Positions 1 to 64,000 of a DNA stretch of 64,000 nt are shown here, piece after piece; the first letter of the stretch is position 1, and every line of letters starts with the position of its first letter. The translations under genes were made by a program, and so were the position numbers. Below the pieces are notes generated by a model that saw only the letters and a program-made list of their open reading frames with translations, ran no database searches and was not told the DNA's origin. This stretch comes from Acrocarpospora corrugata (GTDB taxonomy: Bacteria > Actinomycetota > Actinomycetes > Streptosporangiales > Streptosporangiaceae), in assembly GCF_009687845.1 (NCBI RefSeq), contig NZ_BLAD01000069.1:1-64000 (forward strand), in the 5' to 3' direction.

Positions 1-1
1 C

Positions 2-259
2 GCCGATCAAGCGGTGCATATTACCGCGGCCTTCCAACTCGCCGGCTACCAACATGTCATTGGCACCCTGTGGCCCATCACCGACGCCACCGCCGCGCAA
101 ATAGCCGACGACTTCTACACTCGACTTACCGATGGCGGGAGGACACGGCCAAACACCGGACAAGCCGCCTATGCACTGCACCACGCCATCCAGGGAGTGC
201 GCACTGACTATCCAGCCCGCCCTTCCCTCTGGGCGGCGCACATCCATACAGGGCCATAA
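2..259 (+). CDS. CHAT domain protein, C-terminal end (partial)
   Basis: The reading frame is open from the left edge of the window, so only about 85 C-terminal residues are seen. They carry the end of a CHAT (caspase HetF-associated with TPRs) domain: the AFQLAGYQHVIGTLWPI motif that follows the catalytic cysteine, then the YALHHAI helix and the terminal WAAHIHTGP strand. The same motifs occur in the full-length CHAT protein at 9621-13244 (AFQFAGYRHVIATLWGI and WAPYVHLGP), so this is a second CHAT paralogue. It converges on the operon to its right, ending about 100 bases before that operon's last gene. The catalytic His and Cys lie outside the window, so activity cannot be judged. Confidence 0.85.
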   Translation, partial: ADQAVHITAAFQLAGYQHVIGTLWPITDATAAQIADDFYTRLTDGGRTRPNTGQAAYALHHAIQGVRTDYPARPSLWAAHIHTGP

Positions 260-361
260 CAACCCCCCTCACCGCCCGACGACGGCGATGCCCGGCTCGG
301 CCGCCAGCAGCACCCGCAGCACCTCCCCAACATCGGTCGTTGTCGGCGATGACCATTCTGA

Positions 362-1219
362 TCATGCAGGGAGCACCGCCCGTACCCGGAAGCCGTCGCC
401 GGTCGGGCCCGCTTCGAAGGTGCCGCGCTCGGCCTCGGCCCGGGCCCGCATGTCGCCCAGCCCGCGCCCGGGGACCGGCTCGGAGAATCGTCCCTCGTTG
501 GTGACGTCGATGGTGACCACGCTGTCGCTCCGGCTCACAATCACTGTGATGCGACCTTCGGCGGTGTGCCGCAGGGCGTTGGTGACCGCCTCGTGGATGA
601 TGCGGTAGCGGTTGGTCGTCAGCGCGATGTCGGTGGTGTCCAGCCGCAGGTCGCGACCGGTGGCGTGGACTCGGCCGGCCAGCGTGGCCAGCTCGGCGGC
701 CGGGTCCAGGACGCGCGGCAGACGGTCGGGGTCGGCATCAGGCGAGGTTACGAGACCTTTGCCGTCGGCTTCGGACGTCCTGTTCGCGAACATGTTCCAG
801 CTCCGGGAGACCAACGCCAAAGGCGCTCGAAGGCGGGCGGACCGCTTCTTCATGGCCGCTTCACGGTCATCTAGCGCCGCGAGGCACCTAGTGGCTTCTG
901 GATGTTCCTTTTCCGTCCGGATCGCGCGTTCCCAAACGTCGCGCGCGCTCGCGAACGACCTGTTCTGGGCGTGGATCTTCCCCAGTACGACCATGGCGTC
1001 GGCGCAGCCTGAATCGATTGCCATGACCTGCTGCAAGGCAAACGCGGCCGCTTTGGTGTCCCCTGACCTCGCCAGTCGGAGGCCCTCATTGTAGTACAGG
1101 ATGGCCCGCTGGCGAAGATAGGCGAGAATGGCCAGGTCCTGATCGCAGCCGGGGCAAAGGGTCGACGGCGCGGTCACTGTGATACGGCAGAGCGGACACG
1201 AGACCTCGAAATCACTCAT
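362..1219 (-). CDS. Zinc ribbon-TPR-GHKL (HATPase) fusion protein
   Basis: Soluble protein of about 285 residues and last gene of the CHAT/Hsp70 operon. Residues 6-25 hold a zinc ribbon (CPLC...CPGC), residues about 30-115 are TPR-like helices, and the C-terminal 120 residues are a histidine-kinase-type ATPase fold with an N box (HEAVTNALRHT) and a G2 box (GRGLGDMRARAEAERG), closest in style to NarL-associated kinases. I see no phospho-accepting dimerisation helix, no membrane segment and no response regulator next door, and the G1 box is weak (VTNEGR). It may therefore be an ATP-binding regulator or GHKL ATPase, not a true kinase. The ATG at 1219 is chosen because it follows the Hsp70 stop by one base and starts the zinc ribbon; a longer upstream frame exists but runs inside Hsp70. 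Confidence 0.75.
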   Translation of the reverse strand: MSDFEVSCPLCRITVTAPSTLCPGCDQDLAILAYLRQRAILYYNEGLRLARSGDTKAAAFALQQVMAIDSGCADAMVVLGKIHAQNRSFASARDVWERAIRTEKEHPEATRCLAALDDREAAMKKRSARLRAPLALVSRSWNMFANRTSEADGKGLVTSPDADPDRLPRVLDPAAELATLAGRVHATGRDLRLDTTDIALTTNRYRIIHEAVTNALRHTAEGRITVIVSRSDSVVTIDVTNEGRFSEPVPGRGLGDMRARAEAERGTFEAGPTGDGFRVRAVLPA

Positions 1220-1220
1220 T

Positions 1221-3770
1221 TTACGCGCCCCCCGACTCCAGCTTGGTCGGCATCTTGGAGGAGAAGTCAAGCCCTTGAACTTCTTCCCGGATCTCAGCCC
1301 ACAGCGTGAGCAGGATCCCCAACGCTGCGCGGACGTCGTCGTCCGCACCGGCGTCAAGCTTCTGGTCCACTTCTCGCAGCGCGCCCTGAACGCGATGCGT
1401 GAGCGCCGGTGTGAGCTGCCCCTGGCGCGCGAGAGTGCGGCAGAAGACGAGGATACGGACGACTTCGCCGAATCCGTCGATCAACGCATCCGCGCTGGCT
1501 GCGCTGGCCTTCGCGGACGTCCAGTCGGCTCGCTCTCGCGCCACGCCCAGTTCTTCGCTGTAGCGGGCCAGTTTGACGATGTTCTCCTGGCCGATGTACT
1601 TTCCTGCGCCGTTGATGACCGCAGTGATGAATGCGTCGGAACCTCGGATCTCCGACACCGTGCCCACCAGCTGCTCGGCCTCGGTGACCAGCATGTCCAC
1701 CGATTTCGGGCCTGGTCCCTTGATGAGTACCTGGTCGAGATCGTCGAGCAACCGGTAGAACACCTGGGACTCGGCCTCGGTCAGTTCCTGCGCCCAGCGG
1801 TCGACGAAGGCGGTGACCTTCTGGCGATGCGCCTCGATACGCTGCTGGTGCTCGGGATCCAATCGCCCGAAGTGCTGCAGTTCCACGACCTTTGTTTCCG
1901 CGCCCGCGACGCGCACCTTCACGGCTATGGTCAGGATGCGATCCGCCGACAGGCCGAAGGATACGTTGACCGGTGTGGCTCTGGGTAAGCCTTCCGGCAG
2001 CGGCAGTGTCACGTAGCCGCACAGCTGGTTCCGCTGCGCGGTGTCGTGCGGGCCTTCATAAACCGGGATCTCCAGTCGGCGCTGCCCGGTCACAGCGGTT
2101 GAGAAGTCACGCCTGTTGGGTTCAAGCGTGGGGCATGGCGTGTTCTTGGGGATGATGACGGCCATTCGCCCGTCGTTGAGTTCGATGCCCAGGTTCTGCG
2201 GGGTCACCTCGGTCGGCGGGGCGACGGAGAAGTCCTCATGGCAGGTGCCGCACGACACGGCTCCTTGCAGGTTCCTGGCCCCGCATTTGTCACATTTCAA
2301 GCCGCCTTCGTCGATGAGGATCTCGTTGCAGATCGAGCAGGACGTCGCGTTGGCCTGGTTGGCCTTGCCGCAGCGTGGGCAGGCCTGGAGCGCCCCCGCT
2401 TCAGTGGCCCGCACCGCCGGGGCCTCTGGTGCCGCGCTGGGGGATACCGCGCCCGCATCGCCGGCGGAGGAGAGTTCGTGACCGCATTTCCAGCAGGCTG
2501 TCTCGCCGTTGTCGGACAGCAGATGGCACGCCGGGCAGGCGATCTTCTCGTGGCCATCGAGCGCGGTCGCGCAGTTGGCGCAGCGCAGTGACTCCACCGG
2601 GTTCCGGATACCGCAGGCAGGGCAGTCGACCTCGCCGATGAGCGCCGCCTGGACCGCAGCGCCGAGACCGACGCACTGCATGGGGTTGACGTCCTTGCGG
2701 ATGCTGTCGGGTCCGAACATCTCGGTGAGTAGCCGCTCGACCAGCGGGATCGCGGTGGATCCGCCCACCAGCAGCACATGATCGATGTCGGCCACCGTGA
2801 GATCGGCCTCCTGGATGGCCTTGCGGGTCAGCTCCAGGGTCCGGTCGATGTGCGGCCGGATCATCTCCTCGAATTTCTCGCGGGACACCTCGGGGTTGAA
2901 ATTGACCAGGTCCTTGCCGATCACGGGCACGTTGATCTCGGCCGTCAGCTGGCTGGACAGAGTTATCTTGAGCTCCTCCGCGCTCGCCCGAATTCGTTCC
3001 ATCCCCTGGTGGTCCCCGGTCAGATCGGCACCGTGCTCCGTGCGCAGAATCTGGAGAAGGTGCCCGGCCAGGAGCCGGTCGAAGTCGTCGCCGCCCAGGA
3101 GGTTGTCGCCTTCAACGCCCAGGACGGTGAACGCGCCCTCCATGAGCAGCAGGATCGAGATGTCGAATGTTCCCCCACCCAGGTCGTACACGAGAATGGT
3201 CCGGCCATCGTTTCGATGCTCGCGGACGAGGCCGTAGGCGAGAGAGGCGGCCGTCGGCTCGTTGATGATCCGGAGCACCTGGAATCCGGCCAGCCGCCCG
3301 GCTTCCCGGGTCGCCGCCACCTGGCGCTCACCGAAGTACGCCGGAACAGTGATCACTGCCCTGGTGAACCGTTCCCGGCATCGATCCTCGGCGTCCTCCC
3401 GCAGCCGCCGGAGGACGAGCGCGGAGATCTCGATCGGTGTGTAGGCGCGCCCCCCGAACCAGACGTTGACATCCCCGTCCTGCCCCGCCGTCACCTGGTA
3501 GGGAATTCCTCGAAGGACCGCCTGGACCTCGGGGTCGGCGAACTTCCTGCCCATGAAACGTTTGATCGAATAGATGACGTTCGCGGGATCGGCCACGGAC
3601 CTGCCCCGCGCGGACGCGCCGACCAGAAGTTCGCCCCTTTTGCCACGCCCCACTACAGTTGGCGTGGAATCGCCGCTCTGCCGGTTGATCACGATTTGCG
3701 GCTCTCCGCGCCGCATGTAGGCCATGACCGAGTTGGTAGTGCCTAAATCGATGCCGAGCGTACGCTGCAC
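1221..3770 (-). CDS. Hsp70-family chaperone with four zinc ribbons between its domains
   Basis: DnaK-type ATPase of about 849 residues. The GTG start at 3770 gives the classical N-terminus (VQRTLGIDLGTTNSVMAYM) and sits one base after the stop of the GrpE-like gene; the longer frame upstream is non-homologous. Nucleotide-binding motifs are phosphate-1 (DLGTTNS), phosphate-2 (YDLGGGTFDISIL) and adenosine (LLVGGSTAIPLVERLL). Between the ATPase domain (to about residue 375) and a beta-type substrate-binding domain (starting about 515, PQNLGIELNDG) lie eight CxxC knuckles (CPAC, CANC, CPAC, CWKC, CPRC, CSIC, CDKC, CGTC), that is four zinc ribbons in place of the usual short hydrophobic linker. 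It lies in an operon with GrpE-like and J-like partners, so it is probably a dedicated chaperone for this locus and not the housekeeping DnaK. Confidence 0.9.
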   Translation of the reverse strand: MQRTLGIDLGTTNSVMAYMRRGEPQIVINRQSGDSTPTVVGRGKRGELLVGASARGRSVADPANVIYSIKRFMGRKFADPEVQAVLRGIPYQVTAGQDGDVNVWFGGRAYTPIEISALVLRRLREDAEDRCRERFTRAVITVPAYFGERQVAATREAGRLAGFQVLRIINEPTAASLAYGLVREHRNDGRTILVYDLGGGTFDISILLLMEGAFTVLGVEGDNLLGGDDFDRLLAGHLLQILRTEHGADLTGDHQGMERIRASAEELKITLSSQLTAEINVPVIGKDLVNFNPEVSREKFEEMIRPHIDRTLELTRKAIQEADLTVADIDHVLLVGGSTAIPLVERLLTEMFGPDSIRKDVNPMQCVGLGAAVQAALIGEVDCPACGIRNPVESLRCANCATALDGHEKIACPACHLLSDNGETACWKCGHELSSAGDAGAVSPSAAPEAPAVRATEAGALQACPRCGKANQANATSCSICNEILIDEGGLKCDKCGARNLQGAVSCGTCHEDFSVAPPTEVTPQNLGIELNDGRMAVIIPKNTPCPTLEPNRRDFSTAVTGQRRLEIPVYEGPHDTAQRNQLCGYVTLPLPEGLPRATPVNVSFGLSADRILTIAVKVRVAGAETKVVELQHFGRLDPEHQQRIEAHRQKVTAFVDRWAQELTEAESQVFYRLLDDLDQVLIKGPGPKSVDMLVTEAEQLVGTVSEIRGSDAFITAVINGAGKYIGQENIVKLARYSEELGVARERADWTSAKASAASADALIDGFGEVVRILVFCRTLARQGQLTPALTHRVQGALREVDQKLDAGADDDVRAALGILLTLWAEIREEVQGLDFSSKMPTKLESGGA

Positions 3771-3771
3771 G

Positions 3772-4296
3772 TCAGTCTCCGATCTCGTCTGGTTCGGTTT
3801 CACTGGTCGGATGGCGGACAACGACGACGTGGGCTCGTCGCAAGACATCTGATCTCCACATGAAACCCTCGACCGGCTGCTCGAAGACCGTCTCATCGGG
3901 CAGATGGACATGGTCCACGTAGCCAACGATGTCGGCCAGGTCCGGAGCTGGGGACATGCCGGCGAGGCGCATGGGCGTCACGCTCGCACGGGCCAGTTTT
4001 TGCAGCAGCAGACGCCGTGTGGCGGCCACCCCGTCGCTGAGCAGCTTGAGCAGCTCTGGGGATGACGCGCCTTCGACCGTACGCCGGTGGATCCGGTCGA
4101 GCGCGTCGCTGACCTCGAGCATGCCGAGAAGGAGCTCTCGCTGGGCCACATCCGCCCGTCTCCGCTCCCCCTGGAGGCTGTTTTCCAGCATCCCGCACCT
4201 GATCAAGAGCTTGGAGAAGGAATCGATCGGATCGACGCCGGATATTTCATCCGGCACTTGGATCTCCTGCTCGGTGATGGCGAAGGCTCGTTTCAT
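3772..4296 (-). CDS. GrpE-like nucleotide exchange factor
   Basis: Protein of 174 residues. The middle part (about 28-95) is a long charged helical region as in the GrpE dimer stalk, followed by a compact C-terminal domain with GYVDHV and HVVVVRHP strands in the position of the GrpE beta-wing. Similarity to GrpE is by layout and by position directly before the Hsp70 gene, so the assignment is moderately secure. The ATG at 4296 has a good GAGGAG ribosome site six bases upstream; the longer frame starting at 4326 is rejected. It presumably exchanges ADP on the neighbouring zinc-ribbon Hsp70. Confidence 0.65.
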   Translation of the reverse strand: MKRAFAITEQEIQVPDEISGVDPIDSFSKLLIRCGMLENSLQGERRRADVAQRELLLGMLEVSDALDRIHRRTVEGASSPELLKLLSDGVAATRRLLLQKLARASVTPMRLAGMSPAPDLADIVGYVDHVHLPDETVFEQPVEGFMWRSDVLRRAHVVVVRHPTSETEPDEIGD

Positions 4297-4309
4297 GAGT
4301 GCTCCTCGG

Positions 4310-4729
4310 CTACAGCGGCGGGTCAAGCGGTGGGAGAACGTCGAGGGTGACCTCGAAGCGCGGGCTCACCCGAAACGGAAGGGCCAGCGGCGGCGCCTCG
4401 AGCCAGTCCGCGCGGATCTGCTCCATCCGCAGTACGACCAGCGACGACATGGGGTATGGTGCCACCGGCTCGGCGGCCAGGAAACCGCCCTCGGGTAGAT
4501 CGGCCAGGGTTCGGCGCAGTTCGTCGACCACCTCGGCCGAATCGTGGGACAGCACGTCCGCCTCCAGCCGCCGACGCGGGTTGCGGAGCTCGTTGAACGC
4601 GTGGGTGAGGAGCTGCTGCGGGTGGCGCTTCTCGCGGGCCGCGCGCTGGTAGGCTCGTTTCACATCCCCGGCGGATGCCGATGCGGAGAGCCCCAGGATC
4701 TCGTAGGGCGATGAGTCGGGCAGGGGCAT
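4310..4729 (-). CDS. J-domain-like co-chaperone with HPQ in place of HPD
   Basis: Protein of 139 residues. Residues 8-60 follow the J-domain pattern: YEILGLSASAS (helix I), DVKRAYQRAAREKR (helix II), then HPQQ where the invariant HPD loop should be, then AFNELRNPRRR (helix III). The remaining 75 residues have no family I recognise. The start at 4729 (MPLPDSSPYEIL) places the J domain at the N-terminus, as in type III J proteins. It ends 13 bases before the GrpE-like gene. The loss of the HPD aspartate would normally abolish stimulation of Hsp70 ATPase, so it may act as a docking or regulatory J-like protein. Confidence 0.65.
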   Translation of the reverse strand: MPLPDSSPYEILGLSASASAGDVKRAYQRAAREKRHPQQLLTHAFNELRNPRRRLEADVLSHDSAEVVDELRRTLADLPEGGFLAAEPVAPYPMSSLVVLRMEQIRADWLEAPPLALPFRVSPRFEVTLDVLPPLDPPL

Positions 4730-4745
4730 TAGCGATCTCCCATCG

Positions 4746-7700
4746 TCATGGCATCCGGCCCAGAATCTGCCGGATCTGGGCATTGCCGGGATCGTGCCGC
4801 AGCGCCACTGTCAGGTCCTGTTTGGCCCCGTAGAAGTCACCGCGCTTACTTTTGTTCACCCCGCGCAGAGCCAGGCATTGCGCCAGCATCTTGCGCGTCG
4901 TGGCGGAGCCACTAAGCCCCAGCGCCTTTTCGAAGTGACCGATCGCCTCGTCGTAGCGGTCGCCATTGGTCAGCTGGACAGCATGGTTGTGATGGGCGGT
5001 GGCGAGTGCGCGGCGGGTGGGTGCGTCGTCGTCGTACCAGCGCGCCTCCTGGAACGATTTGATCGCCTTCGCTTGCTGGTCTTTCTTGGCGTGTTCCATG
5101 GCCTTGTTGAAGAGGATCAGCCCGATGCGCCGCTTGGCCTCGGCCTCGGTGGGCTCCGCGGTGGATTTCGGGTTGTGTTCGATCTCCTCGCGTATCAGCG
5201 CGATCGCCCGTGCACGATGGCCCGCGACCGCCTCAGCGCTCCCTCGCTTGACAAGAGCCGCGGCCAGGAGGAGCGCCGTGTCGTCGTCGGCCTCCCAGCG
5301 CAGCGCATCACGCAGCAATACGATGGCTTGATCCAGGTCCTCATCGGTTCCGGCTGAGAACAGTTGCATCCCGCGGTTGCCGGCCGCGACGCGCGCGAGG
5401 TGCCTGGTCTGGTCGTCGGTGGTGTACTTCAGCGCGATGCGCGCATGCTCCACCGCCTCCTTGAATTCGCTGTTGTTGTTGAGTTCCCTGGCGCGCCGCA
5501 CATACGTCGCCCCGAGATTGCTCCGTACGTCCGGGTGGTCCGGGGCCAGCCGAAGTCCTCTTTCCAGCACGGCGAGCGCCGCCGCGTAGTCACTGTCGAC
5601 GTTGGCGATCATCTTGGAATGCCGGACACTCGAGTCCGCGATCATGTCGACGTGTCCGGTGAGGTCGGCGCCCAATTCGCCGGCCCGTTCGGCGCACGAG
5701 AGCGCCTCCCCCCAGAGCTCGTCCTTGTGAAGCACGCCCGCCCTGGCGATCAAGGCTTCGATCAGCAACGGGCGGCCCGGCGGCCATGGGTCACGGTCCT
5801 CGAGTTCCTTGATCGCGTCATCCAGCCGGCGCTCGTCGATGAGATAGCGGTAGCGGCCGAGCGGCGACAACGCCGTTCTCAGTCGCTCACCCAACGGGTC
5901 GGCGAGCTTTTCCGCGACCGCCCCCAGGCTCTCGGCCATATCCTGGCCGAACGCTGTCTCGGCCAGCCGCTCAAGCAGCATCGGGCCGCAGGCGAACCCG
6001 GCCGGCCACTCGCGTGTGTGCCGCGCCGGAGCGCTTTCCGCGACCAACGCCGCGACACGCAGTTCCACTCCCCAGCGGATCTCAAGATCGCGGTAACGTG
6101 TGGCGCGTTCGACTGTGACACCCTCTGCCATAGCCCGGTCCCGCAGATCCTGAACAACGCGCTCGACCACTGCCTGGCGCACCGCCGCGACGGTCTCGTC
6201 GGTGTTCTCCCGGCCCGTCCGCGCGGCGAGTCCCATCCAGAAGGCCGGGCTGTGCAGGACCGCCGCCCAGCACGCGAGCAGCAGGTGCCATGCGTCGTCG
6301 GCGCTTTCCCTGGCGAGGACGTGGTGGTAGGCGGTAATGGCGATGCGCCGGATGAGCCGGAGGTCGGCCGGACGTCGCCGCCACTCCTCTCGCCAGATCG
6401 TCAGCGACTCCTCGTGGCGGCCGAGCCGCGCATCTTCCATCGCGCGCCAGTCCCGCAACAGCAAGCTCGCCCGCTGACCGTGGTCGGACGCCGGATCGAG
6501 CCGCAGGACCTCGGTGATGTCATCGGAGACCGCTTCCACATCGGGTTCGCGAACGCGGATCGCGGCACGATGTACATGCATCCGGGCTACCGCGCCGCGC
6601 AACGGCGCATCAAAGACCGGGAGGTTTCGCAGGGGTGTCAGTATGTGCAGCGCTCCGTCGAAATCTCCCTGTTCCGCCAGAATGAGGCCTAGATGGCGGG
6701 CGCTTCCCATGCCCGCGTTCCGGTGTTGCCTGGCCACCCATCCCTTCAGCGCGTCGGCCGCCGTGTCCAGCCTGCCGGTCTTGCCGGCCCAGCTGGCAAT
6801 CGCCGTGAACGAGGCGGTCAGGCAAGGGCCGCAGCGGGCGCAACCGTGATCATCGGTCATCCCATGGGTGGCGCAGAAAGCCCGACCGCACTGACCGCAG
6901 GACCGGGCCGAGACTTCCCCGCACTCCTGGGAGTGGCAGGCGAGCCGCGATGTCCCGGCCGTGGGGGCGTTGGCTTCGAGGGAGCGGCAGTACGCGCCCA
7001 GCGCCTGCGCCCACTGCCCTCGCCGGGCGGCCAGTTCGCCACGTGCGACGTGATACGCGGGCCCGATGACGGCGGCGTGAGTCTCCAGATCATCCAAGAG
7101 CGACCCGGCCTCCGTGGTCCAGCCAAGGGCCAACTGGGCGAGCGCGAGATGATATTTCGCCCGCTGCCGAAGCGCCTCTCCCGGCAGCGGCGACAGCAAG
7201 GCGGACACGGCGTCGGCGGCACCGTCGAGAAGGGCCGCCACCGCCAGGTAGTGCCCGGGCCTGTTGTCCCCGGCGCCCAGCTCCCGTGCGCGGGCCAGCG
7301 CGCCGCGATGGCCGCCACTTGTCCGGTGCGCGCAGAGCTGGACAGTTCCATCCCGCAGGCATGCCTCGACCAGGGCGATCCGGAATGTCTCCCGATCCGG
7401 ATCCATCGAATGGCACAGTTCCCAGTAGCGACGAGCCGAGCCGTAGGCTCCCGCTTCCAGATCGGCGCGCGCCTGCAGATCCCACGCTGCCACCAGGTTT
7501 CCACGCAGAACGGCATCCCGTTCGCCGCCCGAAGCGTTGGCGTGGAGCCGTGCCCACAGGGAGACGGCGGTGGCCATGTCGCCGAGACGAGCGTGTCCCA
7601 AAGCGCAGTGGAAGCGAGCACTGTCCCAGGAGCCCGCGTGCGGTCGAGCATCGGCGTCGCCGGATTCCCGGGCAAGCACCGTCTTCAGGGTGCCCACCCC

Positions 7701-9503
7701 TTGTTCAAGGGCGCCGGCCGCGACCTGCGCCGCCCCCAGCCGGACCCACCCCGGCACCCAGTCACCGCATTGGTCTAGCCCGGCGGCGTACTGCTCGGCC
7801 GCGCCATGCGGATCCGCGGCGCGCTCTGACAGCAGACCGAGCCCGAATCTGGCCGGAGCGAAGGACGGGTCCAGCGCCGCCGCGCGAGCGAACGCCGCCG
7901 CCGCGCCTTTCCAGTCCTGTATGCCGGCGACCAGCACTCCCAGCGCGTACTGCGCACGCGGATCGTCCGGCGCCAGGGTCACGGCCCGGCCGAGATCGGC
8001 GGCGGCACCCATGATGTCCCCAAGCCGTTGCCGCGCCTGGCCACGGAAGAGCGCGATCTCGCTCCAACGCTCCTGGCGGGTGCGCCCCTGATCCGTGCCC
8101 GTGGCCTCCGCCTGGTCGAACGCGTCGACCGCTCCCGCCCAGTCGGCAAGCCGGGATCGCACAGAGCCGAGACAGAACGCCGCGTCGGGATGATCGCCCT
8201 TGCCGAGGCAGCGTTCGAAATCGCTCGCGGCCCGCTCCAGATAGCCGGCACGTCCCTCGGCGAGGCCGAGAAAGTAGAGGTCGGCGCCGGTGGGCTGGGC
8301 GATGGCGGACAGGACCGCGATCGCCTCCGGGTAGCGGTGCTGCTGGTACAGGCTCTGCCCCAGCCCGGATCGGGCCGTGATGTCGTCAGGGTCGAGCTGC
8401 AGCACCCCACGGCTGAACGTCTCGGCCTGGCCCCAGTCCTCCTCTTCCAGAAGCAGTTCCACCAGACGCCGATTCGCCGGCAGGTGCCGGGAGCCGGTGG
8501 TGGCCGCCCGTCGCAGGGAGCCGATGCCAGATGATCGTCGGCCGCGTTCGAGTTCGGCCAGGCCGCGGGTGTACCAGTAGTCAGCCCGCCCAGGTTGCAG
8601 TTCGCAGGCACGGGCCAGGCAGGCCAGCGCATCGTCGAGTTCGTCCAGCCGAGCCGCCGGTTCGCCGTCCCGCCCTCTGGCGAGGTGGATCTCGGCGAGT
8701 TCATACAGTACGGGTGCCTGGTCGGCATCGATCGCGAGCGAGCGTTCGAAGGCCGCGGCGGCGCGGTCGTCGGAACCTGCGGCTCTATATAGCAGCCCCA
8801 GGAAGTACGGTGTGGCCGCCCGTGCTGGGCCGAGTTGCTCGGCGCGAAGGAACGCGTCGATGGCGTCGCCCCTGCGGCCGAGGCCCCGCAGCGCGCAGCC
8901 CTGCGCGAACGCCGCCCATTCCAGGTGCGGCGCGACCCGCAGCACATTCGTGGCCAGGGACCGAACTGCCCGGAGTCCGGGGACGCTTATGTCCGGGGCC
9001 ACCTGGCAGCGCTTGCGCAGGAGATCGATCACGAGGTCGTCATCAGGAAGTCTCCCCGCGTACTCGAGGTGCTTGATGGCGATGTCGAGCCCGGTCGGCG
9101 ATGAGTCCGCCCGCGCGGCGACATCGGCCGCGAGCAGCGCGACCGGTTCAGGCGGCAATGTGATCAGCGGAAATGCGTCGCGATATGCCACGCGGGCGTC
9201 CGGCAATTTGCCTTGCCGGACGGCGATGTCGCCAATCGCCAACAGCGCCTGGCCACGCATTTCCCGTAGTTCTTTGGACGGGGCGCGCAGGAACTTTATC
9301 TTTGACGCGATCTTGGTGAAGAGGCGGTTGGCTCTGGCCAGCCTGTCACGCTCACGTAACTGGTTGCCACGCTCGATGAGCCGAGCGTACACAGCCGGAT
9401 CACTGGTGCGCCGGTTGTCGCTCACCGCCAGGATGACCCCGAAGATGACAACCGTCACAACGACCAGGGTCGCCGTGGCCAATACCAACGTCACCGTGCT
9501 CAT
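4746..9503 (-). CDS. Giant membrane-anchored TPR protein
   Basis: Very long protein of 1585 residues. Residues 1-28 form one hydrophobic segment (VTLVLATATLVVVTVVIFG) followed by NRR, predicting an N-in membrane anchor with a large cytoplasmic or single-face domain, or a signal anchor. The rest is almost entirely tetratricopeptide-type helical repeats (for example YFLGLLYRAAGSDDRAAAAF). Near residues 855-900 is a cysteine/histidine cluster (CHSQEC, CGQC, CATH, CARCGPC) suggesting a zinc-binding module within the repeats. It starts with ATGA overlap on the 35-aa ORF and precedes the J-like gene by 16 bases. The likely role is a scaffold that gathers the CHAT protease and chaperones at the membrane; this is inferred from repeats and context. 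Confidence 0.8.
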   Translation of the reverse strand: MSTVTLVLATATLVVVTVVIFGVILAVSDNRRTSDPAVYARLIERGNQLRERDRLARANRLFTKIASKIKFLRAPSKELREMRGQALLAIGDIAVRQGKLPDARVAYRDAFPLITLPPEPVALLAADVAARADSSPTGLDIAIKHLEYAGRLPDDDLVIDLLRKRCQVAPDISVPGLRAVRSLATNVLRVAPHLEWAAFAQGCALRGLGRRGDAIDAFLRAEQLGPARAATPYFLGLLYRAAGSDDRAAAAFERSLAIDADQAPVLYELAEIHLARGRDGEPAARLDELDDALACLARACELQPGRADYWYTRGLAELERGRRSSGIGSLRRAATTGSRHLPANRRLVELLLEEEDWGQAETFSRGVLQLDPDDITARSGLGQSLYQQHRYPEAIAVLSAIAQPTGADLYFLGLAEGRAGYLERAASDFERCLGKGDHPDAAFCLGSVRSRLADWAGAVDAFDQAEATGTDQGRTRQERWSEIALFRGQARQRLGDIMGAAADLGRAVTLAPDDPRAQYALGVLVAGIQDWKGAAAAFARAAALDPSFAPARFGLGLLSERAADPHGAAEQYAAGLDQCGDWVPGWVRLGAAQVAAGALEQGVGTLKTVLARESGDADARPHAGSWDSARFHCALGHARLGDMATAVSLWARLHANASGGERDAVLRGNLVAAWDLQARADLEAGAYGSARRYWELCHSMDPDRETFRIALVEACLRDGTVQLCAHRTSGGHRGALARARELGAGDNRPGHYLAVAALLDGAADAVSALLSPLPGEALRQRAKYHLALAQLALGWTTEAGSLLDDLETHAAVIGPAYHVARGELAARRGQWAQALGAYCRSLEANAPTAGTSRLACHSQECGEVSARSCGQCGRAFCATHGMTDDHGCARCGPCLTASFTAIASWAGKTGRLDTAADALKGWVARQHRNAGMGSARHLGLILAEQGDFDGALHILTPLRNLPVFDAPLRGAVARMHVHRAAIRVREPDVEAVSDDITEVLRLDPASDHGQRASLLLRDWRAMEDARLGRHEESLTIWREEWRRRPADLRLIRRIAITAYHHVLARESADDAWHLLLACWAAVLHSPAFWMGLAARTGRENTDETVAAVRQAVVERVVQDLRDRAMAEGVTVERATRYRDLEIRWGVELRVAALVAESAPARHTREWPAGFACGPMLLERLAETAFGQDMAESLGAVAEKLADPLGERLRTALSPLGRYRYLIDERRLDDAIKELEDRDPWPPGRPLLIEALIARAGVLHKDELWGEALSCAERAGELGADLTGHVDMIADSSVRHSKMIANVDSDYAAALAVLERGLRLAPDHPDVRSNLGATYVRRARELNNNSEFKEAVEHARIALKYTTDDQTRHLARVAAGNRGMQLFSAGTDEDLDQAIVLLRDALRWEADDDTALLLAAALVKRGSAEAVAGHRARAIALIREEIEHNPKSTAEPTEAEAKRRIGLILFNKAMEHAKKDQQAKAIKSFQEARWYDDDAPTRRALATAHHNHAVQLTNGDRYDEAIGHFEKALGLSGSATTRKMLAQCLALRGVNKSKRGDFYGAKQDLTVALRHDPGNAQIRQILGRMP

Positions 9504-9607
9504 CGCCGACCGTCCCCGAACTCATACCTGCCGGGGAATTCCGCGGGCGACGTCCAATATCGCTCCCGGCGGATGCGCGCGAGTTGCTCCGGAGTGAACT
9601 CGGACAT
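9500..9607 (-). CDS. 35-residue ORF coupled to the giant TPR gene
   Basis: Very short ORF between the CHAT gene (stop 13 bases upstream) and the giant TPR gene, whose ATG overlaps its stop (ATGA). The peptide begins MSEFTPEQLARIRRERYW and ends GRYEFGDGRR; it is charged, has no membrane segment and no family I know. The FTPEQLARIRRERYW stretch could form one amphipathic helix. A purine-rich GAGAG lies about 6 bases before the ATG. It may be a real micro-protein or only a translational coupling leader. Confidence 0.4.
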   Translation of the reverse strand: MSEFTPEQLARIRRERYWTSPAEFPGRYEFGDGRR

Positions 9608-9620
9608 GATCGTCTCTCGC

Positions 9621-12600
9621 TCAGGGACCGAGGTGGACATAGGGGGCCCACACGTGCGGGTGACTGGGATACCTCTCGCGGAGTCTGGCGATGGCACCGT
9701 GGAGCGCTTCCGCGGCGTGCGCGGATGGGACGTCCGCGTTGGGGGAGAGCTTCTCGTACACCCAGTCGGTCACCTTGGGCGCAAAATAGTCGCTGATCCC
9801 CCAAAGGGTCGCTATGACGTGTCGATATCCGGCGAATTGGAATGCCGACGCGAGATGGATGGCCTCGTCTGGGAGACCGGGATCTCCGGTGAACGTCTCG
9901 CATGCGGAGAGATACGCCAGGTCCGCGCGGGCGAGACGGAGTTCGGCGATCTCCGAGATCGAGAGCGGGCCGTCGTGCAGCATGATGTGCCCGGAGCCTG
10001 GGTCGCTGCTGTCCTGGCTGCCGTGACAGGCGAAATGCACCCAATCGTAGGAGCCCAGTGCCTGGGGTACGTCCGCCCGGGTGGCCTTCTCCTGCAGCAT
10101 GGTGCTGACGGTCATGTGCTTGTGGGCCAGGTGCCGCTTGATGTGGTCGAGTTCCTCGCCGACCGACGGTAGGGGGGGTTGCCCGGGCGTTTCGGGGATG
10201 CCGACCACCAAAGCCCGCTCGGCCCGGTGCTCTGGCTTTGCCTCTGATGGGACCAGCGCGCCGAGGGTGGTCGTGTAGGACGAGATCAGGTGCGGGGGGA
10301 CCGCCGCGTGGAGGGGGAGCAGCGCGAGCTTTCCCGTCGGGCACCACCAGATGCGCGGGCTCTCAGACTCCAGTCGATCGAGCACCGGGTTCACTACGGT
10401 TTCGCGCAGCCAGTCTGTGATCTCCGTGAGGATCTTGTCCATGGCGCGCGTCGGGGTGTCCTGGTCGGGGTCCAGGGCGGTGAGCATGGCACGGGCTCGT
10501 TCGCCCACCTCATCGTGCGCGAGTCTCGGCAATGGCACCGCTCGCACCTTCAGCCGGTCGATCAGGAGCGCGTCGCAGCCGTAGGCGCTGACGTTCACGA
10601 TCACGACCGGACCGTTCACGGACGCCCCGCGCAGTTCCTCGAACGGGGCCGGGCGAAGGAAGTTCGCGAAGCCTTCCAGCTGGCGTGCCATGGCCACCAG
10701 GCGGTCCCACTCCTCGGCGAGCCTGCGCGCCCGCTCCTGGTCGCCAACCGTGAATGCGGTGCCGGCGGTCAATTCGGGGAAGGCACGGGGGGCGTCGAGC
10801 GCGTTCCGTACGCGGTCGAGTTCGCCGGCCAGGTCGCGGTCGCGCTCGGCAAGCCGGGTCAGGTCGGTCCGGATGTGCAGCTTCTGCGCCCAGAGAATGG
10901 AACGACCCTGTTCGAGGAGTTCCACCGCGAGTTCGGGCCGTTGGTCGCGGATCGCCCAGACCGCCGCGTCGCTCGCGAGCCCGCTCCACATCCCGAGTAG
11001 TCTCTCCTGGGCCGATCGGTGGAGGCCGCGCCAGGCCACGATGGGCAGCAGCGCCACGGCGGCCTGGTAGCCCTCAGCGGCGAGGTGCGGGTCGTTCTGA
11101 GCCGCCGCGAGTTCGCCCCATTTGATGGCGGAGGCGATGCGTGCCGGCGCGGAGCCGGCCGCGGATGTGGCGGCCTCCCGCCACACGGTGAAGGCTTCCC
11201 GGAGATCCGCGCGGTTCTGGGTGCTGCGGAATCGTGCTTCGAGTGCGCTGCCCAGATTGGATAGATGAGGTGCCATGTTCTGATGACCTGACGGGGTCAG
11301 CTCGACCGCCGCACGACCGTCGCGGACCGCGTCGTCCAGATCCCCCGGCCAGCCGCGCCTCCTGAGTACGAGCCCGAGGTTGTTCAGAAAACCGGCTCTG
11401 TCCGGATGCGTGGCGGGGGTGGCCTTCAGGGCCGCGCGAAGTGCCGTTATCGCCTCGGTGATGTCGGACTCGTGGTGAACGGGATCCGGATTCGGGCCTG
11501 ACGACAGCACGAAGATCTGTGTCTGCAGCATCACTGCGAGGCTGCCTAGGCACAGTGCTCGGGTTGGATGCTGCTCGTCCGTACAGGAGACCGCCCGCCT
11601 CGCGACGGTGACCGAGTCGGCGATGTCCGTCAGCATCTCGTTGCGGGTCCTCGCGCCCCGGGATCCCCTGCTCTGCAAGGCGACGCTCAGGTTCAGCAGG
11701 CGTCCCGCGAGCTGGGGATGGTTCTCCGGCACGAGTGCGACGGTCTCCCGGCCGATTCGGATCGCCTCGTCGATGTCGTCCAGCTCATGGACGTGCTCGA
11801 AACGCAGCATGAGGCTGCCGACCAGATTGCTGCGAATCAGCGCCTTCGATTCCGGATCTGCTTCCAGGGCGTCCGCCTGGCGACAGAGCTGCACGGACTC
11901 GTCCAGCTGGGTGAGTTCAGTGGTGCGCTGGTAACTCAGTCTCAGGGTCAGCGCGAGGCTCGCGAGGAATTTCGATCGTCCGGGGTGGGCCGTGTGTTCG
12001 CCGGCGATCGACGCTCTGCCGTACCGGATCGCCTCCTCGAGATCGGCGAGGTCGTCGCGCAGGCCGAAACGATGCTGAAGCGCGACCCCGAGGTGGGCCA
12101 TGGCGACCGCACGATCGCTGTTACCCGGTGGGATGACGCGGACGGCGGCCCGGCCCGCGGTCACGGCCTCGTCGGCCGCGTCGAGGTCCTTGCGGTCTTC
12201 GGCGTACGTCGCGAGCGCACCGCAGAGGTTGCTGAGCATGACGGCGCGGGCGCCGGTTTGCGCGCAGTCGGCGACGTCGAGTCCGCGCCGCAACAGGGCG
12301 ATCGCGTGTTCGAGGGAACCGTGATCTCCGGTCCGCTCGAAGCGAATCGAATGCTCCACGGCCGTGACGTTGAGCGTCATCAGGTCGACGTCGTCGTCCC
12401 GGGGATTCGGCAACGCGGAGAACGGCGGTGGCAGCATCCCGGGGTTGATCCGGTTGATGACGCCCATCCATGTCGTCACCTGCTGGTGGTCCCAGGCGTC
12501 CTCGCCTTCCGGGAGCCTGCGGTAGCGGTGCATGTGGAAGGTGGCCAGGAGCATCGCCGCCGGTAGGTCGCAGCTGTACCGCCCGCCTACCAGTTCGGCC

Positions 12601-13244
12601 AGTTTCTCGGCCTCCCGCCGGGCATCCGCTTCGAGAATCACCTGCGAGCCCCGCCATGCGGCCGTTTCGTGGCGGGTGGCGAGCGTTTCCATCAGCGCGT
12701 GGCGTTCCAGGTCCTCGTCGTGGCCCGTGTCCTGATGAGCCGAGACTGCCGCGAAGCTCGCGAGCAGGACGGCATGGATGTCGTGCCACGTTCCGCCGAG
12801 TAACGCCACCTGGGCCAGTTCGATCAGTCCGGAGTAGGTGGCCGGGGCGTTTCCCGTGAGAGCTCGGGCGGCCGCGGTGTCCGGCTCGCCCAGGACGCAC
12901 AGCGCCAGCGCGCCGGTCGGCGCCGGGACCATCTCGGCCTCTGTCGCAAGCGCCACCGCGGCTTTGATGGCCCTCGTACAGGTCCGGGTCACCGGTGCGC
13001 CGGCCCACAGGCCCGCGGCGGATGGGTCGGGGTCGGGAATATCGGCGGCCACGACGGTGTCGATGCCCCCGAAGTCCAAGGCGAGCCGCTCCCACTCCCC
13101 GGCGGTGTCCACCCGCATCAGCGCGATCAGGACGTCCCGCGTGTCCATGGGCAGACCGGGATCACGTCGTCGCGCCGCCTCGTCTAGCGCGTCCTGCGCC
13201 TTCATCGTGAAGGCGGGCCTCAGGCGGTCGAGGTTCTCACTCAC
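9621..13244 (-). CDS. TPR-CHAT caspase-like protease (CATRA-type)
   Basis: Protein of 1207 residues starting with GTG three bases after the upstream gene. The first 60 residues (AFTMKAQDALDEAARRRD) resemble a Clp-N type helical repeat. The centre (about 280-780) consists of TPR-like repeats typical of actinobacterial CHAT proteins (for example HPDRAGFLNNLGLVLRRRG). The C-terminal 300 residues are a CHAT peptidase: the expected catalytic His is in WVHFACHG (H1074) and the nucleophile in YLSACET (C1115), followed by AFQFAGYRHVIATLWGI. Both residues are present, so the protease looks active. Proteins of this build next to a CATRA-associated small protein are regarded as effectors of NTP-dependent conflict systems. 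The substrate is unknown; the membrane TPR protein and Hsp70 in the same operon are candidates for partners. Confidence 0.88.
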   Translation of the reverse strand: MSENLDRLRPAFTMKAQDALDEAARRRDPGLPMDTRDVLIALMRVDTAGEWERLALDFGGIDTVVAADIPDPDPSAAGLWAGAPVTRTCTRAIKAAVALATEAEMVPAPTGALALCVLGEPDTAAARALTGNAPATYSGLIELAQVALLGGTWHDIHAVLLASFAAVSAHQDTGHDEDLERHALMETLATRHETAAWRGSQVILEADARREAEKLAELVGGRYSCDLPAAMLLATFHMHRYRRLPEGEDAWDHQQVTTWMGVINRINPGMLPPPFSALPNPRDDDVDLMTLNVTAVEHSIRFERTGDHGSLEHAIALLRRGLDVADCAQTGARAVMLSNLCGALATYAEDRKDLDAADEAVTAGRAAVRVIPPGNSDRAVAMAHLGVALQHRFGLRDDLADLEEAIRYGRASIAGEHTAHPGRSKFLASLALTLRLSYQRTTELTQLDESVQLCRQADALEADPESKALIRSNLVGSLMLRFEHVHELDDIDEAIRIGRETVALVPENHPQLAGRLLNLSVALQSRGSRGARTRNEMLTDIADSVTVARRAVSCTDEQHPTRALCLGSLAVMLQTQIFVLSSGPNPDPVHHESDITEAITALRAALKATPATHPDRAGFLNNLGLVLRRRGWPGDLDDAVRDGRAAVELTPSGHQNMAPHLSNLGSALEARFRSTQNRADLREAFTVWREAATSAAGSAPARIASAIKWGELAAAQNDPHLAAEGYQAAVALLPIVAWRGLHRSAQERLLGMWSGLASDAAVWAIRDQRPELAVELLEQGRSILWAQKLHIRTDLTRLAERDRDLAGELDRVRNALDAPRAFPELTAGTAFTVGDQERARRLAEEWDRLVAMARQLEGFANFLRPAPFEELRGASVNGPVVIVNVSAYGCDALLIDRLKVRAVPLPRLAHDEVGERARAMLTALDPDQDTPTRAMDKILTEITDWLRETVVNPVLDRLESESPRIWWCPTGKLALLPLHAAVPPHLISSYTTTLGALVPSEAKPEHRAERALVVGIPETPGQPPLPSVGEELDHIKRHLAHKHMTVSTMLQEKATRADVPQALGSYDWVHFACHGSQDSSDPGSGHIMLHDGPLSISEIAELRLARADLAYLSACETFTGDPGLPDEAIHLASAFQFAGYRHVIATLWGISDYFAPKVTDWVYEKLSPNADVPSAHAAEALHGAIARLRERYPSHPHVWAPYVHLGP

Positions 13245-13247
13245 GGG

Positions 13248-13535
13248 CTACCGGCCTTCCAGTTCGGCGAAGGCGCGGCCGACGCCGACCTCCCGGCAGC
13301 GGCGCAGCAGCCCCAGGTGCTCCCGCAGCAGCGGGTCCCGCTTGGCCTGGGACAAGCCCGGATAGACCATGGCGGTGGTCTGCGGATCCTGGATCATGAT
13401 CGCGAGCATGTCCGACGCGGCGGAGTAGAGCAGCTCCGGGTGCTCGTCGAGGATGCGACGTGAATCGTTCCACGACCTTGCGCGCAGGAAGGACACGAGG
13501 TTCCGCAGCATCTCGGCAGCCTTGTCTTGGGCCAA
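13248..13535 (-). CDS. Small helical protein of CHAT loci
   Basis: Protein of 95 residues, all helical, with the segment SFLRARSWNDSRRILDEHPELL and the C-terminal LRRCREVGVGRAFAELEG. That last motif recurs as an N-terminal or spacer module of TPR-CHAT proteins in actinobacteria, so I take this as a separately encoded adaptor of the CHAT effector that starts three bases downstream. No catalytic motif is visible. Confidence 0.6.
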   Translation of the reverse strand: MAQDKAAEMLRNLVSFLRARSWNDSRRILDEHPELLYSAASDMLAIMIQDPQTTAMVYPGLSQAKRDPLLREHLGLLRRCREVGVGRAFAELEGR

Positions 13536-13544
13536 TGTCAGCTC

Positions 13545-13742
13545 CTAAGGGGTGTGACCCGTTGAGACCACGGCGCGGGGCATGGGGGCGAAGCCCCCGG
13601 CGAAGGCCGGGATGGCGACGGCCCATGTCAGCACCGGAGCGGCCGGGAGGCCGGAGAGACCTTCAGCCACCAGGGTGATGATCAGCCAGGCGGTGGCCGC
13701 GCTGAGTAGTCCGGCCGATATCGCGCGGCTCTCAGCTGTCAT
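13545..13742 (-). CDS. Small two-helix membrane protein
   Basis: Protein of 65 residues starting MTAESRAIS; a GAGGAG ribosome site lies seven bases before the ATG at 13742, which overlaps the end of the preceding gene by 11 bases. Two hydrophobic segments, GLLSAATAWLIITLVAEG and AAPVLTWAVAIPAFAGGF, predict a hairpin in the membrane with both ends on the same side. I do not recognise a family. In context it may be the membrane partner of the CHAT system, perhaps a target or pore. Confidence 0.55.
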   Translation of the reverse strand: MTAESRAISAGLLSAATAWLIITLVAEGLSGLPAAPVLTWAVAIPAFAGGFAPMPRAVVSTGHTP

Positions 13743-14064
13743 CACGCTCTCCTCGCGCCGCCTCCAGCTCATCGCCGCTCAACCAGCTCCGCAACGTATT
13801 GATGCGATCCCGAACGGGTGCGGGCGCCCTTTCCGGCAATTCAAGCGGATTTGTCCGGACCTGACGGCGAGGCGTCAGCAACATCAGCCTGGTCGTCGCC
13901 GCCGAGAGCCGCACCATTGGGCCGGCAGCGCACGATTCGATCATTTCGTCCAGGCAGCGTTCCACGTCATTCCATCCCGCTGGGAAAAGCCGCCAATTCA
14001 GGACCGCGTCGAGAACGGCCGACACTTCCACCCGCAGCTCGGCCGTTACGATGTTGTCACTCAT
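13732..14064 (-). CDS. CATRA system-associated small protein
   Basis: Protein of 110 residues, first gene of the operon. It matches from memory the family named CATRA system-associated protein: a short N-terminal helix (VEVSAVLDAVLNWRL), then GWNDVERCLDEMI, a polar middle, and the characteristic ending PAPVRDRINTLRSWL. ATG at 14064 is preferred over the longer frame because GGGGAG precedes it by about ten bases and the family begins here. These proteins accompany TPR-CHAT effectors in actinobacterial conflict systems; their molecular role is not known. Confidence 0.7.
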   Translation of the reverse strand: MSDNIVTAELRVEVSAVLDAVLNWRLFPAGWNDVERCLDEMIESCAAGPMVRLSAATTRLMLLTPRRQVRTNPLELPERAPAPVRDRINTLRSWLSGDELEAARGERDDS

Positions 14065-14083
14065 AGTCGGCGCTCCCCGCGCT

Positions 14084-14205
14084 AGGATCGCGTTTCGTAC
14101 ATATCCGTATTCGCCGCGATGAACTTCATCGTCGAGTAGACACGCGATCCTGCTTCCGCCAACAGAGATTTTCCGCAACCCCGTTGCTTCCACGCTGCTT
14201 CCGCC
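14084..14205. promoter_or_regulatory. Divergent regulatory region with inverted and direct repeats
   Basis: Gap between the ten-gene operon (ATG 14064, leftward) and the SARP-macro regulator (GTG 14234, rightward). It holds a perfect 10-bp inverted repeat, AGGATCGCGT at 14084-14093 and ACGCGATCCT at 14142-14151, and the heptamer TGCTTCC three times on the plus strand (14151, 14185, 14196). The last two copies are exactly 11 bases apart, the usual spacing of SARP binding boxes, and the copies at 14151 and 14196 share ten bases (TGCTTCCGCC). I infer regulator binding here; no clear -10/-35 pair can be fixed. Confidence 0.5.
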
Positions 14206-14233
14206 GGGGCCCGGGTTGCGCTCAGGAGGTGAC

Positions 14234-15559
14234 GTGAGTCGGCCCTACGTGAGACTGCTCGGCCCAGCTCGCGTCGAGATCGGCGGTGCGGAAACCCTGC
14301 TCCGGCCGATCACGGCCGCGGTGCTCGCCCGGCTGATCATCGCGGAGAACGAACCGGTCACCGTGCACGAGATCTCCCATGACGTCTGGGGTCGGATTGG
14401 CACGATCCAACGCGAAGACCGGACTAGCGTCCAGAAGCGCATCCTCGAACTGCGGCGGATACTTGACCCGCACGGCCCGGGCGAGAGCTCCCAGGTACTG
14501 CGCACGGAGCGGGGACGGGTCTCTGCGTACCGGCTTGCCCTGCAGCGCGATCAGGTCGATCTCCTGCAGTTCCAGGATCTGACTCTGAGAGCCCACCAGG
14601 CCGTGCCCGCTTCCGCGGTCAAGTTGCTCACTCAGGCGCTGGGACTGTGGCGCGGCCGTCCCCTGGGCGACGTCGATGACCGTCCGTTCGCGGCCCAGAT
14701 CGTACGTAGGCTGACCGACTATCATCATGCGGCCCGGCGGACGCTGATGTACGCGTACTCGGACCTGGAGCTGCCCGACCGGGCGTTGAAGGTCGGGGAA
14801 GGGCTGCTGCGTGATCTCCCCGACGACCAGGAGTTGGTCAGCTTCCTCGCGGAACTCCGGCGGCAGTTGCGCACCAAATTCGGCGGCGAGGTGTTCCGGC
14901 AGGACTTCGCCGATCTGAGCACCTCTCTGGTCGTTTCTCGCGGCGACCTGTTCGCGCAGGACGACGCCCATCTGGTGGTCGGCTTCACCGACACCTTCGA
15001 CACCGCCACCGATCAGGATCTGGTTATCAGCGAGCACAGTGTGCAGGGCCAACTGCTGCGGCGAATTTACGGAGGCGACCGCGCGAAACTCGACCGTGAG
15101 TTGAAAGCGGCGCTGCGCAGCGTCACACCCGCGGCCGCCGAGAGCCGATCGGTCAAGCGGCACGGGAGACTGATCCGGTATCCCGTGGGAACGGTGGTCG
15201 CCCTCCGCCATTCGGGGCGTCGCGTCTTCGCGCTCGCGTACAGTCGGATGGGCAACAACCTCGTGGCCGAGTCGAGCATGGAGCATCTTCGGCTCAGCCT
15301 GGAACGTCTCTGGGACGCCGTCTATCTCCACGGGCAGCGGAAGCCGGTGGCGCTGCCCTTGCTCGGTGCCGGTCTGGCGCGAATCGACGTAGGCCGGGAA
15401 GAGCTTCTTTCGGTCATCCTGAATTCCTTCCTGACCCGATCACGCGTCCAATTCGTTTGCCCGGAACTGCGTGTCGTCATTCTGCCCGCGGAACTCGGCA
15501 AGGTCGACATATTGTTCCTCGGCAAACTGGCGGGCGAGCTGGATTCCGGGATCGGATAA
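14234..15559 (+). CDS. SARP/BTAD transcription regulator fused to a ThsA-like macro domain
   Basis: Protein of 441 residues. GTG at 14234 is chosen because AGGAGG lies four bases upstream; a TTG further up is not needed. Residues 1-95 form an OmpR-type winged helix of SARP regulators (LLGPARVEIGG, HEISHDVWG, VQKRILELRRILD), residues about 95-225 a bacterial transcriptional activation domain (LQFQDLTLRAHQAV, LWRGRPLGDV). The C-terminal 195 residues are not a usual SARP partner: VVGFTDTFDTATDQDLVISEHSVQG and LPLLGAGLARIDV match the macro-type domain of Thoeris ThsA, which binds NAD-derived cyclic ADP-ribose signals. It diverges from the CHAT/Hsp70 operon and is the obvious candidate controller. 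Confidence 0.8.
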   Translation: MSRPYVRLLGPARVEIGGAETLLRPITAAVLARLIIAENEPVTVHEISHDVWGRIGTIQREDRTSVQKRILELRRILDPHGPGESSQVLRTERGRVSAYRLALQRDQVDLLQFQDLTLRAHQAVPASAVKLLTQALGLWRGRPLGDVDDRPFAAQIVRRLTDYHHAARRTLMYAYSDLELPDRALKVGEGLLRDLPDDQELVSFLAELRRQLRTKFGGEVFRQDFADLSTSLVVSRGDLFAQDDAHLVVGFTDTFDTATDQDLVISEHSVQGQLLRRIYGGDRAKLDRELKAALRSVTPAAAESRSVKRHGRLIRYPVGTVVALRHSGRRVFALAYSRMGNNLVAESSMEHLRLSLERLWDAVYLHGQRKPVALPLLGAGLARIDVGREELLSVILNSFLTRSRVQFVCPELRVVILPAELGKVDILFLGKLAGELDSGIG

Positions 15560-15706
15560 TCGAGTGAAACGGGGACGTCGAATCACCAGAATGGCACCCG
15601 GCCCGTGGCCCCGCCGCCGCGATGAAGGGAATACATGGACGTCATCGGAATGATCGACAAGGTTCGCGACTCCTGTGGTGTGCCAGTATGTGTGTACGGC
15701 GGTTGA

Positions 15707-15990
<284 letters not shown>

Positions 15991-16029
15991 CAGCGCCAGC
16001 AACTGCTCCTCCGCCGGGAGGCGAGCGGC

Positions 16030-16435
16030 AGCACTCGTCCCGCGGTGAGGACGGTCAGATCGCCAAACACCCGGAACTTCATCGACGCTCCCGTGCATGG
16101 TGGAATACACATTCGATGCTACGTCGCGACCGCCGGAGCCGAAGATCCTTTCGACGCTGTCCGGGTCAATGGGTTTCCGCGTCGCTGTCGTGTGGCAGGC
16201 CGAGTTGGTTCTGATTCTGGCGATCAGTGTGGAGATGGCCGGTAAGTCGGCACATGCCTGTACGAGCTTGGCGCCTCGGCGGCCGGCCAGTGTTTCGCGC
16301 AGCCGCGCCGGAGCGGTGATCAGCAGCGCGTGTAACCCCTTGGTGTAGGCGGTGCGCGACTTGACCGCACCCGCGCGGACCGTGTGCAGCGCACGGATCG
16401 ACTCGGTGATCTTATCTTCGGCCTTGGGCAGGTTG
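16030..16435 (-). pseudogene. IS110-family transposase fragment
   Basis: Read on the minus strand from about 16435 the frame gives KITESIRALHTVRAGAVKSR followed by LHALLITAPARLRETLAG and LVQACADLPAIS, the middle part of IS110/IS1111 transposases between the DEDD domain and the C-terminal serine domain. No start codon, no DEDD catalytic region and no C-terminal domain are present, so it is a dead internal scrap. Confidence 0.6.
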
Positions 16436-16439
16436 TTTA

Positions 16440-17029
16440 TGGTCTTTGCAGGTGTCAGTGGTTTCGGCAGGTCGGAGCCAAGCCGGTGGTGGGGGCTTCA
16501 CACCTACAAGGTCGGGCGCCACCCTGAAGTTCCGGCAGCGGCAGGCCGAAGACCGGCTGAAGGACCGGGAGGGGTGAACCGCGGTGGCGACTTTCTCAAG
16601 TATTGCGATTGCCCCGAGGGGGGCCCGGTGCTGACTTGGTGCTGACTCCCGGCCGATGATTCGATCATGCTGGTCCGTCATGGTCGTGCCGTAGAGCTGC
16701 CGCCTGCGCCCAATATCGGCGGCTGTTTGCGCTTGTGGCGGGCGGATTCAGATGCGATCGTGGCCGACCGGGTACAGCGGCCTGACCTTGCCTGAACCTA
16801 TGGGTCAGTGGGAGCATCCGAGACGGTATCCCGGAACTGGTCGGCCGACCCCGCAAGAAACAGATCCGCCCGCGCACCGCCCAGACGATCAGCCGCCAAC
16901 CTGCGGACGAGCCAGGTTTCCTCATGGTTCTCCACTGCTCCCAAGAGCACTACCGGTGACTACTACCGATTCGGATAGCGGTCTCGATCATGGCGGAGCC
17001 GTGCATTCCAGCCCCTCTAACCGACGATC
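16440..17029. other. Non-coding remnant stretch
   Basis: About 590 bases without a credible gene on either strand. Short frames exist but lack codon bias and family resemblance. A plus-strand stretch near 16830-16900 (GRPRKKQIRPRTAQTISRQP) looks vaguely like transposase sequence. I take the stretch as eroded mobile DNA. Confidence 0.4.
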
Positions 17030-17087
17030 TAGGGCGTGTTTGAGCGGTAGATCACTCGTGTGATCTTCTGCTCAGAAAGAGGCCCTA
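17030..17087. repeat. Long nested inverted repeat (MITE-like or IS-end hairpin)
   Basis: A 58-base imperfect palindrome with three nested perfect arm pairs: TAGGGC (17030-17035) with GCCCTA (17082-17087), TGAGC (17041-17045) with GCTCA (17070-17074) and AGATCAC (17049-17055) with GTGATCT (17060-17066) around the loop TCGT. It ends 10 bases before the acetyltransferase ATG. The layout fits fused ends of a deleted IS or a tiny MITE; it could also fold in the leader RNA of the next gene. Confidence 0.6.
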
Positions 17088-17097
17088 AGGTCGGTTC

Positions 17098-17646
17098 ATG
17101 TCCGAGATGCCCTCACGGGTCGAACTGTGCCCGCTCACCCTCGCCGACCAGGACGAGTTCTGCACGCTCGTTAAGGTCAGCATCGAGCTCCACATGCCGT
17201 GGGTGCAGTTGCCCGCGACTGCGGAGGAGTTCCAGGCTTGGATGCGCCGCTTTGCCGACGGCACCAACCGGGGCTATGTGATTCGCGCTCAGGAGACCGG
17301 TATCGCCGTCGGCGTGGTCAACATCAACTCGATCATCCGGGGCCGCTACCAGGGCGCGTCCCTCGGCTATGCGGCTTTCGCCCCGTCCGCAGGGCGGGGT
17401 TACATGACTGAAGGGCTTACCGTCGCTCTGCAGCATGCCTTCAACGACCTGCGGCTCCACCGGCTGGAGGCGAACATTCAGCCAGCGAACAGGGCGTCTT
17501 TGGCATTGGTCCAGCGCTTGGGCTTCCGTTACGAAGGCCTGTCGCCCGCCTATCTCTATATCGACGGGGCCTGGTGCGACCACGAACGCTGGTCCATTAC
17601 CGCACCGTCACCCTGGACGCCCGATCCTTCTCTTCCCGAGATCTAG
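17098..17646 (+). CDS. GNAT acetyltransferase, RimJ/RimL type
   Basis: Protein of 182 residues of the GNAT fold used by ribosomal-protein N-acetyltransferases and related small-molecule acetylases. The acetyl-CoA pyrophosphate loop is [10 protein letters not shown] (about residues 100-109), followed by [20 protein letters not shown] and [18 protein letters not shown], the typical RimJ/RimL strand 5 and C-terminal signature. Length is normal and the frame intact. It is flanked on both sides by transposase remnants, so it may have travelled with them. The substrate cannot be told; RimJ/L-like proteins acetylate ribosomal proteins, antibiotics or toxins. Confidence 0.85.
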
Positions 17647-17677
17647 GCATTTCTTCAGTGGTCACCGCCATTCGTTG

Positions 17678-17783
17678 AATGGCGGCGGTCGCGACGGCGC
17701 GGTGGCGTTTCAGCCGGTTGATCCCGCACTTGACGGCGTGCCGTTCGCAGTAGTCGATCTTGGGCGGCCGCCCGCCTCTACAA
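17678..17783 (-). pseudogene. IS5-family transposase C-terminal scrap
   Basis: Minus-strand reading gives [19 protein letters not shown] and [12 protein letters not shown], the signature region around the catalytic glutamate of IS5-type transposases in actinomycetes (normally [23 protein letters not shown]). Here the E of VECG is replaced by K and the frame is lost right after. Only about 35 residues remain. Confidence 0.6.
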
Positions 17784-17926
17784 CCGGCACCGGGCCCACC
17801 AGAGCCTCGCACAGGCCGCTCCACTGCGCGCCGTCTCAGCTCCGATCCTGGACAGCTTCGCGCCCTCACCGTACGCCGAGAGACCGGCTCGGCGGAATCC
17901 TCCACGAGTACCTGCATGCCGCTTGA
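17779..17926 (+). pseudogene. Integrase-type transposase, C-terminal fragment
   Basis: Plus-strand reading gives [18 protein letters not shown] and, one frame over, [15 protein letters not shown] followed by TGA at 17924-17926. These are the last blocks of rve-type integrases common in actinomycetes. It is the same family type as the N-terminal fragment at 15739-15990, so the two may be halves of one element separated by later events, with the GNAT gene lying between. Confidence 0.65.
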
Positions 17927-18310
17927 ACTGCGCAGATGAGTTTTCGGCAGGTGCAGAGGCGTAACCGCGCCTTGCAGGGCTCTTGGATGGGCTCACGCAC
18001 TGGCTGCCAAAGTTCCGGCTCACACCCCAAGTTCGAGTTCAGGGTTGGGCGTAGGCTGACTGCCGTGCCTCGTCTGTCATGAGGCGGCGCACGCCCACCA
18101 CGCCGAAGAAGGCGGAGCCCCGGCGCCGCCGACGGTCACGACACGGCCCGCGGCCCCGTCAAGACGTTTCCACCCAGTGCGGCGCCCGGACGTTCGCTTG
18201 ACACGAGAAACAGCAGGTCACAGACTTGATGGAGGGCGCAACAACGACCAGTCAAGATCACGGCTCGCCATGGGAAGCCCTGGGAGCCGCATCCGACACG
18301 GGGGTCGCTG
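17927..18310. other. Intergenic stretch without recognisable gene
   Basis: About 380 bases with only short frames lacking codon bias. I see no RNA gene, clear promoter or IS end. It probably contains the control region of the degraded gene that starts at 18311. Confidence 0.4.
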
Positions 18311-18827
18311 ATGAGTTTGCTCACAACTTCTGCGGCATCCATCCACCAACTGGGCGCCGCCGCTGCTCTCGTCGACGGTCCACAACCACCGCGAACCAGC
18401 GCAACAGATCGTGCTGGAGCCAGACGGCTGTGGAGCAGGTACGACGTCGCGGCGAACACGATGCTTGCCGGGGGGCTGGCTGATCGAGCAGCACACCCTG
18501 AGGACGCAACGCCACCTCGATCAAGCGACCGACGACGCGGTCAGGCTGAAAGATCTCGCCGTCATCGGGTCCGCGTTCACGAACATCGCCACCATCGCCG
18601 CGGGTCAACTTCTCAAGCGTGAGTTCCCACAGGGGCTGCCGCTGGATGCGGAGGGCAACCTCGCATCCGACGCTTCCCTGCGCGGGAAACGTTACTACCG
18701 TTGCTTCACGATGATGAGGATGCTGAATCGCGTCTTCGCGGCCGGTTCGATCGGGTTCACTCCTCGCGTGAACTTCAACATCTTGCGCTCTTACCGGCCC
18801 GGAACGATCTTTCGGTTGTTCACCTGA
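18311..18827 (+). pseudogene. Frameshifted membrane-type protein, tandem copy A
   Basis: Begins MSLLTTSAASIHQLGAAAAL and runs in one frame to YDVAANTMLAGG, then continues one frame over as WLIEQHTLRTQRHLD and onward to YRPGTIFRLFT and a stop. The shift falls in a run of six G at about 18470. The rejoined product (about 170 residues) has two hydrophobic stretches (LAVIGSAFTNIATIAAG and FAAGSIGF). It is paralogous to the next copy. I do not recognise a family. Confidence 0.55.
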
Positions 18828-18847
18828 CGAAACCGGCGGTGACGATT

Positions 18848-19392
18848 ATGACGATTGTGCAGACCACGGCCGCTTCGATCGGCCGCCTCGGCTTGGCCGC
18901 TGCCGTGTTCGGCAGACCTGTGTTCGCCCGTGCCGACGAGCCGCCCGGAGCTACCGTTACGCCCGCGGAGACGGCTACCGGCGCTCGGCTCAGCATGAGC
19001 GCCTCCTTGTACGAACTGCTCGTCAACGCCGCCATCGCGACCGGATGGCTGAGTGAGCGGAGAACTCTGCTCGGCCGGTCCCTCGACAAGGACGCGAAGG
19101 TCATGGTGACCGTCAAGGACGTGCTTGTCGCCGGTACGGTTCTCACCGGCGCCGCGGCCTTGGTCGGCAAGGCGGTCACGCGACGCGAACCTCCAGCCGA
19201 CGGGTCCGCCTCCGGCGAGGAGCCATCGCCTGACGCAGCCGTCGACGCCGACAGCAGCCATCGTTACCTGCAGAAGGTGACCAAGCTCAATCGTACCTTC
19301 GCCCTGCTCGGAGTTGCCTCTGCCTTTATCAATTTGCGCTGTTCGACTCCTACCATCCCCACCCGCTACGGAGCTTCTTCTCGCTCTGGTGA
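18848..19392 (+). pseudogene. Frameshifted membrane-type protein, tandem copy B
   Basis: Starts MTIVQTTAASIGRLGLAAAV, matching the N-terminus of copy A (TTSAASIHQLGAAAAL), and keeps the same order of blocks: NAAIATGWLSERRTLL, VKDVLVAGTVLTGAAALVGK, YLQKVTKLNRTFALLGVA. Near 19335 the frame must shift for the ending FALFDSYHPHPLRSFFSLW, which corresponds to FNILRSYRPGTIFRLFT of copy A; without the shift the frame runs into unrelated sequence to 19579. So both copies look broken, or a shared programmed or assembly artefact exists. Confidence 0.5.
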
Positions 19393-19599
19393 GAGGGACG
19401 ACGCGTACGCATTTCGACGTTCAAGACAACACGCTGGTCGTCACGCAGCAGCGGGAAGGTTCTGTGGCTGTGTGCGCGGCGGCGGGGCAGTCCCTGACGC
19501 GCGCGGAATAGGACCGGTATCTGCCCCATCGCGACCTCAGGCATCTGCGGTGCGCTCCCCTTGGCCGCCTGCGCCGTGACTACTGGCCGAAGACGGAAT

Positions 19600-20028
19600 C
19601 TAGCCCTCGGGGTCTCTGATCTCGATGATGTGAAGGGGCTCGTCAAGACGGGTTGAGGCGTCGATCCACCGGCTGGCGTCCATAGTGAGGATGGGGCAGA
19701 CCGAGATGTCGGCGATGGCGGCGGTGTGTGCCTCGTACACCTCCAGCCCTGTGGTCACCACGACCTCGGCCAGGAGTTCGGCTTGTTCGGTGTCCCGCAG
19801 GGGTGCGACGGTCACATACTCCAGCGAGGTCAGTCCGTGCATGGCGTCGGTGGCTTCTTCTGTGTGAGTGTCCACCAGTGCCCGAGTGATCGCCAGCGCG
19901 GAGACCACCATTGGCTGGCCATCGGCGTCGTAGCCCTGGATGAGGCTGATCGTGCCAAATTCGCCGCGCGCGAGTTCGTGCAGCACGGTCGAGTCGAGGA
20001 TCAGGGGGACGGGGGTGAAGTCGGTCAC
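19600..20028 (-). CDS. PIN-domain-like toxin
   Basis: Protein of 142 residues. Start GTG at 20028 gives VTDFTPVPLILDSTVLHELA, with the first conserved PIN aspartate in LILDS, and it overlaps the antitoxin stop as GTGA; the longer upstream frame lies inside the antitoxin. Later conserved positions are EAHTAAIADISVCPILTMD, in the style of the small actinobacterial PIN-like proteins. PIN toxins are Mg-dependent RNases. Operon order (antitoxin first, toxin second, overlap) is standard for type II pairs. Confidence 0.7.
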   Translation of the reverse strand: MTDFTPVPLILDSTVLHELARGEFGTISLIQGYDADGQPMVVSALAITRALVDTHTEEATDAMHGLTSLEYVTVAPLRDTEQAELLAEVVVTTGLEVYEAHTAAIADISVCPILTMDASRWIDASTRLDEPLHIIEIRDPEG

Positions 20029-20300
20029 TGCTGCCCGCGTTCCTGGAAGGCGCGCAGTTGCTCGTCGATATGGGCGCGGGTCCTGGCCACTCGTGCGGCG
20101 GTGGGAGGATCGGCCGCGGCCGCGGCCGCCTTGGCCTGCCACCAGCGCCGGGCCCGCCGGCTGCGGTGGGCGTGCTCGGCCAGGGCGTCGTTGAACGCGG
20201 CGGATACTGAGGCCGCTTTCCCGGCTTCGACGAGCTGCTCGGCGTAGGCGGCCAGATACGGGTCCACGGTGATGGTGATCCGCGCCTTCTTCTCGCTCAT
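20025..20300 (-). CDS. Ribbon-helix-helix-like antitoxin
   Basis: Protein of 91 residues with the N-terminal strand KKARITITVDPYLAAYAEQLV and helices typical of ribbon-helix-helix-type or VapB-like antitoxins, followed by a long basic/alanine-rich helix (RSRRARRWWQAKAAAAAADP) likely to bind the toxin. It overlaps the PIN toxin by four bases. Probably represses its own promoter just upstream of 20300. Confidence 0.65.
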   Translation of the reverse strand: MSEKKARITITVDPYLAAYAEQLVEAGKAASVSAAFNDALAEHAHRSRRARRWWQAKAAAAAADPPTAARVARTRAHIDEQLRAFQERGQQ

Positions 20301-20381
20301 ACCCTGATCATACTCATTTTGCTTCGCCGGAGGGACAGTTGGTGGACACGAACAGACAGACGCCTAAGGACGTGCTGGCCC

Positions 20382-20480
20382 AACAAGGAGTTCCGCTCCA
20401 TGGTGCGGTCGGCGGCCTCCACCCTCGGCCGGGAGATCATCAGATCCATCTTCGGCACCGCCCGCCGCGGGCGCCGCTGA
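20382..20480 (+). pseudogene. HerA-like helicase C-terminal scrap
   Basis: Thirty-two codons ending in TGA spell NKEFRSMVRSAASTLGREII and then RSIFGTARRGRR, which resembles the conserved C-terminus of HerA-like (DUF853) ATPases. Nothing of the ATPase precedes it. Short length makes this a tentative call. Confidence 0.35.
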
Positions 20481-20972
20481 GCAGAGCACGCGGAGCCGGC
20501 GGCCGGACGCGAGGTGGAATTGCCGCCGAGCGTCTCCCTCGCCGCCGCGGGCGGTCCGGTCGGCCCACGGCGGCCGTGCGGCCGGAGGCCGATCGGCGGC
20601 TCAGCTCCCGGCGCCGTCCAGGGCCAGGTTGAGCCGCAGGACGTTGACCGCGGGCTCATGATTTGGACCACCGAAGGTCACGCGATGGGCTGTTCTCAAT
20701 TCAATGACGCCATGCCTGCTACCAGCGGAGACTCGTACACCACCTCCGTGGAGGCAACCCTGCATCTGTTGCCGGGGGTGCTCGGGCTTAGCTGAGGCGC
20801 ATCCGCTGGAGCGCCAACTTCGCGAAAGCGGTTCATTCGTAGGCCACAATCAGGTCAGCGATGCGTCCTGATGGTTACCGGCGCGCACGACCAGGTTTCA
20901 CGAAGCCCTGGGCGTGCGGGCCGGGCGATCGCGGCGCGGCGGCTGTTATCGCCGAGACCCGGGAGGATGGGC
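20481..20972. other. Intergenic stretch upstream of LuxR gene
   Basis: Nearly 500 bases without supported coding. The frames present are short and unlike known proteins. A promoter for the downstream LuxR gene is expected here but no clear consensus boxes stand out. Confidence 0.35.
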
Positions 20973-23738
20973 ATGGGTGTTGCCGGTCCGAAGGCCGGAG
21001 GGCCTGCCCGGCGGCTGCTCGTAGGGCGTGATCAGGAACTGGACCGCCTCTTCGGAATGGTCGATCAGATCGCGACGCGTGGGGGCGCCCTCGTCGTCCG
21101 GGGCGAGGCGGGTATCGGCAAATCGGCGTTGCTCGCGGCGGCCGGGGAGCGAGCGCGCGAGCGCGGCGCGGCGGTGGTGACGACGACGGGTACGCAGTCC
21201 GAGGCACGGCTGGCCTTCGGCGGGCTTCATCAGCTGTTGCTTCCCTTCCTTGACCGGGTGGGTCACCGTCCTGATCCACAGCGCAAGGCCCTCGACGTGG
21301 CGTTCGGGGCCACCGAGGGTGACGCGCCCGATCTCTTCCTGATCGGCCTGGCCACGCTCGGCGTGATCACTGAGCGGGAGGCGCAGGCACCGCTGCTGCT
21401 CGTGGTCGAGGACGCGCACTGGCTCGATCGGTCGTCGGCCGAGGTGCTGGCGTTCGTGGCGCGGCGGCTCGAGATGGAGCCGGTGATCCTGCTCTTCGCG
21501 GTTCGCGACGGTGTGCCCAGTGCTCTCGACGAGGCCGGCCTCCCCGATCTCACCCTCGTCGGGCTGGACGCCGACGCGTCGCGCACGCTCATCGACGTGA
21601 ACGAGACCGGGCTGTCCGAGGACCTGAAACGGCGGATCCTCGCGGAGGCGGCCGGCAATCCGCTGGCCCTGATCGAACTGCCCGCCGCGGCGGTCGATCT
21701 CGACCTGACCCGGGGCTGGGAGCCGCTGCCGCTGACGGCCCGGCTTGAGGCGACGTTCGCGACGAGGCTCGCCGGTCTCGACGCCGACGTGCGGGCGCTG
21801 GTGCTGCTGGCGGCCCTCCATGACGGCAATCTCGCCGAGCTGAATCAAGCGGCTGAAGAACTCCTCGGCGGCCGGTTGGGCGCCGGCTACTGGGCTGTGG
21901 TCGCCGCGGCCGGCCTCGGAACGCTCGATGACGGCGAGTTCCGGTTCCGGCACCCGTTGATCAGGTCGGCTGTCTATCAGGCGGCGACGGGCGAGCAGCG
22001 CCGGTCGGCGCACAGGGCGCTCGCCCGGACGCTGGCCGGCAACCCGGATCGGGCGGTCTGGCACCGGGCGGCGGCCGCACCAGGCCCGGTCGAGGAGATC
22101 GCCTCGGCCCTCGTCGCCGCGGCGGATCGGGCGACCGACCGCGGCGGCCTCGACATCGCGTTCGCCGCGCTGGAGCGGGCGGCCGGGCTGTCCGCCGATC
22201 CGAGGCTTCGCGCGCTGCGGCTCGCGCGGGCGGGCAATCTCGCGAACCAGCTCGGCCGCTCGGCGGAGGCGGTGCGGCTCCTTCGCGCGGCGCTCCAGAT
22301 CGGACGGCTTCCGGCCCACGAGGCCGCGATGGCCGCGTTCGATCTCGAGACCCTGACGAGGGCCTGGTCCGGGGCGTCCACGATCCGGCGCTTCGCCCGG
22401 ATCGCCGAAGACTTCGCCGACCGGGGGGACGGCCGGCGAGCCCTCGAAGCCCTGGGCGCGGTGTCGGTCCGGGCCTACTGGGACCAGCTGGACGACAAGA
22501 CGAGGCGGCACGTGTCGGTGTTCGTCGAGCGGCTCGCCGTCCCGGCCGACGACCCGCAGCGTCTGGCGGCGCTCGGACTCATCGATCCGATCCGGCGCGG
22601 CCCGGAGGTCATCGCCCGGGTCGCGCGGATGTCGCAGGCCGGTTTGCCCGGTCCGGACGAGTCGATGGCCGTCGGCCGGGCCGCGATGGCTGTATGGGCC
22701 GACAACCTCGCTCTTCCGTTCCTTCGTTCCGCGGTGGCGGGATATCGGGCCGACGGCCGGTTGGCGCGGCTCGCCCAGTGCCTCATGTACGAGGCCTGGG
22801 CCGACGTCAACTGCGGCGCGGTTCGCAACGCGATCACCAGCGCGGACGAAGCGGCGAGGCTGGCCGGGGAGGTGGGCCAGGTCCGTTTCGGGCGCGCCGC
22901 CAGCCTGGCGCACGCCATCGCCGTCGCCGAACTCCGCGAGGAGGAAACGGCGGATCATTTGATCACCGACGCCGAGGGGGCGCTTGTGCCGATGGGCGCC
23001 AGCCCGCAGCTCTCGCTGATCTCGTTCGCTCGCGGCAGGGCGGCGCTCGCAGCCGATCGCCCGGCCGAGGCGTACCATCATCTCGCCCGCATTTACGATC
23101 CCGCGGATGCTTCCCACCAGCCCTACGTCTGCGGCTGGGCGCTGGCCGATCTCGTGGATGCGGCTGTACGCGGCGACGGCGACCTCGATTTGGTTCGCGG
23201 TCTGCTGACCGAGTGGGAGGGGATCGCGGTGGCCACGGGCGCTCCGCACCTTGAGGTTCAGGTCGCCTACGCCGGTGCGCTGCTGGCCGACGACGAGACC
23301 GCTGAGCGGCGATTCCAGGCCGCGATGACGTCGAGGACCGCGGGCTGGCCTTTCTACACCGCCCGTACGCAGCTCGCGTACGGTGGCTGGCTGCGCCGGC
23401 GACGGCGAGGCGCGGAATCGCGTACACCGCTGCGCGAGGCGGCGCGGGTCTTCGACGCGCTCGGCTTGCTGTGTTTCGCCGACCGGGCGCGTCGCGAGTT
23501 GCGCGCGTCCGGAGAGCGTGCGCGCCGGCGGGTTCCCGCGGCGTGGGCGGAGCTGAGCCCTCAGGAGCTCCAGATCGCGCAGCTGGCGGCCGAGGGCCTT
23601 TCGAACCGGGACATCGGCGAACGGCTCTATCTCTCCCACCGGACGGTGAGCACGCACTTGCATCGGCTCTTCCCGAAGCTCGGCATCACCTCGCGCGCAC
23701 AGCTCCGGGACGCCCTCCGGCCGCCGGACGGTTCGTAA
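20973..23738 (+). CDS. LuxR-family regulator with N-terminal AAA ATPase (LAL type)
   Basis: Protein of about 921 residues. ATG at 20973 is preferred over the ATG six bases earlier because GGGAGG then has proper spacing. N-terminal ATPase: LLVGRDQELDRL, Walker A GEAGIGKSALL (about 44-54), Walker B LLLVVEDAHWLDRSSAEVL. The middle is a long alpha-helical sensor region with TPR-like helices. The C-terminus is a LuxR helix-turn-helix: LSPQELQIAQLAAEGLSNRD and SHRTVSTHLHRLFPKLGI. Large ATP-binding LuxR proteins of this type usually activate neighbouring operons after ligand binding. The three genes behind it (SnoaL-like, hydrolase, unknown) are the likely targets. Confidence 0.9.
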   Translation: MGVAGPKAGGPARRLLVGRDQELDRLFGMVDQIATRGGALVVRGEAGIGKSALLAAAGERARERGAAVVTTTGTQSEARLAFGGLHQLLLPFLDRVGHRPDPQRKALDVAFGATEGDAPDLFLIGLATLGVITEREAQAPLLLVVEDAHWLDRSSAEVLAFVARRLEMEPVILLFAVRDGVPSALDEAGLPDLTLVGLDADASRTLIDVNETGLSEDLKRRILAEAAGNPLALIELPAAAVDLDLTRGWEPLPLTARLEATFATRLAGLDADVRALVLLAALHDGNLAELNQAAEELLGGRLGAGYWAVVAAAGLGTLDDGEFRFRHPLIRSAVYQAATGEQRRSAHRALARTLAGNPDRAVWHRAAAAPGPVEEIASALVAAADRATDRGGLDIAFAALERAAGLSADPRLRALRLARAGNLANQLGRSAEAVRLLRAALQIGRLPAHEAAMAAFDLETLTRAWSGASTIRRFARIAEDFADRGDGRRALEALGAVSVRAYWDQLDDKTRRHVSVFVERLAVPADDPQRLAALGLIDPIRRGPEVIARVARMSQAGLPGPDESMAVGRAAMAVWADNLALPFLRSAVAGYRADGRLARLAQCLMYEAWADVNCGAVRNAITSADEAARLAGEVGQVRFGRAASLAHAIAVAELREEETADHLITDAEGALVPMGASPQLSLISFARGRAALAADRPAEAYHHLARIYDPADASHQPYVCGWALADLVDAAVRGDGDLDLVRGLLTEWEGIAVATGAPHLEVQVAYAGALLADDETAERRFQAAMTSRTAGWPFYTARTQLAYGGWLRRRRRGAESRTPLREAARVFDALGLLCFADRARRELRASGERARRRVPAAWAELSPQELQIAQLAAEGLSNRDIGERLYLSHRTVSTHLHRLFPKLGITSRAQLRDALRPPDGS

Positions 23739-23820
23739 CGAACCACCGTCGTGTGACGTACACGACGGTGCGGGCGGATGGCTAGGTTCGGGTCCATTCC
23801 CGTGACCTGGAGGGGACCTC

Positions 23821-24276
23821 GTGCTGTACCGCTCGATCGTCAAGATGAGAATCCGGCAGTCCTTCGACCACGTCAACAACCGTCGCTGGGATGAGCTGAT
23901 GACCTCGATCAGCCCGACAGTGCACCACCGCTTCGGCGGCGTCCACGCGATCGGCGGTGAGCGGCACGACCGGGAGGCGCTGCGCCGGTGGTTCGAGCGC
24001 CTGGCCCGGGTCCTGCCCAGCCTCCATCTGAAGATCAACGACATCTGGGTGCAGGGCTGGCCGTGGCACACCATGGTGTTCGTGCGATGGGACGGCACCG
24101 CGACGCTGCTGAACGGTGACGGCTACTCCCAGCATGCCGTGCACGTGATCACCCTGCGGTGGGGCAAGATCACCGCGCTCGACGTCTTCGAGGATTCGCA
24201 AGCCGTCGACCGTGCGCTGGCCGCCCAGGCGGCCGCTGGCCTCGATGAGGCGGTCGCCGAACCGATCCTGAGCTAG
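23821..24276 (+). CDS. SnoaL-like (NTF2 fold) protein
   Basis: Protein of 151 residues with the cone-shaped NTF2/SnoaL pattern: an N-terminal helix (IRQSFDHVNNRRWDELMTSI), HHRFGG, a helix containing RRWFERLARVLPSLHLKI, and the closing strands HVITLRWGKITALDVFED. Start GTG at 23821 has GGAGGGG about seven bases upstream. Such folds serve as small isomerases, cyclases, hydrolases or ligand carriers. It sits between the LuxR regulator and an alpha/beta hydrolase in what seems one operon. Confidence 0.75.
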   Translation: MLYRSIVKMRIRQSFDHVNNRRWDELMTSISPTVHHRFGGVHAIGGERHDREALRRWFERLARVLPSLHLKINDIWVQGWPWHTMVFVRWDGTATLLNGDGYSQHAVHVITLRWGKITALDVFEDSQAVDRALAAQAAAGLDEAVAEPILS

Positions 24277-24313
24277 AGCCTCGTCAACAAGACCTCGCGA
24301 TAGGAGAGTGACA

Positions 24314-25165
24314 GTGCCGCGGATCATCGTCGGAACGGAGAACGACGTACCCATCGAGATCCACTACGAGGACCACGGCAGTGGAATGCCCGTGGTGATG
24401 GTGCACGGGTATCCGCTGGACGGGAACTCGTGGGAGCGCCAGGAGCGGGTGCTGCTGGCCCAGGGTTTCCGCGTCATCACCTACGACCGCCGGGGGTTCG
24501 GACGGTCGAGCCGGCCCTCGGTCGGTTACGACTACAACACCTTCGCGGCCGATCTGAACGACCTGCTCGAGCAGCTTGATCTCCGGGAGGTCGTTCTGGT
24601 CGGCTTCTCGATGGGGTCGGGCGAGGTGACGCGCTACCTCGGGACGTACGGCTCCAGCCGGGTGCGGAGGGCCGCGCTGCTCGGCGCGATCCCGCCGTTC
24701 CTGCTGAAGACCGACGACAATCCCGAAGGCGTCGGCCGTCAGGTGTTCGAGGACATCAAGGCGGCGATCGTGAAGGACCGCTACGCGTACTTCAAGGAAT
24801 TCTTCGATAACTTCTACAACGTGGACAAGTTCATGCCCGACCGGATCAGCGAGCCCGCCTGGCAGGCGAGTTTCGCTGTCGCCGCCGGAAGCTCGCCGTT
24901 CGCGACGTACGCGTGCGTGGACGCCTGGCTCACCGACTTCCGGCGCGATCTGCCGAAGATCGACGTGCCGGTGCTCGTCGTTCATGGCACGGAGGACAGG
25001 ATCCTTCCCTTCGAGGCGACCGCGGCGCGTCTGCCGGCGCTGCTCGACGACATCAAGCTGGTCGCGATCGAGGGAGGCCCGCACAACATCGCCTGGACGC
25101 ATCCGGACGAGGTGAACCGGGCTCTGCTCGAGTTCGTCCACGCGGTCGCCGGCCATGCCCGCTGA
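24314..25165 (+). CDS. Alpha/beta hydrolase, non-haem chloroperoxidase-like
   Basis: Protein of 283 residues with the full alpha/beta hydrolase triad: oxyanion region HGYPLDGNSWERQ, nucleophile elbow GFSMGSGE (Ser about residue 99), acid VVHGTEDRILPF and the late His in GGPHNIAWTHPDEVN. The sequence pattern (YDRRGFGRSSRP, then ALLGAIPPFLLKTDDNPEG) is that of cofactor-free haloperoxidase/esterase proteins. GTG at 24314 has AGGAGA six bases upstream; a GTG six bases earlier would touch the ribosome site. Stop overlaps the next gene by 11 bases. Confidence 0.85.
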   Translation: MPRIIVGTENDVPIEIHYEDHGSGMPVVMVHGYPLDGNSWERQERVLLAQGFRVITYDRRGFGRSSRPSVGYDYNTFAADLNDLLEQLDLREVVLVGFSMGSGEVTRYLGTYGSSRVRRAALLGAIPPFLLKTDDNPEGVGRQVFEDIKAAIVKDRYAYFKEFFDNFYNVDKFMPDRISEPAWQASFAVAAGSSPFATYACVDAWLTDFRRDLPKIDVPVLVVHGTEDRILPFEATAARLPALLDDIKLVAIEGGPHNIAWTHPDEVNRALLEFVHAVAGHAR

Positions 25166-26171
25166 GCCGTACATCTCCGGCGAAGGCCGGGGCGAGCCGC
25201 ACGAGCTCATCCGCCGGGACGGGATGCCGGAAACGGTCGAAGGATGGAAGGCGGTGGCCGACGATCTGCTGACCGGTAAGTGCTGCGCGTTCCATCGTAA
25301 CGTCGAGATCTCGTCACGCTATGCCTGGCTCTACACGCTCCAGCCCGCATCCTTGAAGTGGGCCGGCATGGCCGCGATCGCGTCGCACCACGTCCGGCTC
25401 GCCCTCTTTCCGCTGAGGCTGGACGCCAACCGCACCGGCTACGTGGACATCCCGCACAGCCTGGGCCGCCAGAGACTGCTCCTGACGCAGGACGTGAACA
25501 CCATCCGGGAGACGAACAACGCCATCTTCAACGACATCTTCTGGGTCCATCTCGCCTACGTCACCGCCGACGACGGGATCGCCTGCCTGCGAACGCTGCT
25601 GGGAGCGGAGCGCCACTACGCGCCCGTTCTCGCGGGCTTCGAGGCGATCGACCGAGGACGCCGAATCCTGGAGGACGGGGCCTCGTCCGCGGACGCCCGG
25701 CGCTCGGCCGAGAATCTCATCTGGGACGGCAACATCCAGCTCCTGGAGCACGAGCAGCGCACCTTGGTGCAACCCAACTTCGATAGCCTTTCCTGCGCGT
25801 TCGCCAGGCTCGTCTCGATTGGCGCGGCGACGAGCTTCGAGGTGCACGGCCTGCGGCGGGAAGTCGTGTACTTCACGTCCTTCTACCTCTACTCGGTCAC
25901 CCGAGCCCTACGCGCGCGGCCGTGGCCGAGGATCACCCGCTACGACGACCGCTGGGGTTGGCTCGTGGCGAGCGTCGTGCCCCGCTTCCGGAGATTCGAT
26001 GCCGACCCGTCCCTGAGTGACGCCAGCATGCGACGCATTCTGGCTGCGGCTCGTGTCCTCGCGTCGACGCCCTGCGTGCCACCGCGAACGGAGATTCCGC
26101 GCCGGACGCCTGGCGCCCAAGGCACCCGGCGTCCGTTCCAACTCCTGCCCTCCCGGCGTCGCCACCGCTAG
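25155..26171 (+). CDS. Helical protein of unknown function
   Basis: Protein of 338 residues overlapping the hydrolase gene by 11 bases, so translated with it. It is predominantly helical: VADDLLTGKCCAFHRNVEIS, SLKWAGMAAIASHHVRLALF, IRETNNAIFNDIFWVHLAY, LLEHEQRTLVQPNFDSL. The order of these blocks (short helix before a conserved N/R, an A-S-H core, a NxxIFxDI helix, then EQ) vaguely recalls DUF2515-type proteins but I am not sure. The C-terminal 50 residues are basic and low in complexity. It converges on the injection-system toxin gene (22 bases between stops) and might be unrelated to it. Confidence 0.55.
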   Translation: MPAEPYISGEGRGEPHELIRRDGMPETVEGWKAVADDLLTGKCCAFHRNVEISSRYAWLYTLQPASLKWAGMAAIASHHVRLALFPLRLDANRTGYVDIPHSLGRQRLLLTQDVNTIRETNNAIFNDIFWVHLAYVTADDGIACLRTLLGAERHYAPVLAGFEAIDRGRRILEDGASSADARRSAENLIWDGNIQLLEHEQRTLVQPNFDSLSCAFARLVSIGAATSFEVHGLRREVVYFTSFYLYSVTRALRARPWPRITRYDDRWGWLVASVVPRFRRFDADPSLSDASMRRILAAARVLASTPCVPPRTEIPRRTPGAQGTRRPFQLLPSRRRHR

Positions 26172-26192
26172 CCTTGCCACGCTCATCCGCCG

Positions 26193-28193
26193 TCAGGGTG
26201 GCACGAAGATCGTCTGTGGGGGAACGATCAGTTCGCCAGAGCCGGTCCGAGCCCAGACCTGAACTCCTGTCAGCCGCCCATTCTTGAACCTCGGCTGGAT
26301 GTCGAAGGCCACCGACTGGCCTTTTGCCAGGGCATTCTCCACGGGGATCTCGAACTGGGTCCGGTACCGGGACTTGTTGAAGGCCTCGTCCATCCAGGCG
26401 AGGTTGCCCCGGTCGCTGCCCGAGCCGCCGGATGCCTTTCCCAGCAGGTGGCCGCGGTGGTCGCCCGCCGCGTACACGCCCGTCGGGTCGTTGCTCGCGC
26501 TGGTGCCCGTCCTGATGTCGGACGGGTGGAGTTCCCCGACGATGCCGGTCGGATGGCCATGCTCGTCCAGGTCGCCCACCAGCACCCGCTCCTCGAACGG
26601 CTTGACCCCCTTGGGCGGCGGCTGCGGCTTTCCGCCGCCCCGGCTCACCGGGCGCTCGTCGACGACGGTCAGTCTCTTGCCCGCGACCTGCGATCGAATG
26701 TTCTCCGGCATCTCCCCGTGCAGTTCCCGATGCACCTCCGCACGCCGGACCTCATCCCGGCTGGGGCCTTTCCCCGCCGCCTTCTTCGTTCCACCTGTAG
26801 CCGCGGCGGACACGGGATTCTTCGCCGCGGACGCCGCCTTGGCCGCACCGGACTGCGGTGACGCGGAGGTGGCGGCGCCGGGCTTGACGGCCGTCGGCGG
26901 CGCGGTCGCCGTGACGGTCGGCGCGTGCCCGGCCGATGCCCCCGTGGGTTGCGGCGGGGCGGCTGCCGGTGGCGGGCTCGTGGCCGCGGCCGGATTCGCC
27001 CCCGGCGCGGGGCGGGACTTCGCGGAGGCGGCGGCGATCTTGCGGTTGATGCCGAGATGGGCGCCGCTCATGACGACGGCCATGAAGAGGCCCACCGGGT
27101 CGAGGAGCCGGCCGATGAGGTCGTCGCGGAAGCCGTCCCAGGAGAAGCGGCCGCGCCAGGCCGCCAGGGTGTGTTCGACGGCGACGGTGAAAGCCTGGGA
27201 GAGCTCGTGCGTGGCCACCCCGCTGAGCAGGGCGGCGACGGCCTGACGGGTCAGGGCCTGGACTTCCGGCCTGCCCGCGATCTTCGCGAACATCGCGGAG
27301 CCGGCCTTGCCGCCGAAGCGGGCCAGGATCACCTGGACGGCGGCGTCCGTGGTGATCTTGGCCCAGTCGACCTGCTCGCCGTGGGCGGCCTTGATCGCCC
27401 CGGTGCCGACGTTGGCGACGATGGGCGCCCCGACGCTGACGACGGTCGCCGTGCCGGCCGCGCTGAGGCCGCCGATCCCGGCGCCGATCACCTCGGGGGC
27501 GAGTCCGAGAGCCGCGCCGCCGCTGACCGCCACCGCCAGCGCCCCGAGGGTGATGAAGGCCGCCGTGGCGGTGTACCCCAGGGCCTTGGCGGTCGTCTCA
27601 CCACCCGAGATGAGGTGGTCGCGGTACTGGGCGACCATGGTGCTCATCTCGCGGGTCGTGGCCTCGGCCGCGGCGACGTGCTGGGCGGCCTCGGCGAACC
27701 TTCCCGCGGCGATCGCCGCGCGGGCCTCGGCGATCTCCCGCTCGGCTTTCGCCGTCGGCGCGACGAGCTTCTCGCCCGGATTCTCGTAGTCGCCCCACGT
27801 CGTGACGTACCGAACGCCCTTGACGACGCCCGAGGTGATCGGGCTCTCGGCGTTGACCCGCTCGGTCTCCTGGTACAGGCCCGTCGCCCGTCCGGCCCGC
27901 CCGGCGCAGTACGCGAGCGCGTTGGACAGCGACTCCCGCGCGGTGGCCCTGACCCGCGCCGCCTGCTCGAACGTGAGGCTGAGCCGCTCTCCCCGGTACA
28001 CCGTGTGGAACCGGCCATCGATCCCCGGCGCCATCGCGTCGACCGCCGCCATGACCGCGCCGATCGCCTCCCGGGTGCCGCCCGGCGGCAGCGTCAGCCG
28101 CGCAGCCGATGTTTCCTGCCGATCCGGCGGCGCGATCGCCGGGCCGGCGAGGCCGGGTGCTTTCGCCGGTATGTGGAGCGCCAGCTCTGTCAT
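26193..28193 (-). CDS. Contractile-injection-system cargo toxin with nuclease tip
   Basis: Protein of 666 residues, last gene of the injection-system operon. N-terminal 200 residues are helical and specific to such cargo. Residues about 200-262 are glycine/alanine-rich hydrophobic stretches (ATAAFITLGALAVAVSGG and VIGAGIGGLSAAGTATVV) as in membrane-inserting toxins. A Pro/Ala-rich linker covers about 390-470. The C-terminal 120 residues match the DNA/RNA non-specific endonuclease family: GDHRGHLLGKASGGSGSD with the catalytic His, DRGNLAWMDEAFNKSRY with the metal-binding Asn, and the later FDIQPRFKNGRLTGVQVW. It would cut nucleic acid after delivery. No immunity gene is apparent next to it. 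Confidence 0.8.
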   Translation of the reverse strand: MTELALHIPAKAPGLAGPAIAPPDRQETSAARLTLPPGGTREAIGAVMAAVDAMAPGIDGRFHTVYRGERLSLTFEQAARVRATARESLSNALAYCAGRAGRATGLYQETERVNAESPITSGVVKGVRYVTTWGDYENPGEKLVAPTAKAEREIAEARAAIAAGRFAEAAQHVAAAEATTREMSTMVAQYRDHLISGGETTAKALGYTATAAFITLGALAVAVSGGAALGLAPEVIGAGIGGLSAAGTATVVSVGAPIVANVGTGAIKAAHGEQVDWAKITTDAAVQVILARFGGKAGSAMFAKIAGRPEVQALTRQAVAALLSGVATHELSQAFTVAVEHTLAAWRGRFSWDGFRDDLIGRLLDPVGLFMAVVMSGAHLGINRKIAAASAKSRPAPGANPAAATSPPPAAAPPQPTGASAGHAPTVTATAPPTAVKPGAATSASPQSGAAKAASAAKNPVSAAATGGTKKAAGKGPSRDEVRRAEVHRELHGEMPENIRSQVAGKRLTVVDERPVSRGGGKPQPPPKGVKPFEERVLVGDLDEHGHPTGIVGELHPSDIRTGTSASNDPTGVYAAGDHRGHLLGKASGGSGSDRGNLAWMDEAFNKSRYRTQFEIPVENALAKGQSVAFDIQPRFKNGRLTGVQVWARTGSGELIVPPQTIFVPP

Positions 28194-28200
28194 CGGCGGT

Positions 28201-28413
28201 TCACGGAAGTTTCAGGGCGTCGTCGGGCGCGGAGCGGGTGCCGTTGGGCGGGACGTCGGTGGTGAGCTCCTCAAGGACCTGAATGGCGCCGCTGATCCGC
28301 AGCAGCGTTTCGCGCACGGTCCCCTCTTCGCGGATCAGCTCGCGGAGGCGTTCTTCGCCGATGGCGAACTCTCGGCGCAGGTCGGTGAGGCGGGCGGCGA
28401 TCTGGTCATGCAT
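28201..28413 (-). CDS. Small coiled-coil protein of the injection system
   Basis: Protein of 70 residues whose first 50 form one charged helix (LTDLRREFAIGEERLRELIR then TLLRISGAIQVLEEL), followed by a short flexible tail. It overlaps the fibre gene by eight bases and ends seven bases before the toxin gene, so it is probably a cargo chaperone or loading factor. I know similar small helical proteins at this place in actinobacterial clusters but no assigned function. Confidence 0.65.
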   Translation of the reverse strand: MHDQIAARLTDLRREFAIGEERLRELIREEGTVRETLLRISGAIQVLEELTTDVPPNGTRSAPDDALKLP

Positions 28414-30406
28414 CGGGGTGGCCTCCTTCGAGGGCGGCGAACAGGCTGAGCTCGGCGGACTCGCCGTGTTGCTCTGGATGGAGGTAGCGGCCCCGTAGTG
28501 TCGCGGCCTTTTCCTCCTCGACCACGAGCCGGTTCTGCTCGGCGAGGTCGTCCTGGCGGACGCCGGTGACCTGCCAGCAGACCTTCACACCGGGGCGGTC
28601 GGTCCGGATCGTGAAGGAGTTGCCCTCGACCTCCGTGTCGATCGCCGTCAGCGCCAGTGTGCCGACCGGGGTGAGCTGGAAGTGGTGGTCGCGGTTGAGA
28701 GCCCCGAAGTAGCCGGGCAGCTCGACGGTCGCCCGTCCGTGCTCGTCGGTGACGGCGGTGCCGACATAGACGTTGAGCATGTCAGGCGACTCGACGAACG
28801 AATGGTTCAGGTAGCGGTTGGCGGGGTCGAGCGGATGGTCGATGCGGAAGCCTCCGCCGCTCTTGTTGATGAAGCCGCGGCAGTGGACGTTGCCGCTGAT
28901 GACGAGGTCGCCGTTGACCCTGGTGAAGCCCTGGAGGTAGCTGGTCCCCACGACGTGGAGGGCCGTCCCCGCGGCCGGGACCGAGGAACCGATGACGACG
29001 CCGTCACCGCCGTCGAAGGCGACGATGCTGCCGCCGCTGCGGATGCTGAGAGTGCCCTCGCCGACGTCGCTGAGCTGTGAGCCCCACAGGTTCAGGGTGG
29101 CCGCGCCCCACCGCCTGCCGAACGAGGAGCCGAGGGTCACCTCGCCGGTCTTGACATCGAGGAGCATGCCCCAGCCGCAGTTGATCCCGTAGAACCCGAT
29201 GAGATCGTCGGATGCCATGCCCATGAAGCCCCGGTCGGATGCCGCGACGTCCTGGTGGAGCCAGACTCCCGCCGAAGAGCTGCCGGCCTGCCTGATCCGC
29301 ATCCGGCCGTGCGTTTCGAGGCCGACGCCGTCGGGGCTGGAGGCGGAGAAGGTCAACCGGTCCCAGCCGGACCAGAGCCGGGCGGCGCCGCCGACGCTGT
29401 ACCAGACCCAGCGCTCCCCGGTTCCCGGAGTCTCCATGAAGGAGCTCACGTTCCGGTCGGCGAAGGAGAACCCGCCGCCGTTCCCGCCGGTGTGGATCTC
29501 CGTGCCCTCGACGTGGAGCTGGCGGCGGGCAGTCCCGGCCGGGACACCCATGGTCAGGTTGCCCGCCCTGTCGAGGATCACCTGGTCGGTGCCCGCCGTG
29601 GGAGTACCGATCCGCAGCGTGCCATCGGCGGGGGTGTAGATCTCGTACGGCTGGTCGGAGGACGGGAACCGCAGCCCGCCGGTCGCCGCGGAGATCCGGA
29701 GCGGGGGAGTGCCGGCGCCCACCGTGAAGGCGAGGTCGCCGTTGGGCTCCGGGGCCAGTACGGCGGCGAGCCGCTGGCCGATCGTCCCGGCGGTCGGCAC
29801 CCGGAGCTCCAGCCGTCCCGCGGTCACGCCCGACATCCGCCGCGGCCCCGGGGACAGCGCGGTGACCTGGCCGTCGTCCTGCGCGTGGAACCCGGCCAGT
29901 ACCACCTGCTCGCCGTCGTCGGTGAAGCCCGCGAGCTTGACGATCCGCAGCCACGGAGCGTGCATCAGGACCGGACCGGCCGCGGGCGCGCTCGGGTCGA
30001 GAACCTCACGCCAGCTCAACGTCAGCAGGTAGGAGTCGTCCGGCCCGGTGGTCGGGATCGTCACGCCGTCGGCGCCGACCACGACGGTCGGGATGTTCTC
30101 CAGGTCGTCCGCGTCGACGGTCTGGTCGACGATCACGGTGCCGCCCTCCGACAGCACGGCCAGCCGGCCGGACGCGTCGAGCGTGCTGCCGGTCATGACG
30201 GTCAGGCCCGGCGTCCCGGCGGCCACGGTCACCTCCAGGCCCTCGGTGACACCCCAGGAGTGCAGCGCGGATCCGCGGATCCGCTCCAGCGGGAGCAGGT
30301 AGTGCTCGATGTCGGTGTAGCTCTCGCCGTGGCCCGTGGCGCCGGTACGCACGCTGCCGGTGTTGACGTTCCAGTACTGCGTGCGCTTGATCGCACCTGC
30401 GCTCAT
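28406..30406 (-). CDS. Injection-system tail fibre / receptor-binding protein
   Basis: Protein of 666 residues; ATG at 30406 has AGGAG upstream. N-terminal baseplate-attachment part (VRTGATGHGESYTDIEHYLL) is followed by beta-rich modules: ALHSWGVTEGLEVTVAAG, a repeated region such as GTPTAGTDQVILDRAGNLTM, and a long beta-helix-like stretch with glycines (SIRSGGSIVAFDGGDGVVIG). The C-terminal part (PGYFGALNRDHHFQLTPVG) resembles fibre tips of Afp/PVC-type systems. No catalytic motif seen. It would determine target binding if the particle acts outside the cell. Confidence 0.75.
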   Translation of the reverse strand: MSAGAIKRTQYWNVNTGSVRTGATGHGESYTDIEHYLLPLERIRGSALHSWGVTEGLEVTVAAGTPGLTVMTGSTLDASGRLAVLSEGGTVIVDQTVDADDLENIPTVVVGADGVTIPTTGPDDSYLLTLSWREVLDPSAPAAGPVLMHAPWLRIVKLAGFTDDGEQVVLAGFHAQDDGQVTALSPGPRRMSGVTAGRLELRVPTAGTIGQRLAAVLAPEPNGDLAFTVGAGTPPLRISAATGGLRFPSSDQPYEIYTPADGTLRIGTPTAGTDQVILDRAGNLTMGVPAGTARRQLHVEGTEIHTGGNGGGFSFADRNVSSFMETPGTGERWVWYSVGGAARLWSGWDRLTFSASSPDGVGLETHGRMRIRQAGSSSAGVWLHQDVAASDRGFMGMASDDLIGFYGINCGWGMLLDVKTGEVTLGSSFGRRWGAATLNLWGSQLSDVGEGTLSIRSGGSIVAFDGGDGVVIGSSVPAAGTALHVVGTSYLQGFTRVNGDLVISGNVHCRGFINKSGGGFRIDHPLDPANRYLNHSFVESPDMLNVYVGTAVTDEHGRATVELPGYFGALNRDHHFQLTPVGTLALTAIDTEVEGNSFTIRTDRPGVKVCWQVTGVRQDDLAEQNRLVVEEEKAATLRGRYLHPEQHGESAELSLFAALEGGHPDA

Positions 30407-30414
30407 CGGGGCTC

Positions 30415-32046
30415 CTAGACTGCGGTGATCAGGTTCCAGATGGTGTGGGCGGGCTTCTGTGCGTCGACGATGCCGCGGATGTCGCCGACCACCTGGACCA
30501 GGGCTCGGTGCCGCTCGTCCGGATCCTCGGGCAGCCGGTCGGCGGTGAAGTGCAGGACGACGTTGAACAGATGCGGCTGGACTCGGCACCAGTAGGGCTC
30601 GTGGCCCGCCACGTCGGTGGGGGTGGTCGGCTGGCCGGGGTCGCAGACGATCAGCCGGTCGCCGACGGCCACCATCCCGGTCGGGTAGACGAACTGGCCC
30701 CGCTCGGTGATCTGGACCGCCTTGCCGGCGGCCGGATCGACCCGCAGCACGCAGGCGTCGCGGGAGACCGGTCCGATGAACGGGTCGGTGGTCGACGGCG
30801 CGAACGGCTTCAGCCCCACGTCCAGGACGTACAGCTCTCCGTCGCGGCCACGGGCGATGCCGGTCGGCGCGGTGAGCGGCGCGGACAGGACCGGGGTGAC
30901 CGTCCACGGTGTCGCGGCGCGGACCACCCGCAGCAGGCCGCCGGGCAGGTCGGCGGGGCCGGTCGGCTCCTGCGGCCCGCCGTCCCCGATGAGCAGGCTG
31001 CCGTCCCGTTCGGCGAACAGCGACAGCGGCTCCTGGACGGCAGGTAGGGCCGTCCGGGTGGTCGCGACCGGGTCGAACCTGACGGTGATGATCTTCGGTC
31101 CGTTGGCGGTGCCCGCTCCGCTGCCCCGGTCGAGCACCAGCAGGTCGCCGTTGCCGGGGTCGACGGTCATCGCCACCGGGTCGAAGGCGGTGCCGGCGGC
31201 CGACAGGGTGGCCACCTCAGTGGCCGTCGCCCGGAACGGGGCGGGCAGCGCGTACAGCTTCCCCGGCCGGTCGAGCACGTACAGGGTCTCGGGACGCGCG
31301 CCTCTGGCCGGGACCACCGCCACCGCGACGATCCTGGTCGGCTGGACGGGCAGCGCCACCGGGGCCGGCAGCGGTGGCCGTCCGGCCTGGTCGGGCCCGC
31401 CGCCCGCGTCCAGACGCCAGACCCGGCCGCGCACGCCGACCGGGCTGGCGGCGGGGAGTCCGAGGTCTCCGGCGAAGAGCGTGCCGTCCGAGGCGGTGGC
31501 GATCGTCCACGGCCGGGTCACCCCCTCGGCGTGGACCTTCGTCCCGATCACGACGGGCCCTTGGGTGACCAGCCCGGACACCAGGGCGGGTACGCCGGGC
31601 CGGGGCACGGTCAGGGCCAGCAGCCGGGCGCCGGTGTCGAGGGCGACCCTCGGCCGGATCCGGCCCGCGGCGTACAGGTCGAGGTAGCGGGTGAGCCCGC
31701 CATGGCGTCCCCGCCACCGGTAGACGCCGGCGATCTGCCCGGTCACCCGGCGCCGCTGCGCGACGTCCCAGTGGTATTCGCCCTGCAACGTGGGGAAGCG
31801 CAGCGCGACCCAGGACGCCAGCCACGGCAGCATCTCCTCGGGCGTGGTGCGCGGGTCGAACAGCCGGGGGACCGCGGCCACCTGGCGGGCGAGCGCCTCC
31901 TTGGGCAGCGGCACCCCGTCGTCGATCCCGGTCAGCACCTTCTCGAAGATCCGCAGCATGGCGCCGAGCGAGAACTCCGGGGGTTCGGGCTCGTCCTGCC
32001 ACAGGACCGGGGGCAGATGGCGCAGGTAGCCGCTCTTGTCGCTCAT
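30415..32046 (-). CDS. Phage tail protein I-like baseplate protein with beta-propeller
   Basis: Protein of 543 residues. Start ATG at 32046 overlaps the baseplate J gene as ATGA. The N-terminal 140 residues ([68 protein letters not shown]) are the tail-protein domain also used in Afp12-like baseplate wedges. The remaining 400 residues form repeated strands of a beta-propeller (NHL-like: [34 protein letters not shown]), an add-on seen in actinobacterial systems. Confidence 0.75.
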
Positions 32047-34181
32047 CGCGGCGACCTGATGGTCGTGATCTGCTGGGTCGCGGCCGCGCAGATCAACTCG
32101 TAGTCGGCCACCCGGACCGACGCCCCGTTGGGGGACAGGTCGAACGGCCGCTCCTTGAGCATGTCGAGGGCCTGGCCGGGGGCGGGCGGATCGACGTAGG
32201 CGGGCAGATCGGGCCGGATCAGCAGCTCGGCCAGGTAGCCGACGTCGGGCGGCGGCGCGATCGCCCGGAACAGGTCGGAGCTGAACACCGCCTGGCCGAC
32301 CTGCCAGCCGCGCCCGGCGGGGCCGCCCCGGGTGGGGTGCAGGAACTCCTGGATCCGGCGCAGCGTCTCGGCCTTCACCTGCGCCTCGACGACACCGGCG
32401 TCGATCGCCTGCTGCCAGATCGTCACGGTGACCGTGGTGATGACGGGCAGATAGCGCGGGCCGACGACGTTCAGCTTGGCCGTCAGTTCGCGCCGCGGCT
32501 CCAGGTAGGCGCTGACCCGCTGGATCTGCTCGGCGGTCGGGACCGGCCGGGCTACCTGGTCCTGGTCCGAGACGATTATCAGGAACACCGACCCGGGCGC
32601 CCGGGTCAGCCCGCCGTACGACCACGGATCGCCCTTGGCCCAGCGTCCGGCGCTGGGCTCCTCATGGATCCGGGGGCCGAGGCAGCGCCGGATGACGTGG
32701 CCGCCCGCTTCCTCGGCGAGGAACTCGTAGTCCTCGGCTGTCACGGCGCGGTCCCGTGACTTCAGCTCCTGCGGTGCGCGGGCCAGCGCCTGCTCGATCG
32801 GCTCCTCGTCGGCGCCGTCCTCGCCGGGGCCGAGATTGGTGACCGTCGCGATGCCGAGCGGCATGGAGCCGTCGGGGGTGGATCCACGCACCGTCACCTG
32901 GCCCGCCGCGACGTTCCCCGCCGCGCCGGTCCCGACGTACCGGTAGCGCAGCGCCCTGATCTCGCTGCCCGCCGGGGGGATCGTGCCGTGCCCCAGCCGG
33001 CCCGACCCGGTCTGCGCGTCGAAGGAGCCGAAGTGGATCTCACCGGTCGCCGGGTCGGCCCGGTAGAGGTTCCCGGGGCCGGGCGGCAGTTCCTCGACCC
33101 GGTTCCAGTCCTGCCACACCGCCGGGGTGCCGGTGCCCACCTGCACGGCCAGGTCCGGGTACGGATCGTCGAGGTCGGGCCGGCGGGCCAGCGGGCGATG
33201 GGGCAGCGCGAACACCTGGCCGGGCAGTCCGGTGCTGGTGCCGAGCCGCGCGGGGGCGCGGATGGTCAGCGCCGTCGTGGCCGGGGCGGCGTTGAACAGC
33301 AGCCGGTTCAGTCCCACTCCTGCGGCCACCGTGCCCTTGTTGGTGACCGTCACCCCCAGCCAGAACAACGCGTCGGGGACGGCGTCCTGCGGGGTCCTCG
33401 GGGTGACGCTCGGCCAGCCGGACTGGGCGGACCAGTCAGCCGGCGGGGTCAGCCGGAGCATGCCGTCGTGAGTGAGGCCGCCGGTGCCGTCGGCCGCGCC
33501 GGGCACCGCGGTCCAGCCGAGCGGCGGGGTGGTCGAGCGGGAGCAGACGAGCGTCACGGCGAGCGGGGCGTCCGCACCCTGGAACAGGCGCAGGCCCAGC
33601 GTCATCGGGTCGGCCACCTTGCGGTCGAACCCCAGGCAGAGCAGGAGGCTCTGCCCGGCGGGGACGTTCAGCGTCTCGGGCGCCGAGGGCTGGCCCGTCA
33701 GCGGGGCCGACAGATTGACGTACGTGGCCGAGACGGCGTCCTTCGGATACGGCCCGGCCAGCACCGCCGCCTTGAGCATCGTCGGCAGGACGGTGACCGC
33801 CTCGTCGGTCTCGAAGACCACCGGTTCTGTCCCGCCCTGGGTCTGCGCCTGCGTCCCGGCCGGGACGATCACGGGTGCCCCCGCGCCCGCGGAGAAGGTG
33901 AGGTAGGTACGGGCGGGCACGGCGGGCCGCAGGGTGATGCCCAGCAGCCCGAGGAAGGCGAGATAGTTCTTGTCCGGCACCTGGTTGAGCCGGTAGATGA
34001 TGCCCTCGGCCAGCCAGGCGAACAGCTCGATGAGCGAGATGCCGAGATCGCTGGGGTTGTGGTCGGTCCACTGCGGCGCATACGTCGGGATGAGCGCGCG
34101 CATCTGGTCGACGAGGTCCTGCCAGGTCCGGTCGTCCAGATTCGGCGGCAGGATCCTCCCGCGTTCTGAGTCGAAGCTCAT
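32043..34181 (-). CDS. Baseplate assembly protein J-like
   Basis: Protein of 712 residues, largest structural component. The N-terminal region [20 protein letters not shown] and [20 protein letters not shown] is the standard signature of baseplate J proteins of contractile injection systems (Afp11 type). C-terminal blocks [20 protein letters not shown] and [21 protein letters not shown], plus [11 protein letters not shown], match phage baseplate J. Overlaps the gp25 gene with ATGA. It forms the wedge around the spike with gp25 and the tail protein. Confidence 0.9.
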
Positions 34182-34567
34182 CGACCGCCCTCCAGGTAGA
34201 ACGGATAGACGAGGTTGTGCGTCTCCCGGGTGGCGCGCAGCTCGTAGCGGATCGCGATGTCCAGCCGGCCACCGGAGTTGTCGCTGGTGACCGTGACGTC
34301 GAGAAGCTCGATGCGCGGCTCCCAGCGGGCCAGCGCCTCGGTGACGTAGTAACGGGCCAGGTCGGCGGTGGCGCCGTTGTTGGGCGCGAAGGCGAGGCTG
34401 CGCAGGTTCGTGCCGAAGGTCGGGCGCATCACCCGCTCGCCGTGCTGGGTGCCGAGGATGATCCGGATCGACTCGGCGACCTTGGCGGCCCCGGCGGACT
34501 GGCCGATTCCGGCGTTGTCGAGCCGCAGCGGGTGGGCCGCGCCCCGGCCGTGGAACTGCTCGGTCAC
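34178..34567 (-). CDS. GPW/gp25-family baseplate protein
   Basis: Protein of 129 residues starting with GTG at 34567. Signature of the family: [20 protein letters not shown] and [15 protein letters not shown], then [14 protein letters not shown], as in T4 gp25 and Afp9. Acts as the baseplate wedge nucleator joined to sheath. Overlaps both neighbours by four bases. Confidence 0.92.
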
Positions 34568-34911
34568 CGCGCCCCCAGCTTCGTCTGGTTCGCCTGGGCC
34601 GTCAGCGTGCCCATGACGGTGAGGATGACGCCGCTGGTGGAACCCTTGAGGCCGGCAAGGAGCACCGACAGGCCGGAAGCCTTCAGTTTCAGCGCCTTGC
34701 CCGTGATCGGCGGGACGATCGAGGAGCAGGGGATGTCGTTCTGCGGGTCCTTCTTCAGGCAGCCGGTGATCGAACCCAGGCCCGGCTCGACCAGGACCGG
34801 CTTGCCGGAGACCTTGAGTTTCGCGGTGCTGGACAGGGTCACGGTGCCGGCGGGCACGGCCGGTGGCGGGTGCGTGCAGTTGACGGCCGAGCCGGTGGTG
34901 AGCACCTTCAC
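34564..34911 (-). CDS. PAAR-like spike tip protein
   Basis: Protein of 115 residues with a GTG start at 34911 inside the VgrG-like stop (GTGA). It begins [20 protein letters not shown] and ends in a beta-repeat ([20 protein letters not shown]), in the manner of the small PAAR-like/DUF4280-type tips. Cysteines at CTHPP, GCLKK and PCSSI may hold metal. It would cap the spike trimer. Confidence 0.7.
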
Positions 34912-36545
34912 GAGACGTTCACCTCCGTCGCGGTCATCTCGATCTTCGTGGTCCCCGCGGCGGCCTCCAGCGTGAGCTTGCCCAGCGCCTTGATCGTGAG
35001 GTCGCCGAGGGAGCTGATGGTGATCGCACCGGTGGCCGAGTCGAATTCGATCGAGCTGCCCATGGCGTCCTTGACGGTGAGCTTCCCGACGCCCGGGGTG
35101 TCGTCGAAGGTGATGGTGTGCCCGGCCTTGCTCTTGAGCACCCGTCTGCTGTTGGTGCCGTCGAGGTTCGAGGCGGGCGGGAGGGCGTTGGCGTTCCACA
35201 GGCTGCCCAGCACGTACGGCTGGGACAGGTCGCCGTGCTCGAAACCCACCAGCACCTGGTCGCCGGGTTCCGGCAGCGCGTAGAAGCCCATGTCGCCGCC
35301 GGTCATGGCGGCGGCGACCGGCGCCCAGGTGGTGGTGAAGGAGTCCGACAGCCCGGGAAAGGACACCTTCACCTTGCCGGTCGGGATCTCGGGCGGCACC
35401 GACCGCAGCTCGTCGTTGTTCTCGACCGTGCCGACGACCACCCCGTAGAACTTGGTCGCCTCGTTGGGCGACGGCTCCTCGACGATCTTCTTGCGCAGCA
35501 TCCCGAGGAGGCTGGAATGCCCGCGCTGGCTGATCGAGAACTCGGTGCTGAGCCCGCTGCCGCTCAGCCGGTGGGTGACCTTGCGGACCCGGTAGGCGCC
35601 GGAGAACCGCCGGCCCACCCCGCGGATCTCCAGATAGTCGCCGGCCCGCAGGGACGGCAGCCCGGCGCACGACCCCGACCCCTCGTACAGGCCCTCCAGG
35701 AGGTTGGCCAGCAGCGATCGGGCCAGCACCATCGCGTCCAGCGGGTTGTCGACGGTCTGCTGCCTGATCCCCTTGCGGGCCAGCGACGTCAGCAGGTCGA
35801 GCGCCGTGTCGCCCAGCCGTTCGACCAGGTCGGCGGGGTCGAACTCGGTGGCGACGACGGTCGCCGTGATGGCCTGGGCGAGTTCCTGGTTGTAGCCGCG
35901 GATCTCCTGCAGCCCGGCGAGCCCGGCCGCCGAGATCCTCGGCTCGAACGACCTGAGGTTGACGCCCCACTCCAGGACGTGCGCGGCGGTCTTCGGCCGG
36001 GGGAACTGGAAGTGCAGCCGGTCCCACTCCACATAGACGTCGAAGTGGTAGCGGGCGGCCAGCGTCTTCAGGAACGCGAAGTCGCTCTCCACCTGGATGA
36101 CCTTCGGTTTCAGGCCGGGGGTCGGGTCCACGACCGGGATCAGTCCGTTCATCACCGCGATCCGCGCGGCGATGAGGCTGTCGTTGAGGAAGTTGTACTC
36201 GGTCGGCGCGGGCTGGCCGCGGCGCATCTTGTAGGACTTGTCGTAGCCGGTGACGCGGATCGTGGGCGGGCCGTCCGAGGGGAAGGACGGCTCGATGGCG
36301 GCGATCTCGCCGAGGAAGGCGGGGGACAGCTCGGTGCCGTAGCCGAGATGGATCTCCACGGTCTTGCCCGGGTCCAGCAGCGCGGAGTCCAGCAGGGTGT
36401 TGTCGGCGTTGTATAGCAGCAGGCTGAAGGAGCCCGCCAGATCCAGATCGGTCTCGACGGTGACGGACAGGACCTGGGCGGCCAGGTCGGCGGCCATCGT
36501 GAGCCCGGAGATGCGGACCTCGCACCGCGGCGCGAACGTGTTCAC
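34908..36545 (-). CDS. VgrG-like spike protein (gpD/gpV type)
   Basis: Protein of 545 residues with GTG start at 36545 overlapping the previous stop. The N-terminal part is of the late-control gpD type (VRISGLTMAADLAAQVLSVT, GKTVEIHLGYG), the middle has the gp5/OB-fold hub (PPEIPTGKVKVSFPGLSDSF, GFYALPEPGDQVLVGFEHGD, PYVLGSLWN) and the C-terminus is a beta-helix repeat (ITISSLGDLTIKALGKLTLE). This is the spike hub homologous to Afp8. No extra effector domain is fused. Confidence 0.9.
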   Translation of the reverse strand: MNTFAPRCEVRISGLTMAADLAAQVLSVTVETDLDLAGSFSLLLYNADNTLLDSALLDPGKTVEIHLGYGTELSPAFLGEIAAIEPSFPSDGPPTIRVTGYDKSYKMRRGQPAPTEYNFLNDSLIAARIAVMNGLIPVVDPTPGLKPKVIQVESDFAFLKTLAARYHFDVYVEWDRLHFQFPRPKTAAHVLEWGVNLRSFEPRISAAGLAGLQEIRGYNQELAQAITATVVATEFDPADLVERLGDTALDLLTSLARKGIRQQTVDNPLDAMVLARSLLANLLEGLYEGSGSCAGLPSLRAGDYLEIRGVGRRFSGAYRVRKVTHRLSGSGLSTEFSISQRGHSSLLGMLRKKIVEEPSPNEATKFYGVVVGTVENNDELRSVPPEIPTGKVKVSFPGLSDSFTTTWAPVAAAMTGGDMGFYALPEPGDQVLVGFEHGDLSQPYVLGSLWNANALPPASNLDGTNSRRVLKSKAGHTITFDDTPGVGKLTVKDAMGSSIEFDSATGAITISSLGDLTIKALGKLTLEAAAGTTKIEMTATEVNVS

Positions 36546-37258
36546 GGGCGTCCCCCAGGGATGACGAGCCGGGTGCCGGGCGGAACGTCGAACGGGTCGA
36601 GGACGCGGTTGGCGTCGGCGATCCGCCGCCACTGACCGGGATCGCCGAGATAGGCGGCGGCGATCGAGCTCAGGGTCTCGCCGAGCACGGTCAGATGGAC
36701 GGTGGCGTCCCGGCCGGTGACCGCCGCGGCCGCGAGATCGGCGACCGCGGTGACGGTCGGCGAGCCGGCGAACAGACCGTGCCGGATCTCCACCGCGACC
36801 TCGGCGTACTCCTGCAGGCGCACCGACATCGTCGAACGCACCGGGGTGCCGTCCCGCAGGAACATCGTGTACCGCTGGCCCGCCTCCACCAGCACGCACC
36901 GGAGCTGCACCTGGCCGAGGGAGAACAGCAGGACGGGCGGGGCCATAGTCTGCCGCCTGCGGTCCAGGAGGGCGACGATCGGCCCGGTGAAGGCGCGCAC
37001 GTCCTGGCCGGACTCGTAGGTGTCGAAGAACAGTTCCATCGACAGGGTCCGCGCCTTGCCCCGGATGTACTGGATCGGCGGGGTGTCGAGCCCGGGGATC
37101 CCGACCTCGGCGAAAGTGTTGCCCTGCTCGAACTTCAGCTCGTCGGGGTTGTACATCACCCGGTGGGCGGTCCCGGTGGTCGTGTCGATCAGCGTGGCCT
37201 TGGCCAGCTCGCTTCCGGCCCGACGGGTGGCCGGGCGGTCGGATCCGGGCAGCGCCAT
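36542..37258 (-). CDS. LysM-containing tube/hub adaptor (Afp7-like)
   Basis: Protein of 238 residues. The N-terminal part (RVMYNPDELKFEQGNTFAEV, LSMELFFDTYESGQDVRAFT) matches the tube-to-hub adaptor of contractile systems; the C-terminal 60 residues are a LysM fold (LGETLSSIAAAYLGDPGQWR, then GTRLVIPGG). It bridges the inner tube and the VgrG-like spike. Confidence 0.88.
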   Translation of the reverse strand: MALPGSDRPATRRAGSELAKATLIDTTTGTAHRVMYNPDELKFEQGNTFAEVGIPGLDTPPIQYIRGKARTLSMELFFDTYESGQDVRAFTGPIVALLDRRRQTMAPPVLLFSLGQVQLRCVLVEAGQRYTMFLRDGTPVRSTMSVRLQEYAEVAVEIRHGLFAGSPTVTAVADLAAAAVTGRDATVHLTVLGETLSSIAAAYLGDPGQWRRIADANRVLDPFDVPPGTRLVIPGGRP

Positions 37259-37259
37259 C

Positions 37260-38171
37260 TCACCCTCCTCGTTCGAACTCGGACCTGAGCTGCCGCATCA
37301 GGTCGGAGACCAGGTCATGGCGGAGCTGCTCCAGGTCGACCGGCGGCGGGGGCGTCGCGAGGTCGCGGCCGACGCCGGCGGCCATCGGCGCCGGACCGGC
37401 CTGCGGCCCGGGCGGCCGGGGAACCGGACCGGCGGGGACATCGGGAACGGCCGGGCCGATCACGAAGCCCGGCCCGGCCGTTCCGGCCAGCCTGGTCGCG
37501 TTCTCCACCGCGAGCGCGTGGTCGTCCGCGCCGTGCGAGGCGGTCGCCGGGGGTCCCGGAGTGTACGGCGGCTGCCCGGCCTCGCTCGGACCGTCCTGCC
37601 GGGCGCCGGGCGGTGGCCACCCGGGGGGCGCGGGGCCGGGCCAGGAGGTGAAGGCGCGTTCGGCCGGGCTTTCGGGGGACGCGATCTCGGGTGGCGCCGC
37701 GCGGCCGGAGGGGCCGGTTCCGTACGGTGCCGGGCGGGGCGAGGAGAGCCAGTCGGTGACGTGTGCCGCCTCGTGGGCGATCAGGCCGAGGCCCGCCGGT
37801 TCCTCGGGGTGGAAGCGGTCGTCGCGGAAGTAGACGTCGGCCCCGAGCGTGACCGCGTCCGCGCGGTGCCGCCGCGCCAGCGCATCGGCGGCCCCTCCGA
37901 CATGGGGCCGCAGCGTGTCGGCCCCCGGTCCCGCCAGGTCGCGGATCCGGCCGCGCACCTCGGGGGAGAGCGGCGCGGCGTCCCTGGCGTCGGCATGGTC
38001 CTGGTGGGCGAGGTCGGGTTCGACCCGGTCGAACCGGCCGGCCAGCGGCGCGTCCAGCGCGGCGGCCCGGTTCAGGGCGGGCAGCAGCGCGCTCTCCCAG
38101 GGGAAGCTCGTGACATGCCGCGCGGCCAGCCGCCGTCCGGCCAGGTCGAGCCGCTCGCCGAGCGTCTTCAT
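37260..38171 (-). CDS. DUF4157 protein of the injection system
   Basis: Protein of 303 residues. The DUF4157 core lies at about 70-150: PLSPEVRGRIRDLAG, VYFRDDRFHPEEPAGLGLIA and HEAAHVTDW with the HExxH-type metal motif (HEAAH). The rest is long and proline/glycine-rich and probably disordered. DUF4157 is a frequent accessory of extracellular contractile systems; a role in cargo handling or proteolysis is proposed in general but not shown here. Confidence 0.85.
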   Translation of the reverse strand: MKTLGERLDLAGRRLAARHVTSFPWESALLPALNRAAALDAPLAGRFDRVEPDLAHQDHADARDAAPLSPEVRGRIRDLAGPGADTLRPHVGGAADALARRHRADAVTLGADVYFRDDRFHPEEPAGLGLIAHEAAHVTDWLSSPRPAPYGTGPSGRAAPPEIASPESPAERAFTSWPGPAPPGWPPPGARQDGPSEAGQPPYTPGPPATASHGADDHALAVENATRLAGTAGPGFVIGPAVPDVPAGPVPRPPGPQAGPAPMAAGVGRDLATPPPPVDLEQLRHDLVSDLMRQLRSEFERGG

Positions 38172-38320
38172 CGCGCCTCCCGCGTCTGGTCGAGCACCTC
38201 ACGCACCCACCGGCGGCGGGAGGCGTGGTCGAGGTCGAGCACTTCGCTGAGGGTCCAGTGCACATGCCGTCCGAGAAAGGCCACCTCCTGGCGGACCCGG
38301 TCCAGGGGGTAGCCGGTCAT
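38168..38320 (-). CDS. DUF6760-type small baseplate chaperone
   Basis: Protein of 50 residues: TGYPLDRVRQEVAFLGRHVH and DLDHASRRRWVREV. It matches from memory the DUF6760 type of short proteins next to the tail assembly gene, where it parallels the second product of the phage tail-assembly gene pair. ATG at 38320 overlaps the preceding stop (ATGA). Confidence 0.75.
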   Translation of the reverse strand: MTGYPLDRVRQEVAFLGRHVHWTLSEVLDLDHASRRRWVREVLDQTREAR

Positions 38321-38685
38321 CCCCCCAGCAGCGGCACCTCCGCCTCGTGCGATCGCTCGCAGTGCGGGCACGTCACGGTGACGGTGTGCGGTGTCAGGCC
38401 GTTGACCCGGTTGTAGAGGTCCTGAAGGTAGGCCAGATCCTCGGAGAACAGGCCCTCGATCACCCCGGCGTTGACCTCGGGCAGCCCGCCGAGCTTGACC
38501 ACGACCCTGGCCAGCAGGATGACGATCAGATAGGCGGGCCAGTTGCGGACCCGAGGGTCCTTCAGCGGGTACAGCTCGTCGGCGGCCGTCGCCAGCCGCA
38601 TCACCCCGACCCGGTGCAGGGTGCCCTCGGCGTCGACATAGCCCTTGGGCAGTTCGAACTCGATCTCGGTGACCAGCACGCTCAC
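38317..38685 (-). CDS. Phage tail assembly protein
   Basis: Protein of 122 residues, GTG start at 38685 within the tube gene's stop (GTGA). It starts VTEIEFELPKGYVDAEGTLH and contains RLATAADELYPLKDPRVRNW and the helical AYLIVILLARVVVKLGGLPE of tail assembly chaperones, and ends with a CPHC knuckle. It probably keeps the tape-measure/tube complex in order during assembly. Confidence 0.8.
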   Translation of the reverse strand: MSVLVTEIEFELPKGYVDAEGTLHRVGVMRLATAADELYPLKDPRVRNWPAYLIVILLARVVVKLGGLPEVNAGVIEGLFSEDLAYLQDLYNRVNGLTPHTVTVTCPHCERSHEAEVPLLGG

Positions 38686-39116
38686 ACCCGGCTGAGCTTC
38701 TCGAGGGTGAGCACCAGGGTCTCGATCGCGATGTCGTTGCCCTTGGCCGAGTACGCCGCGCCCTCCCACTTCGACGGCCACGCGCCGGTGAAGTTCCACC
38801 GCGCGACCTCCCTGCTCCCGGCCAGGTCGAAGACGACGACGGAGCCGCTCTTACGGACCACGTTCCCGTCGATGATCTGCTGCCGCCACTCCCACAGCAC
38901 CTGCGAGTCGGTGAGCCCCCACTTGAGCGTGATGTCGGAGTAGCTGGTACGGCCGGGCATCTTGAGGATGGTCGTGACGCCGCCCTCGGGGTTCTCGATG
39001 ACCTCGGTCGTCGAGCCGAGGCCGCTGCACTCGACGAAGCTGCCGACGGCGAGCCCCTCGATCTCGACGAGGAAGTTGAAGTTGCGGTACGGATCGACCC
39101 GCTGTCCTGGGGGCAT
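38682..39116 (-). CDS. Injection-system inner tube protein
   Basis: Protein of 144 residues of the phage tail tube type (gp19/Afp1): YRNFNFLVEIEGLAVGSFVE, GLGSTTEVIENPEGG, PGRTSYSDITLKWGL, DGNVVRKSGSVVVFDLAGSR and KGNDIAIETLVLTLEKLSR. Only one tube gene is seen in the cluster. Confidence 0.92.
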   Translation of the reverse strand: MPPGQRVDPYRNFNFLVEIEGLAVGSFVECSGLGSTTEVIENPEGGVTTILKMPGRTSYSDITLKWGLTDSQVLWEWRQQIIDGNVVRKSGSVVVFDLAGSREVARWNFTGAWPSKWEGAAYSAKGNDIAIETLVLTLEKLSRV

Positions 39117-39121
39117 GGCTC

Positions 39122-40261
39122 CTACCCTTCGCTGACGGTCGTGCCGCCGTCCCAGAGGCCGATCTGCAGCACGATGAACTCGGCGGGCCGGGTCGGCGCC
39201 ACCCCGATCTCGATGACGACCTGGCCCTTCGCCTGGATGTCAGGCGGGTTCAGCTCTTCGGTGATCTTGACGTAGAAGGCCTCCTTGGCGCTGGCGCCGA
39301 ACAGCGCCCCCGCCTCCCAGACCCGGGTGAGGAAGTCGGTGATCGACCGTTCCAGGCCCTTCCAGAGGGCGATGTTGTTGGGGGCGAACACCGCCCAGCG
39401 CACGCCTTCGCGGATCGAGTCCTCGATGTAGCAGACCAGCCGCCGGACGTTGACGTACTGCCAGGGCACGCTGTCGGTCAGCGTCCGCGCGCCCCAGACC
39501 AGCGGGGGACCGCCGGGGAAGCGGCGGATGGCGTTGATCTTGTTGTGGTTGAGCACGCCCTGCTCGACATCGTTGAGCAGGTAGTCCAGGTCGACCGCGC
39601 CGCGGATCATCTCGTTGGCGGGGGCCCGGTGCACCCCGACCTTGTCGTCGCAGCGGACCATGATCCCCGCGACATGGCCGGACGGCGGGACCGAGATCTT
39701 GCTCGCGGGGTCGTCCGGGTCGAGGATCACGATCCACGGCCAGTACAGCGCGCCGAACCCGTTCGCGGACTTGAGGGCGCTCCGCTGTTTCTGCAGCGCG
39801 CCCGTAGGAGTGATCGGGGTCTTGTCGGGCGCGCCGTCGAGGATCGCGATGCGGTCGCCCATCGTGTCGCAGTGCGTGAGGACCTTGGCCTGGACCGCCG
39901 GGTCGATGACCCCGGGCAGGCACACCAGGCTGATGTCGGGGAGCCGGGTGAGCTGGTCGAGCGCGCCGTCGAGCCCGGCGACCGGATCCTTGACCGGCAC
40001 GATGTAGGCCAGGCCGCCGCCGTTGTCGTAGAACCCGCGCACCGCGTAGGGCAGCTGGAGCCCGCTCTTGTAGTCGTCGAAGGCCGAGGTGTAGGCGGTC
40101 CACGTGGTGACCGGGACGGGCAGGCCGAGCTGGGCGTCGGCGGGGAGCCTGGTGGTGGTGCCGATGAACGCCGCGACGGAGGTTCCGGCCCCGGTGATCG
40201 GCCCGGCCGGCGTGACCTCCTCGACGTAGACCCCGGGGGCCTTGGTCTCGTAGTCGACCAT
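39122..40261 (-). CDS. Contractile sheath protein
   Basis: Protein of 379 residues; ATG at 40261 has AAGGAG. N-terminus ETKAPGVYVEEVTPAG and the FIGTTTR block, then the C-terminal sheath core: YVNVRRLVCYIEDSIREGVR, VFAPNNIALWKGLERSITDF, and KGQVVIEIGVAPTRPAEFIV. These are hallmark sequences of Afp/PVC and R-pyocin sheaths. A single sheath gene suggests a simple particle. Confidence 0.95.
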   Translation of the reverse strand: MVDYETKAPGVYVEEVTPAGPITGAGTSVAAFIGTTTRLPADAQLGLPVPVTTWTAYTSAFDDYKSGLQLPYAVRGFYDNGGGLAYIVPVKDPVAGLDGALDQLTRLPDISLVCLPGVIDPAVQAKVLTHCDTMGDRIAILDGAPDKTPITPTGALQKQRSALKSANGFGALYWPWIVILDPDDPASKISVPPSGHVAGIMVRCDDKVGVHRAPANEMIRGAVDLDYLLNDVEQGVLNHNKINAIRRFPGGPPLVWGARTLTDSVPWQYVNVRRLVCYIEDSIREGVRWAVFAPNNIALWKGLERSITDFLTRVWEAGALFGASAKEAFYVKITEELNPPDIQAKGQVVIEIGVAPTRPAEFIVLQIGLWDGGTTVSEG

Positions 40262-40278
40262 GGTCTGCTCCTTAGCGC

Positions 40279-40860
40279 TCAGGGGTGTTCGAGAACGGTC
40301 TTGACGATGACGCCGGTGTGCGTCCGGAACTGCTCGGTCTGGTCGAAGGGATCGGCCGCTACGGTGACGGTCAGCGAGAAGGCCGGCCTCGGCGCGATGC
40401 CGAGCGCGCTCCAGAAGTGCCCCATCTGCTGGCCCTCCCGGGTCTGCGCGACCGTGGCAGGGACGGGGTAGGGCTGGTTCTGCAGCACGCCCCTGAGGAA
40501 GCGGGTCTCCAGGGTCGGGAACCGGGCCAGCCAGACCAGCGCGGCGCCGAGCAACTGGTGCTCCTCGGCGGTCTTCAGCGCGGCCGACTGGGTGGACCAG
40601 GCGGTGAGCAGGTAGACGCAGTCGATCCGGATCGACGGCAACCGGCTGGTGTAGGTGGTGCCGGACAGCTCCATGACCCGGGCGTCGTCGCGGAGCTCCC
40701 GGTTCTCGCTGAGTTCGTGCAGGAACAGGTTCAGCGTCGCGTGCGCGGGCTGGAAGTTCCGGTCGGGCGTGTCGAAGGCGATCTGGGCGCCGCGCAGCTG
40801 CTGGGGCGCGGCGGGGTCCTGGAGCATGGCGCCGATCGTGGCGTCGAGGTCCTGGAACAT
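40279..40860 (-). CDS. DUF4255 sheath-terminator/cap-like protein
   Basis: Protein of 193 residues matching DUF4255 (Afp16/PVC16-like): QDLDATIGAMLQDPAAP, LNLFLHELSENRELRDDARV, RLPSIRIDCVYLLTAWS, TLETRFLRGVLQNQPYPVPA. The start overlaps the AAA ATPase stop by one base. It is thought to cap the tube and sheath. Confidence 0.88.
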   Translation of the reverse strand: MFQDLDATIGAMLQDPAAPQQLRGAQIAFDTPDRNFQPAHATLNLFLHELSENRELRDDARVMELSGTTYTSRLPSIRIDCVYLLTAWSTQSAALKTAEEHQLLGAALVWLARFPTLETRFLRGVLQNQPYPVPATVAQTREGQQMGHFWSALGIAPRPAFSLTVTVAADPFDQTEQFRTHTGVIVKTVLEHP

Positions 40861-42689
40861 CAGCCCGTCCCGCCGGGAAGAACCAGGCCCATCTTCTGGT
40901 GCTCGCGAGCGGCGGCGGCCCGCAGGTCCCCGGCCCCGACCGGACGGCCCGCGGCCGCGGCGAGGAACGCCGCCCGGAGGGCGATGTTCCGGATGCCGCC
41001 ACCGGACAGCTGGTAGGCGCGGGCGAACTCGCTCAGGTCGAGCCCCTCCTCGCGTGGAGTACGCGGCGGCAGCGCCCGCTCCCAGAGTCCGCGCCGTTCC
41101 TCCTCCCCGGGCAGCGGGAAGTCGATGAGGAAGGTCAGCCTGCGGGTGAAGGCGGGATCGAGATGCTGCCGCAGGTTGGTGGCGAGCAGGGCCACCCCCT
41201 CGTACCGTTCCATCCGCTGCAGAAGGTAGGAGATCTGGATGTTGGCGTAGCGATCGTGTGCGTCCCGGACCTCGGAACGTTTGCCGAACAGCGCGTCGGC
41301 CTCGTCGAACAGCAGAACGGCGTCGGTGCCGGCCGCCTCGGTGAAGATCCGCTCCAGGTTCTTCTCGGTCTCCCCGACGTACTTGGAGAGCATCCGGGAC
41401 AGTTCGACGGTGTAGAGATCGAGTCCCAGCCGTGCCGCGACCACCTCGGCGGCGAGGGTCTTCCCCGTTCCCGGCGGCCCGCTGAACAGCGCGGTGGTGC
41501 CGCGTCCGTAGCCGATCCGCTCAGCGAACCCCCATTCCTGCCAGACCTTCCGCTGATGGATCACGTGATCGCACAGCTCTTCCAGCTGTGCCAGCGCGTC
41601 ATCGGGCAGCACCAGGTCGTCCCAGGTCCGGGTCGGCTCCGTCCGCCGCGCCAGTGCGCCCAACCCGTGCCCGGTCTGTGCCCGGGCGGCGGCGAACAGC
41701 CCGTCCCGGACCACGACGCCCGGGTCGGACGCGGCGACGGCGGCGACGGCCGCGGCGATCTGGCCGGGGCCGAAGGTGAAGCGGGCGGCCAGTTCCCGGG
41801 CGTGGGCCGGGTCAAGGCCCGCCTCGGAGAGGCGGGCGGTCCAGACGCGGTGACGGACCTCGTAGCCGGGACGGGTGAAGGAGACCTCGTGGACGCCGAG
41901 CGTGGGCGCTCCGGGCGGGGCCGTCCACGGGACGGCGCCGCTGAGGATCACGATGCCCGGATGGGCCGGGAGTCCGGTCAACGGCGGGCCGGGGGCGGTG
42001 ACGTAGAGGAGCGCGCCCTGAAGGGTGGCCTCGCGGAGGGCGCGGGCCATCGTGTCGGGGGTCGGGAGGTCGTACAGAGTGAGCAGGGGTGCGCCAAGCT
42101 CGGCCGCCAGAGCCCTGGCGGTGGTGCCACGGCCCGAGTCGGCCGGGCCGTGGAAGTGCAGGACGAGCGGCCGGTACGGCCAGGCGGCGCGGACGGTGTC
42201 CAGCAGGGCGACGCGGCGCGCCTCGGCGAGCGGAACGGCGTCCCAGGATCTCGGGGACGCCGCGGTGAGCGTGCAGCAGCCGGACAGCCGCCGGTCGAGA
42301 CCGCTTTCGCCGAGGAGGACGTCGACGATCTGGTCGTCGAGCGCGAGGCGATGGGCGACGAGTGGCGGCCGGATCGCCCCGGGATCCTGGACGAGCACGA
42401 GAAGGCGCTCGGCCAGCAGCGGGCCTTGGACGCGGAAATCTGACCGGGTGGCGCCGGGGATTCGGGTGAGAGCGTCGCCGACGGTCGGTCGCTCGCCTCC
42501 GAACTCGGCTTCGAGCGCCAGCGCGATGATTCCGAGTTCGGTGTCGGACAGGCCGTAGGTGTCACGCAGCCAGCTGCGGCCTTCGGCGGTGGCCGTACCT
42601 AATACGGCCCTACCGGCAAGAGGAAATCGAACAGCTGGTGCGGTATCCGACACGTGTGCCCCCGTGTTCAACATCCCCGTGCCCGCCAT
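40860..42689 (-). CDS. AAA+ ATPase of the injection system (Afp15-like)
   Basis: Protein of about 609 residues, first gene of the structural operon. An inactive or partial ATPase-like half precedes the active AAA module: Walker A GPPGTGKT (about residue 400), Walker B VLLFDEADALFGKR (about 463), arginine-rich sensor helix and ATNLRQHLDPAFTRRLTFL as sensor region. ATPase of this kind is conserved in Afp/PVC-type clusters and is linked with assembly or remodelling. The start is uncertain: ATG at 42689 and 42674 both lack a good ribosome site. Confidence 0.88.
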   Translation of the reverse strand: MAGTGMLNTGAHVSDTAPAVRFPLAGRAVLGTATAEGRSWLRDTYGLSDTELGIIALALEAEFGGERPTVGDALTRIPGATRSDFRVQGPLLAERLLVLVQDPGAIRPPLVAHRLALDDQIVDVLLGESGLDRRLSGCCTLTAASPRSWDAVPLAEARRVALLDTVRAAWPYRPLVLHFHGPADSGRGTTARALAAELGAPLLTLYDLPTPDTMARALREATLQGALLYVTAPGPPLTGLPAHPGIVILSGAVPWTAPPGAPTLGVHEVSFTRPGYEVRHRVWTARLSEAGLDPAHARELAARFTFGPGQIAAAVAAVAASDPGVVVRDGLFAAARAQTGHGLGALARRTEPTRTWDDLVLPDDALAQLEELCDHVIHQRKVWQEWGFAERIGYGRGTTALFSGPPGTGKTLAAEVVAARLGLDLYTVELSRMLSKYVGETEKNLERIFTEAAGTDAVLLFDEADALFGKRSEVRDAHDRYANIQISYLLQRMERYEGVALLATNLRQHLDPAFTRRLTFLIDFPLPGEEERRGLWERALPPRTPREEGLDLSEFARAYQLSGGGIRNIALRAAFLAAAAGRPVGAGDLRAAAAREHQKMGLVLPGGTG

Positions 42690-42832
42690 CGTAAGAATCG
42701 GGTCAGGAACCGTCAATGGGCCGCTTGTCCAGCGCTGGTAAGGAGATATCAAGCTCTTCAAGAACTTCTCGAATATTTGTCGCTAACGTCCTATTCCCTT
42801 AATTAAGCAAGCAAGGGAAATATCTACGACTT
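42690..42832. promoter_or_regulatory. AT-rich gap upstream of the injection-system operon
   Basis: This 143-base gap is strikingly more AT-rich than its surroundings, particularly at 42750-42832 (for example TTCTCGAATATTTGTCGC). It is the only sizeable gap before the 16-gene minus-strand cluster, so its main promoter should lie here. I cannot fix -10 and -35 boxes with confidence. Confidence 0.4.
42794..42819 (-). terminator. Hairpin behind the acyltransferase gene
   Basis: Inverted repeat TTCCCTT (42794-42800) and AAGGGAA (42813-42819) with a 12-base AT-rich loop, 14 bases past the stop of the leftward acyltransferase gene. No long T run follows, so it is a weak terminator candidate or an operator for the injection-system operon. 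Confidence 0.35.
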
Positions 42833-44050
42833 TTAGTCACGCATGCCGAACAGGAACCGGGTCGGCCGGGTGCGGCGCACCAGCAGGTCGTACGCGGCGA
42901 CGGTCAGGGCGAGCGAGGCGCCGGCGATCGCGAGGTACTTGACGACCATCGGCGCGTCCCAGCCGACCACGCCGTACGCGACGCCGACGACGATCGGCTG
43001 GTGCAGGATGTACAGCGGCAGCACGGCGGGGGCTAGGTAGCCGTACAGCCGTTTCCCCAGGCCGCCCTGCGGATCCGGTGTTCGGGTCCGTGCCGCTCGG
43101 CGGTCCAGCAGGCCCAGGATCGCGACCACGCAGCACCATCCCGCCGCGCCGTACAGGACGCGGACGCCGATCGCGAGCGCGGTCATGTCGGTGAAGGGAT
43201 CCGCGCCCGGCGTCCCGCTCATGGCCAGGGCGGTCGGCATGCCGATGGCCAGGAGGAGCACGGCGGTGGCGAGGGCGAGGGTCGCGTCGCGGCGCATCGC
43301 CGTCCGGAATCGTTCGTCGGCGGCGAGGACGAATCCGTACAGGAAGAAGAGCAGGTACGCCCAGCGGCTCCAGCCCGCGTAGGCCTCCTCCATGCCGTGA
43401 AGCGCGGTGACCAGCGCGATCGGGAGGGCAGGCAGCAGCAGCACCGCCCCGCGCCGCTGGACGGCGACGGCCAGCCGGTCGCGGATCCGGCGACCGCGGT
43501 CGCGGGGCAGCCAGCGGAGCACCAGGGCGAGCAGCAGCGCGTACGCGAGCAGCATCACCACGAACCACAGGTGGCCGCTCTCGAAGTGCTTGCCCTGCAC
43601 GATGAACGGGAAGCTGGACAGCTCCAGGCGAACGTCGAAGAATCGCGGCAGGAACCGCAGGTACGACTCGTGGTAGGCGGGGTCGGCCCGCAGCCGGAGC
43701 CACTGCGGCACCGGGATGATCGTGACTGTCGCGAAGAGCAGCGGGACGCCGAGCCGCAGCAGCCGCTCCGTCGCGAATCCGGCCGCGCCACGCCTGCGCA
43801 GCGAGTGCCACGCGCCGAGGCCGGCGATGAGGAAGAGCGTCGGCATCGCCCACACCGCGCCCAGCCCGGCCGCGATCATGGTCGCGTCGGTGGTCTCGGC
43901 GTTCTTCACGTAGTAGTCGTCGTGCGCGTCGAACACCAGCGCCGAATGGAAGAGCACCAGCCCGACCACCACGAGCGCACGAATCGCGTCCAGTTCGGTC
44001 CGCCGCTCCGGGCGGCCCACGTGAGCCGACTCGACGTGCGCGTCTGTCAT
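42833..44050 (-). CDS. Acyltransferase family 3 membrane protein
   Basis: Integral membrane protein of 405 residues with about ten hydrophobic segments. The N-terminal motif RRTELDAIRALVVVGLVLFH is the acyltransferase-3 signature (usually R..ELD..R), with the conserved FHS histidine, and SGHLWFVVMLL in TM5. C-terminal ILHQPIVVGVAYGVVGW is also typical. Such proteins acylate sugars or cell-wall components across the membrane. GGAGG lies before the ATG. No sugar-related neighbours. Confidence 0.85.
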   Translation of the reverse strand: MTDAHVESAHVGRPERRTELDAIRALVVVGLVLFHSALVFDAHDDYYVKNAETTDATMIAAGLGAVWAMPTLFLIAGLGAWHSLRRRGAAGFATERLLRLGVPLLFATVTIIPVPQWLRLRADPAYHESYLRFLPRFFDVRLELSSFPFIVQGKHFESGHLWFVVMLLAYALLLALVLRWLPRDRGRRIRDRLAVAVQRRGAVLLLPALPIALVTALHGMEEAYAGWSRWAYLLFFLYGFVLAADERFRTAMRRDATLALATAVLLLAIGMPTALAMSGTPGADPFTDMTALAIGVRVLYGAAGWCCVVAILGLLDRRAARTRTPDPQGGLGKRLYGYLAPAVLPLYILHQPIVVGVAYGVVGWDAPMVVKYLAIAGASLALTVAAYDLLVRRTRPTRFLFGMRD

Positions 44051-44129
44051 CTGGCCTCCGCCATGGTGTGTGACAAGCCCAGTCTGAGCTTTCCCGGCGC
44101 TGTCGGCCAGATCTTGCTACCAGCGCATG

Positions 44130-44363
44130 TCACCGCCCGTAGGCGGTGGCCACGGCGGTGAGCGCCCAGCGCATGCGGCTGGCGAAAGACTCGGGATGGT
44201 CACCGGCCTCCTGGGCGACGAAGGCGGCACACCCCGCGGCGTCGCCGTCGCAGGAGCACAGCCTGTCGTCGATGGCCGTCCGGATCTTGTCGGGCGAGAG
44301 GTCGTCTGAGGGCTGCAGCGGGGATGTGAACAACACCTGGGCCAGGTCTGATGTGGTCAACAT
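44130..44363 (-). CDS. Conserved actinobacterial small protein
   Basis: Protein of 77 residues starting MLTTSDLAQVLFTSPLQPSD, then RTAIDDRLCSCDGDAAGCAA and ASRMRWALTAVATAYG. I know near-identical short proteins from many actinomycetes without an assigned function. The three cysteines could bind metal. It is a lone gene read leftward toward the acyltransferase. Confidence 0.65.
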   Translation of the reverse strand: MLTTSDLAQVLFTSPLQPSDDLSPDKIRTAIDDRLCSCDGDAAGCAAFVAQEAGDHPESFASRMRWALTAVATAYGR

Positions 44364-44552
44364 GCCTTCACTGTGCGCCCGACACCGGGCTGAGGACATC
44401 CGGGACGACCACTGATTCGCCACGGTAAGAACCACGTAACCACCGGGCGGGCCGTAGGGGTACGGACCGTCAGGGTAGACGCATCCGATACGCCCGGCGT
44501 CTGCCCGTCCGGACTGAAGGGCGAGGTCTATCGTCTTCTCGCCGCTTAGCGA

Positions 44553-45620
44553 TCATCCTCCGCCTGCCGCCCGTCCGCTCCTGAGCCGCCCGGAGGGCCG
44601 GTTGTTCCACCAGAGGGAGAGCGCGACCGCGGCCGCGATGAGGAGCCCGCCGGCGCCGGCGAACCAGGCGGCGATGTCGGCCTGCTCGTTCACGAAGGTG
44701 AAGGTGCCTGACAGCTTGCCCAGGGCCTCCTGGAGCTGGTCGGCGTTCTGCGCGCGGTAGTACGACCCGCCGGTGGTGTCGGCGACCTGCCGGAGCGCGT
44801 TCTCGTCGATGGCCAGCCGGCCGCGCCCCCGGTCGAAGCCGCCGCGGCCGGGAGGGCCGAAGCCGCCGTCGAACTGCGTGCTGTCGCACACCCTGGGCAC
44901 GGGCGTGGTGGTGCCGAACCCGATGGTGAAGACCCGTACGCGGCGGAGAGCGGCTTCCTGGGCGGCGGTCTGCGGGTCGACGCCTTGGGTGTTCGCGCCG
45001 TCGGTGAGCACGACGATCACACTGCTCGCAAAACCCTGGCCACGGTCCGCGGGCTCGGCGCCGGTCGGGGCGACCGAGGGATCGACCTCCGCGATGGCGT
45101 CGAGCGAGGTGAGGATGGCCTGGCCGATCACGGTGCCACGGGAGGTGACCAGGCCCTCCAGCGCGTCGAGCAGCGCCTGCGTGTCATCGGTCGGGGGGAC
45201 GATGAGGCCGGCGGTGCCCGCGAAGGTGACCAGGCCGATGCGCGGCCCGCCCTGCTGGGAGCGGATGAAGTCCGCGGCGGCTTCCGTGGCGGCGGTGATG
45301 CGGTTCGGGTCCACGTCGGTGGAGCACATGGAGCCCGAGATGTCGAGCGCGAGCAGGATCGTCGCCGAGGCCATCGGGACCGGTACGGTCGCCTGCGGGC
45401 GCGCGGCGCCGAGACCGAGCACGACGAGCCCCGCCGCCAGCAGCGCCGCGGGGATCCAGCGCCGCCAGCGGACCCGTCCGGGCAGCGCCAGCCGTACCAG
45501 CGCGACGGAGGTGACCCGGATCGCGGCGCGCCGGCGTCGCCGCCGCGTCAGCCACCAGATCGCGAACACCAGCGGGGCGGCCAGGAGGGCGGCGAGCGCC
45601 CAGGGCCAGGTGAAGGACAT
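44553..45620 (-). CDS. VWA domain membrane protein, BatA type (second)
   Basis: Protein of 355 residues. N-terminal transmembrane segments (LAALLAAPLVFAIWWLTRRR and IPAALLAAGLVVLGLG), then a von Willebrand A domain with MIDAS ALDISGSM, VIVVLTDGANT, and C-terminal membrane segment AGGLLIAAAVALSLWW. A glycine-rich insert (GGFGPPGRGGFDRGRGR) lies after the VWA domain. It is directly joined to the previous VWA gene (TGAATG). Works with MoxR and DUF58 in a membrane protein-folding or metal-insertion type complex. Confidence 0.88.
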   Translation of the reverse strand: MSFTWPWALAALLAAPLVFAIWWLTRRRRRRAAIRVTSVALVRLALPGRVRWRRWIPAALLAAGLVVLGLGAARPQATVPVPMASATILLALDISGSMCSTDVDPNRITAATEAAADFIRSQQGGPRIGLVTFAGTAGLIVPPTDDTQALLDALEGLVTSRGTVIGQAILTSLDAIAEVDPSVAPTGAEPADRGQGFASSVIVVLTDGANTQGVDPQTAAQEAALRRVRVFTIGFGTTTPVPRVCDSTQFDGGFGPPGRGGFDRGRGRLAIDENALRQVADTTGGSYYRAQNADQLQEALGKLSGTFTFVNEQADIAAWFAGAGGLLIAAAVALSLWWNNRPSGRLRSGRAAGGG

Positions 45621-46562
45621 TCAGACCACCCGTCCGGTCCGGAAGACGGTGAGCGCCGACCCCGCGGTGAGCAGGGCGAGGGCGACCGCGATGAACGCGC
45701 CCGCGAGGGGAAGCGGCTCGTCGCTGACGGTGAGCCGCAGGTCGATCGTCGAGGCGATCCCGTCGAGCCGGTCCGCGTCGGAGCCGGGATAGTACGTGCC
45801 GCGGGTGGCCTCCGCGATCGATGCGAGCGCGTCCTCGTCGAGCGCGGTCTGCAGGCTGTATCCGTCCACCTTCACCGCCGTCCCCGCAGTGGTGCCGATG
45901 CCGACGGTGTGGACGCGCACACCCGCCTGCCCGGCCACCGCCACGGCGCTTTCGGTGTTCTCACCCAGGTCCTGGCCGTCGGAGAACATCACGATGGTCG
46001 CCGAAGGCCAGTACCCGACGTCGGGGGCGGCGCCGTCGCGTCCGAGGGCGACCTTCTCGCCGGTGATCGCGGAGAGCGAGGCGAGGATGGCGGTCCCCAG
46101 CGAGGTGCCGCCGGTGACCCTCAGCCGATCGATCGCCGCCAGGGCGGCGGAGTGGTCGGCGTCCGGCCGCGCGGTGGTGAGGGCGCCCCGCTCGAACGCG
46201 ACGACGCCGATGTCGACGCTGTCCGGCTGCGCCCGGATGAACGACCGTGCCGCCTGCTGCGCGGCCGCGAGCCGGCTGGGAGCGATGTCGTCGGCGCCCA
46301 TGCTCGCGGAGACGTCCATGGCCAGGATGACCGTACCCGAGGCGCGTGGCACGGGCACGGACGCGGTCGGACCGGCGATGGCCACCGCGAGAACCGCGAG
46401 GCCGCCGATGGTGAACCCGGTGCCGAGCTGGGTACGGCGGCGGTTCGGCGCGGTGATCCCGGCGGCGGCCCATTCGGCCGACCGGCGGCGCGCGAAGACG
46501 ACGGCCACGGCGGCGAGCGCCGCGGTGACGAGCAGGCCGAGGGCGAGAAGATAGAGGTTCAC
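45621..46562 (-). CDS. VWA domain membrane protein, BatA/BatB type (first)
   Basis: Protein of 313 residues, with N-terminal TM (LLALGLLVTAALAAVAVVFA), a second TM (FTIGGLAVLAVAIAG), VWA with MIDAS ILAMDVSASM and IVMFSDGQD, and a C-terminal TM (GAFIAVALALLTAGSALTVF). It overlaps the DUF58 stop by four bases. It is a paralogue of the next gene, as usual for MoxR-VWA loci. Confidence 0.88.
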   Translation of the reverse strand: MNLYLLALGLLVTAALAAVAVVFARRRSAEWAAAGITAPNRRRTQLGTGFTIGGLAVLAVAIAGPTASVPVPRASGTVILAMDVSASMGADDIAPSRLAAAQQAARSFIRAQPDSVDIGVVAFERGALTTARPDADHSAALAAIDRLRVTGGTSLGTAILASLSAITGEKVALGRDGAAPDVGYWPSATIVMFSDGQDLGENTESAVAVAGQAGVRVHTVGIGTTAGTAVKVDGYSLQTALDEDALASIAEATRGTYYPGSDADRLDGIASTIDLRLTVSDEPLPLAGAFIAVALALLTAGSALTVFRTGRVV

Positions 46563-47440
46563 GTGCGCCGGTCCCGGGTCCGGGCGACGACCTCGACGAG
46601 CGCCTCGGCGAGATCGCGATCGGTGTCGACGCGGTGGACCGGCACCCCCGCCTCGCGCATGCCGTTCGTCAGCCGGGCGTCGCGCGCGTCGACGGCCGCA
46701 CGGAAGCGGACCCGGAACAGCGGATCGCCGGAATCGACGATGAGCTGCTCGCCGGTCTCCGCGTCCTCCACCACGATGAGCCCGGCCTCCGGCAACTCGT
46801 CGTCCGTGGTGTCCACTACGCGGAGGGCGACGACCTCGTGCCGTCGCGCCAGGCCCAGCAGCGAGCGTTCCCAGTCGCCTTCGCCGATGAAGTCGGAGAC
46901 GACGACGATCAGGCTGCGGCGCCGGGCCAGGCGCGCGACCGCGTCGAGCATCGCGGCCAGGTCGGTCGTCTGGCCGCTGACCGCGGCGGCGGTGCGGTCC
47001 AGCTCGGCGCCGATGCGCAGCACGTGCCTGCGGGTCGCGCCGGGCGGCACGACCCGCGGCACGCCCATGTCGAAGAGCAGCGCGCCGACGCGGTTCCCGC
47101 CACGGCAGAACAGCCGGGCGAGTACGAGCGCGAGCTCCGCGAGGACCTCGTGCTTACCGCGTCCCGGCCGGCCCGCCGCCATCGACGCCGACCGGTCGAG
47201 CACGAGCCAGACCGTCATCTCGCGATCCTCGTTGAACTGCCTGAGGTGCGGCTCGTTCAGCCGGGCGGTGACGTTCCAGTCGATGTGGCGCGCGTCGTCG
47301 CCCTCCACGTAGGCGCGCAGCCCGGCGAAGTCGGTCCCCGCCCCTCGGTGCACGGTACGGTGGCCGCCCTGAAGCCGCCCGTCGAGACGGCGGACGACCC
47401 GCCATTCCAGGCGGAGCAGGAGTTTCTCGGGGGCTCGCAT
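46559..47440 (-). CDS. DUF58 domain protein
   Basis: Protein of 293 residues: GGHRTVHRGAGTDFAGLRAY, VEGDDARHIDWNVTARLNEP, LVLDRSASMAAGRPG and VVVSDFIGEGDWERSLL, the complete DUF58 pattern with a degenerate VWA-like fold (DRSAS MIDAS). Comes four bases after MoxR. It links MoxR ATPase to the membrane VWA proteins. Confidence 0.92.
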   Translation of the reverse strand: MRAPEKLLLRLEWRVVRRLDGRLQGGHRTVHRGAGTDFAGLRAYVEGDDARHIDWNVTARLNEPHLRQFNEDREMTVWLVLDRSASMAAGRPGRGKHEVLAELALVLARLFCRGGNRVGALLFDMGVPRVVPPGATRRHVLRIGAELDRTAAAVSGQTTDLAAMLDAVARLARRRSLIVVVSDFIGEGDWERSLLGLARRHEVVALRVVDTTDDELPEAGLIVVEDAETGEQLIVDSGDPLFRVRFRAAVDARDARLTNGMREAGVPVHRVDTDRDLAEALVEVVARTRDRRT

Positions 47441-47444
47441 CGGA

Positions 47445-48428
47445 TCAGCGGTCCTGAAGGACGGCAGCCGGTACGCGTACGGCCCCGAGCACGCTCGTCA
47501 CGATCGTGTCGGCGTCGACGTCGTCGGCGAGAGCCTCGTAGGAGAGCATGATCCGATGGCGCAGCACGTCGAGGGCGAGTTCGGTGACGTCGTGGGGGAG
47601 CACGTAGCCACGGCCGCGCAGGAACGCGAGGGCGCGTGCGCCGATCACGAGCGCGATCGAGGCGCGGGGACTGGCGCCGTAGTTGACGTATCGTTCGAGC
47701 TGGCCGAGCCCGGCGTTGCCCAGGGCGCGGGTCACGGTGACCAGGCGCACGGCGTAGTCGACGATGGACGGGTCGACGTACACCTCCCGCACTCGGGCCT
47801 GCATCCCGATCAGATCGTCGGTGCTGAGTATCGCCTGCGTCGGATCCGGCGGCCTGAGCGCACGGTCGACGATGGCGTGCTCCTCGGCGCCGCCGGGGTA
47901 GTCGACGACGACTTTCATCATGAACCGGTCCACCTGCGCTTCGGGCAGCGGGTAGGTGCCCTCCGACTCGATCGGGTTCTCGGTCGCCATGACCAGGAAC
48001 GGCTCAGGCACCCGGAACGTCTCGCGGCCGATGGTGACCTGGTGCTCCTGCATCACTTCGAGCAGCGCGCTCTGCACCTTGGCCGGAGCGCGGTTGATCT
48101 CGTCGGCCAGCAGCAGGTTCGCGAAGACCGGCCCCAGCTCGGTCCGGAACTCGCCGGAGTGCTGATGGTAGATCCGGGTGCCGATGAGGTCGGCGGGGAC
48201 GAGGTCGGGAGTGAACTGGATCCGCTGGAACTGCCCCGCTATCGCGGCGGCGAGCGACTTGACGGCGAGCGTCTTGGCCAGGCCGGGTACGCCCTCGACG
48301 AGCAGATGGCCGCCGGACAGCAGGGCGACGGCCATGCGTTCCAGCAGCACATCCTGGCCGACGATCGTGCGCTTGACCTCGAACAGCACCCGTTCGAGCG
48401 GGTTGGTGGACTTCGCGGGAAAGGTCAT
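47445..48428 (-). CDS. MoxR-family AAA+ ATPase
   Basis: Protein of 327 residues. Walker A GVPGLAKTL (46-54), Walker B LLADEINRAP (106-115), sensor ATENPIESEGTYPLPEAQVD and arginine finger region, and the C-terminal VRDR-like lid (HDVTELALDVLRHRIMLSYE). It has an AAGGAA ribosome site. It acts as a chaperone-like ATPase controlling the VWA proteins in the same operon. Confidence 0.95.
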   Translation of the reverse strand: MTFPAKSTNPLERVLFEVKRTIVGQDVLLERMAVALLSGGHLLVEGVPGLAKTLAVKSLAAAIAGQFQRIQFTPDLVPADLIGTRIYHQHSGEFRTELGPVFANLLLADEINRAPAKVQSALLEVMQEHQVTIGRETFRVPEPFLVMATENPIESEGTYPLPEAQVDRFMMKVVVDYPGGAEEHAIVDRALRPPDPTQAILSTDDLIGMQARVREVYVDPSIVDYAVRLVTVTRALGNAGLGQLERYVNYGASPRASIALVIGARALAFLRGRGYVLPHDVTELALDVLRHRIMLSYEALADDVDADTIVTSVLGAVRVPAAVLQDR

Positions 48429-48448
48429 CGGGGGGGTTCCTTCTTCGC

Positions 48449-49237
48449 TCAGATCTGTGGTCCGTTTCCGTCTCCGTCTCCGTCTCCTCCGGACAGAGCC
48501 GTGCCGATGGGCACCGCGAAGGCGATTCCGGCGAAGGCCTCGTCTTTGCCCGGGTCGGCGATCGAGACGACGATGCCGATGACGAGCCCTCGCGCGTCGA
48601 GAAGCGGGCCGCCGGAGCTGCCCGGGTTGACGGACGCGTCGAACTGGATGAGTCCCTCCAGGTCGCCGCCGTCGGATTTCGATGCCCGGTTCAGGCCCGA
48701 GACGACGCCGGAGGAGACGCTGAAGGTCAGCCCCAGCGGATTGCCGATGGCGACGACCGGGGCGCCCACTTCCGCGCCGCCGCCGAGAACCGCGGGAACG
48801 AGGATTTCGGGCAGCGACGCCGGGGTGAGCAGTGCGATGTCCTGGTCCGGATCGGCTGATGCGACCCGTGCCTGCGCCTTGGTGCCGTCCGCGAAGATCA
48901 CGGTGATGGCCTTGGCGCCGGCGATGACGTGGTTCGCGGTCAGGATGGTTCCGTTATCCGCTGCGATCACGCCGGTGCCGATCGCGTCGTCGGTGCGTAT
49001 GACGACGACGGAGGGCCCGACCTGCTGGAAGATCTCCGACACGGTGGGACTGGTGGTCGCCGTCGGGGTGGGACTCCGGGTGGGAGACGGTGCGCTCTGC
49101 GTGCTGGTCGTCCGGCCGAGCAGGAATGCGAGCGCCGCCATCAGGGCGACCGCACCTACGATCAGCAGGCGACCTGGGACTCCGGCCATGACCCGCCGCG
49201 ACCCATCAGCGTTCGCCCTCTCGGGCTCGCGTTCCAC
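48449..49237 (-). CDS. Membrane-anchored HtrA/DegP-type serine protease
   Basis: Protein of about 262 residues. One N-terminal TM (LLIVGAVALMAALAFLLG), a Ser/Thr/Pro-rich linker, then a trypsin-like domain with His in TANHVIAG (H103), Asp in DQDIALL (D133) and Ser in NPGSSGGPLLD (S208). No PDZ domain follows, so it is shorter than DegP. GTG at 49237 is taken as the start; TTG at 49252 and ATG at 49189 are alternatives. It stands 20 bases before moxR, so it is likely co-transcribed with the MoxR-DUF58-VWA set and faces outside the membrane. Confidence 0.82.
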   Translation of the reverse strand: MEREPERANADGSRRVMAGVPGRLLIVGAVALMAALAFLLGRTTSTQSAPSPTRSPTPTATTSPTVSEIFQQVGPSVVVIRTDDAIGTGVIAADNGTILTANHVIAGAKAITVIFADGTKAQARVASADPDQDIALLTPASLPEILVPAVLGGGAEVGAPVVAIGNPLGLTFSVSSGVVSGLNRASKSDGGDLEGLIQFDASVNPGSSGGPLLDARGLVIGIVVSIADPGKDEAFAGIAFAVPIGTALSGGDGDGDGNGPQI

Positions 49238-49403
49238 GGCTTCACCGTACAAGGCTTGGGTGAAAAGAGGATTAAATAGTCACGCTTGTCCGCTTGGGCC
49301 TGTGGAGTACGGAAAGTCATCGTGTGGCGGCGCTGTGGAGGTACGGTGCGGGTAGCGTGCAAACCGCCGTACGGGTGGGGTATCGCCTCTACCGTCGCAG
49401 AGT

Positions 49404-50534
49404 ATGCAGACAGTGGACGTACTGGTCGTGGGTGCGGGCCTGGCTGGCCTGCACACCGCCCGCCTGCTGGCGCAACGGGACCTGAGTGTGATGGTCGTCG
49501 ACCGCCGCAGGTCGTTGTCGGCGGGCATCCGCACGACGGGGATCTTCGTTCGCCGCACCCTCGATGACTTCGACCTGCCGGACCACCTGCTCGGGCCCGG
49601 CGTCCGGGACGTGCTGTTGTATCCGCCGTCGCGGCGGGCGCCGATCCGGCTCACCAGTGACCGGGACGAGTACCGCGTGGCCGACATGGCGGCTGTGTAC
49701 GAGCACGCGCGCCGCGCCGCGGAGTCGGCCGGGGCACGGGTCCTCTTGGGCGTGCGGTATGTCGACGTGTCGATGGGTTTCGTGCGGTTCGATGGTGCGG
49801 AGCCGGTGACGGCCCGGTTCATCGTCGGCGCGGACGGAGCCCGCTCCCGGGTGGCTCGTGATCTCGGCCTTGATGTCAACCGGCGTTTTCTCGTCGGCGC
49901 CGAGATCGTTCACCCGATCGTGCCGGGCACGACCGCCCCGGAGTTCCACTGCGTGCTGGACCCTCGGATCGCTCCGGGGTACCTGGGGTGGGTCATCAAC
50001 GACGGCCGGCATGCGCATGTGGGCGTCGCGGGTTATCCGGACGCGATGCGCACGGGCGTCCGCCACCTGCTGGACGCCTTCGCCGCGGACGCGCCCGGTC
50101 GGGCGGCGCCGGCCGGTCCGGTCGAGCGTCGAGGCGGTCCGATCCCGGTCGGCGGTGTGCTGCGGAGGTTGGCGTGTCCTGCCGGGCTGCTGGTCGGGGA
50201 CGCGGCCGGCGCGGTGTCGCCGCTGACGGCCGGCGGTTTGGACCCCTGTTTGCGCATGTCCGAGCTGGCCGCGGCGGTCGTCGCCGGGTACCTGTGTACC
50301 GGCGACCAGCGCGTGCTCCGCCAGTACGACGGGAGCGCGTTGCGGACCCGGTTCCGCGGCCGGCTGTTGCTGCGCCGCGCGTTCGCCGGCATCCGGTCCC
50401 CCGCCGCGGTAGAGGCGGCGGTGACCTTGCTACGCGCTCGTGCCGGTCGTGCCTTGGCGGCGCGGATCCTGTTCGGCGACGGCTCGTTTCCCGATGTCAA
50501 CCCACGTCTCGAGCGCTTCTCCAGCTACAGATAA
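49404..50534 (+). CDS. FAD-dependent oxidoreductase, geranylgeranyl-reductase-like
   Basis: Protein of 376 residues. Rossmann motif VDVLVVGAGLAGLHTARLLA, then VVDRR, then the second FAD region FIVGADGARSRVARDLGL and the third GLLVGDAAGAVSPLTAGGLD. The pattern is of geranylgeranyl reductase/halogenase-like flavoproteins, with RTTGIFVRRTL in place of the catalytic stretches of true halogenases. No prenyl-lipid genes are nearby. It diverges from the protease operon with about 165 bases between. Confidence 0.82.
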   Translation: MQTVDVLVVGAGLAGLHTARLLAQRDLSVMVVDRRRSLSAGIRTTGIFVRRTLDDFDLPDHLLGPGVRDVLLYPPSRRAPIRLTSDRDEYRVADMAAVYEHARRAAESAGARVLLGVRYVDVSMGFVRFDGAEPVTARFIVGADGARSRVARDLGLDVNRRFLVGAEIVHPIVPGTTAPEFHCVLDPRIAPGYLGWVINDGRHAHVGVAGYPDAMRTGVRHLLDAFAADAPGRAAPAGPVERRGGPIPVGGVLRRLACPAGLLVGDAAGAVSPLTAGGLDPCLRMSELAAAVVAGYLCTGDQRVLRQYDGSALRTRFRGRLLLRRAFAGIRSPAAVEAAVTLLRARAGRALAARILFGDGSFPDVNPRLERFSSYR

Positions 50535-50587
50535 CCGCTGGCGTCGGGTGCAGTGTGTGATCGTCGCATCGTAAGACTCACGAGCAG

Positions 50588-50603
50588 GGTAAGCATTCAT
50601 CAG
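50588..50603 (+). repeat. IS66 left inverted repeat
   Basis: GGTAAGCATTCATCAG; exact reverse complement of the right end 52135-52150. It lies 53 bases after the FAD oxidoreductase stop. Confidence 0.92.
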
Positions 50604-50631
50604 CTCTGTGACGCCGTGTGATGTCTGCTGG

Positions 50632-52080
50632 TCAGTCGGCCAGGGCGACCGGAGGCATCCAGAGATTGCCGGTGAAGGCACGGCGGATCGCGTCCAGGGC
50701 GTTCAGGCCGTGTTTGCGGGCCGAGTCGAGATAGGAGCGAACGGCCAGCCAGGCAGCGGCCCCGGTCTCGGACTGGTGGCAGCCGGAGATCTTCACCTGG
50801 GTCTTGACCGGGCGCAGCGCACGCTCCCCGGTGTTGTTGGTGAAGGGCACCGGGCCGGGACCGTCGGCAAAGCGCAGCACGTCGCCACTGCGGTCGCGTA
50901 AACGCTCCAGCAGGTTACGGGCCGGGCTCTGCTTGCGGCCCGGGGCACGAGGGTGCAGCGACAATCCGACCGCCACGCCGTGGTGGAAGGACTCCAGGTA
51001 GACCAGCGCCCGCTCCGGCGGGATGTCGCTCAGCCCTTGGCCGGCGGCCTTCTTGGCCTGCTTGTTCAACTCCGCCAACGCCCAGCGCACCTGGATCGGC
51101 CAGCGCTGGGTGGGATGGTCTTCGACGGCGGCGGTCAACTCCCTGATCAAGTGCGCCCCACACAGTTGGTGCCGAGCCTGCGGGTAGCCGTCATACGAGG
51201 CGAGGGAATGGACCACCACACCACGAAAGTCCGGCAGCACGCCCAGCGCGTTGGCGCCCCGGCGTGAACGCGGCCCCAGCCCGAGCAGGGTCAACCGCTC
51301 GGTGCAGGCCACATGCAGCCACCGCCGCCCGCTCCCGATCCGGGTAGTGGTCTCATCGGCGTGCAGCACATGCCCCAGCGTCAACAGGGCACGGATCAGC
51401 TTCAGGCTGTCGCTCACCGCGCCGGCGGCCTGGCCGAGCACGCCTGAGACCCAGCCGGTCGAGACGTTCGCGCCGGTCAGGTCGGCGATCAACCGAGCCG
51501 TCCGCTCAACCGGGATGTGCTGGAAGACCAGCAGATAGACCGCCAGCGCGCGCAGGTCCGGCCCATAGGAGGACGCGGAACCGGCCACCGTGGCGGGCAT
51601 CGCCGCCCGGGTCGTCGCCCCGCACGCGCACCGGCACCGGTGCGCGCGGTGCTCAATCACCGACACGGTGACCAGGGGAATGTCCCACACCTGGCGGCGC
51701 TCGTAGCCGGCGCTGTCGATCAGTCCCAACCCGGCCCCGCACCCAGCGCAGGACTCGGGCAGGTGAGCCTCGACCGAGTCCGGCTGCTCGACCAGGGCCA
51801 GCCCGCCACCCGCCGATCCCGGCTGGCCTCCCCGCCGCCGTCCGCTCTTGGGCGTGGCCTTCTTCTCCGGCCGGGTGAAGGTATCGGCCGACGGCGGCAG
51901 TGAGGAGTTCCCCGAGTTGCGGCCCAGTCGCCGCTCCAACTCGGCCACCCGGGCCTCCAAGCGCACCACTTCGCCGTGAAGTCTCTCGTTCTCGGCCCGC
52001 AACTCGGCGATGACCCGCGCCTGCTCCACGACCAGGGCGGCAAGCTCGTCATACGACGGACGCCCATCCCCAGCCTGCAC
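50632..52080 (-). CDS. tnpC: IS66-family transposase
   Basis: Protein of 482 residues. N-terminal leucine-zipper coiled coil (LRAENERLHGEVVRLEARVA), a linker NSGNSSLPPSADTF usual in IS66, a zinc finger (ESCAGCGAGL...RCRCACGA), then the DDE core: first aspartate in LHADETTTRIG, second in HSLASYDGY and the glutamate in FTNNTGERALRPVKTQVK. The C-terminal segment NALDAIRRAFTGNLW closes the family. All blocks are intact, so it looks functional. Confidence 0.93.
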   Translation of the reverse strand: MQAGDGRPSYDELAALVVEQARVIAELRAENERLHGEVVRLEARVAELERRLGRNSGNSSLPPSADTFTRPEKKATPKSGRRRGGQPGSAGGGLALVEQPDSVEAHLPESCAGCGAGLGLIDSAGYERRQVWDIPLVTVSVIEHRAHRCRCACGATTRAAMPATVAGSASSYGPDLRALAVYLLVFQHIPVERTARLIADLTGANVSTGWVSGVLGQAAGAVSDSLKLIRALLTLGHVLHADETTTRIGSGRRWLHVACTERLTLLGLGPRSRRGANALGVLPDFRGVVVHSLASYDGYPQARHQLCGAHLIRELTAAVEDHPTQRWPIQVRWALAELNKQAKKAAGQGLSDIPPERALVYLESFHHGVAVGLSLHPRAPGRKQSPARNLLERLRDRSGDVLRFADGPGPVPFTNNTGERALRPVKTQVKISGCHQSETGAAAWLAVRSYLDSARKHGLNALDAIRRAFTGNLWMPPVALAD

Positions 52081-52134
52081 CCGAAGATCATCCCACGAGC
52101 GGCGGGCTGCTCACGCCGTACCTGATCTCGACCC

Positions 52135-52150
52135 CTGATGAATGCTTACC
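52135..52150 (-). repeat. IS66 right inverted repeat
   Basis: CTGATGAATGCTTACC on the plus strand. The ATG within it (52138) provides an accidental start codon that fuses into the truncated cyclodeaminase frame. Confidence 0.92.
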
Positions 52151-52653
52151 ATCCCAAGGCGTACGCCGCACTACGCCACGCTGACGTCGCGGTCCTGGCG
52201 ACCGGCGGTCGCCAGGCCGCGAACGCCGTCCGCGACGCGGACGTGGTGGTGTGCGCCACCAGCTTCCGCGCGCCCGTTTTCGATTCGGCGCTGGTACGCG
52301 ATGACGCGATCGTGATCGCCGTGGGCTCCCACGAGCCCACCGTCCGGGAGGTCGACGCGGCCCTGTTCCAGCGTGCGCAGATCATCGTCGAAGACGTGAC
52401 GACGGCGCTGCGCGAATGCGGCGACGTGGTGATGGCCATCGAAGAGAACGCCATCGAAGAGAACGCCATCACCCCGGACCAGCTGATCCCGATGCGTTCG
52501 GTCGTCTCCGGCGAGGTGAGGCTCACGCCGGACCGGCCCGTCCTGTTCAAGAGCGCGGGCATGTCCTGGCAGGACCTCGTCATCGCCGAAGCCATCGTCT
52601 CCCGCCTGGAAGAGAACTCCCATCAAGCGGGAGGTTTCTCCACGGCCGTGTAG
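52150..52653 (+). pseudogene. Ornithine cyclodeaminase / mu-crystallin family, 5'-truncated
   Basis: Only the C-terminal half of the family is left: ADVAVLATGGRQAANAVRDA, then DVVVCATSFRAPVFDSALV, VIAVGSHEPTVREVDAALF and FKSAGMSWQDLVIAEAIV. The Rossmann GxG region and the N-terminal catalytic part are absent, and the frame starts directly from the IS66 end (the ATG is in the inverted repeat). A 15-base tandem duplication (GCCATCGAAGAGAAC at 52435 and 52450) doubles the peptide AIEEN. Normal members have about 320 residues; this has about 165. Confidence 0.85.
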
Positions 52654-53309
52654 CGGTGCAGATCGTCGGCGGTGTACGGGGCGCCGGGAAGGGGGGACCC
52701 AGAACCCGCGCGCAGGCCGTTCAGCATGATCTCCACCACCCGGGCCCTGGCCTGCTCGTCGGGCATGCTCGGCGGCGTGTAGACGTGCAGGGTCATCAGC
52801 AAAGCCACGTCACCGGGGCCGATGTCGCCGCGCAACGCGCCTTCCGCGTGCGCCGTCTCGGTCATCCGGAGGACGGCGGCGATCACCCGCTGCCGTATCT
52901 CGTGCAAGTCGGGGCCCGCCCGGAGTCGCTGGTGCAGGTGCGGTTCGAGCTTGGCCGGGAGCACGCCCAGGCGTAGTTCGGTGCAGGCGCGCAGGAATCG
53001 GCACAGCGCGTGCCAGGCGTCGGGCTCTTCGCGCTCGGCGGTCTCCGCCATGTCGGCCAGGCGTCGCAGGCTCTCCTCGCCGACGGCGCGGAGCAGCGCG
53101 TCCCGATCGGGGAAGCGGCGGTACAGGGTGCCGATACCGACGCCCGCCCGGCGTGCCACGTCCTCCAGGGGCACGTCGATGCCCTGTTCCAGGAACAGCT
53201 TCTGGGCGGCCGCCACGATCAGGTCCCGGTTGCGGCGCGCGTCGGCCCGCAGCCCCGCCGTCTCCTGGTCCACGGCCACCCCCAAAGAAATTGGACGATT
53301 TTCCTCCAC
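52623..53309 (-). CDS. TetR-family transcriptional repressor
   Basis: Protein of up to 228 residues. N-terminal TetR helix-turn-helix: RNRDLIVAAAQKLFLEQGID, PLEDVARRAGVGIGTLYRRF and PDRDALLRAV. The C-terminal ligand domain is of the usual size. GTG at 53309 opens the frame but lies inside the left operator arm and has no ribosome site; GTG at 53279 (VAVDQETAG) may be the true start. It diverges from the flavin monooxygenase gene, which it most likely represses together with itself. Confidence 0.88.
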   Translation of the reverse strand: MEENRPISLGVAVDQETAGLRADARRNRDLIVAAAQKLFLEQGIDVPLEDVARRAGVGIGTLYRRFPDRDALLRAVGEESLRRLADMAETAEREEPDAWHALCRFLRACTELRLGVLPAKLEPHLHQRLRAGPDLHEIRQRVIAAVLRMTETAHAEGALRGDIGPGDVALLMTLHVYTPPSMPDEQARARVVEIMLNGLRAGSGSPLPGAPYTADDLHRYTAVEKPPA

Positions 53310-53345
53310 TTAGGGTACCGTGCAATAAGTGGAGGAAATTCGTCC
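53293..53345. promoter_or_regulatory. TetR operator with 20-base arms
   Basis: Arms GGACGATTTTCCTCCACTTA (53293-53312) and TAAGTGGAGGAAATTCGTCC (53326-53345) are complementary at 19 of 20 positions around a 13-base spacer. The site covers the start region of the repressor gene and lies 15 bases before the monooxygenase ATG, so a bound dimer would block both genes. Confidence 0.85.
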
Positions 53346-53360
53346 GGTTAGTGAGGTGTC

Positions 53361-54524
53361 ATGAGCAAGCAGACAGTGCTGATCTCCGGAGCCGGTGTCG
53401 GCGGTCCGACCCTGGCCTACTGGCTGGCCCGGCACGGCTTCGAGGTGACGGTCGTCGAGCGCGCCGAGACGCCGCGCTCCAGCGGGAACCCGGTGGACGT
53501 CAGGGGAAGCGCCGTGAACGTCGCCGAGCGAATGGGGGTCCTGCCCCGGTTGCGCGAGGCCGCCACCGGCAACACGGGGCTCAGCTTCGTCGACGCGGCG
53601 GGACGGCGGGTCGCCCGGATGGACATGCGCGCCGCGCAGCGGCAGGGCGAGGTCGAACTGCCGCGCGGCGACCTGGCCTCGATTCTGTACCAGGCCGGCC
53701 GCGACCACGCCGAGTACCTCTTCGACGACTCCATCGTGACCCTCGGCCAGGACGAGCGCGGGGTCGAGGTCACCTTCCTCAACGCCGCGCCCCGCCGCTT
53801 CGACCTGGTGATCGGGGCGGACGGCCTGCACTCGGTGACGCGGAAGCTGGCCTTCGGGACGGAAGCCGGGCTCGTCAGCCACATGGGCCTCTACGTCGCC
53901 ACCACACCGCTCGGCGTCCCGTCCCGGCCCGGCAGAGACGTCGTCATGCACAACACGCCGGGCAAAGCGGTCGCCGTCAGCCCCACACCCAGCGGCGACC
54001 TGGCGTTCTTCCTCTACCGCAGCCAGGCAGAGCCCGGCTTCGACCACCGCGACACCGGGCAGCACAAGCGCATGCTGACCCGCGCGTTCGCGGACGTGTC
54101 CTGGCGGGCCCCCGAACTGCTGGCCCACGTACGCGCCGCCGACGACCTCTACTTCGACTCGGTGAGCCAGGTGCGCCTGCCCCGCTGGTGGAACGGCCGC
54201 GTCGCGCTCCTCGGCGACGCCGCGTCCTGCGTGTCCCTGTTCGGGGACGGCTCCACCCTGGCCATGGCGGGCGCCTTCACCCTCGCCGAGGAACTGGCCG
54301 CCAGCCCGCACGACCCCCAAGCGGCCTTCCACCGGTACGAGATCGCGCACCGGCGCCTGGTGGACCCCAAGCAGCGCAACATCGGACAGGCCGCCTCGCT
54401 CATCGTCCCCGCGACCCGACGGGGCATCCTGGCGCGGAACCTGGCCACCCGCCTGTGGCCTGCCGTATCCGCCGTCGCACGATTGAGGCGCGCGGTCGGC
54501 AAGCCGGTCATGGCCCTGCAATGA
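53361..54524 (+). CDS. FAD-dependent aromatic/tetracycline-type monooxygenase
   Basis: Protein of 387 residues of the class A flavin monooxygenases. FAD motif TVLISGAGVGGPTLAYWLA, substrate loop RGSAVNVAERMG, the DG motif FDLVIGADGLHSVTRKLAF, and the GD motif RVALLGDAASCVSLFGDGST. The pattern fits TetX-like and FAD-dependent antibiotic- or aromatic-hydroxylating enzymes. Its control by an adjacent TetR with a strong palindromic operator points to an inducible small-molecule resistance or degradation role. Confidence 0.88.
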   Translation: MSKQTVLISGAGVGGPTLAYWLARHGFEVTVVERAETPRSSGNPVDVRGSAVNVAERMGVLPRLREAATGNTGLSFVDAAGRRVARMDMRAAQRQGEVELPRGDLASILYQAGRDHAEYLFDDSIVTLGQDERGVEVTFLNAAPRRFDLVIGADGLHSVTRKLAFGTEAGLVSHMGLYVATTPLGVPSRPGRDVVMHNTPGKAVAVSPTPSGDLAFFLYRSQAEPGFDHRDTGQHKRMLTRAFADVSWRAPELLAHVRAADDLYFDSVSQVRLPRWWNGRVALLGDAASCVSLFGDGSTLAMAGAFTLAEELAASPHDPQAAFHRYEIAHRRLVDPKQRNIGQAASLIVPATRRGILARNLATRLWPAVSAVARLRRAVGKPVMALQ

Positions 54525-54560
54525 TGGTGACCGTGTTGCCGTGCGGAGTAGGGGGTAGCT

Positions 54561-55583
54561 GTGCCGCTGACCTCGCAACCTTTGCGAAAGCTGGGCTTCT
54601 TGACCATCGGCCTGTTCGACGGGGCCGATCCTCGCCGGGGTCACGAGTCAACGCTTGAAACCATCGAGCTGGGCGAACGACTGGGTTTCGACAGCGCCTG
54701 GGTGCGGCACCGTCATCTGCAGTACGGCATCTCCTCCCCGGTCGCCGTCCTGGCGGCAGCCTCCCAGCGGACCAGCCGTATCGAGCTGGGCACCGCCGTC
54801 ATCCCCCTGGGGTGGGAGAACCCGCTGCGCCTGGCCGAAGACCTGGCGACCCTGGACATCCTGACCGGAGGACGCCTCAACCCAGGTGTCAGCATCGGCC
54901 CCCCGCTCCACTACGACCAGGTCAAAGACGCGCTCTACCCCACCAGCTCGGACACGGAAGACTTCAGCTACGAGCGGGTACGGCGCCTGCTGGATTTCGT
55001 ACGCGGCGAAACAGCCACCGATTTCAGCGGCGTCGAGGGTTTCGAGGTGTTCTCCGACCGGGTCCAGCCGCATTCACCCGGTCTGGGCAGCCGCCTCTGG
55101 TACGGCGGCGCCAGCCTGCGTTCGGCCGAGTGGGCGGGCGAGCACTCCATGAACTTCCTCACCAGCAGCGTCGTCAAGGCCGAGGAATCAGAGGACTTCG
55201 CCGAGATCCAGCTCTCGCACGTCCGCGCCTTCCGCGCCCACCACCCGGACGGCGACCGCGCCCGCGTCTCCCAGGGACTCGTCGTCATCCCCACCGACAC
55301 CGCCACTCCGGAGCAACGCGCCAAATACCAGGAGTACGCGGAGAAGCGCACGCCGCGTACCGCGACGCCTCAGGGCCCGGCGCGACTGATGTTCGCGCTC
55401 GATCTCGTCGGAACCTCCGATGAGATCGCCGAACGGCTCTACGCCCACGCCGCTTTCCGGGAGATCGACGAGGTCGCGTTCGCGCTGCCGTTCACCTTCG
55501 ACCACGACGACTACGTGCAGATCCTCACCGACATCGCCACCAAACTCGGCCCGGCACTCGGTTGGCGCCCCGGCGTCCTGTAG
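54561..55583 (+). CDS. LLM class flavin-dependent oxidoreductase
   Basis: Protein of 340 residues of the luciferase-like TIM-barrel fold: LGFLTIGLFDGADPRRGHES, ERLGFDSAWVRHRHLQYG, RIELGTAVIPLGWENPLRLA, DLATLDILTGGRLNPGVS. It uses FMNH2 or F420. Start is GTG at 54561, 36 bases after the monooxygenase stop, so it may be co-transcribed with that gene. It ends in a 38-base tandem duplication. Confidence 0.88.
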   Translation: MPLTSQPLRKLGFLTIGLFDGADPRRGHESTLETIELGERLGFDSAWVRHRHLQYGISSPVAVLAAASQRTSRIELGTAVIPLGWENPLRLAEDLATLDILTGGRLNPGVSIGPPLHYDQVKDALYPTSSDTEDFSYERVRRLLDFVRGETATDFSGVEGFEVFSDRVQPHSPGLGSRLWYGGASLRSAEWAGEHSMNFLTSSVVKAEESEDFAEIQLSHVRAFRAHHPDGDRARVSQGLVVIPTDTATPEQRAKYQEYAEKRTPRTATPQGPARLMFALDLVGTSDEIAERLYAHAAFREIDEVAFALPFTFDHDDYVQILTDIATKLGPALGWRPGVL

Positions 55584-55626
55584 ACCCGCCGGCACTCGGT
55601 TGGCATCCCGGCGTTCTGTAGACCCG
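55551..55626. repeat. 38-base tandem duplication at a gene end
   Basis: Two direct copies (55551-55588 and 55589-55626), differing at three bases, both containing the end of the LLM gene and the TAG stop (CGGCGTCCTGTAGACCCG and CGGCGTTCTGTAGACCCG). The second copy is untranslated behind the first stop. Confidence 0.85.
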
Positions 55627-55676
55627 CTCGGCCTCAGCTGGCCAGCGCCTGCGTTACCGTGTCGCGGCCGACGGAC

Positions 55677-56144
55677 TCAGGTCCTGGGACGCTGTTTAAC
55701 CCCCGCCTCCAGCAGCGCGACCACTTCGGCGATCCGCTGCACCCGCCTCTCGGGGCGGCCTTTGGTGGCATCGATCCAGCGCAGATAGGCCCGCTGGTAG
55801 AACTGGGCGAGCGAGTCGAAGAAATCGCCCCCCACCGGGCTGGCCGCCAGCGCCGCGGCCATATCCTCGGCGAGGTCCGCCCGCTGCGGTCCTTCCGGCG
55901 CCAGCACCACGGTCACCCGCGCACCCGGCTCCGGCCCGCACCGCAGCCAGGCGGGACCGAGCAGGAAACCACGCTGCCCTTCGTGTTCGGTGATCACCGC
56001 GCGGATACCCAGCCCGTTCAGCGTGCCCGTCACCCGATGCACAGGCTTGGGCGCCCAGACCGCATCCGGATCGAACGGCACCGGGACGAACATGCGTCCC
56101 CGCCCGCCCGACCGGCTGTCGACGGTGTATTCCTGCTCCCGCAC
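55677..56144 (-). CDS. YdeI/OmpD-associated DUF1905 protein
   Basis: Protein of 155 residues starting with GTG at 56144. The DUF1905 part (FVPVPFDPDAVWAPKPVHRV, RAVITEHEGQRGFLLGPAWL) is followed by the YdeI helical part (GGDFFDSLAQFYQRAYLRWI and RVQRIAEVVALLEAG). Known relatives protect against bacteriocins or cationic peptides in some bacteria. The usual lysine-rich end is short here. Confidence 0.72.
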   Translation of the reverse strand: MREQEYTVDSRSGGRGRMFVPVPFDPDAVWAPKPVHRVTGTLNGLGIRAVITEHEGQRGFLLGPAWLRCGPEPGARVTVVLAPEGPQRADLAEDMAAALAASPVGGDFFDSLAQFYQRAYLRWIDATKGRPERRVQRIAEVVALLEAGVKQRPRT

Positions 56145-56219
56145 TCCCCGATACTGTCACGGCGTCACGCGGCGATCGAGCAGGCCTGCCGCGAGTTCGG
56201 TAGCTGGCCGCAGCACGGG

Positions 56220-57149
56220 TCAGCGGGCGGCGGCGACATCGGCGCGGACGCCGGGGATGACCTCCTCGGCGAAACGGTGCAGGTGTTCGACAGTGGTCTG
56301 GCGGTCGCCAAAGACGAAGGTGTCGAAGCCGAACTCGAGGGCGACGTGGGTGAGCTGGTCGATCCACTGGTCGGCGGGGCCGATGAGTAAACCGTCGGAT
56401 TCGGGTTGCAGCTTCTCGGCGATCGTGTTGTAGATACGGCGTACCGAACCTGGCGGCCGTCCGGCGGCCCGTATTTCGGCGTCGAGATGATCGACTTCCG
56501 GCTTGATCACGTCGGGGTCGATGGAGAGCATGCCGGGCAGCCAGCCGTCGGCGGCGTGCGCGGTGAGGCGGCGCAGGCGTGGCTTGATGGCGCCGATCCA
56601 GATGTCGAGGCCGGGGGAGGGCGCGGGGGGCAGGCTCGCCTCAGTCAGCTGGTAGTAGGCGCCCCGGTAGTTGCCGGTGGATTGGCCGGACCAGAACACT
56701 CGGGTCAATTCGATGGCCTCACGGATCCGGTCCACCGATTCCCCGGGCGTCCACTGCGGCCCCCCGATGGAGGCGATGCCAGGTTCGGCGCCGACGCCGA
56801 GGCCGAGATGGAAGCGTCCGGGCGCCAGCGCGTCCAGGGTGAGCGCCGCCTTGGCCAAGACGGCCGGGGGCTGGCGCAGCGCCAGCGACGACACCGCGGA
56901 GAACACCTCGATGCGGGAGGTGTGCCCGATGATCGCGGACATCAGGCTCCACTGGTCGAGGTAGTGACCCCAGTTGGGGTGGTCGGGCACGCCGATCAGG
57001 TCGTAGCCGAGTTCCTCCGCCACTCGGGCCTGGGAGAGGAGGGCGGGGCCTTCGCTTGACTTGGGGAACAGGAAGGTGCCGAAGGTCAGGTCGCGGTGTG
57101 GTGCGGGCAGGAGGGTTCCTACCGGGTCGATGAGGTGGTGGGGTGGCAC
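56220..57149 (-). CDS. LLM flavin-dependent monooxygenase (SsuD-like)
   Basis: Protein of 309 residues: LTFGTFLFPKSSEGPALLSQ, VAEELGYDLIGVPDHPNWGH, FHLGLGVGAEPGIASIGG, then LDIWIGAIKPRLRRLTAHAA and DQWIDQLTHVALEFGFDTFV. It is intact. The GTG start at 57149 overlaps the 3' end of the transporter ATPase gene by 31 bases, so it was part of the transporter operon. A sulfonate or similar desulfonation role is inferred from context. Confidence 0.85.
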   Translation of the reverse strand: MPPHHLIDPVGTLLPAPHRDLTFGTFLFPKSSEGPALLSQARVAEELGYDLIGVPDHPNWGHYLDQWSLMSAIIGHTSRIEVFSAVSSLALRQPPAVLAKAALTLDALAPGRFHLGLGVGAEPGIASIGGPQWTPGESVDRIREAIELTRVFWSGQSTGNYRGAYYQLTEASLPPAPSPGLDIWIGAIKPRLRRLTAHAADGWLPGMLSIDPDVIKPEVDHLDAEIRAAGRPPGSVRRIYNTIAEKLQPESDGLLIGPADQWIDQLTHVALEFGFDTFVFGDRQTTVEHLHRFAEEVIPGVRADVAAAR

Positions 57150-57827
57150 ACGCCGAGCAGCCCGAGAAGGTGGGCGCGGGCACGCCAGAAGCGGGGGTCC
57201 TGGCGGTCATGGGCGATCTCGCGGGTCTCCAGGTGCTCGTCGAGGCGGCCATCGCGAAGCACGACCACCCGGTCGGCCAGTTCGAGGGCCTCGTCGACGT
57301 CGTGGGTGACCAGCAGGACCGCCGGATGGTGGCGGCGGTGCAGTTCGCGTACCAGTTCGTGCATGTGGATGCGGGTGAGGGCGTCCAGAGCTCCGAACGG
57401 CTCGTCGAGCAGGAGTAGTTCGGGTTCGCGGACGAGGGCACGGGCGAGGGCGACGCGCTGGGCCTCGCCGCCGGAGAGGGTCAGCGGCCAGGCGTCCGCG
57501 TGGCCGGCCAGCTTGACCTCGCCGAGGATGGCGAGCGCTTGGGCGTGGCGCTGCCGGCGTGGCAGCCCGACCGAGACGTTCTGCCAGACTCGGCGCCAGG
57601 GCAGCAGGCGCGGTTCCTGGAAGACGATGGAGCGCCGTTCCGGCACTTCGACCGAGCCTTCGGTCACGGAGTCCAGGCCGGAGAGTGTGCGCAGCAGGGT
57701 GGTCTTGCCGCCGCCGCCGCGCCCGACGAGGGCCACGAACTCGGCGTCGCCGATGGTGAGCCAGGTTGTCCAGGACCAGGTGGGAGTCGAAGGCGCGGCT
57801 CAGCCCGCGCACGCCCACCGCCGTCAT
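57119..57827 (-). pseudogene. ABC transporter ATPase, SsuB/TauB-like, frameshifted
   Basis: Rejoining two frames gives a normal ATPase: TAVGVRGLSRAFDSHLVLDN in one frame from ATG 57827, then, one base shifted near 57768, LTIGDAEFVALVGRGGGGKT with Walker A, RSIVFQEPRLLPWRRVWQNV, signature LSGGEAQRVALARALV, Walker B ELLLLDEPFGALDALTR and switch His in LLVTHDVDEAL. The extra base destroys the start. The residual 205-aa open frame lacks the N-terminal strands. Confidence 0.78.
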
Positions 57828-58660
57828 CGCGGCACCTTCCGCCAGGCCAGGAGGCGGGATTCGGTGAGCCGGACGACCACGTCGGTGAGGAGCCCGAGCG
57901 TGGCGTACACCACCACGACCACCATGATCGTGTCGGTCTGGAAGAGCGCCTGCGCGTTGCTGATCAGGTGGCCGAGACCTTCTTGGGCGTTGATCTGCTC
58001 GGCGACGATGAGCGCCAGCCAGCCGATGCCGAGCGAGTAGCGCAGCCCGGTCAGGACGGCGGGCATCGCGCCGGGCAGGATCACGGTGCCGATCAGCCGC
58101 GCCCGGCTCAGCCCGAACTGTTCGCCCATCTCGATCAGTCTTGGGTCGACGGAGCGTACGCCCGACATGGTGTTGAGATACATGGGCAGTGCCGTGCCGA
58201 TCGTGATGATCAGGATCTTGGGTAGTTCGTCGACTCCGAACCAGAGCACGAACAGCGGCAGGGTGATCAGGAAGGGAATCGTCCGGATCATCTGGAGGGT
58301 GGCGTCGATGGCCTCCTCGACCAGCCGGGACAGCCCGACGGCGACGCCGAGCAGGAGGCCGGTGCCGAGGCCGAGGCGGCTCCGGTCACCACCCGCCGTA
58401 GCGAGACGCCGAGGTTCGAGGCCAGTTGTCCGTTCGAGGTCAGGTTCCGGAACTGCTTGGCGACCGAGAGCGGAGAGGGCAGGACATCGGTGGACCACCA
58501 GCCGGCTGAGCCGCCGGACTGCCAAAGAATGAGGAGCAGCAGCGGCACGGCAGACCGCCGGAGCACGCCGGGGACTCGGACCGGGAACCGCCGGCGCGGC
58601 CCGCCGGCCGCCGCGCTGAACGTGATCCGTCGTCGCTTTCGCGGGGCCGCCGTGGAGATG
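57824..58660 (-). pseudogene. ABC transporter permease, SsuC/TauC-like, frameshifted
   Basis: N-terminal part in one frame (RRSAVPLLLLILWQSGGSAG, VLPSPLSVAKQFRNLTSNGQ, LGVSLRRVVTGA) and the rest in another (LGLGTGLLLGVAVGLSRLVE, MIRTIPFLITLPLFVLWFG, the EAA-type loop PRLIEMGEQFGLSRARLIGT, LPGAMPAVLTGLRYSLGIGW). The shift is near 58380. The start codon is not found. Typical binding-protein-dependent permease order is otherwise complete. Confidence 0.75.
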
Positions 58661-58685
58661 TTGAAGGAAGCGACGAGCGCGCCTT

Positions 58686-59354
58686 TCAGGATGGGGCCCC
58701 GTCGGCCAGGACCGGGAAACCCTTCGACTCGGCGACCTGCACGGTCGTCCCGAAGCCGGCGAGCGCGTCGACGCTGCCGCCGATGAGGGCGGTCAGGCCC
58801 TCCGCGGGCGCCAGCGGCACCGGCTCGATGTCCCGGAACGTCAGACCGGTGCTCTCCAGCTGCTTGAGCAGGAAGTACTGCGAGGTGGTGTTCGGGGTGA
58901 AGGCGACCTTCCGCCCTCGCAACTGCGCCACCGAGGTGAGGCCGGGCTTCGCGACCGTACGCTGCGGGCCGGGAGAGATTTTGAGCGTGCGCTGACAGGA
59001 AGTTCTGCTTGGCGCCGCCGCCGGCCAGCAACGCGTTCCCGACGCCGCTGCCCCGGCTGAGGTCGGCCGCGCCCGAGTTGACGGCGGAGGTCTGCGAACC
59101 GGCGTCCGGGTAGCTCTGGAAGCTCAGCTGGTACGGCGGATTGTCCAGCCCGGCCGCTTTGAGCAGGGTCTCGTCACTGCCGATGGCGGCCGGATAGGTG
59201 GCCACCCTCAGCGTCACGCTTGAGAGGTCCGCCGCCCCAGAGGAAGGGCCGGGGACTCCTCACCGACTGAGCCGCACGCGGCGAGTCCGACGACAAGGGC
59301 GGCCAGCATGGCAAGCCCACGGACGACCGAACGTCCGCACACGGTGCGAAGCAT
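58686..59354 (-). pseudogene. ABC transporter substrate-binding lipoprotein, broken
   Basis: ATG at 59354 with AAGGAG gives a lipoprotein signal (RGLAMLAALVVGLAACGS). The frame then breaks near 59240; VTLRVATYPAAIGSDETLLK and NPPYQLSFQSYPDAGSQTSA continue in a second frame, and after another shift near 58990 a third frame gives TLKISPGPQRTV-like residues, VAQLRGRKVAFTPNTTSQYF and LAGFGTTVQVAESKGFPVLA to a stop at 58686. The last third of a normal SsuA/NrtA-type protein is missing. Confidence 0.75.
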
Positions 59355-59391
59355 GAGAACTCCTTGAACTATACGGTCATGCCATCATCTA

Positions 59392-59412
59392 TTGACTTAA
59401 TATTCTAGTCAA
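59392..59412. promoter_or_regulatory. Small palindrome between divergent genes
   Basis: TTGACT (59392-59397) and AGTCAA (59407-59412) with a nine-base AT-rich spacer, in an AT-rich gap between the broken transporter operon and the CGNR gene. It could be an operator or overlapping -35 elements facing both ways. Confidence 0.35.
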
Positions 59413-59525
59413 CAGGTAGGAAAAATGGGTTCTGGGATAAACTTCACATGTGTGAGCCCAGATAGCCCGGTGCATGGCCCGGCAGAGTAGCCTGAGGCCA
59501 TGACGACGAGTCAGGGGTAAAGATC

Positions 59526-60206
59526 ATGACGTGGCAACGAAGCACGAACAGTTCAGGCTCCCCGGAGGGCGGTACGGACCTCGCCGCAGGCCCTCGCCCG
59601 CTGCGGCGCATGCGAACCCCGGACCTCGCCGACGGGCCGGCCGGCGAGAACAAGCCCCACACCGGCGCCGGCTCGCTCTGCCTCGATTTCGTGGCTGTTC
59701 ACGCAGAAGACGACGCGCTGGACTCACCGGACCTGCTCGGCGCGTGGCTCGCCGCCACCGGCCTCCCCACTCCGGCCGGTGGGCTGACGAGCGAGGACCT
59801 CCAGGCGGCCCGTCGGCTGCGAGCCTCGGTGGAGGCGGCGAGCCGCGCCCGCGTCGCCGGCGAGGACGCCGACGCCGACGACGTCCGATGCGTCAACACC
59901 TTCGCGGGTCACCGCACGCCGGTGTTCCTGCTTCGCCCCGGCGGTCGCCAGCGCGCGCTGGTCGAAGAGGCCGACCTCCTCGGCACCCTCTCGGTGATCG
60001 CCCGCGACACCATCCAACTGCTCACCGGCGCGAACCCGACAAGGCTGCGCGAATGCGCCCGCGCCGGATGCGGCCGGCTCTTCTACGACCGTTCACCCGC
60101 CGGGCGGCGGCGATGGTGCGCCATGAAGGGCTGCGGCGAGATGGTCGCCGCCGCCAGTTATCGGCAGCGACGCGCCGAGAAAGTGACCCCACCGACCACC
60201 GGCTGA
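59526..60206 (+). CDS. CGNR zinc-finger/ABATE-type regulator
   Basis: Protein of 226 residues. N-terminal ABATE-like helical region (HTGAGSLCLDFVAVHAEDD, LLGAWLAATGLPTPAG, DLQAARRLRASVEAASRA), then the C-terminal treble-clef finger RLRECARAGCGRLFYDRSPA and RRRWCAMKGCGEMVAAASYR. The finger's own CGNR motif reads CGEM here. All four zinc cysteines (C, C, C, C) remain. These proteins are thought to bind DNA or RNA as regulators, often of stress genes. It is read toward the cupin gene. Confidence 0.85.
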   Translation: MTWQRSTNSSGSPEGGTDLAAGPRPLRRMRTPDLADGPAGENKPHTGAGSLCLDFVAVHAEDDALDSPDLLGAWLAATGLPTPAGGLTSEDLQAARRLRASVEAASRARVAGEDADADDVRCVNTFAGHRTPVFLLRPGGRQRALVEEADLLGTLSVIARDTIQLLTGANPTRLRECARAGCGRLFYDRSPAGRRRWCAMKGCGEMVAAASYRQRRAEKVTPPTTG

Positions 60207-60242
60207 GACGGCCGCCACCGTCCCGGCACCACCAAGGCCACC

Positions 60243-60300
60243 ACCACCCAAGGCCACCACCCAAGGCCACCACCCAAGGCGACCACCCAAGGCGACCAAG
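60243..60300 (+). repeat. 13-base tandem repeat in the cupin leader
   Basis: Four direct copies of ACCACCCAAGGCC/G (60243, 60256, 60269, 60282) and a partial fifth (ACCAAG). The array ends where the ribosome site AAGAGGAG of the cupin gene begins, ten bases before its ATG. Confidence 0.92.
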
Positions 60301-60310
60301 AGGAGCGTCC

Positions 60311-60787
60311 ATGACCACTCCAGACGATGGATTCCATCGGCGGCTGCACCACATCGTCCCCGCCGGCCTCTCCGGTCACACGGCCCAGACCGAGGGCATG
60401 CGCCGGGTGGAGGCGATCGCCGGCCGCACGGTCGGCTCGACGAACCTGTGGATGGGCCAGACCCATGTCGAGGCGGCGACGGGCTCCGCCAACCACCACC
60501 ACGGCGTCTCCGAGACCGGGATCTACGTGGTCAGCGGCCACCCGGAGTTCGTCTTCCTCGACGAGACCGAGCAGGGAGCGGTCGAGCGACGCCTGCGCAC
60601 CGGCCCCGGCGACTACATCTACGTGCCTCCGTGGGTGCCTCACCGCGAGGAGAATCCCGACCCCGACGAGGAGGCGGTTGTCGTGATCGCCCGTACCACC
60701 CAGGAAGCCATCGTGGTGAACCTGCCCGACCTGCGGTGGATCGGCCCCGTCGCCACCAGCGCCCGGCCGGACCCGCACGGTGGCTGA
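60311..60787 (+). CDS. Cupin-domain protein
   Basis: Protein of 158 residues with a single cupin barrel: motif 1 SANHHHGVSETGIYVVSGHP and FVFLDE, motif 2 GPGDYIYVPPWVPHREENP. The three histidines and a glutamate typical for metal binding are present. ATG at 60311 with GAGGAG. It is a small metal-dependent or ligand-binding cupin; substrate unknown. It follows the CGNR gene at 104 bases and may be controlled by it. Confidence 0.85.
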   Translation: MTTPDDGFHRRLHHIVPAGLSGHTAQTEGMRRVEAIAGRTVGSTNLWMGQTHVEAATGSANHHHGVSETGIYVVSGHPEFVFLDETEQGAVERRLRTGPGDYIYVPPWVPHREENPDPDEEAVVVIARTTQEAIVVNLPDLRWIGPVATSARPDPHGG

Positions 60788-60945
60788 CACACTTACTGAC
60801 CGAGGGCTACGAACGACCTTCGGCCGCGGCGCGCATTCGACGGCTCTGACGCCATCGTGGCAGCTCGATCTCCTCCCGCGAAGGACTCGGCACCAATCCC
60901 TTAAATATGCAAATATGTCATCAAATGACGATTAATCCGCTCTTC

Positions 60946-60973
60946 TTGTTATTTATCGGGGTGCCGCTAGAAT
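60946..60973 (+). promoter_or_regulatory. Probable promoter of the peptide-YcaO unit
   Basis: TTGTTA (60946-60951) and TAGAAT (60968-60973) with a 16-base spacer, within an AT-rich patch otherwise rare in this window, 28 bases upstream of the peptide start. A small palindrome GTCATCAAATGAC precedes it at about 60917. Confidence 0.5.
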
Positions 60974-61000
60974 TAGGGGCAAATCGAAGGGGGAGTTGTC

Positions 61001-61126
61001 GTGGGAAATCACGTGGACTTTGTCTCGGCGGAGTCGCTGGACAGGCGGACGCAACGCCTGACCCGGGCCGAGCTCGAGCGACTGAATGAACTGTTGTTCA
61101 TGCAGACCGACGATGGCGCGCGGTAG
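61001..61126 (+). CDS. 41-residue peptide, possible RiPP precursor
   Basis: GTG at 61001 has a strong AAGGGGGAG ribosome site ending six bases upstream and an AT-rich promoter before it. The peptide reads MGNHVDFVSAESLDRRTQRL then TRAELERLNELLFMQTDDGA and R. It has a charged helical leader-like body (SLDRRTQRLTRAELERLNEL) and a short tail (LFMQTDDGAR). There is no cysteine and the tail has one threonine, so classical azole formation has little substrate. The gene stands directly before a YcaO gene (possible overlap), which is why I propose a ribosomally made modified peptide or a YcaO partner peptide. Confidence 0.5.
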   Translation: MGNHVDFVSAESLDRRTQRLTRAELERLNELLFMQTDDGAR

Positions 61127-62741
61127 ACCGCATCGGGATGATAGAGGCCCGGAATCTCGGTCGTGGGCTTGGGGGGGTGCCTCGAGCACCCATGGGCAGG
61201 GCTCTCGTGCTCGGGACTCCAGCGCTGGCAGGTCTGATGATTCGGGCTCCAATGCCGAGGGTGCCGATGCTCACCATCCTCATCCTCATCCTCATGCGCA
61301 GGGCGTGCCGCGCCGGGTGGAGGAGGTCCGCGCGTTCTGTGAAGTGGAGCGGACGGTGCCGGTGGGCGAGGCCCGGAGGCGGGCGGAGACGGCTGTGGCC
61401 GCGCTGGGCCTGCGGGCGGAGCTCGTGGACGTCGGCGGGGGTCGCGATCCGACCGCCTGGTGGTGCGGGCTGCACGACGGAGCGGGGGACGCCTCGCCGG
61501 TCGCGTGCGGGATGGGGAAGGGGCGCCCGGAGGAGGCCCGCGTGGGCGCCCTGTTCGAGGCCCTCGAGCACCACCTCACCGGCCCGGCCGGGTTCGACCC
61601 CGCCGCCGTGGAGCATGCCCCGCCCGCCGGGATCGCCGCTGGGCCGCTGAGCGAGGACGCCTACGCGCTGCTGCTGGCCCGGATGCCCGGCCGACGGATG
61701 GCCTGCCTGCGCTATCGCGCCCTCGGCGGGGGACGGGAGGTGCTGGTTCCGCTGTTCTTGTCCGCCCCTTGGTACGTCGAGACCGGCGCCGCGCGGCTGC
61801 GTGACCTGGCTGGGGACGACTGCGACTACGCCCATCTGATGCGCTACAGCTGCAACAGCGGCTCGGCCGCCGGGGTCACCGCCGCAGAGGCGCTGCTGCA
61901 TGCTCTCAACGAGGCGATCGAGCGCGACGCACTGTCCCTGCTCCTGATACGAGCCTTCCTGGGCGACGGAGGAGGTCGGCTCAGGCTGACCGATCCCGAT
62001 CCGGGCGGGGATGGAGGTCAGCCCAGGCTGATCGATCCGGGCCTGGGCAGGGGTGGAGGTCAGCCCAGGCTGACCGAGCCGGACCTGGGGGGAGGCGGGT
62101 TCCAGCTTAGGCTGGTCGACCCGGACACGCTTCCGCCCGGCCTCGCGCGGGCGTACACGACGGCGGAAGAGCTGACCGGATCATCGGTGCACCTGCTGGA
62201 TATCACCAGTGGCATCGGGGTGCCGACCATGCTCGCGTACACGGCCCCCACATCGCGTCATCCGCATCGGCGCGGTGCGGGGACCTCGCTGAGCCCGGCC
62301 TACGCCGCCTGGCGCGCTCTCACCGAGCTCGTCCAGGTCACTCACGGCGAGAGCCTGCCGCCCTCCGGAGCTCCGGCGCACCGTGATCTGACCGGGCTGG
62401 CGGCGCATCCCGCGCTGCTCGCCTGCGGACGGTTCGACCTCACGGATCGCCTGCGCGAGGCGTGTGTGATCCCCTTCCCGCACACGACCAAGACGGCCGG
62501 GCGCCCGGGCGCTCAGTTGCGGAAGGTGGTCGCGATGCTGGCCGCGCGGGGGCACACGGCCTATGGCCGGACAGTGCGCGCCCTCCCCGGGGGAATCACC
62601 GCCGTGCATGTGATCGTGCCGGCCCTGGAGCGGTTCATCCTGATCACCGACGGCAACCTTGTGGTCCCCGGTCGCAGAGGGCAGGCCGCCGCGGCCAGGC
62701 GGGCACGCGCCTTGCCCGCGCCCGGGAGAGTTTCCGAATAG
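61113..62741 (+). CDS. YcaO-domain protein
   Basis: Protein of about 542 residues if it starts at ATG 61113, which overlaps the peptide stop; GTG at 61305 or 61317 would drop a low-complexity, His-rich N-terminus (HHPHPHPHAQG) and still keep the fold. YcaO ATP-binding glutamates are seen in VGALFEALEHHLTG and HALNEAIERDALSLLL; other blocks are YSCNSGSAAGVTAAEALLHA and SPAYAAWRALTELVQ, and KVVAMLAARGHTAYGRTVRA. YcaO enzymes phosphorylate peptide backbone amides to make azolines, thioamides or amidines. No E1-like, dehydrogenase or TfuA partner is seen nearby. Residues about 287-328 are an internal 14-residue repeat. Confidence 0.75.
   Translation: MARGRPHRDDRGPESRSWAWGGASSTHGQGSRARDSSAGRSDDSGSNAEGADAHHPHPHPHAQGVPRRVEEVRAFCEVERTVPVGEARRRAETAVAALGLRAELVDVGGGRDPTAWWCGLHDGAGDASPVACGMGKGRPEEARVGALFEALEHHLTGPAGFDPAAVEHAPPAGIAAGPLSEDAYALLLARMPGRRMACLRYRALGGGREVLVPLFLSAPWYVETGAARLRDLAGDDCDYAHLMRYSCNSGSAAGVTAAEALLHALNEAIERDALSLLLIRAFLGDGGGRLRLTDPDPGGDGGQPRLIDPGLGRGGGQPRLTEPDLGGGGFQLRLVDPDTLPPGLARAYTTAEELTGSSVHLLDITSGIGVPTMLAYTAPTSRHPHRRGAGTSLSPAYAAWRALTELVQVTHGESLPPSGAPAHRDLTGLAAHPALLACGRFDLTDRLREACVIPFPHTTKTAGRPGAQLRKVVAMLAARGHTAYGRTVRALPGGITAVHVIVPALERFILITDGNLVVPGRRGQAAAARRARALPAPGRVSE
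61971..62096 (+). repeat. 42-base tandem repeat inside the YcaO gene
   Basis: Three 42-base copies start at 61971, 62013 and 62055, encoding 14-residue units such as GGQPRLIDPGLGRG and GGQPRLTEPDLGGG, followed by a degenerate fourth (GFQLRLVDPD). The reading frame is kept. It lies as an insert between two YcaO core blocks. Confidence 0.85.
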
Positions 62742-62853
62742 ATGCCACCCAATTGGCGGCCCCTTCAATAAGGCGGCCAGTTTTCCGATTTACCGACCTT
62801 GCATTTAGAATTCTCTGCCCTGTTTTGATATGAAATATGCGCACAATGGGCTC

Positions 62854-64000
62854 ATGTCTTCACGATATTGGCGGCAGAATCGCAAGGCCAAGGCGTCGGT
62901 GGCGCTGGGGGTTTTGCTCCTCGGCCTGTCCACCGTGTTCCTGATCGTGGCTCCGCAATTGCAGCAGGGCCTGGGAAAAACGGTCGGAACCGCCACGTTC
63001 GTAGCGGCGGCGGGCAGCGCGATGGCGCTGGGGAACAGCCTGATCCAGTTTCTGTCCTGGTGGCGCAAGCGCGGCGCGCCCGCGCCCGCGCCGACATCCG
63101 CCGATATCGGCAAAGCGAAGGACATTCTCGCGGGCATGGTGACCCAGCAGTGGCGCGACGAGACGATCCTGCGCTCGCTGTGCGATCCCGAGCCCATGCC
63201 GCTGCCCTGGCGCTCGACCGAGCGCCGCGAGCTCGTCGATCATCCCGAGATCATCGCCAAGGGCACGGTGGCCTTCCCGGGCCTGGACGTGCACATCGCG
63301 GACATGGCGCACAACTTCCGCGCGCTCCGCTGCCGCCGGCTGGTCGTGCTGGGCGGGCCGGGCACCGGGAAGACGACCCTGGCCGTGCAGCTGGTGCTCG
63401 AACTGCTGCGGACGCGGCAGCCGGAGGAGCCCGTCCCGGTGCTGGTGTCGGCCGCGCGCTGGGACGACCGTACCTGTCCGCAGTTGCAGGACTGGCTGGC
63501 GGCGAGCCTGGCGATGGACTATCCCGCGCTGCGCGCGGAGGGGCTCGGCCCCGACATCCCGGAGACGCTGGTGGCCCGCGGCGAGGTGCTGCCCGTCATC
63601 GACGGGCTGGACGAGCTGCCCGCCCACGCCCGCGCGGACATGCTCGCCGGGCTGAACCGGTCGATGTACGACACCGACCAGCTCATCCTCACCTGCCGTA
63701 CGGCGCAGTTCGCCGAGTCCGTCCGGGAGATCAGCGACGTCCTGACGGCGACGGCGGTCATCGAACCGCAGCCCATGACTCCCGCCGCGGCGGCCGACTA
63801 CCTGACGGCGTGCCTGCCTCCCGTGCCCCACGCCCGCTGGCCCCGCGTCCTGGAGGCGCTGCGCGCGGGCACCGTCCCGGCCCTGTCCGAGGTCACTTCG
63901 ACATCCCTGGGGCTCTGGCTGGTTCGCGCCACCTATATCGCGCCGCGGGCGAATCCGACGCCGCTGCTGGAGCTGGGGCGCGGCAGCGCGGCCGAGCTGC
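62854..64000 (+). CDS. Membrane-anchored NACHT NTPase (partial, runs off window)
   Basis: The frame is open from ATG at 62854 to the right edge (382 residues seen). Two hydrophobic segments (VALGVLLLGLSTVFLIVAP and TATFVAAAGSAMALGNSL) at residues about 14-65 predict an N-terminal membrane hairpin. A STAND-type NTPase follows: Walker A LVVLGGPGTGKTTLAVQ, Walker B VLPVIDGLDELP with the NACHT extra acidic residues, and LILTCRTAQFAE sensor. The C-terminal sensor or repeat part lies outside. NACHT proteins in bacteria act in defence and signalling. Confidence 0.85.
   Translation, partial: MSSRYWRQNRKAKASVALGVLLLGLSTVFLIVAPQLQQGLGKTVGTATFVAAAGSAMALGNSLIQFLSWWRKRGAPAPAPTSADIGKAKDILAGMVTQQWRDETILRSLCDPEPMPLPWRSTERRELVDHPEIIAKGTVAFPGLDVHIADMAHNFRALRCRRLVVLGGPGTGKTTLAVQLVLELLRTRQPEEPVPVLVSAARWDDRTCPQLQDWLAASLAMDYPALRAEGLGPDIPETLVARGEVLPVIDGLDELPAHARADMLAGLNRSMYDTDQLILTCRTAQFAESVREISDVLTATAVIEPQPMTPAAAADYLTACLPPVPHARWPRVLEALRAGTVPALSEVTSTSLGLWLVRATYIAPRANPTPLLELGRGSAAEL

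Follow-up and report, generated by a model that had tools for sequence, protein, structure and literature searches.

A rare variant of CATRA-type caspase conflict systems with an Hsp70 arm and a candidate SARP–macro operator

CATRA (caspase/TPR-associated) systems are named conflict systems, and their original paper is reportedly that of Burroughs and Aravind from 2020. SARP regulators mostly govern development-linked genes, and their target promoters carry direct repeats with an 11-bp period. TIR-linked ADPR compounds are ligands of ThsA macro domains, and both macro and caspase-like effectors have been described for TIR signals; in the accessible parts of these reports, the signals act on the effector proteins directly (PMC11204291, PMC12847820). 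Dedicated chaperones also appear in conflict settings. According to the available portions of the sources, Hsp70 units occur in McrBC systems (PMC11090510), roughly 14% of GAP1-N2 neighbourhoods include HSP70 and GrpE genes (Kaur et al. 2020, PMC7159879), and bNACHT25 offers a precedent for DnaJ/DnaK-dependent sensing (PMC12169576).

Here we analyse a locus of Acrocarpospora corrugata that a sequence-only reading had put forward as a candidate undescribed system. The exact combination of its parts was indeed not found described: a literature search, mostly of freely readable journals, returned no account of CATRA/CATASP together with Hsp70–CHAT and SARP–macro–TIR. Judged from its genes, the locus is genuine and belongs with the CATRA/caspase conflict systems as a rare variant, one that carries a candidate operator for SARP–macro.

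Operon and contig edge

The window, meaning the whole stretch of DNA analysed, is the first 64 kb (64,000 nucleotides) of contig C69 from a draft genome of 9.27 Mb, and starts at the contig edge. Ten genes run along its minus strand from 14064 to 362, every reading frame open, with successive gaps or overlaps of −11, 9, 3, 13, −4, 16, 13, 1 and 1 bases. The tight packing noticed earlier, together with a divergent SARP–macro gene, is therefore real, the largest gap being 16 bases.

The operon opens with CATASP, a CATRA-associated small protein of 110 aa (13732..14064; PF20271, E 3e-13, over the cut-off). It had been called a CATRA-type protein, and it is a conflict-system part but not CATRA itself. 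The names CATRA-N/C, CATASP and TPR-CHAT follow Pfam and NCBI annotation. The hydrophobic 65-aa product of the second gene (13545..13742) has no Pfam match, and only a single stretch of it exceeds the hydropathy threshold, so the description as a two-TM protein is not borne out. The third gene encodes a 95-aa protein (13248..13535) related to the N-termini of TPR-CHAT proteins: it matches residues 8–70 and 18–88 of two TPR-CHAT paralogues at 39% (BLASTP). Next comes the 1207-aa TPR-CHAT caspase-like protein (9621..13244). Its assignment as a caspase-like CHAT protein is upheld by PF12770 (E 7e-45), and the His1073 and Cys1113 motifs of the presumed catalytic dyad are present. The following 35-aa ORF (9500..9607) shares motifs with the start of a 188-aa protein that adjoins TPR-CHAT at locus L069 (3099–3665), and may be a truncated component.

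The sixth product, of 1585 aa (4746..9503), had been presented as a membrane TPR scaffold. Pfam confirms the TPRs, and the membrane part comes down to one N-terminal TM-like stretch by hydropathy; there is also a weak mid-protein zinc-finger match. A search of genome contigs with the scaffold as query found no relatives. The three chaperone genes that follow are considered below. The last gene (362..1219), read earlier as a GHKL ATPase, proved to be a 285-aa ORF with a zinc ribbon and TPRs and only a partial HATPase_c match, covering positions 7–49 of the 111-position profile and slightly under the Pfam cut-off. Matches to its final 160 aa occur at 33 further sites of this genome, within open frames 185–704 aa long, and a short stretch 3′ of the stop codon resembles, by eye, the start of a response regulator. 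Pfam and these genome-wide matches indicate that the ORF probably ends in a fused two-component remnant, its histidine-kinase tail being debris.

The contig edge cuts through a further gene. The first 256 bases of the window encode the C-terminal end of a second TPR-CHAT protein (2..256, plus strand), whose front is apparently on contig C124. That contig terminates within a CHAT gene at the residue matching the start of C69, and the two ends share 8 bases with the frame kept. Past its CHAT gene, C124 carries CATASP, a CATRA–TIR gene and another SARP–macro gene, 53% identical to the first. The matching ends and these genes indicate that a CATRA system probably lies opposite the window operon beyond the assembly break, the other half of the locus apparently being on C124.

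Elsewhere in the window, positions 26193–42761 hold a contractile injection (phage-tail-like) cluster with Baseplate_J, gp25, T4 gp19 tube and AAA ATPase genes and a non-specific DNA/RNA endonuclease. Sheath and tube genes also occur at another SARP–macro locus (L063, 15473–17841).

SARP–macro regulator and predicted operator

The divergent gene (14216..15559, plus strand) has its likely start at GTG 14234, preceded by AGGAGG. It encodes, as first read, a SARP-type regulator fused to a ThsA-like macro domain (Pfam BTAD, E 4e-9; ThsA_Macro, E 6e-57), with Trans_reg_C below the cut-off. PDB matches were to ThsA (9uuz, 8r66, 8v6q) and to EmbR (2fez). The winged helix and BTAD of a SARP are both found, judged from the BTAD score over its cut-off and the EmbR match. 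Pocket residues were compared with EcThsA (8v6q), using residue numbers derived from the chain alignment, in which all six letters agree with the published ones. The window protein retains two of the six, D83 and D100. The N114 position is Q in 14/14 aligned family proteins, the T220 position is A or S, and S217 is kept in 12 of 14, the exceptions being the window and L068 proteins, which have A. The macro ligand is likely of the ADPR type; since only two pocket residues are kept, it may differ from that of EcThsA.

The 169-base divergent region contains GGAAGC-N5-GGAAGC. This predicted SARP operator (14152..14202, minus strand) comprises an exact direct repeat at 14202–14186 and an off-register half-site at 14157–14152. 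The repeats have the format of SARP operators, with an 11-bp period. Exact pairs occur at 7/13 SARP–macro loci, counting the related loci L063/L064 and L065/L066 separately, versus 0/22 CHAT or Hsp70 loci without SARP–macro (Fisher p 3e-4, relatedness ignored); with one of each related duo dropped, the contrast is 5/11 versus 0/20. By base composition, this repeated hexamer was expected 0.045 times and seen 8 times, the greatest over-representation among those tested. When all hexamers were compared at periods 7–30, GCTTCC at 11 ranked first by composition and third by control contrast. One hexamer ahead of it in the latter, CGACAC at period 9, was set aside because its source is probably the part of the macro gene that encodes DTFDT.

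Across the window's genome there are three exact pairs in total and no triple; the other two pairs (C48, C67) lie away from known conflict genes. No exact pair was present in the stretch examined at 6/13 SARP–macro loci, including that of the second copy in this genome. The triple form (≤1 mismatch) occurs once each in 6/11 SARP–macro genomes versus 0/30 controls, of which 24 are recorded as having no SARP–macro match and the other six came from the family draw, individually unlisted. All six triple sites sit at SARP–macro or CATRA loci. A reversed triple pattern, used as a chance control, also gave 6 occurrences, in 4/41 genomes, three of them without SARP–macro. Because this control is equally frequent, the strength of the triple result lies in its placement, not its count.

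GGAAGC reads toward an effector operon at nine of ten pair sites (those at SARP–macro loci and at L111), the site in genome G986 being the exception. SARP–macro genome G172 has another pair upstream of a GTPase gene, and at L086 one operator precedes TM–GrpE-like–Hsp70–J-like–CHAT and a second precedes CATASP–CATRA. What is new here is the proposal of the GGAAGC direct repeats as a candidate SARP–macro operator, a predicted site that would link regulator to operon. GGAAGC repeats were also seen ahead of the E2-like/ThiF gene pairs at L063–L066, and L132 (2700–11430) has a perfect triple operator adjoining CATRA–TIR, followed by DUF4407 and a sub-threshold dynamin match.

Company of SARP–macro genes and the Hsp70 arm

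SARP–macro genes were found in 10/200 family genomes. A class-wide search at a looser cut-off gave 5/394 genomes, two with the macro part alone, and plasmids gave none at E 1e-30. Thirteen full copies from 11 genomes were examined. As the sequence-only reading held, CATASP and TPR-CHAT are conflict-system parts, and they keep regular company with SARP–macro: within the stretches examined, CATASP accompanied 11/13 copies, CATRA 9/13 (one of these on a second contig of G986), CHAT 8/13 and Hsp70 2. One locus (L067) is a 7.5-kb contig, where missing genes mean little. Two candidates from G986 were rejected: contigs C381 and C284 share sequence without joining cleanly into a contiguous locus, and an Hsp70-like BLAST match (65 aa, E 4e-4) has no Pfam support.

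The CATRA proteins at SARP–macro loci all carry a CAP12/PCTIR TIR domain (9/9, that on C124 included), versus 8/18 at CATASP loci with no SARP–macro in the stretch (p about 0.005, relatedness ignored). The remaining CATRA proteins of the latter group end in GT4-conflict, in phosphorylase or in nothing that Pfam names; in the CATRA fusions of L114 and L119, a domain of the GT4-conflict glycosyltransferase or phosphorylase-superfamily type takes the place of TIR. E2-like genes (below the Pfam cut-off) and ThiF/E1-like genes were found at L063, L064, L066 and L068, and at L065 by reading.

These partners bear on whether the locus serves defence at all. SARP regulators are usually tied to development genes, and the operon could instead be one of stress or development proteolysis, in which the cell's ADP-ribose/NAD status would be read by SARP–macro and differentiating cells would be remodelled by CHAT. 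We consider this improbable: conflict systems typically have partners such as CATRA–TIR, E1/E2-like and GTPase proteins, and a patchy spread like that seen in the family.

Genes at the retrieved loci were called with a script of our own, which gives approximate starts. From 31 CATASP matches, 11 fell in stretches already in the set, 19 were added as 18 stretches and one below the cut-off was dropped. The 19 CATASP loci with no SARP–macro in the stretch have CATRA at 18, CHAT at 16 and Hsp70 at 0; one of them, L109, carries a SARP-less macro gene. At six further TPR-CHAT loci from the window's genome and nine from plasmids (9/19 plasmid CHAT records were examined), neither Hsp70 (0/15) nor SARP–macro (0/15) was found, and two of the nine plasmid loci have CATRA and CATASP.

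The chaperone genes had been described as a complete Hsp70 set. The Hsp70 itself (849 aa; 1221..3770, minus strand, GTG start at 3770; HSP70, E 3e-135, with a double zinc ribbon) and the GrpE-like nucleotide exchange factor (174 aa; 3772..4296, minus strand; PF01025, E 5e-9) bear this out. The J-like member (139 aa; 4310..4729, minus strand) does not, with a DnaJ match below the Pfam cut-off (PF00226, E 9e-5) and HPQ where HPD would be expected. In the accessible text of one report, the DnaJ substitution D35N disrupted DnaK binding (PMC12169576); by analogy, the HPQ protein may bind without driving the chaperone cycle. The J-like protein of L061 likewise lacks HPD and has no Pfam match, and this J-like/TPR protein was absent from 297 genomes, a sample that contained no known positive.

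Alignment to DnaK places the Hsp70 nucleotide-binding domain (NBD) at residues 1–381 and the substrate-binding domain (SBD) from residue 521. The linker between them holds four zinc ribbons, and their 16 cysteines are all invariant in 7 aligned proteins. The NBD motifs appear intact by eye. An AlphaFold model was weak (pLDDT 64, pTM 0.40, 7 sequences), and no conclusion was drawn from it. A search with the C-terminus as query, scoring 2 to 5 candidates per genome, found no zinc-ribbon orthologue in 297 order and 396 phylum genomes. At E 1e-10 it matched 102/297 order genomes including this one, the others at ~30% identity and taken, with no individual inspection, as ordinary DnaK; in the phylum set, no other genome matched at 1e-14. 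A Synergistales candidate (L079) was discarded as a chance match. Zinc-ribbon Hsp70s were found elsewhere in one plasmid record and six genome contigs, all from Streptomyces (L039, L073–L078) and 36–39% identical to the window protein. HATPase, TPR, GrpE and Hsp70 genes are present at all seven of these stretches, with methylase at 6, McrB at 6, McrC at 5 and UvrD at 5. CHAT was found at 0/7, and CATASP and SARP–macro likewise were not found. Kinase-helicase and DpdE/DrmD-like SNF2 genes were seen at L039 only, several of the Streptomyces stretches ending too early. That two such unlike settings share an Hsp70 whose allosteric linker bears four zinc ribbons poses a separate question for chaperone biology.

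It is conceivable, if unlikely, that the arm has specialised in sensing or carrying nucleic acid or modified protein and recruits CHAT as its output. The invariant ribbon cysteines are consistent with this, as is the same Hsp70 type in methylase/McrBC islands. In the accessible parts of the CoCoNuT report, the authors propose RNA binding by defence Hsp70s; however, the NBD motifs described there are degenerate, and those of the window protein look intact (PMC11090510).

A second genome (83% complete, 1010 contigs) combines at L086 a ribbonless Hsp70, GrpE-like, J-like/TPR and TPR-CHAT proteins with SARP–macro, the GrpE-like and J-like/TPR proteins being read by eye, the former with no match to the Pfam GrpE profile and the latter with no Pfam match. 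The sequence-only reading would have taken co-occurrence in more than 10 genomes as support for one system. The Hsp70 set, CHAT and SARP–macro were seen together in 2 genomes, the seven Streptomyces loci have the zinc-ribbon Hsp70 without CHAT, and within the stretches examined Hsp70 is missing at 11/13 SARP–macro copies (one of the 11, on C124, adjoins the window). The parts are thus separable modules, an outcome that the sequence-only reading had itself named as counting against its proposal, and the claim of one system is not supported in its original form.

A possible though less likely explanation is that of two unrelated neighbours with no mechanistic link: a CATASP/TPR-CHAT unit controlled by SARP–macro and, independent of it, the kind of zinc-ribbon Hsp70 unit seen in Streptomyces McrBC islands. 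The order TPR – small ORF – GrpE – zinc-ribbon Hsp70 exists without CHAT in Streptomyces, and Hsp70 is missing from the 15 other CHAT and 19 other CATASP loci. Yet the ten genes are packed with gaps of at most 16 bases, and L086 places a different Hsp70, with GrpE-like and J-like proteins, beside TPR-CHAT behind the same operator. Two apparently separate Hsp70 recruitments argue for function, and the rarity of Hsp70 at such loci argues for an accessory role. The Hsp70 arm is best regarded as an accessory module, and the one-system claim rests on two genomes.

Proposed mechanism and known systems

The gene content, the company that SARP–macro keeps with CATASP, CATRA–TIR and CHAT, and the repeats with their placement are observations. 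The reading we favour, at a rough probability of 0.5 for the whole explanation, is a CATRA-type caspase system switched by SARP–macro in response to a TIR-made ADPR signal, with Hsp70 as threshold device. The locus would be a conflict system acting probably by abortive infection or programmed death, plausibly in phage defence. SARP–macro would bind the heptad repeats GGAAGC-N5-GGAAGC ahead of the CATASP gene, and binding of an ADP-ribose-derived signal by its macro domain would lead it to turn the operon on. The signal would most likely come from a TIR enzyme, for example the CATRA–TIR protein of the neighbouring half-locus. TPR-CHAT would be the main effector and active as a protease. The Hsp70/GrpE/J-like set and the TPR scaffold would form an accessory threshold device that attaches to the protease or to what it cleaves, and the load of unfolded or foreign protein would then determine when CHAT is free to cut.

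More tentatively, the several loci may belong to an inducible immune regulon, in which SARP–macro would read the TIR-made ADP-ribose signal and raise the GGAAGC-bound effector operons (TPR-CHAT, CATASP–CATRA–TIR, Hsp70–CHAT, E1/E2-like and GTPase) together, with the ribbon-bearing Hsp70 setting the protease threshold. We think this joint claim possible rather than probable. Such a regulon would resemble the animal nucleotide signals that lead to gene induction and, if real, would bring caspase-like, TIR, chaperone and ubiquitin-like modules under common control. Given a macro-domain transcription factor whose operator is defined, nucleotide-induced expression of bacterial immune genes could be put to a direct test.

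Several described systems resemble the locus in part. Thoeris shares the ThsA-type macro domain, its type II having a TM-macro ThsA, and sister loci carry TIR-bearing proteins; the protease output is like that of type IV, with TIR and a caspase-like protease. However, the window macro domain is fused to a DNA-binding SARP instead of TM helices, its pocket residues differ, and Pfam identified no ThsB/TIR among the ten operon genes, CATRA–TIR lying only across the contig break. The type III-E CRISPR Craspase also has a TPR-CHAT protease, but none of the ten window proteins matched gRAMP (Cas7-11) in Pfam. The Streptomyces methylase/McrBC islands, which invite comparison with McrBC/CoCoNuT superoperons, have the zinc-ribbon Hsp70, GrpE and TPR genes in identical order but differ in their want of CHAT, CATASP and SARP–macro. 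The GAP1-N2 GTPase systems are likewise conflict systems with a dedicated Hsp70/GrpE/J/TPR set; as presented in the accessible parts of their description, they are GTPase-centred, with FNIII proteins and no CHAT (PMC7159879).

CATRA conflict systems themselves are the closest comparison, given the CATASP gene adjoining a TPR-CHAT gene in the window. The window operon differs in having no CATRA-N/CATRA-C protein of its own, one with TIR lying across the contig break, and for this reason it is filed as a variant and not a plain member. It also differs in what it adds, the Hsp70/GrpE/J-like/TPR arm and the SARP–macro regulator.
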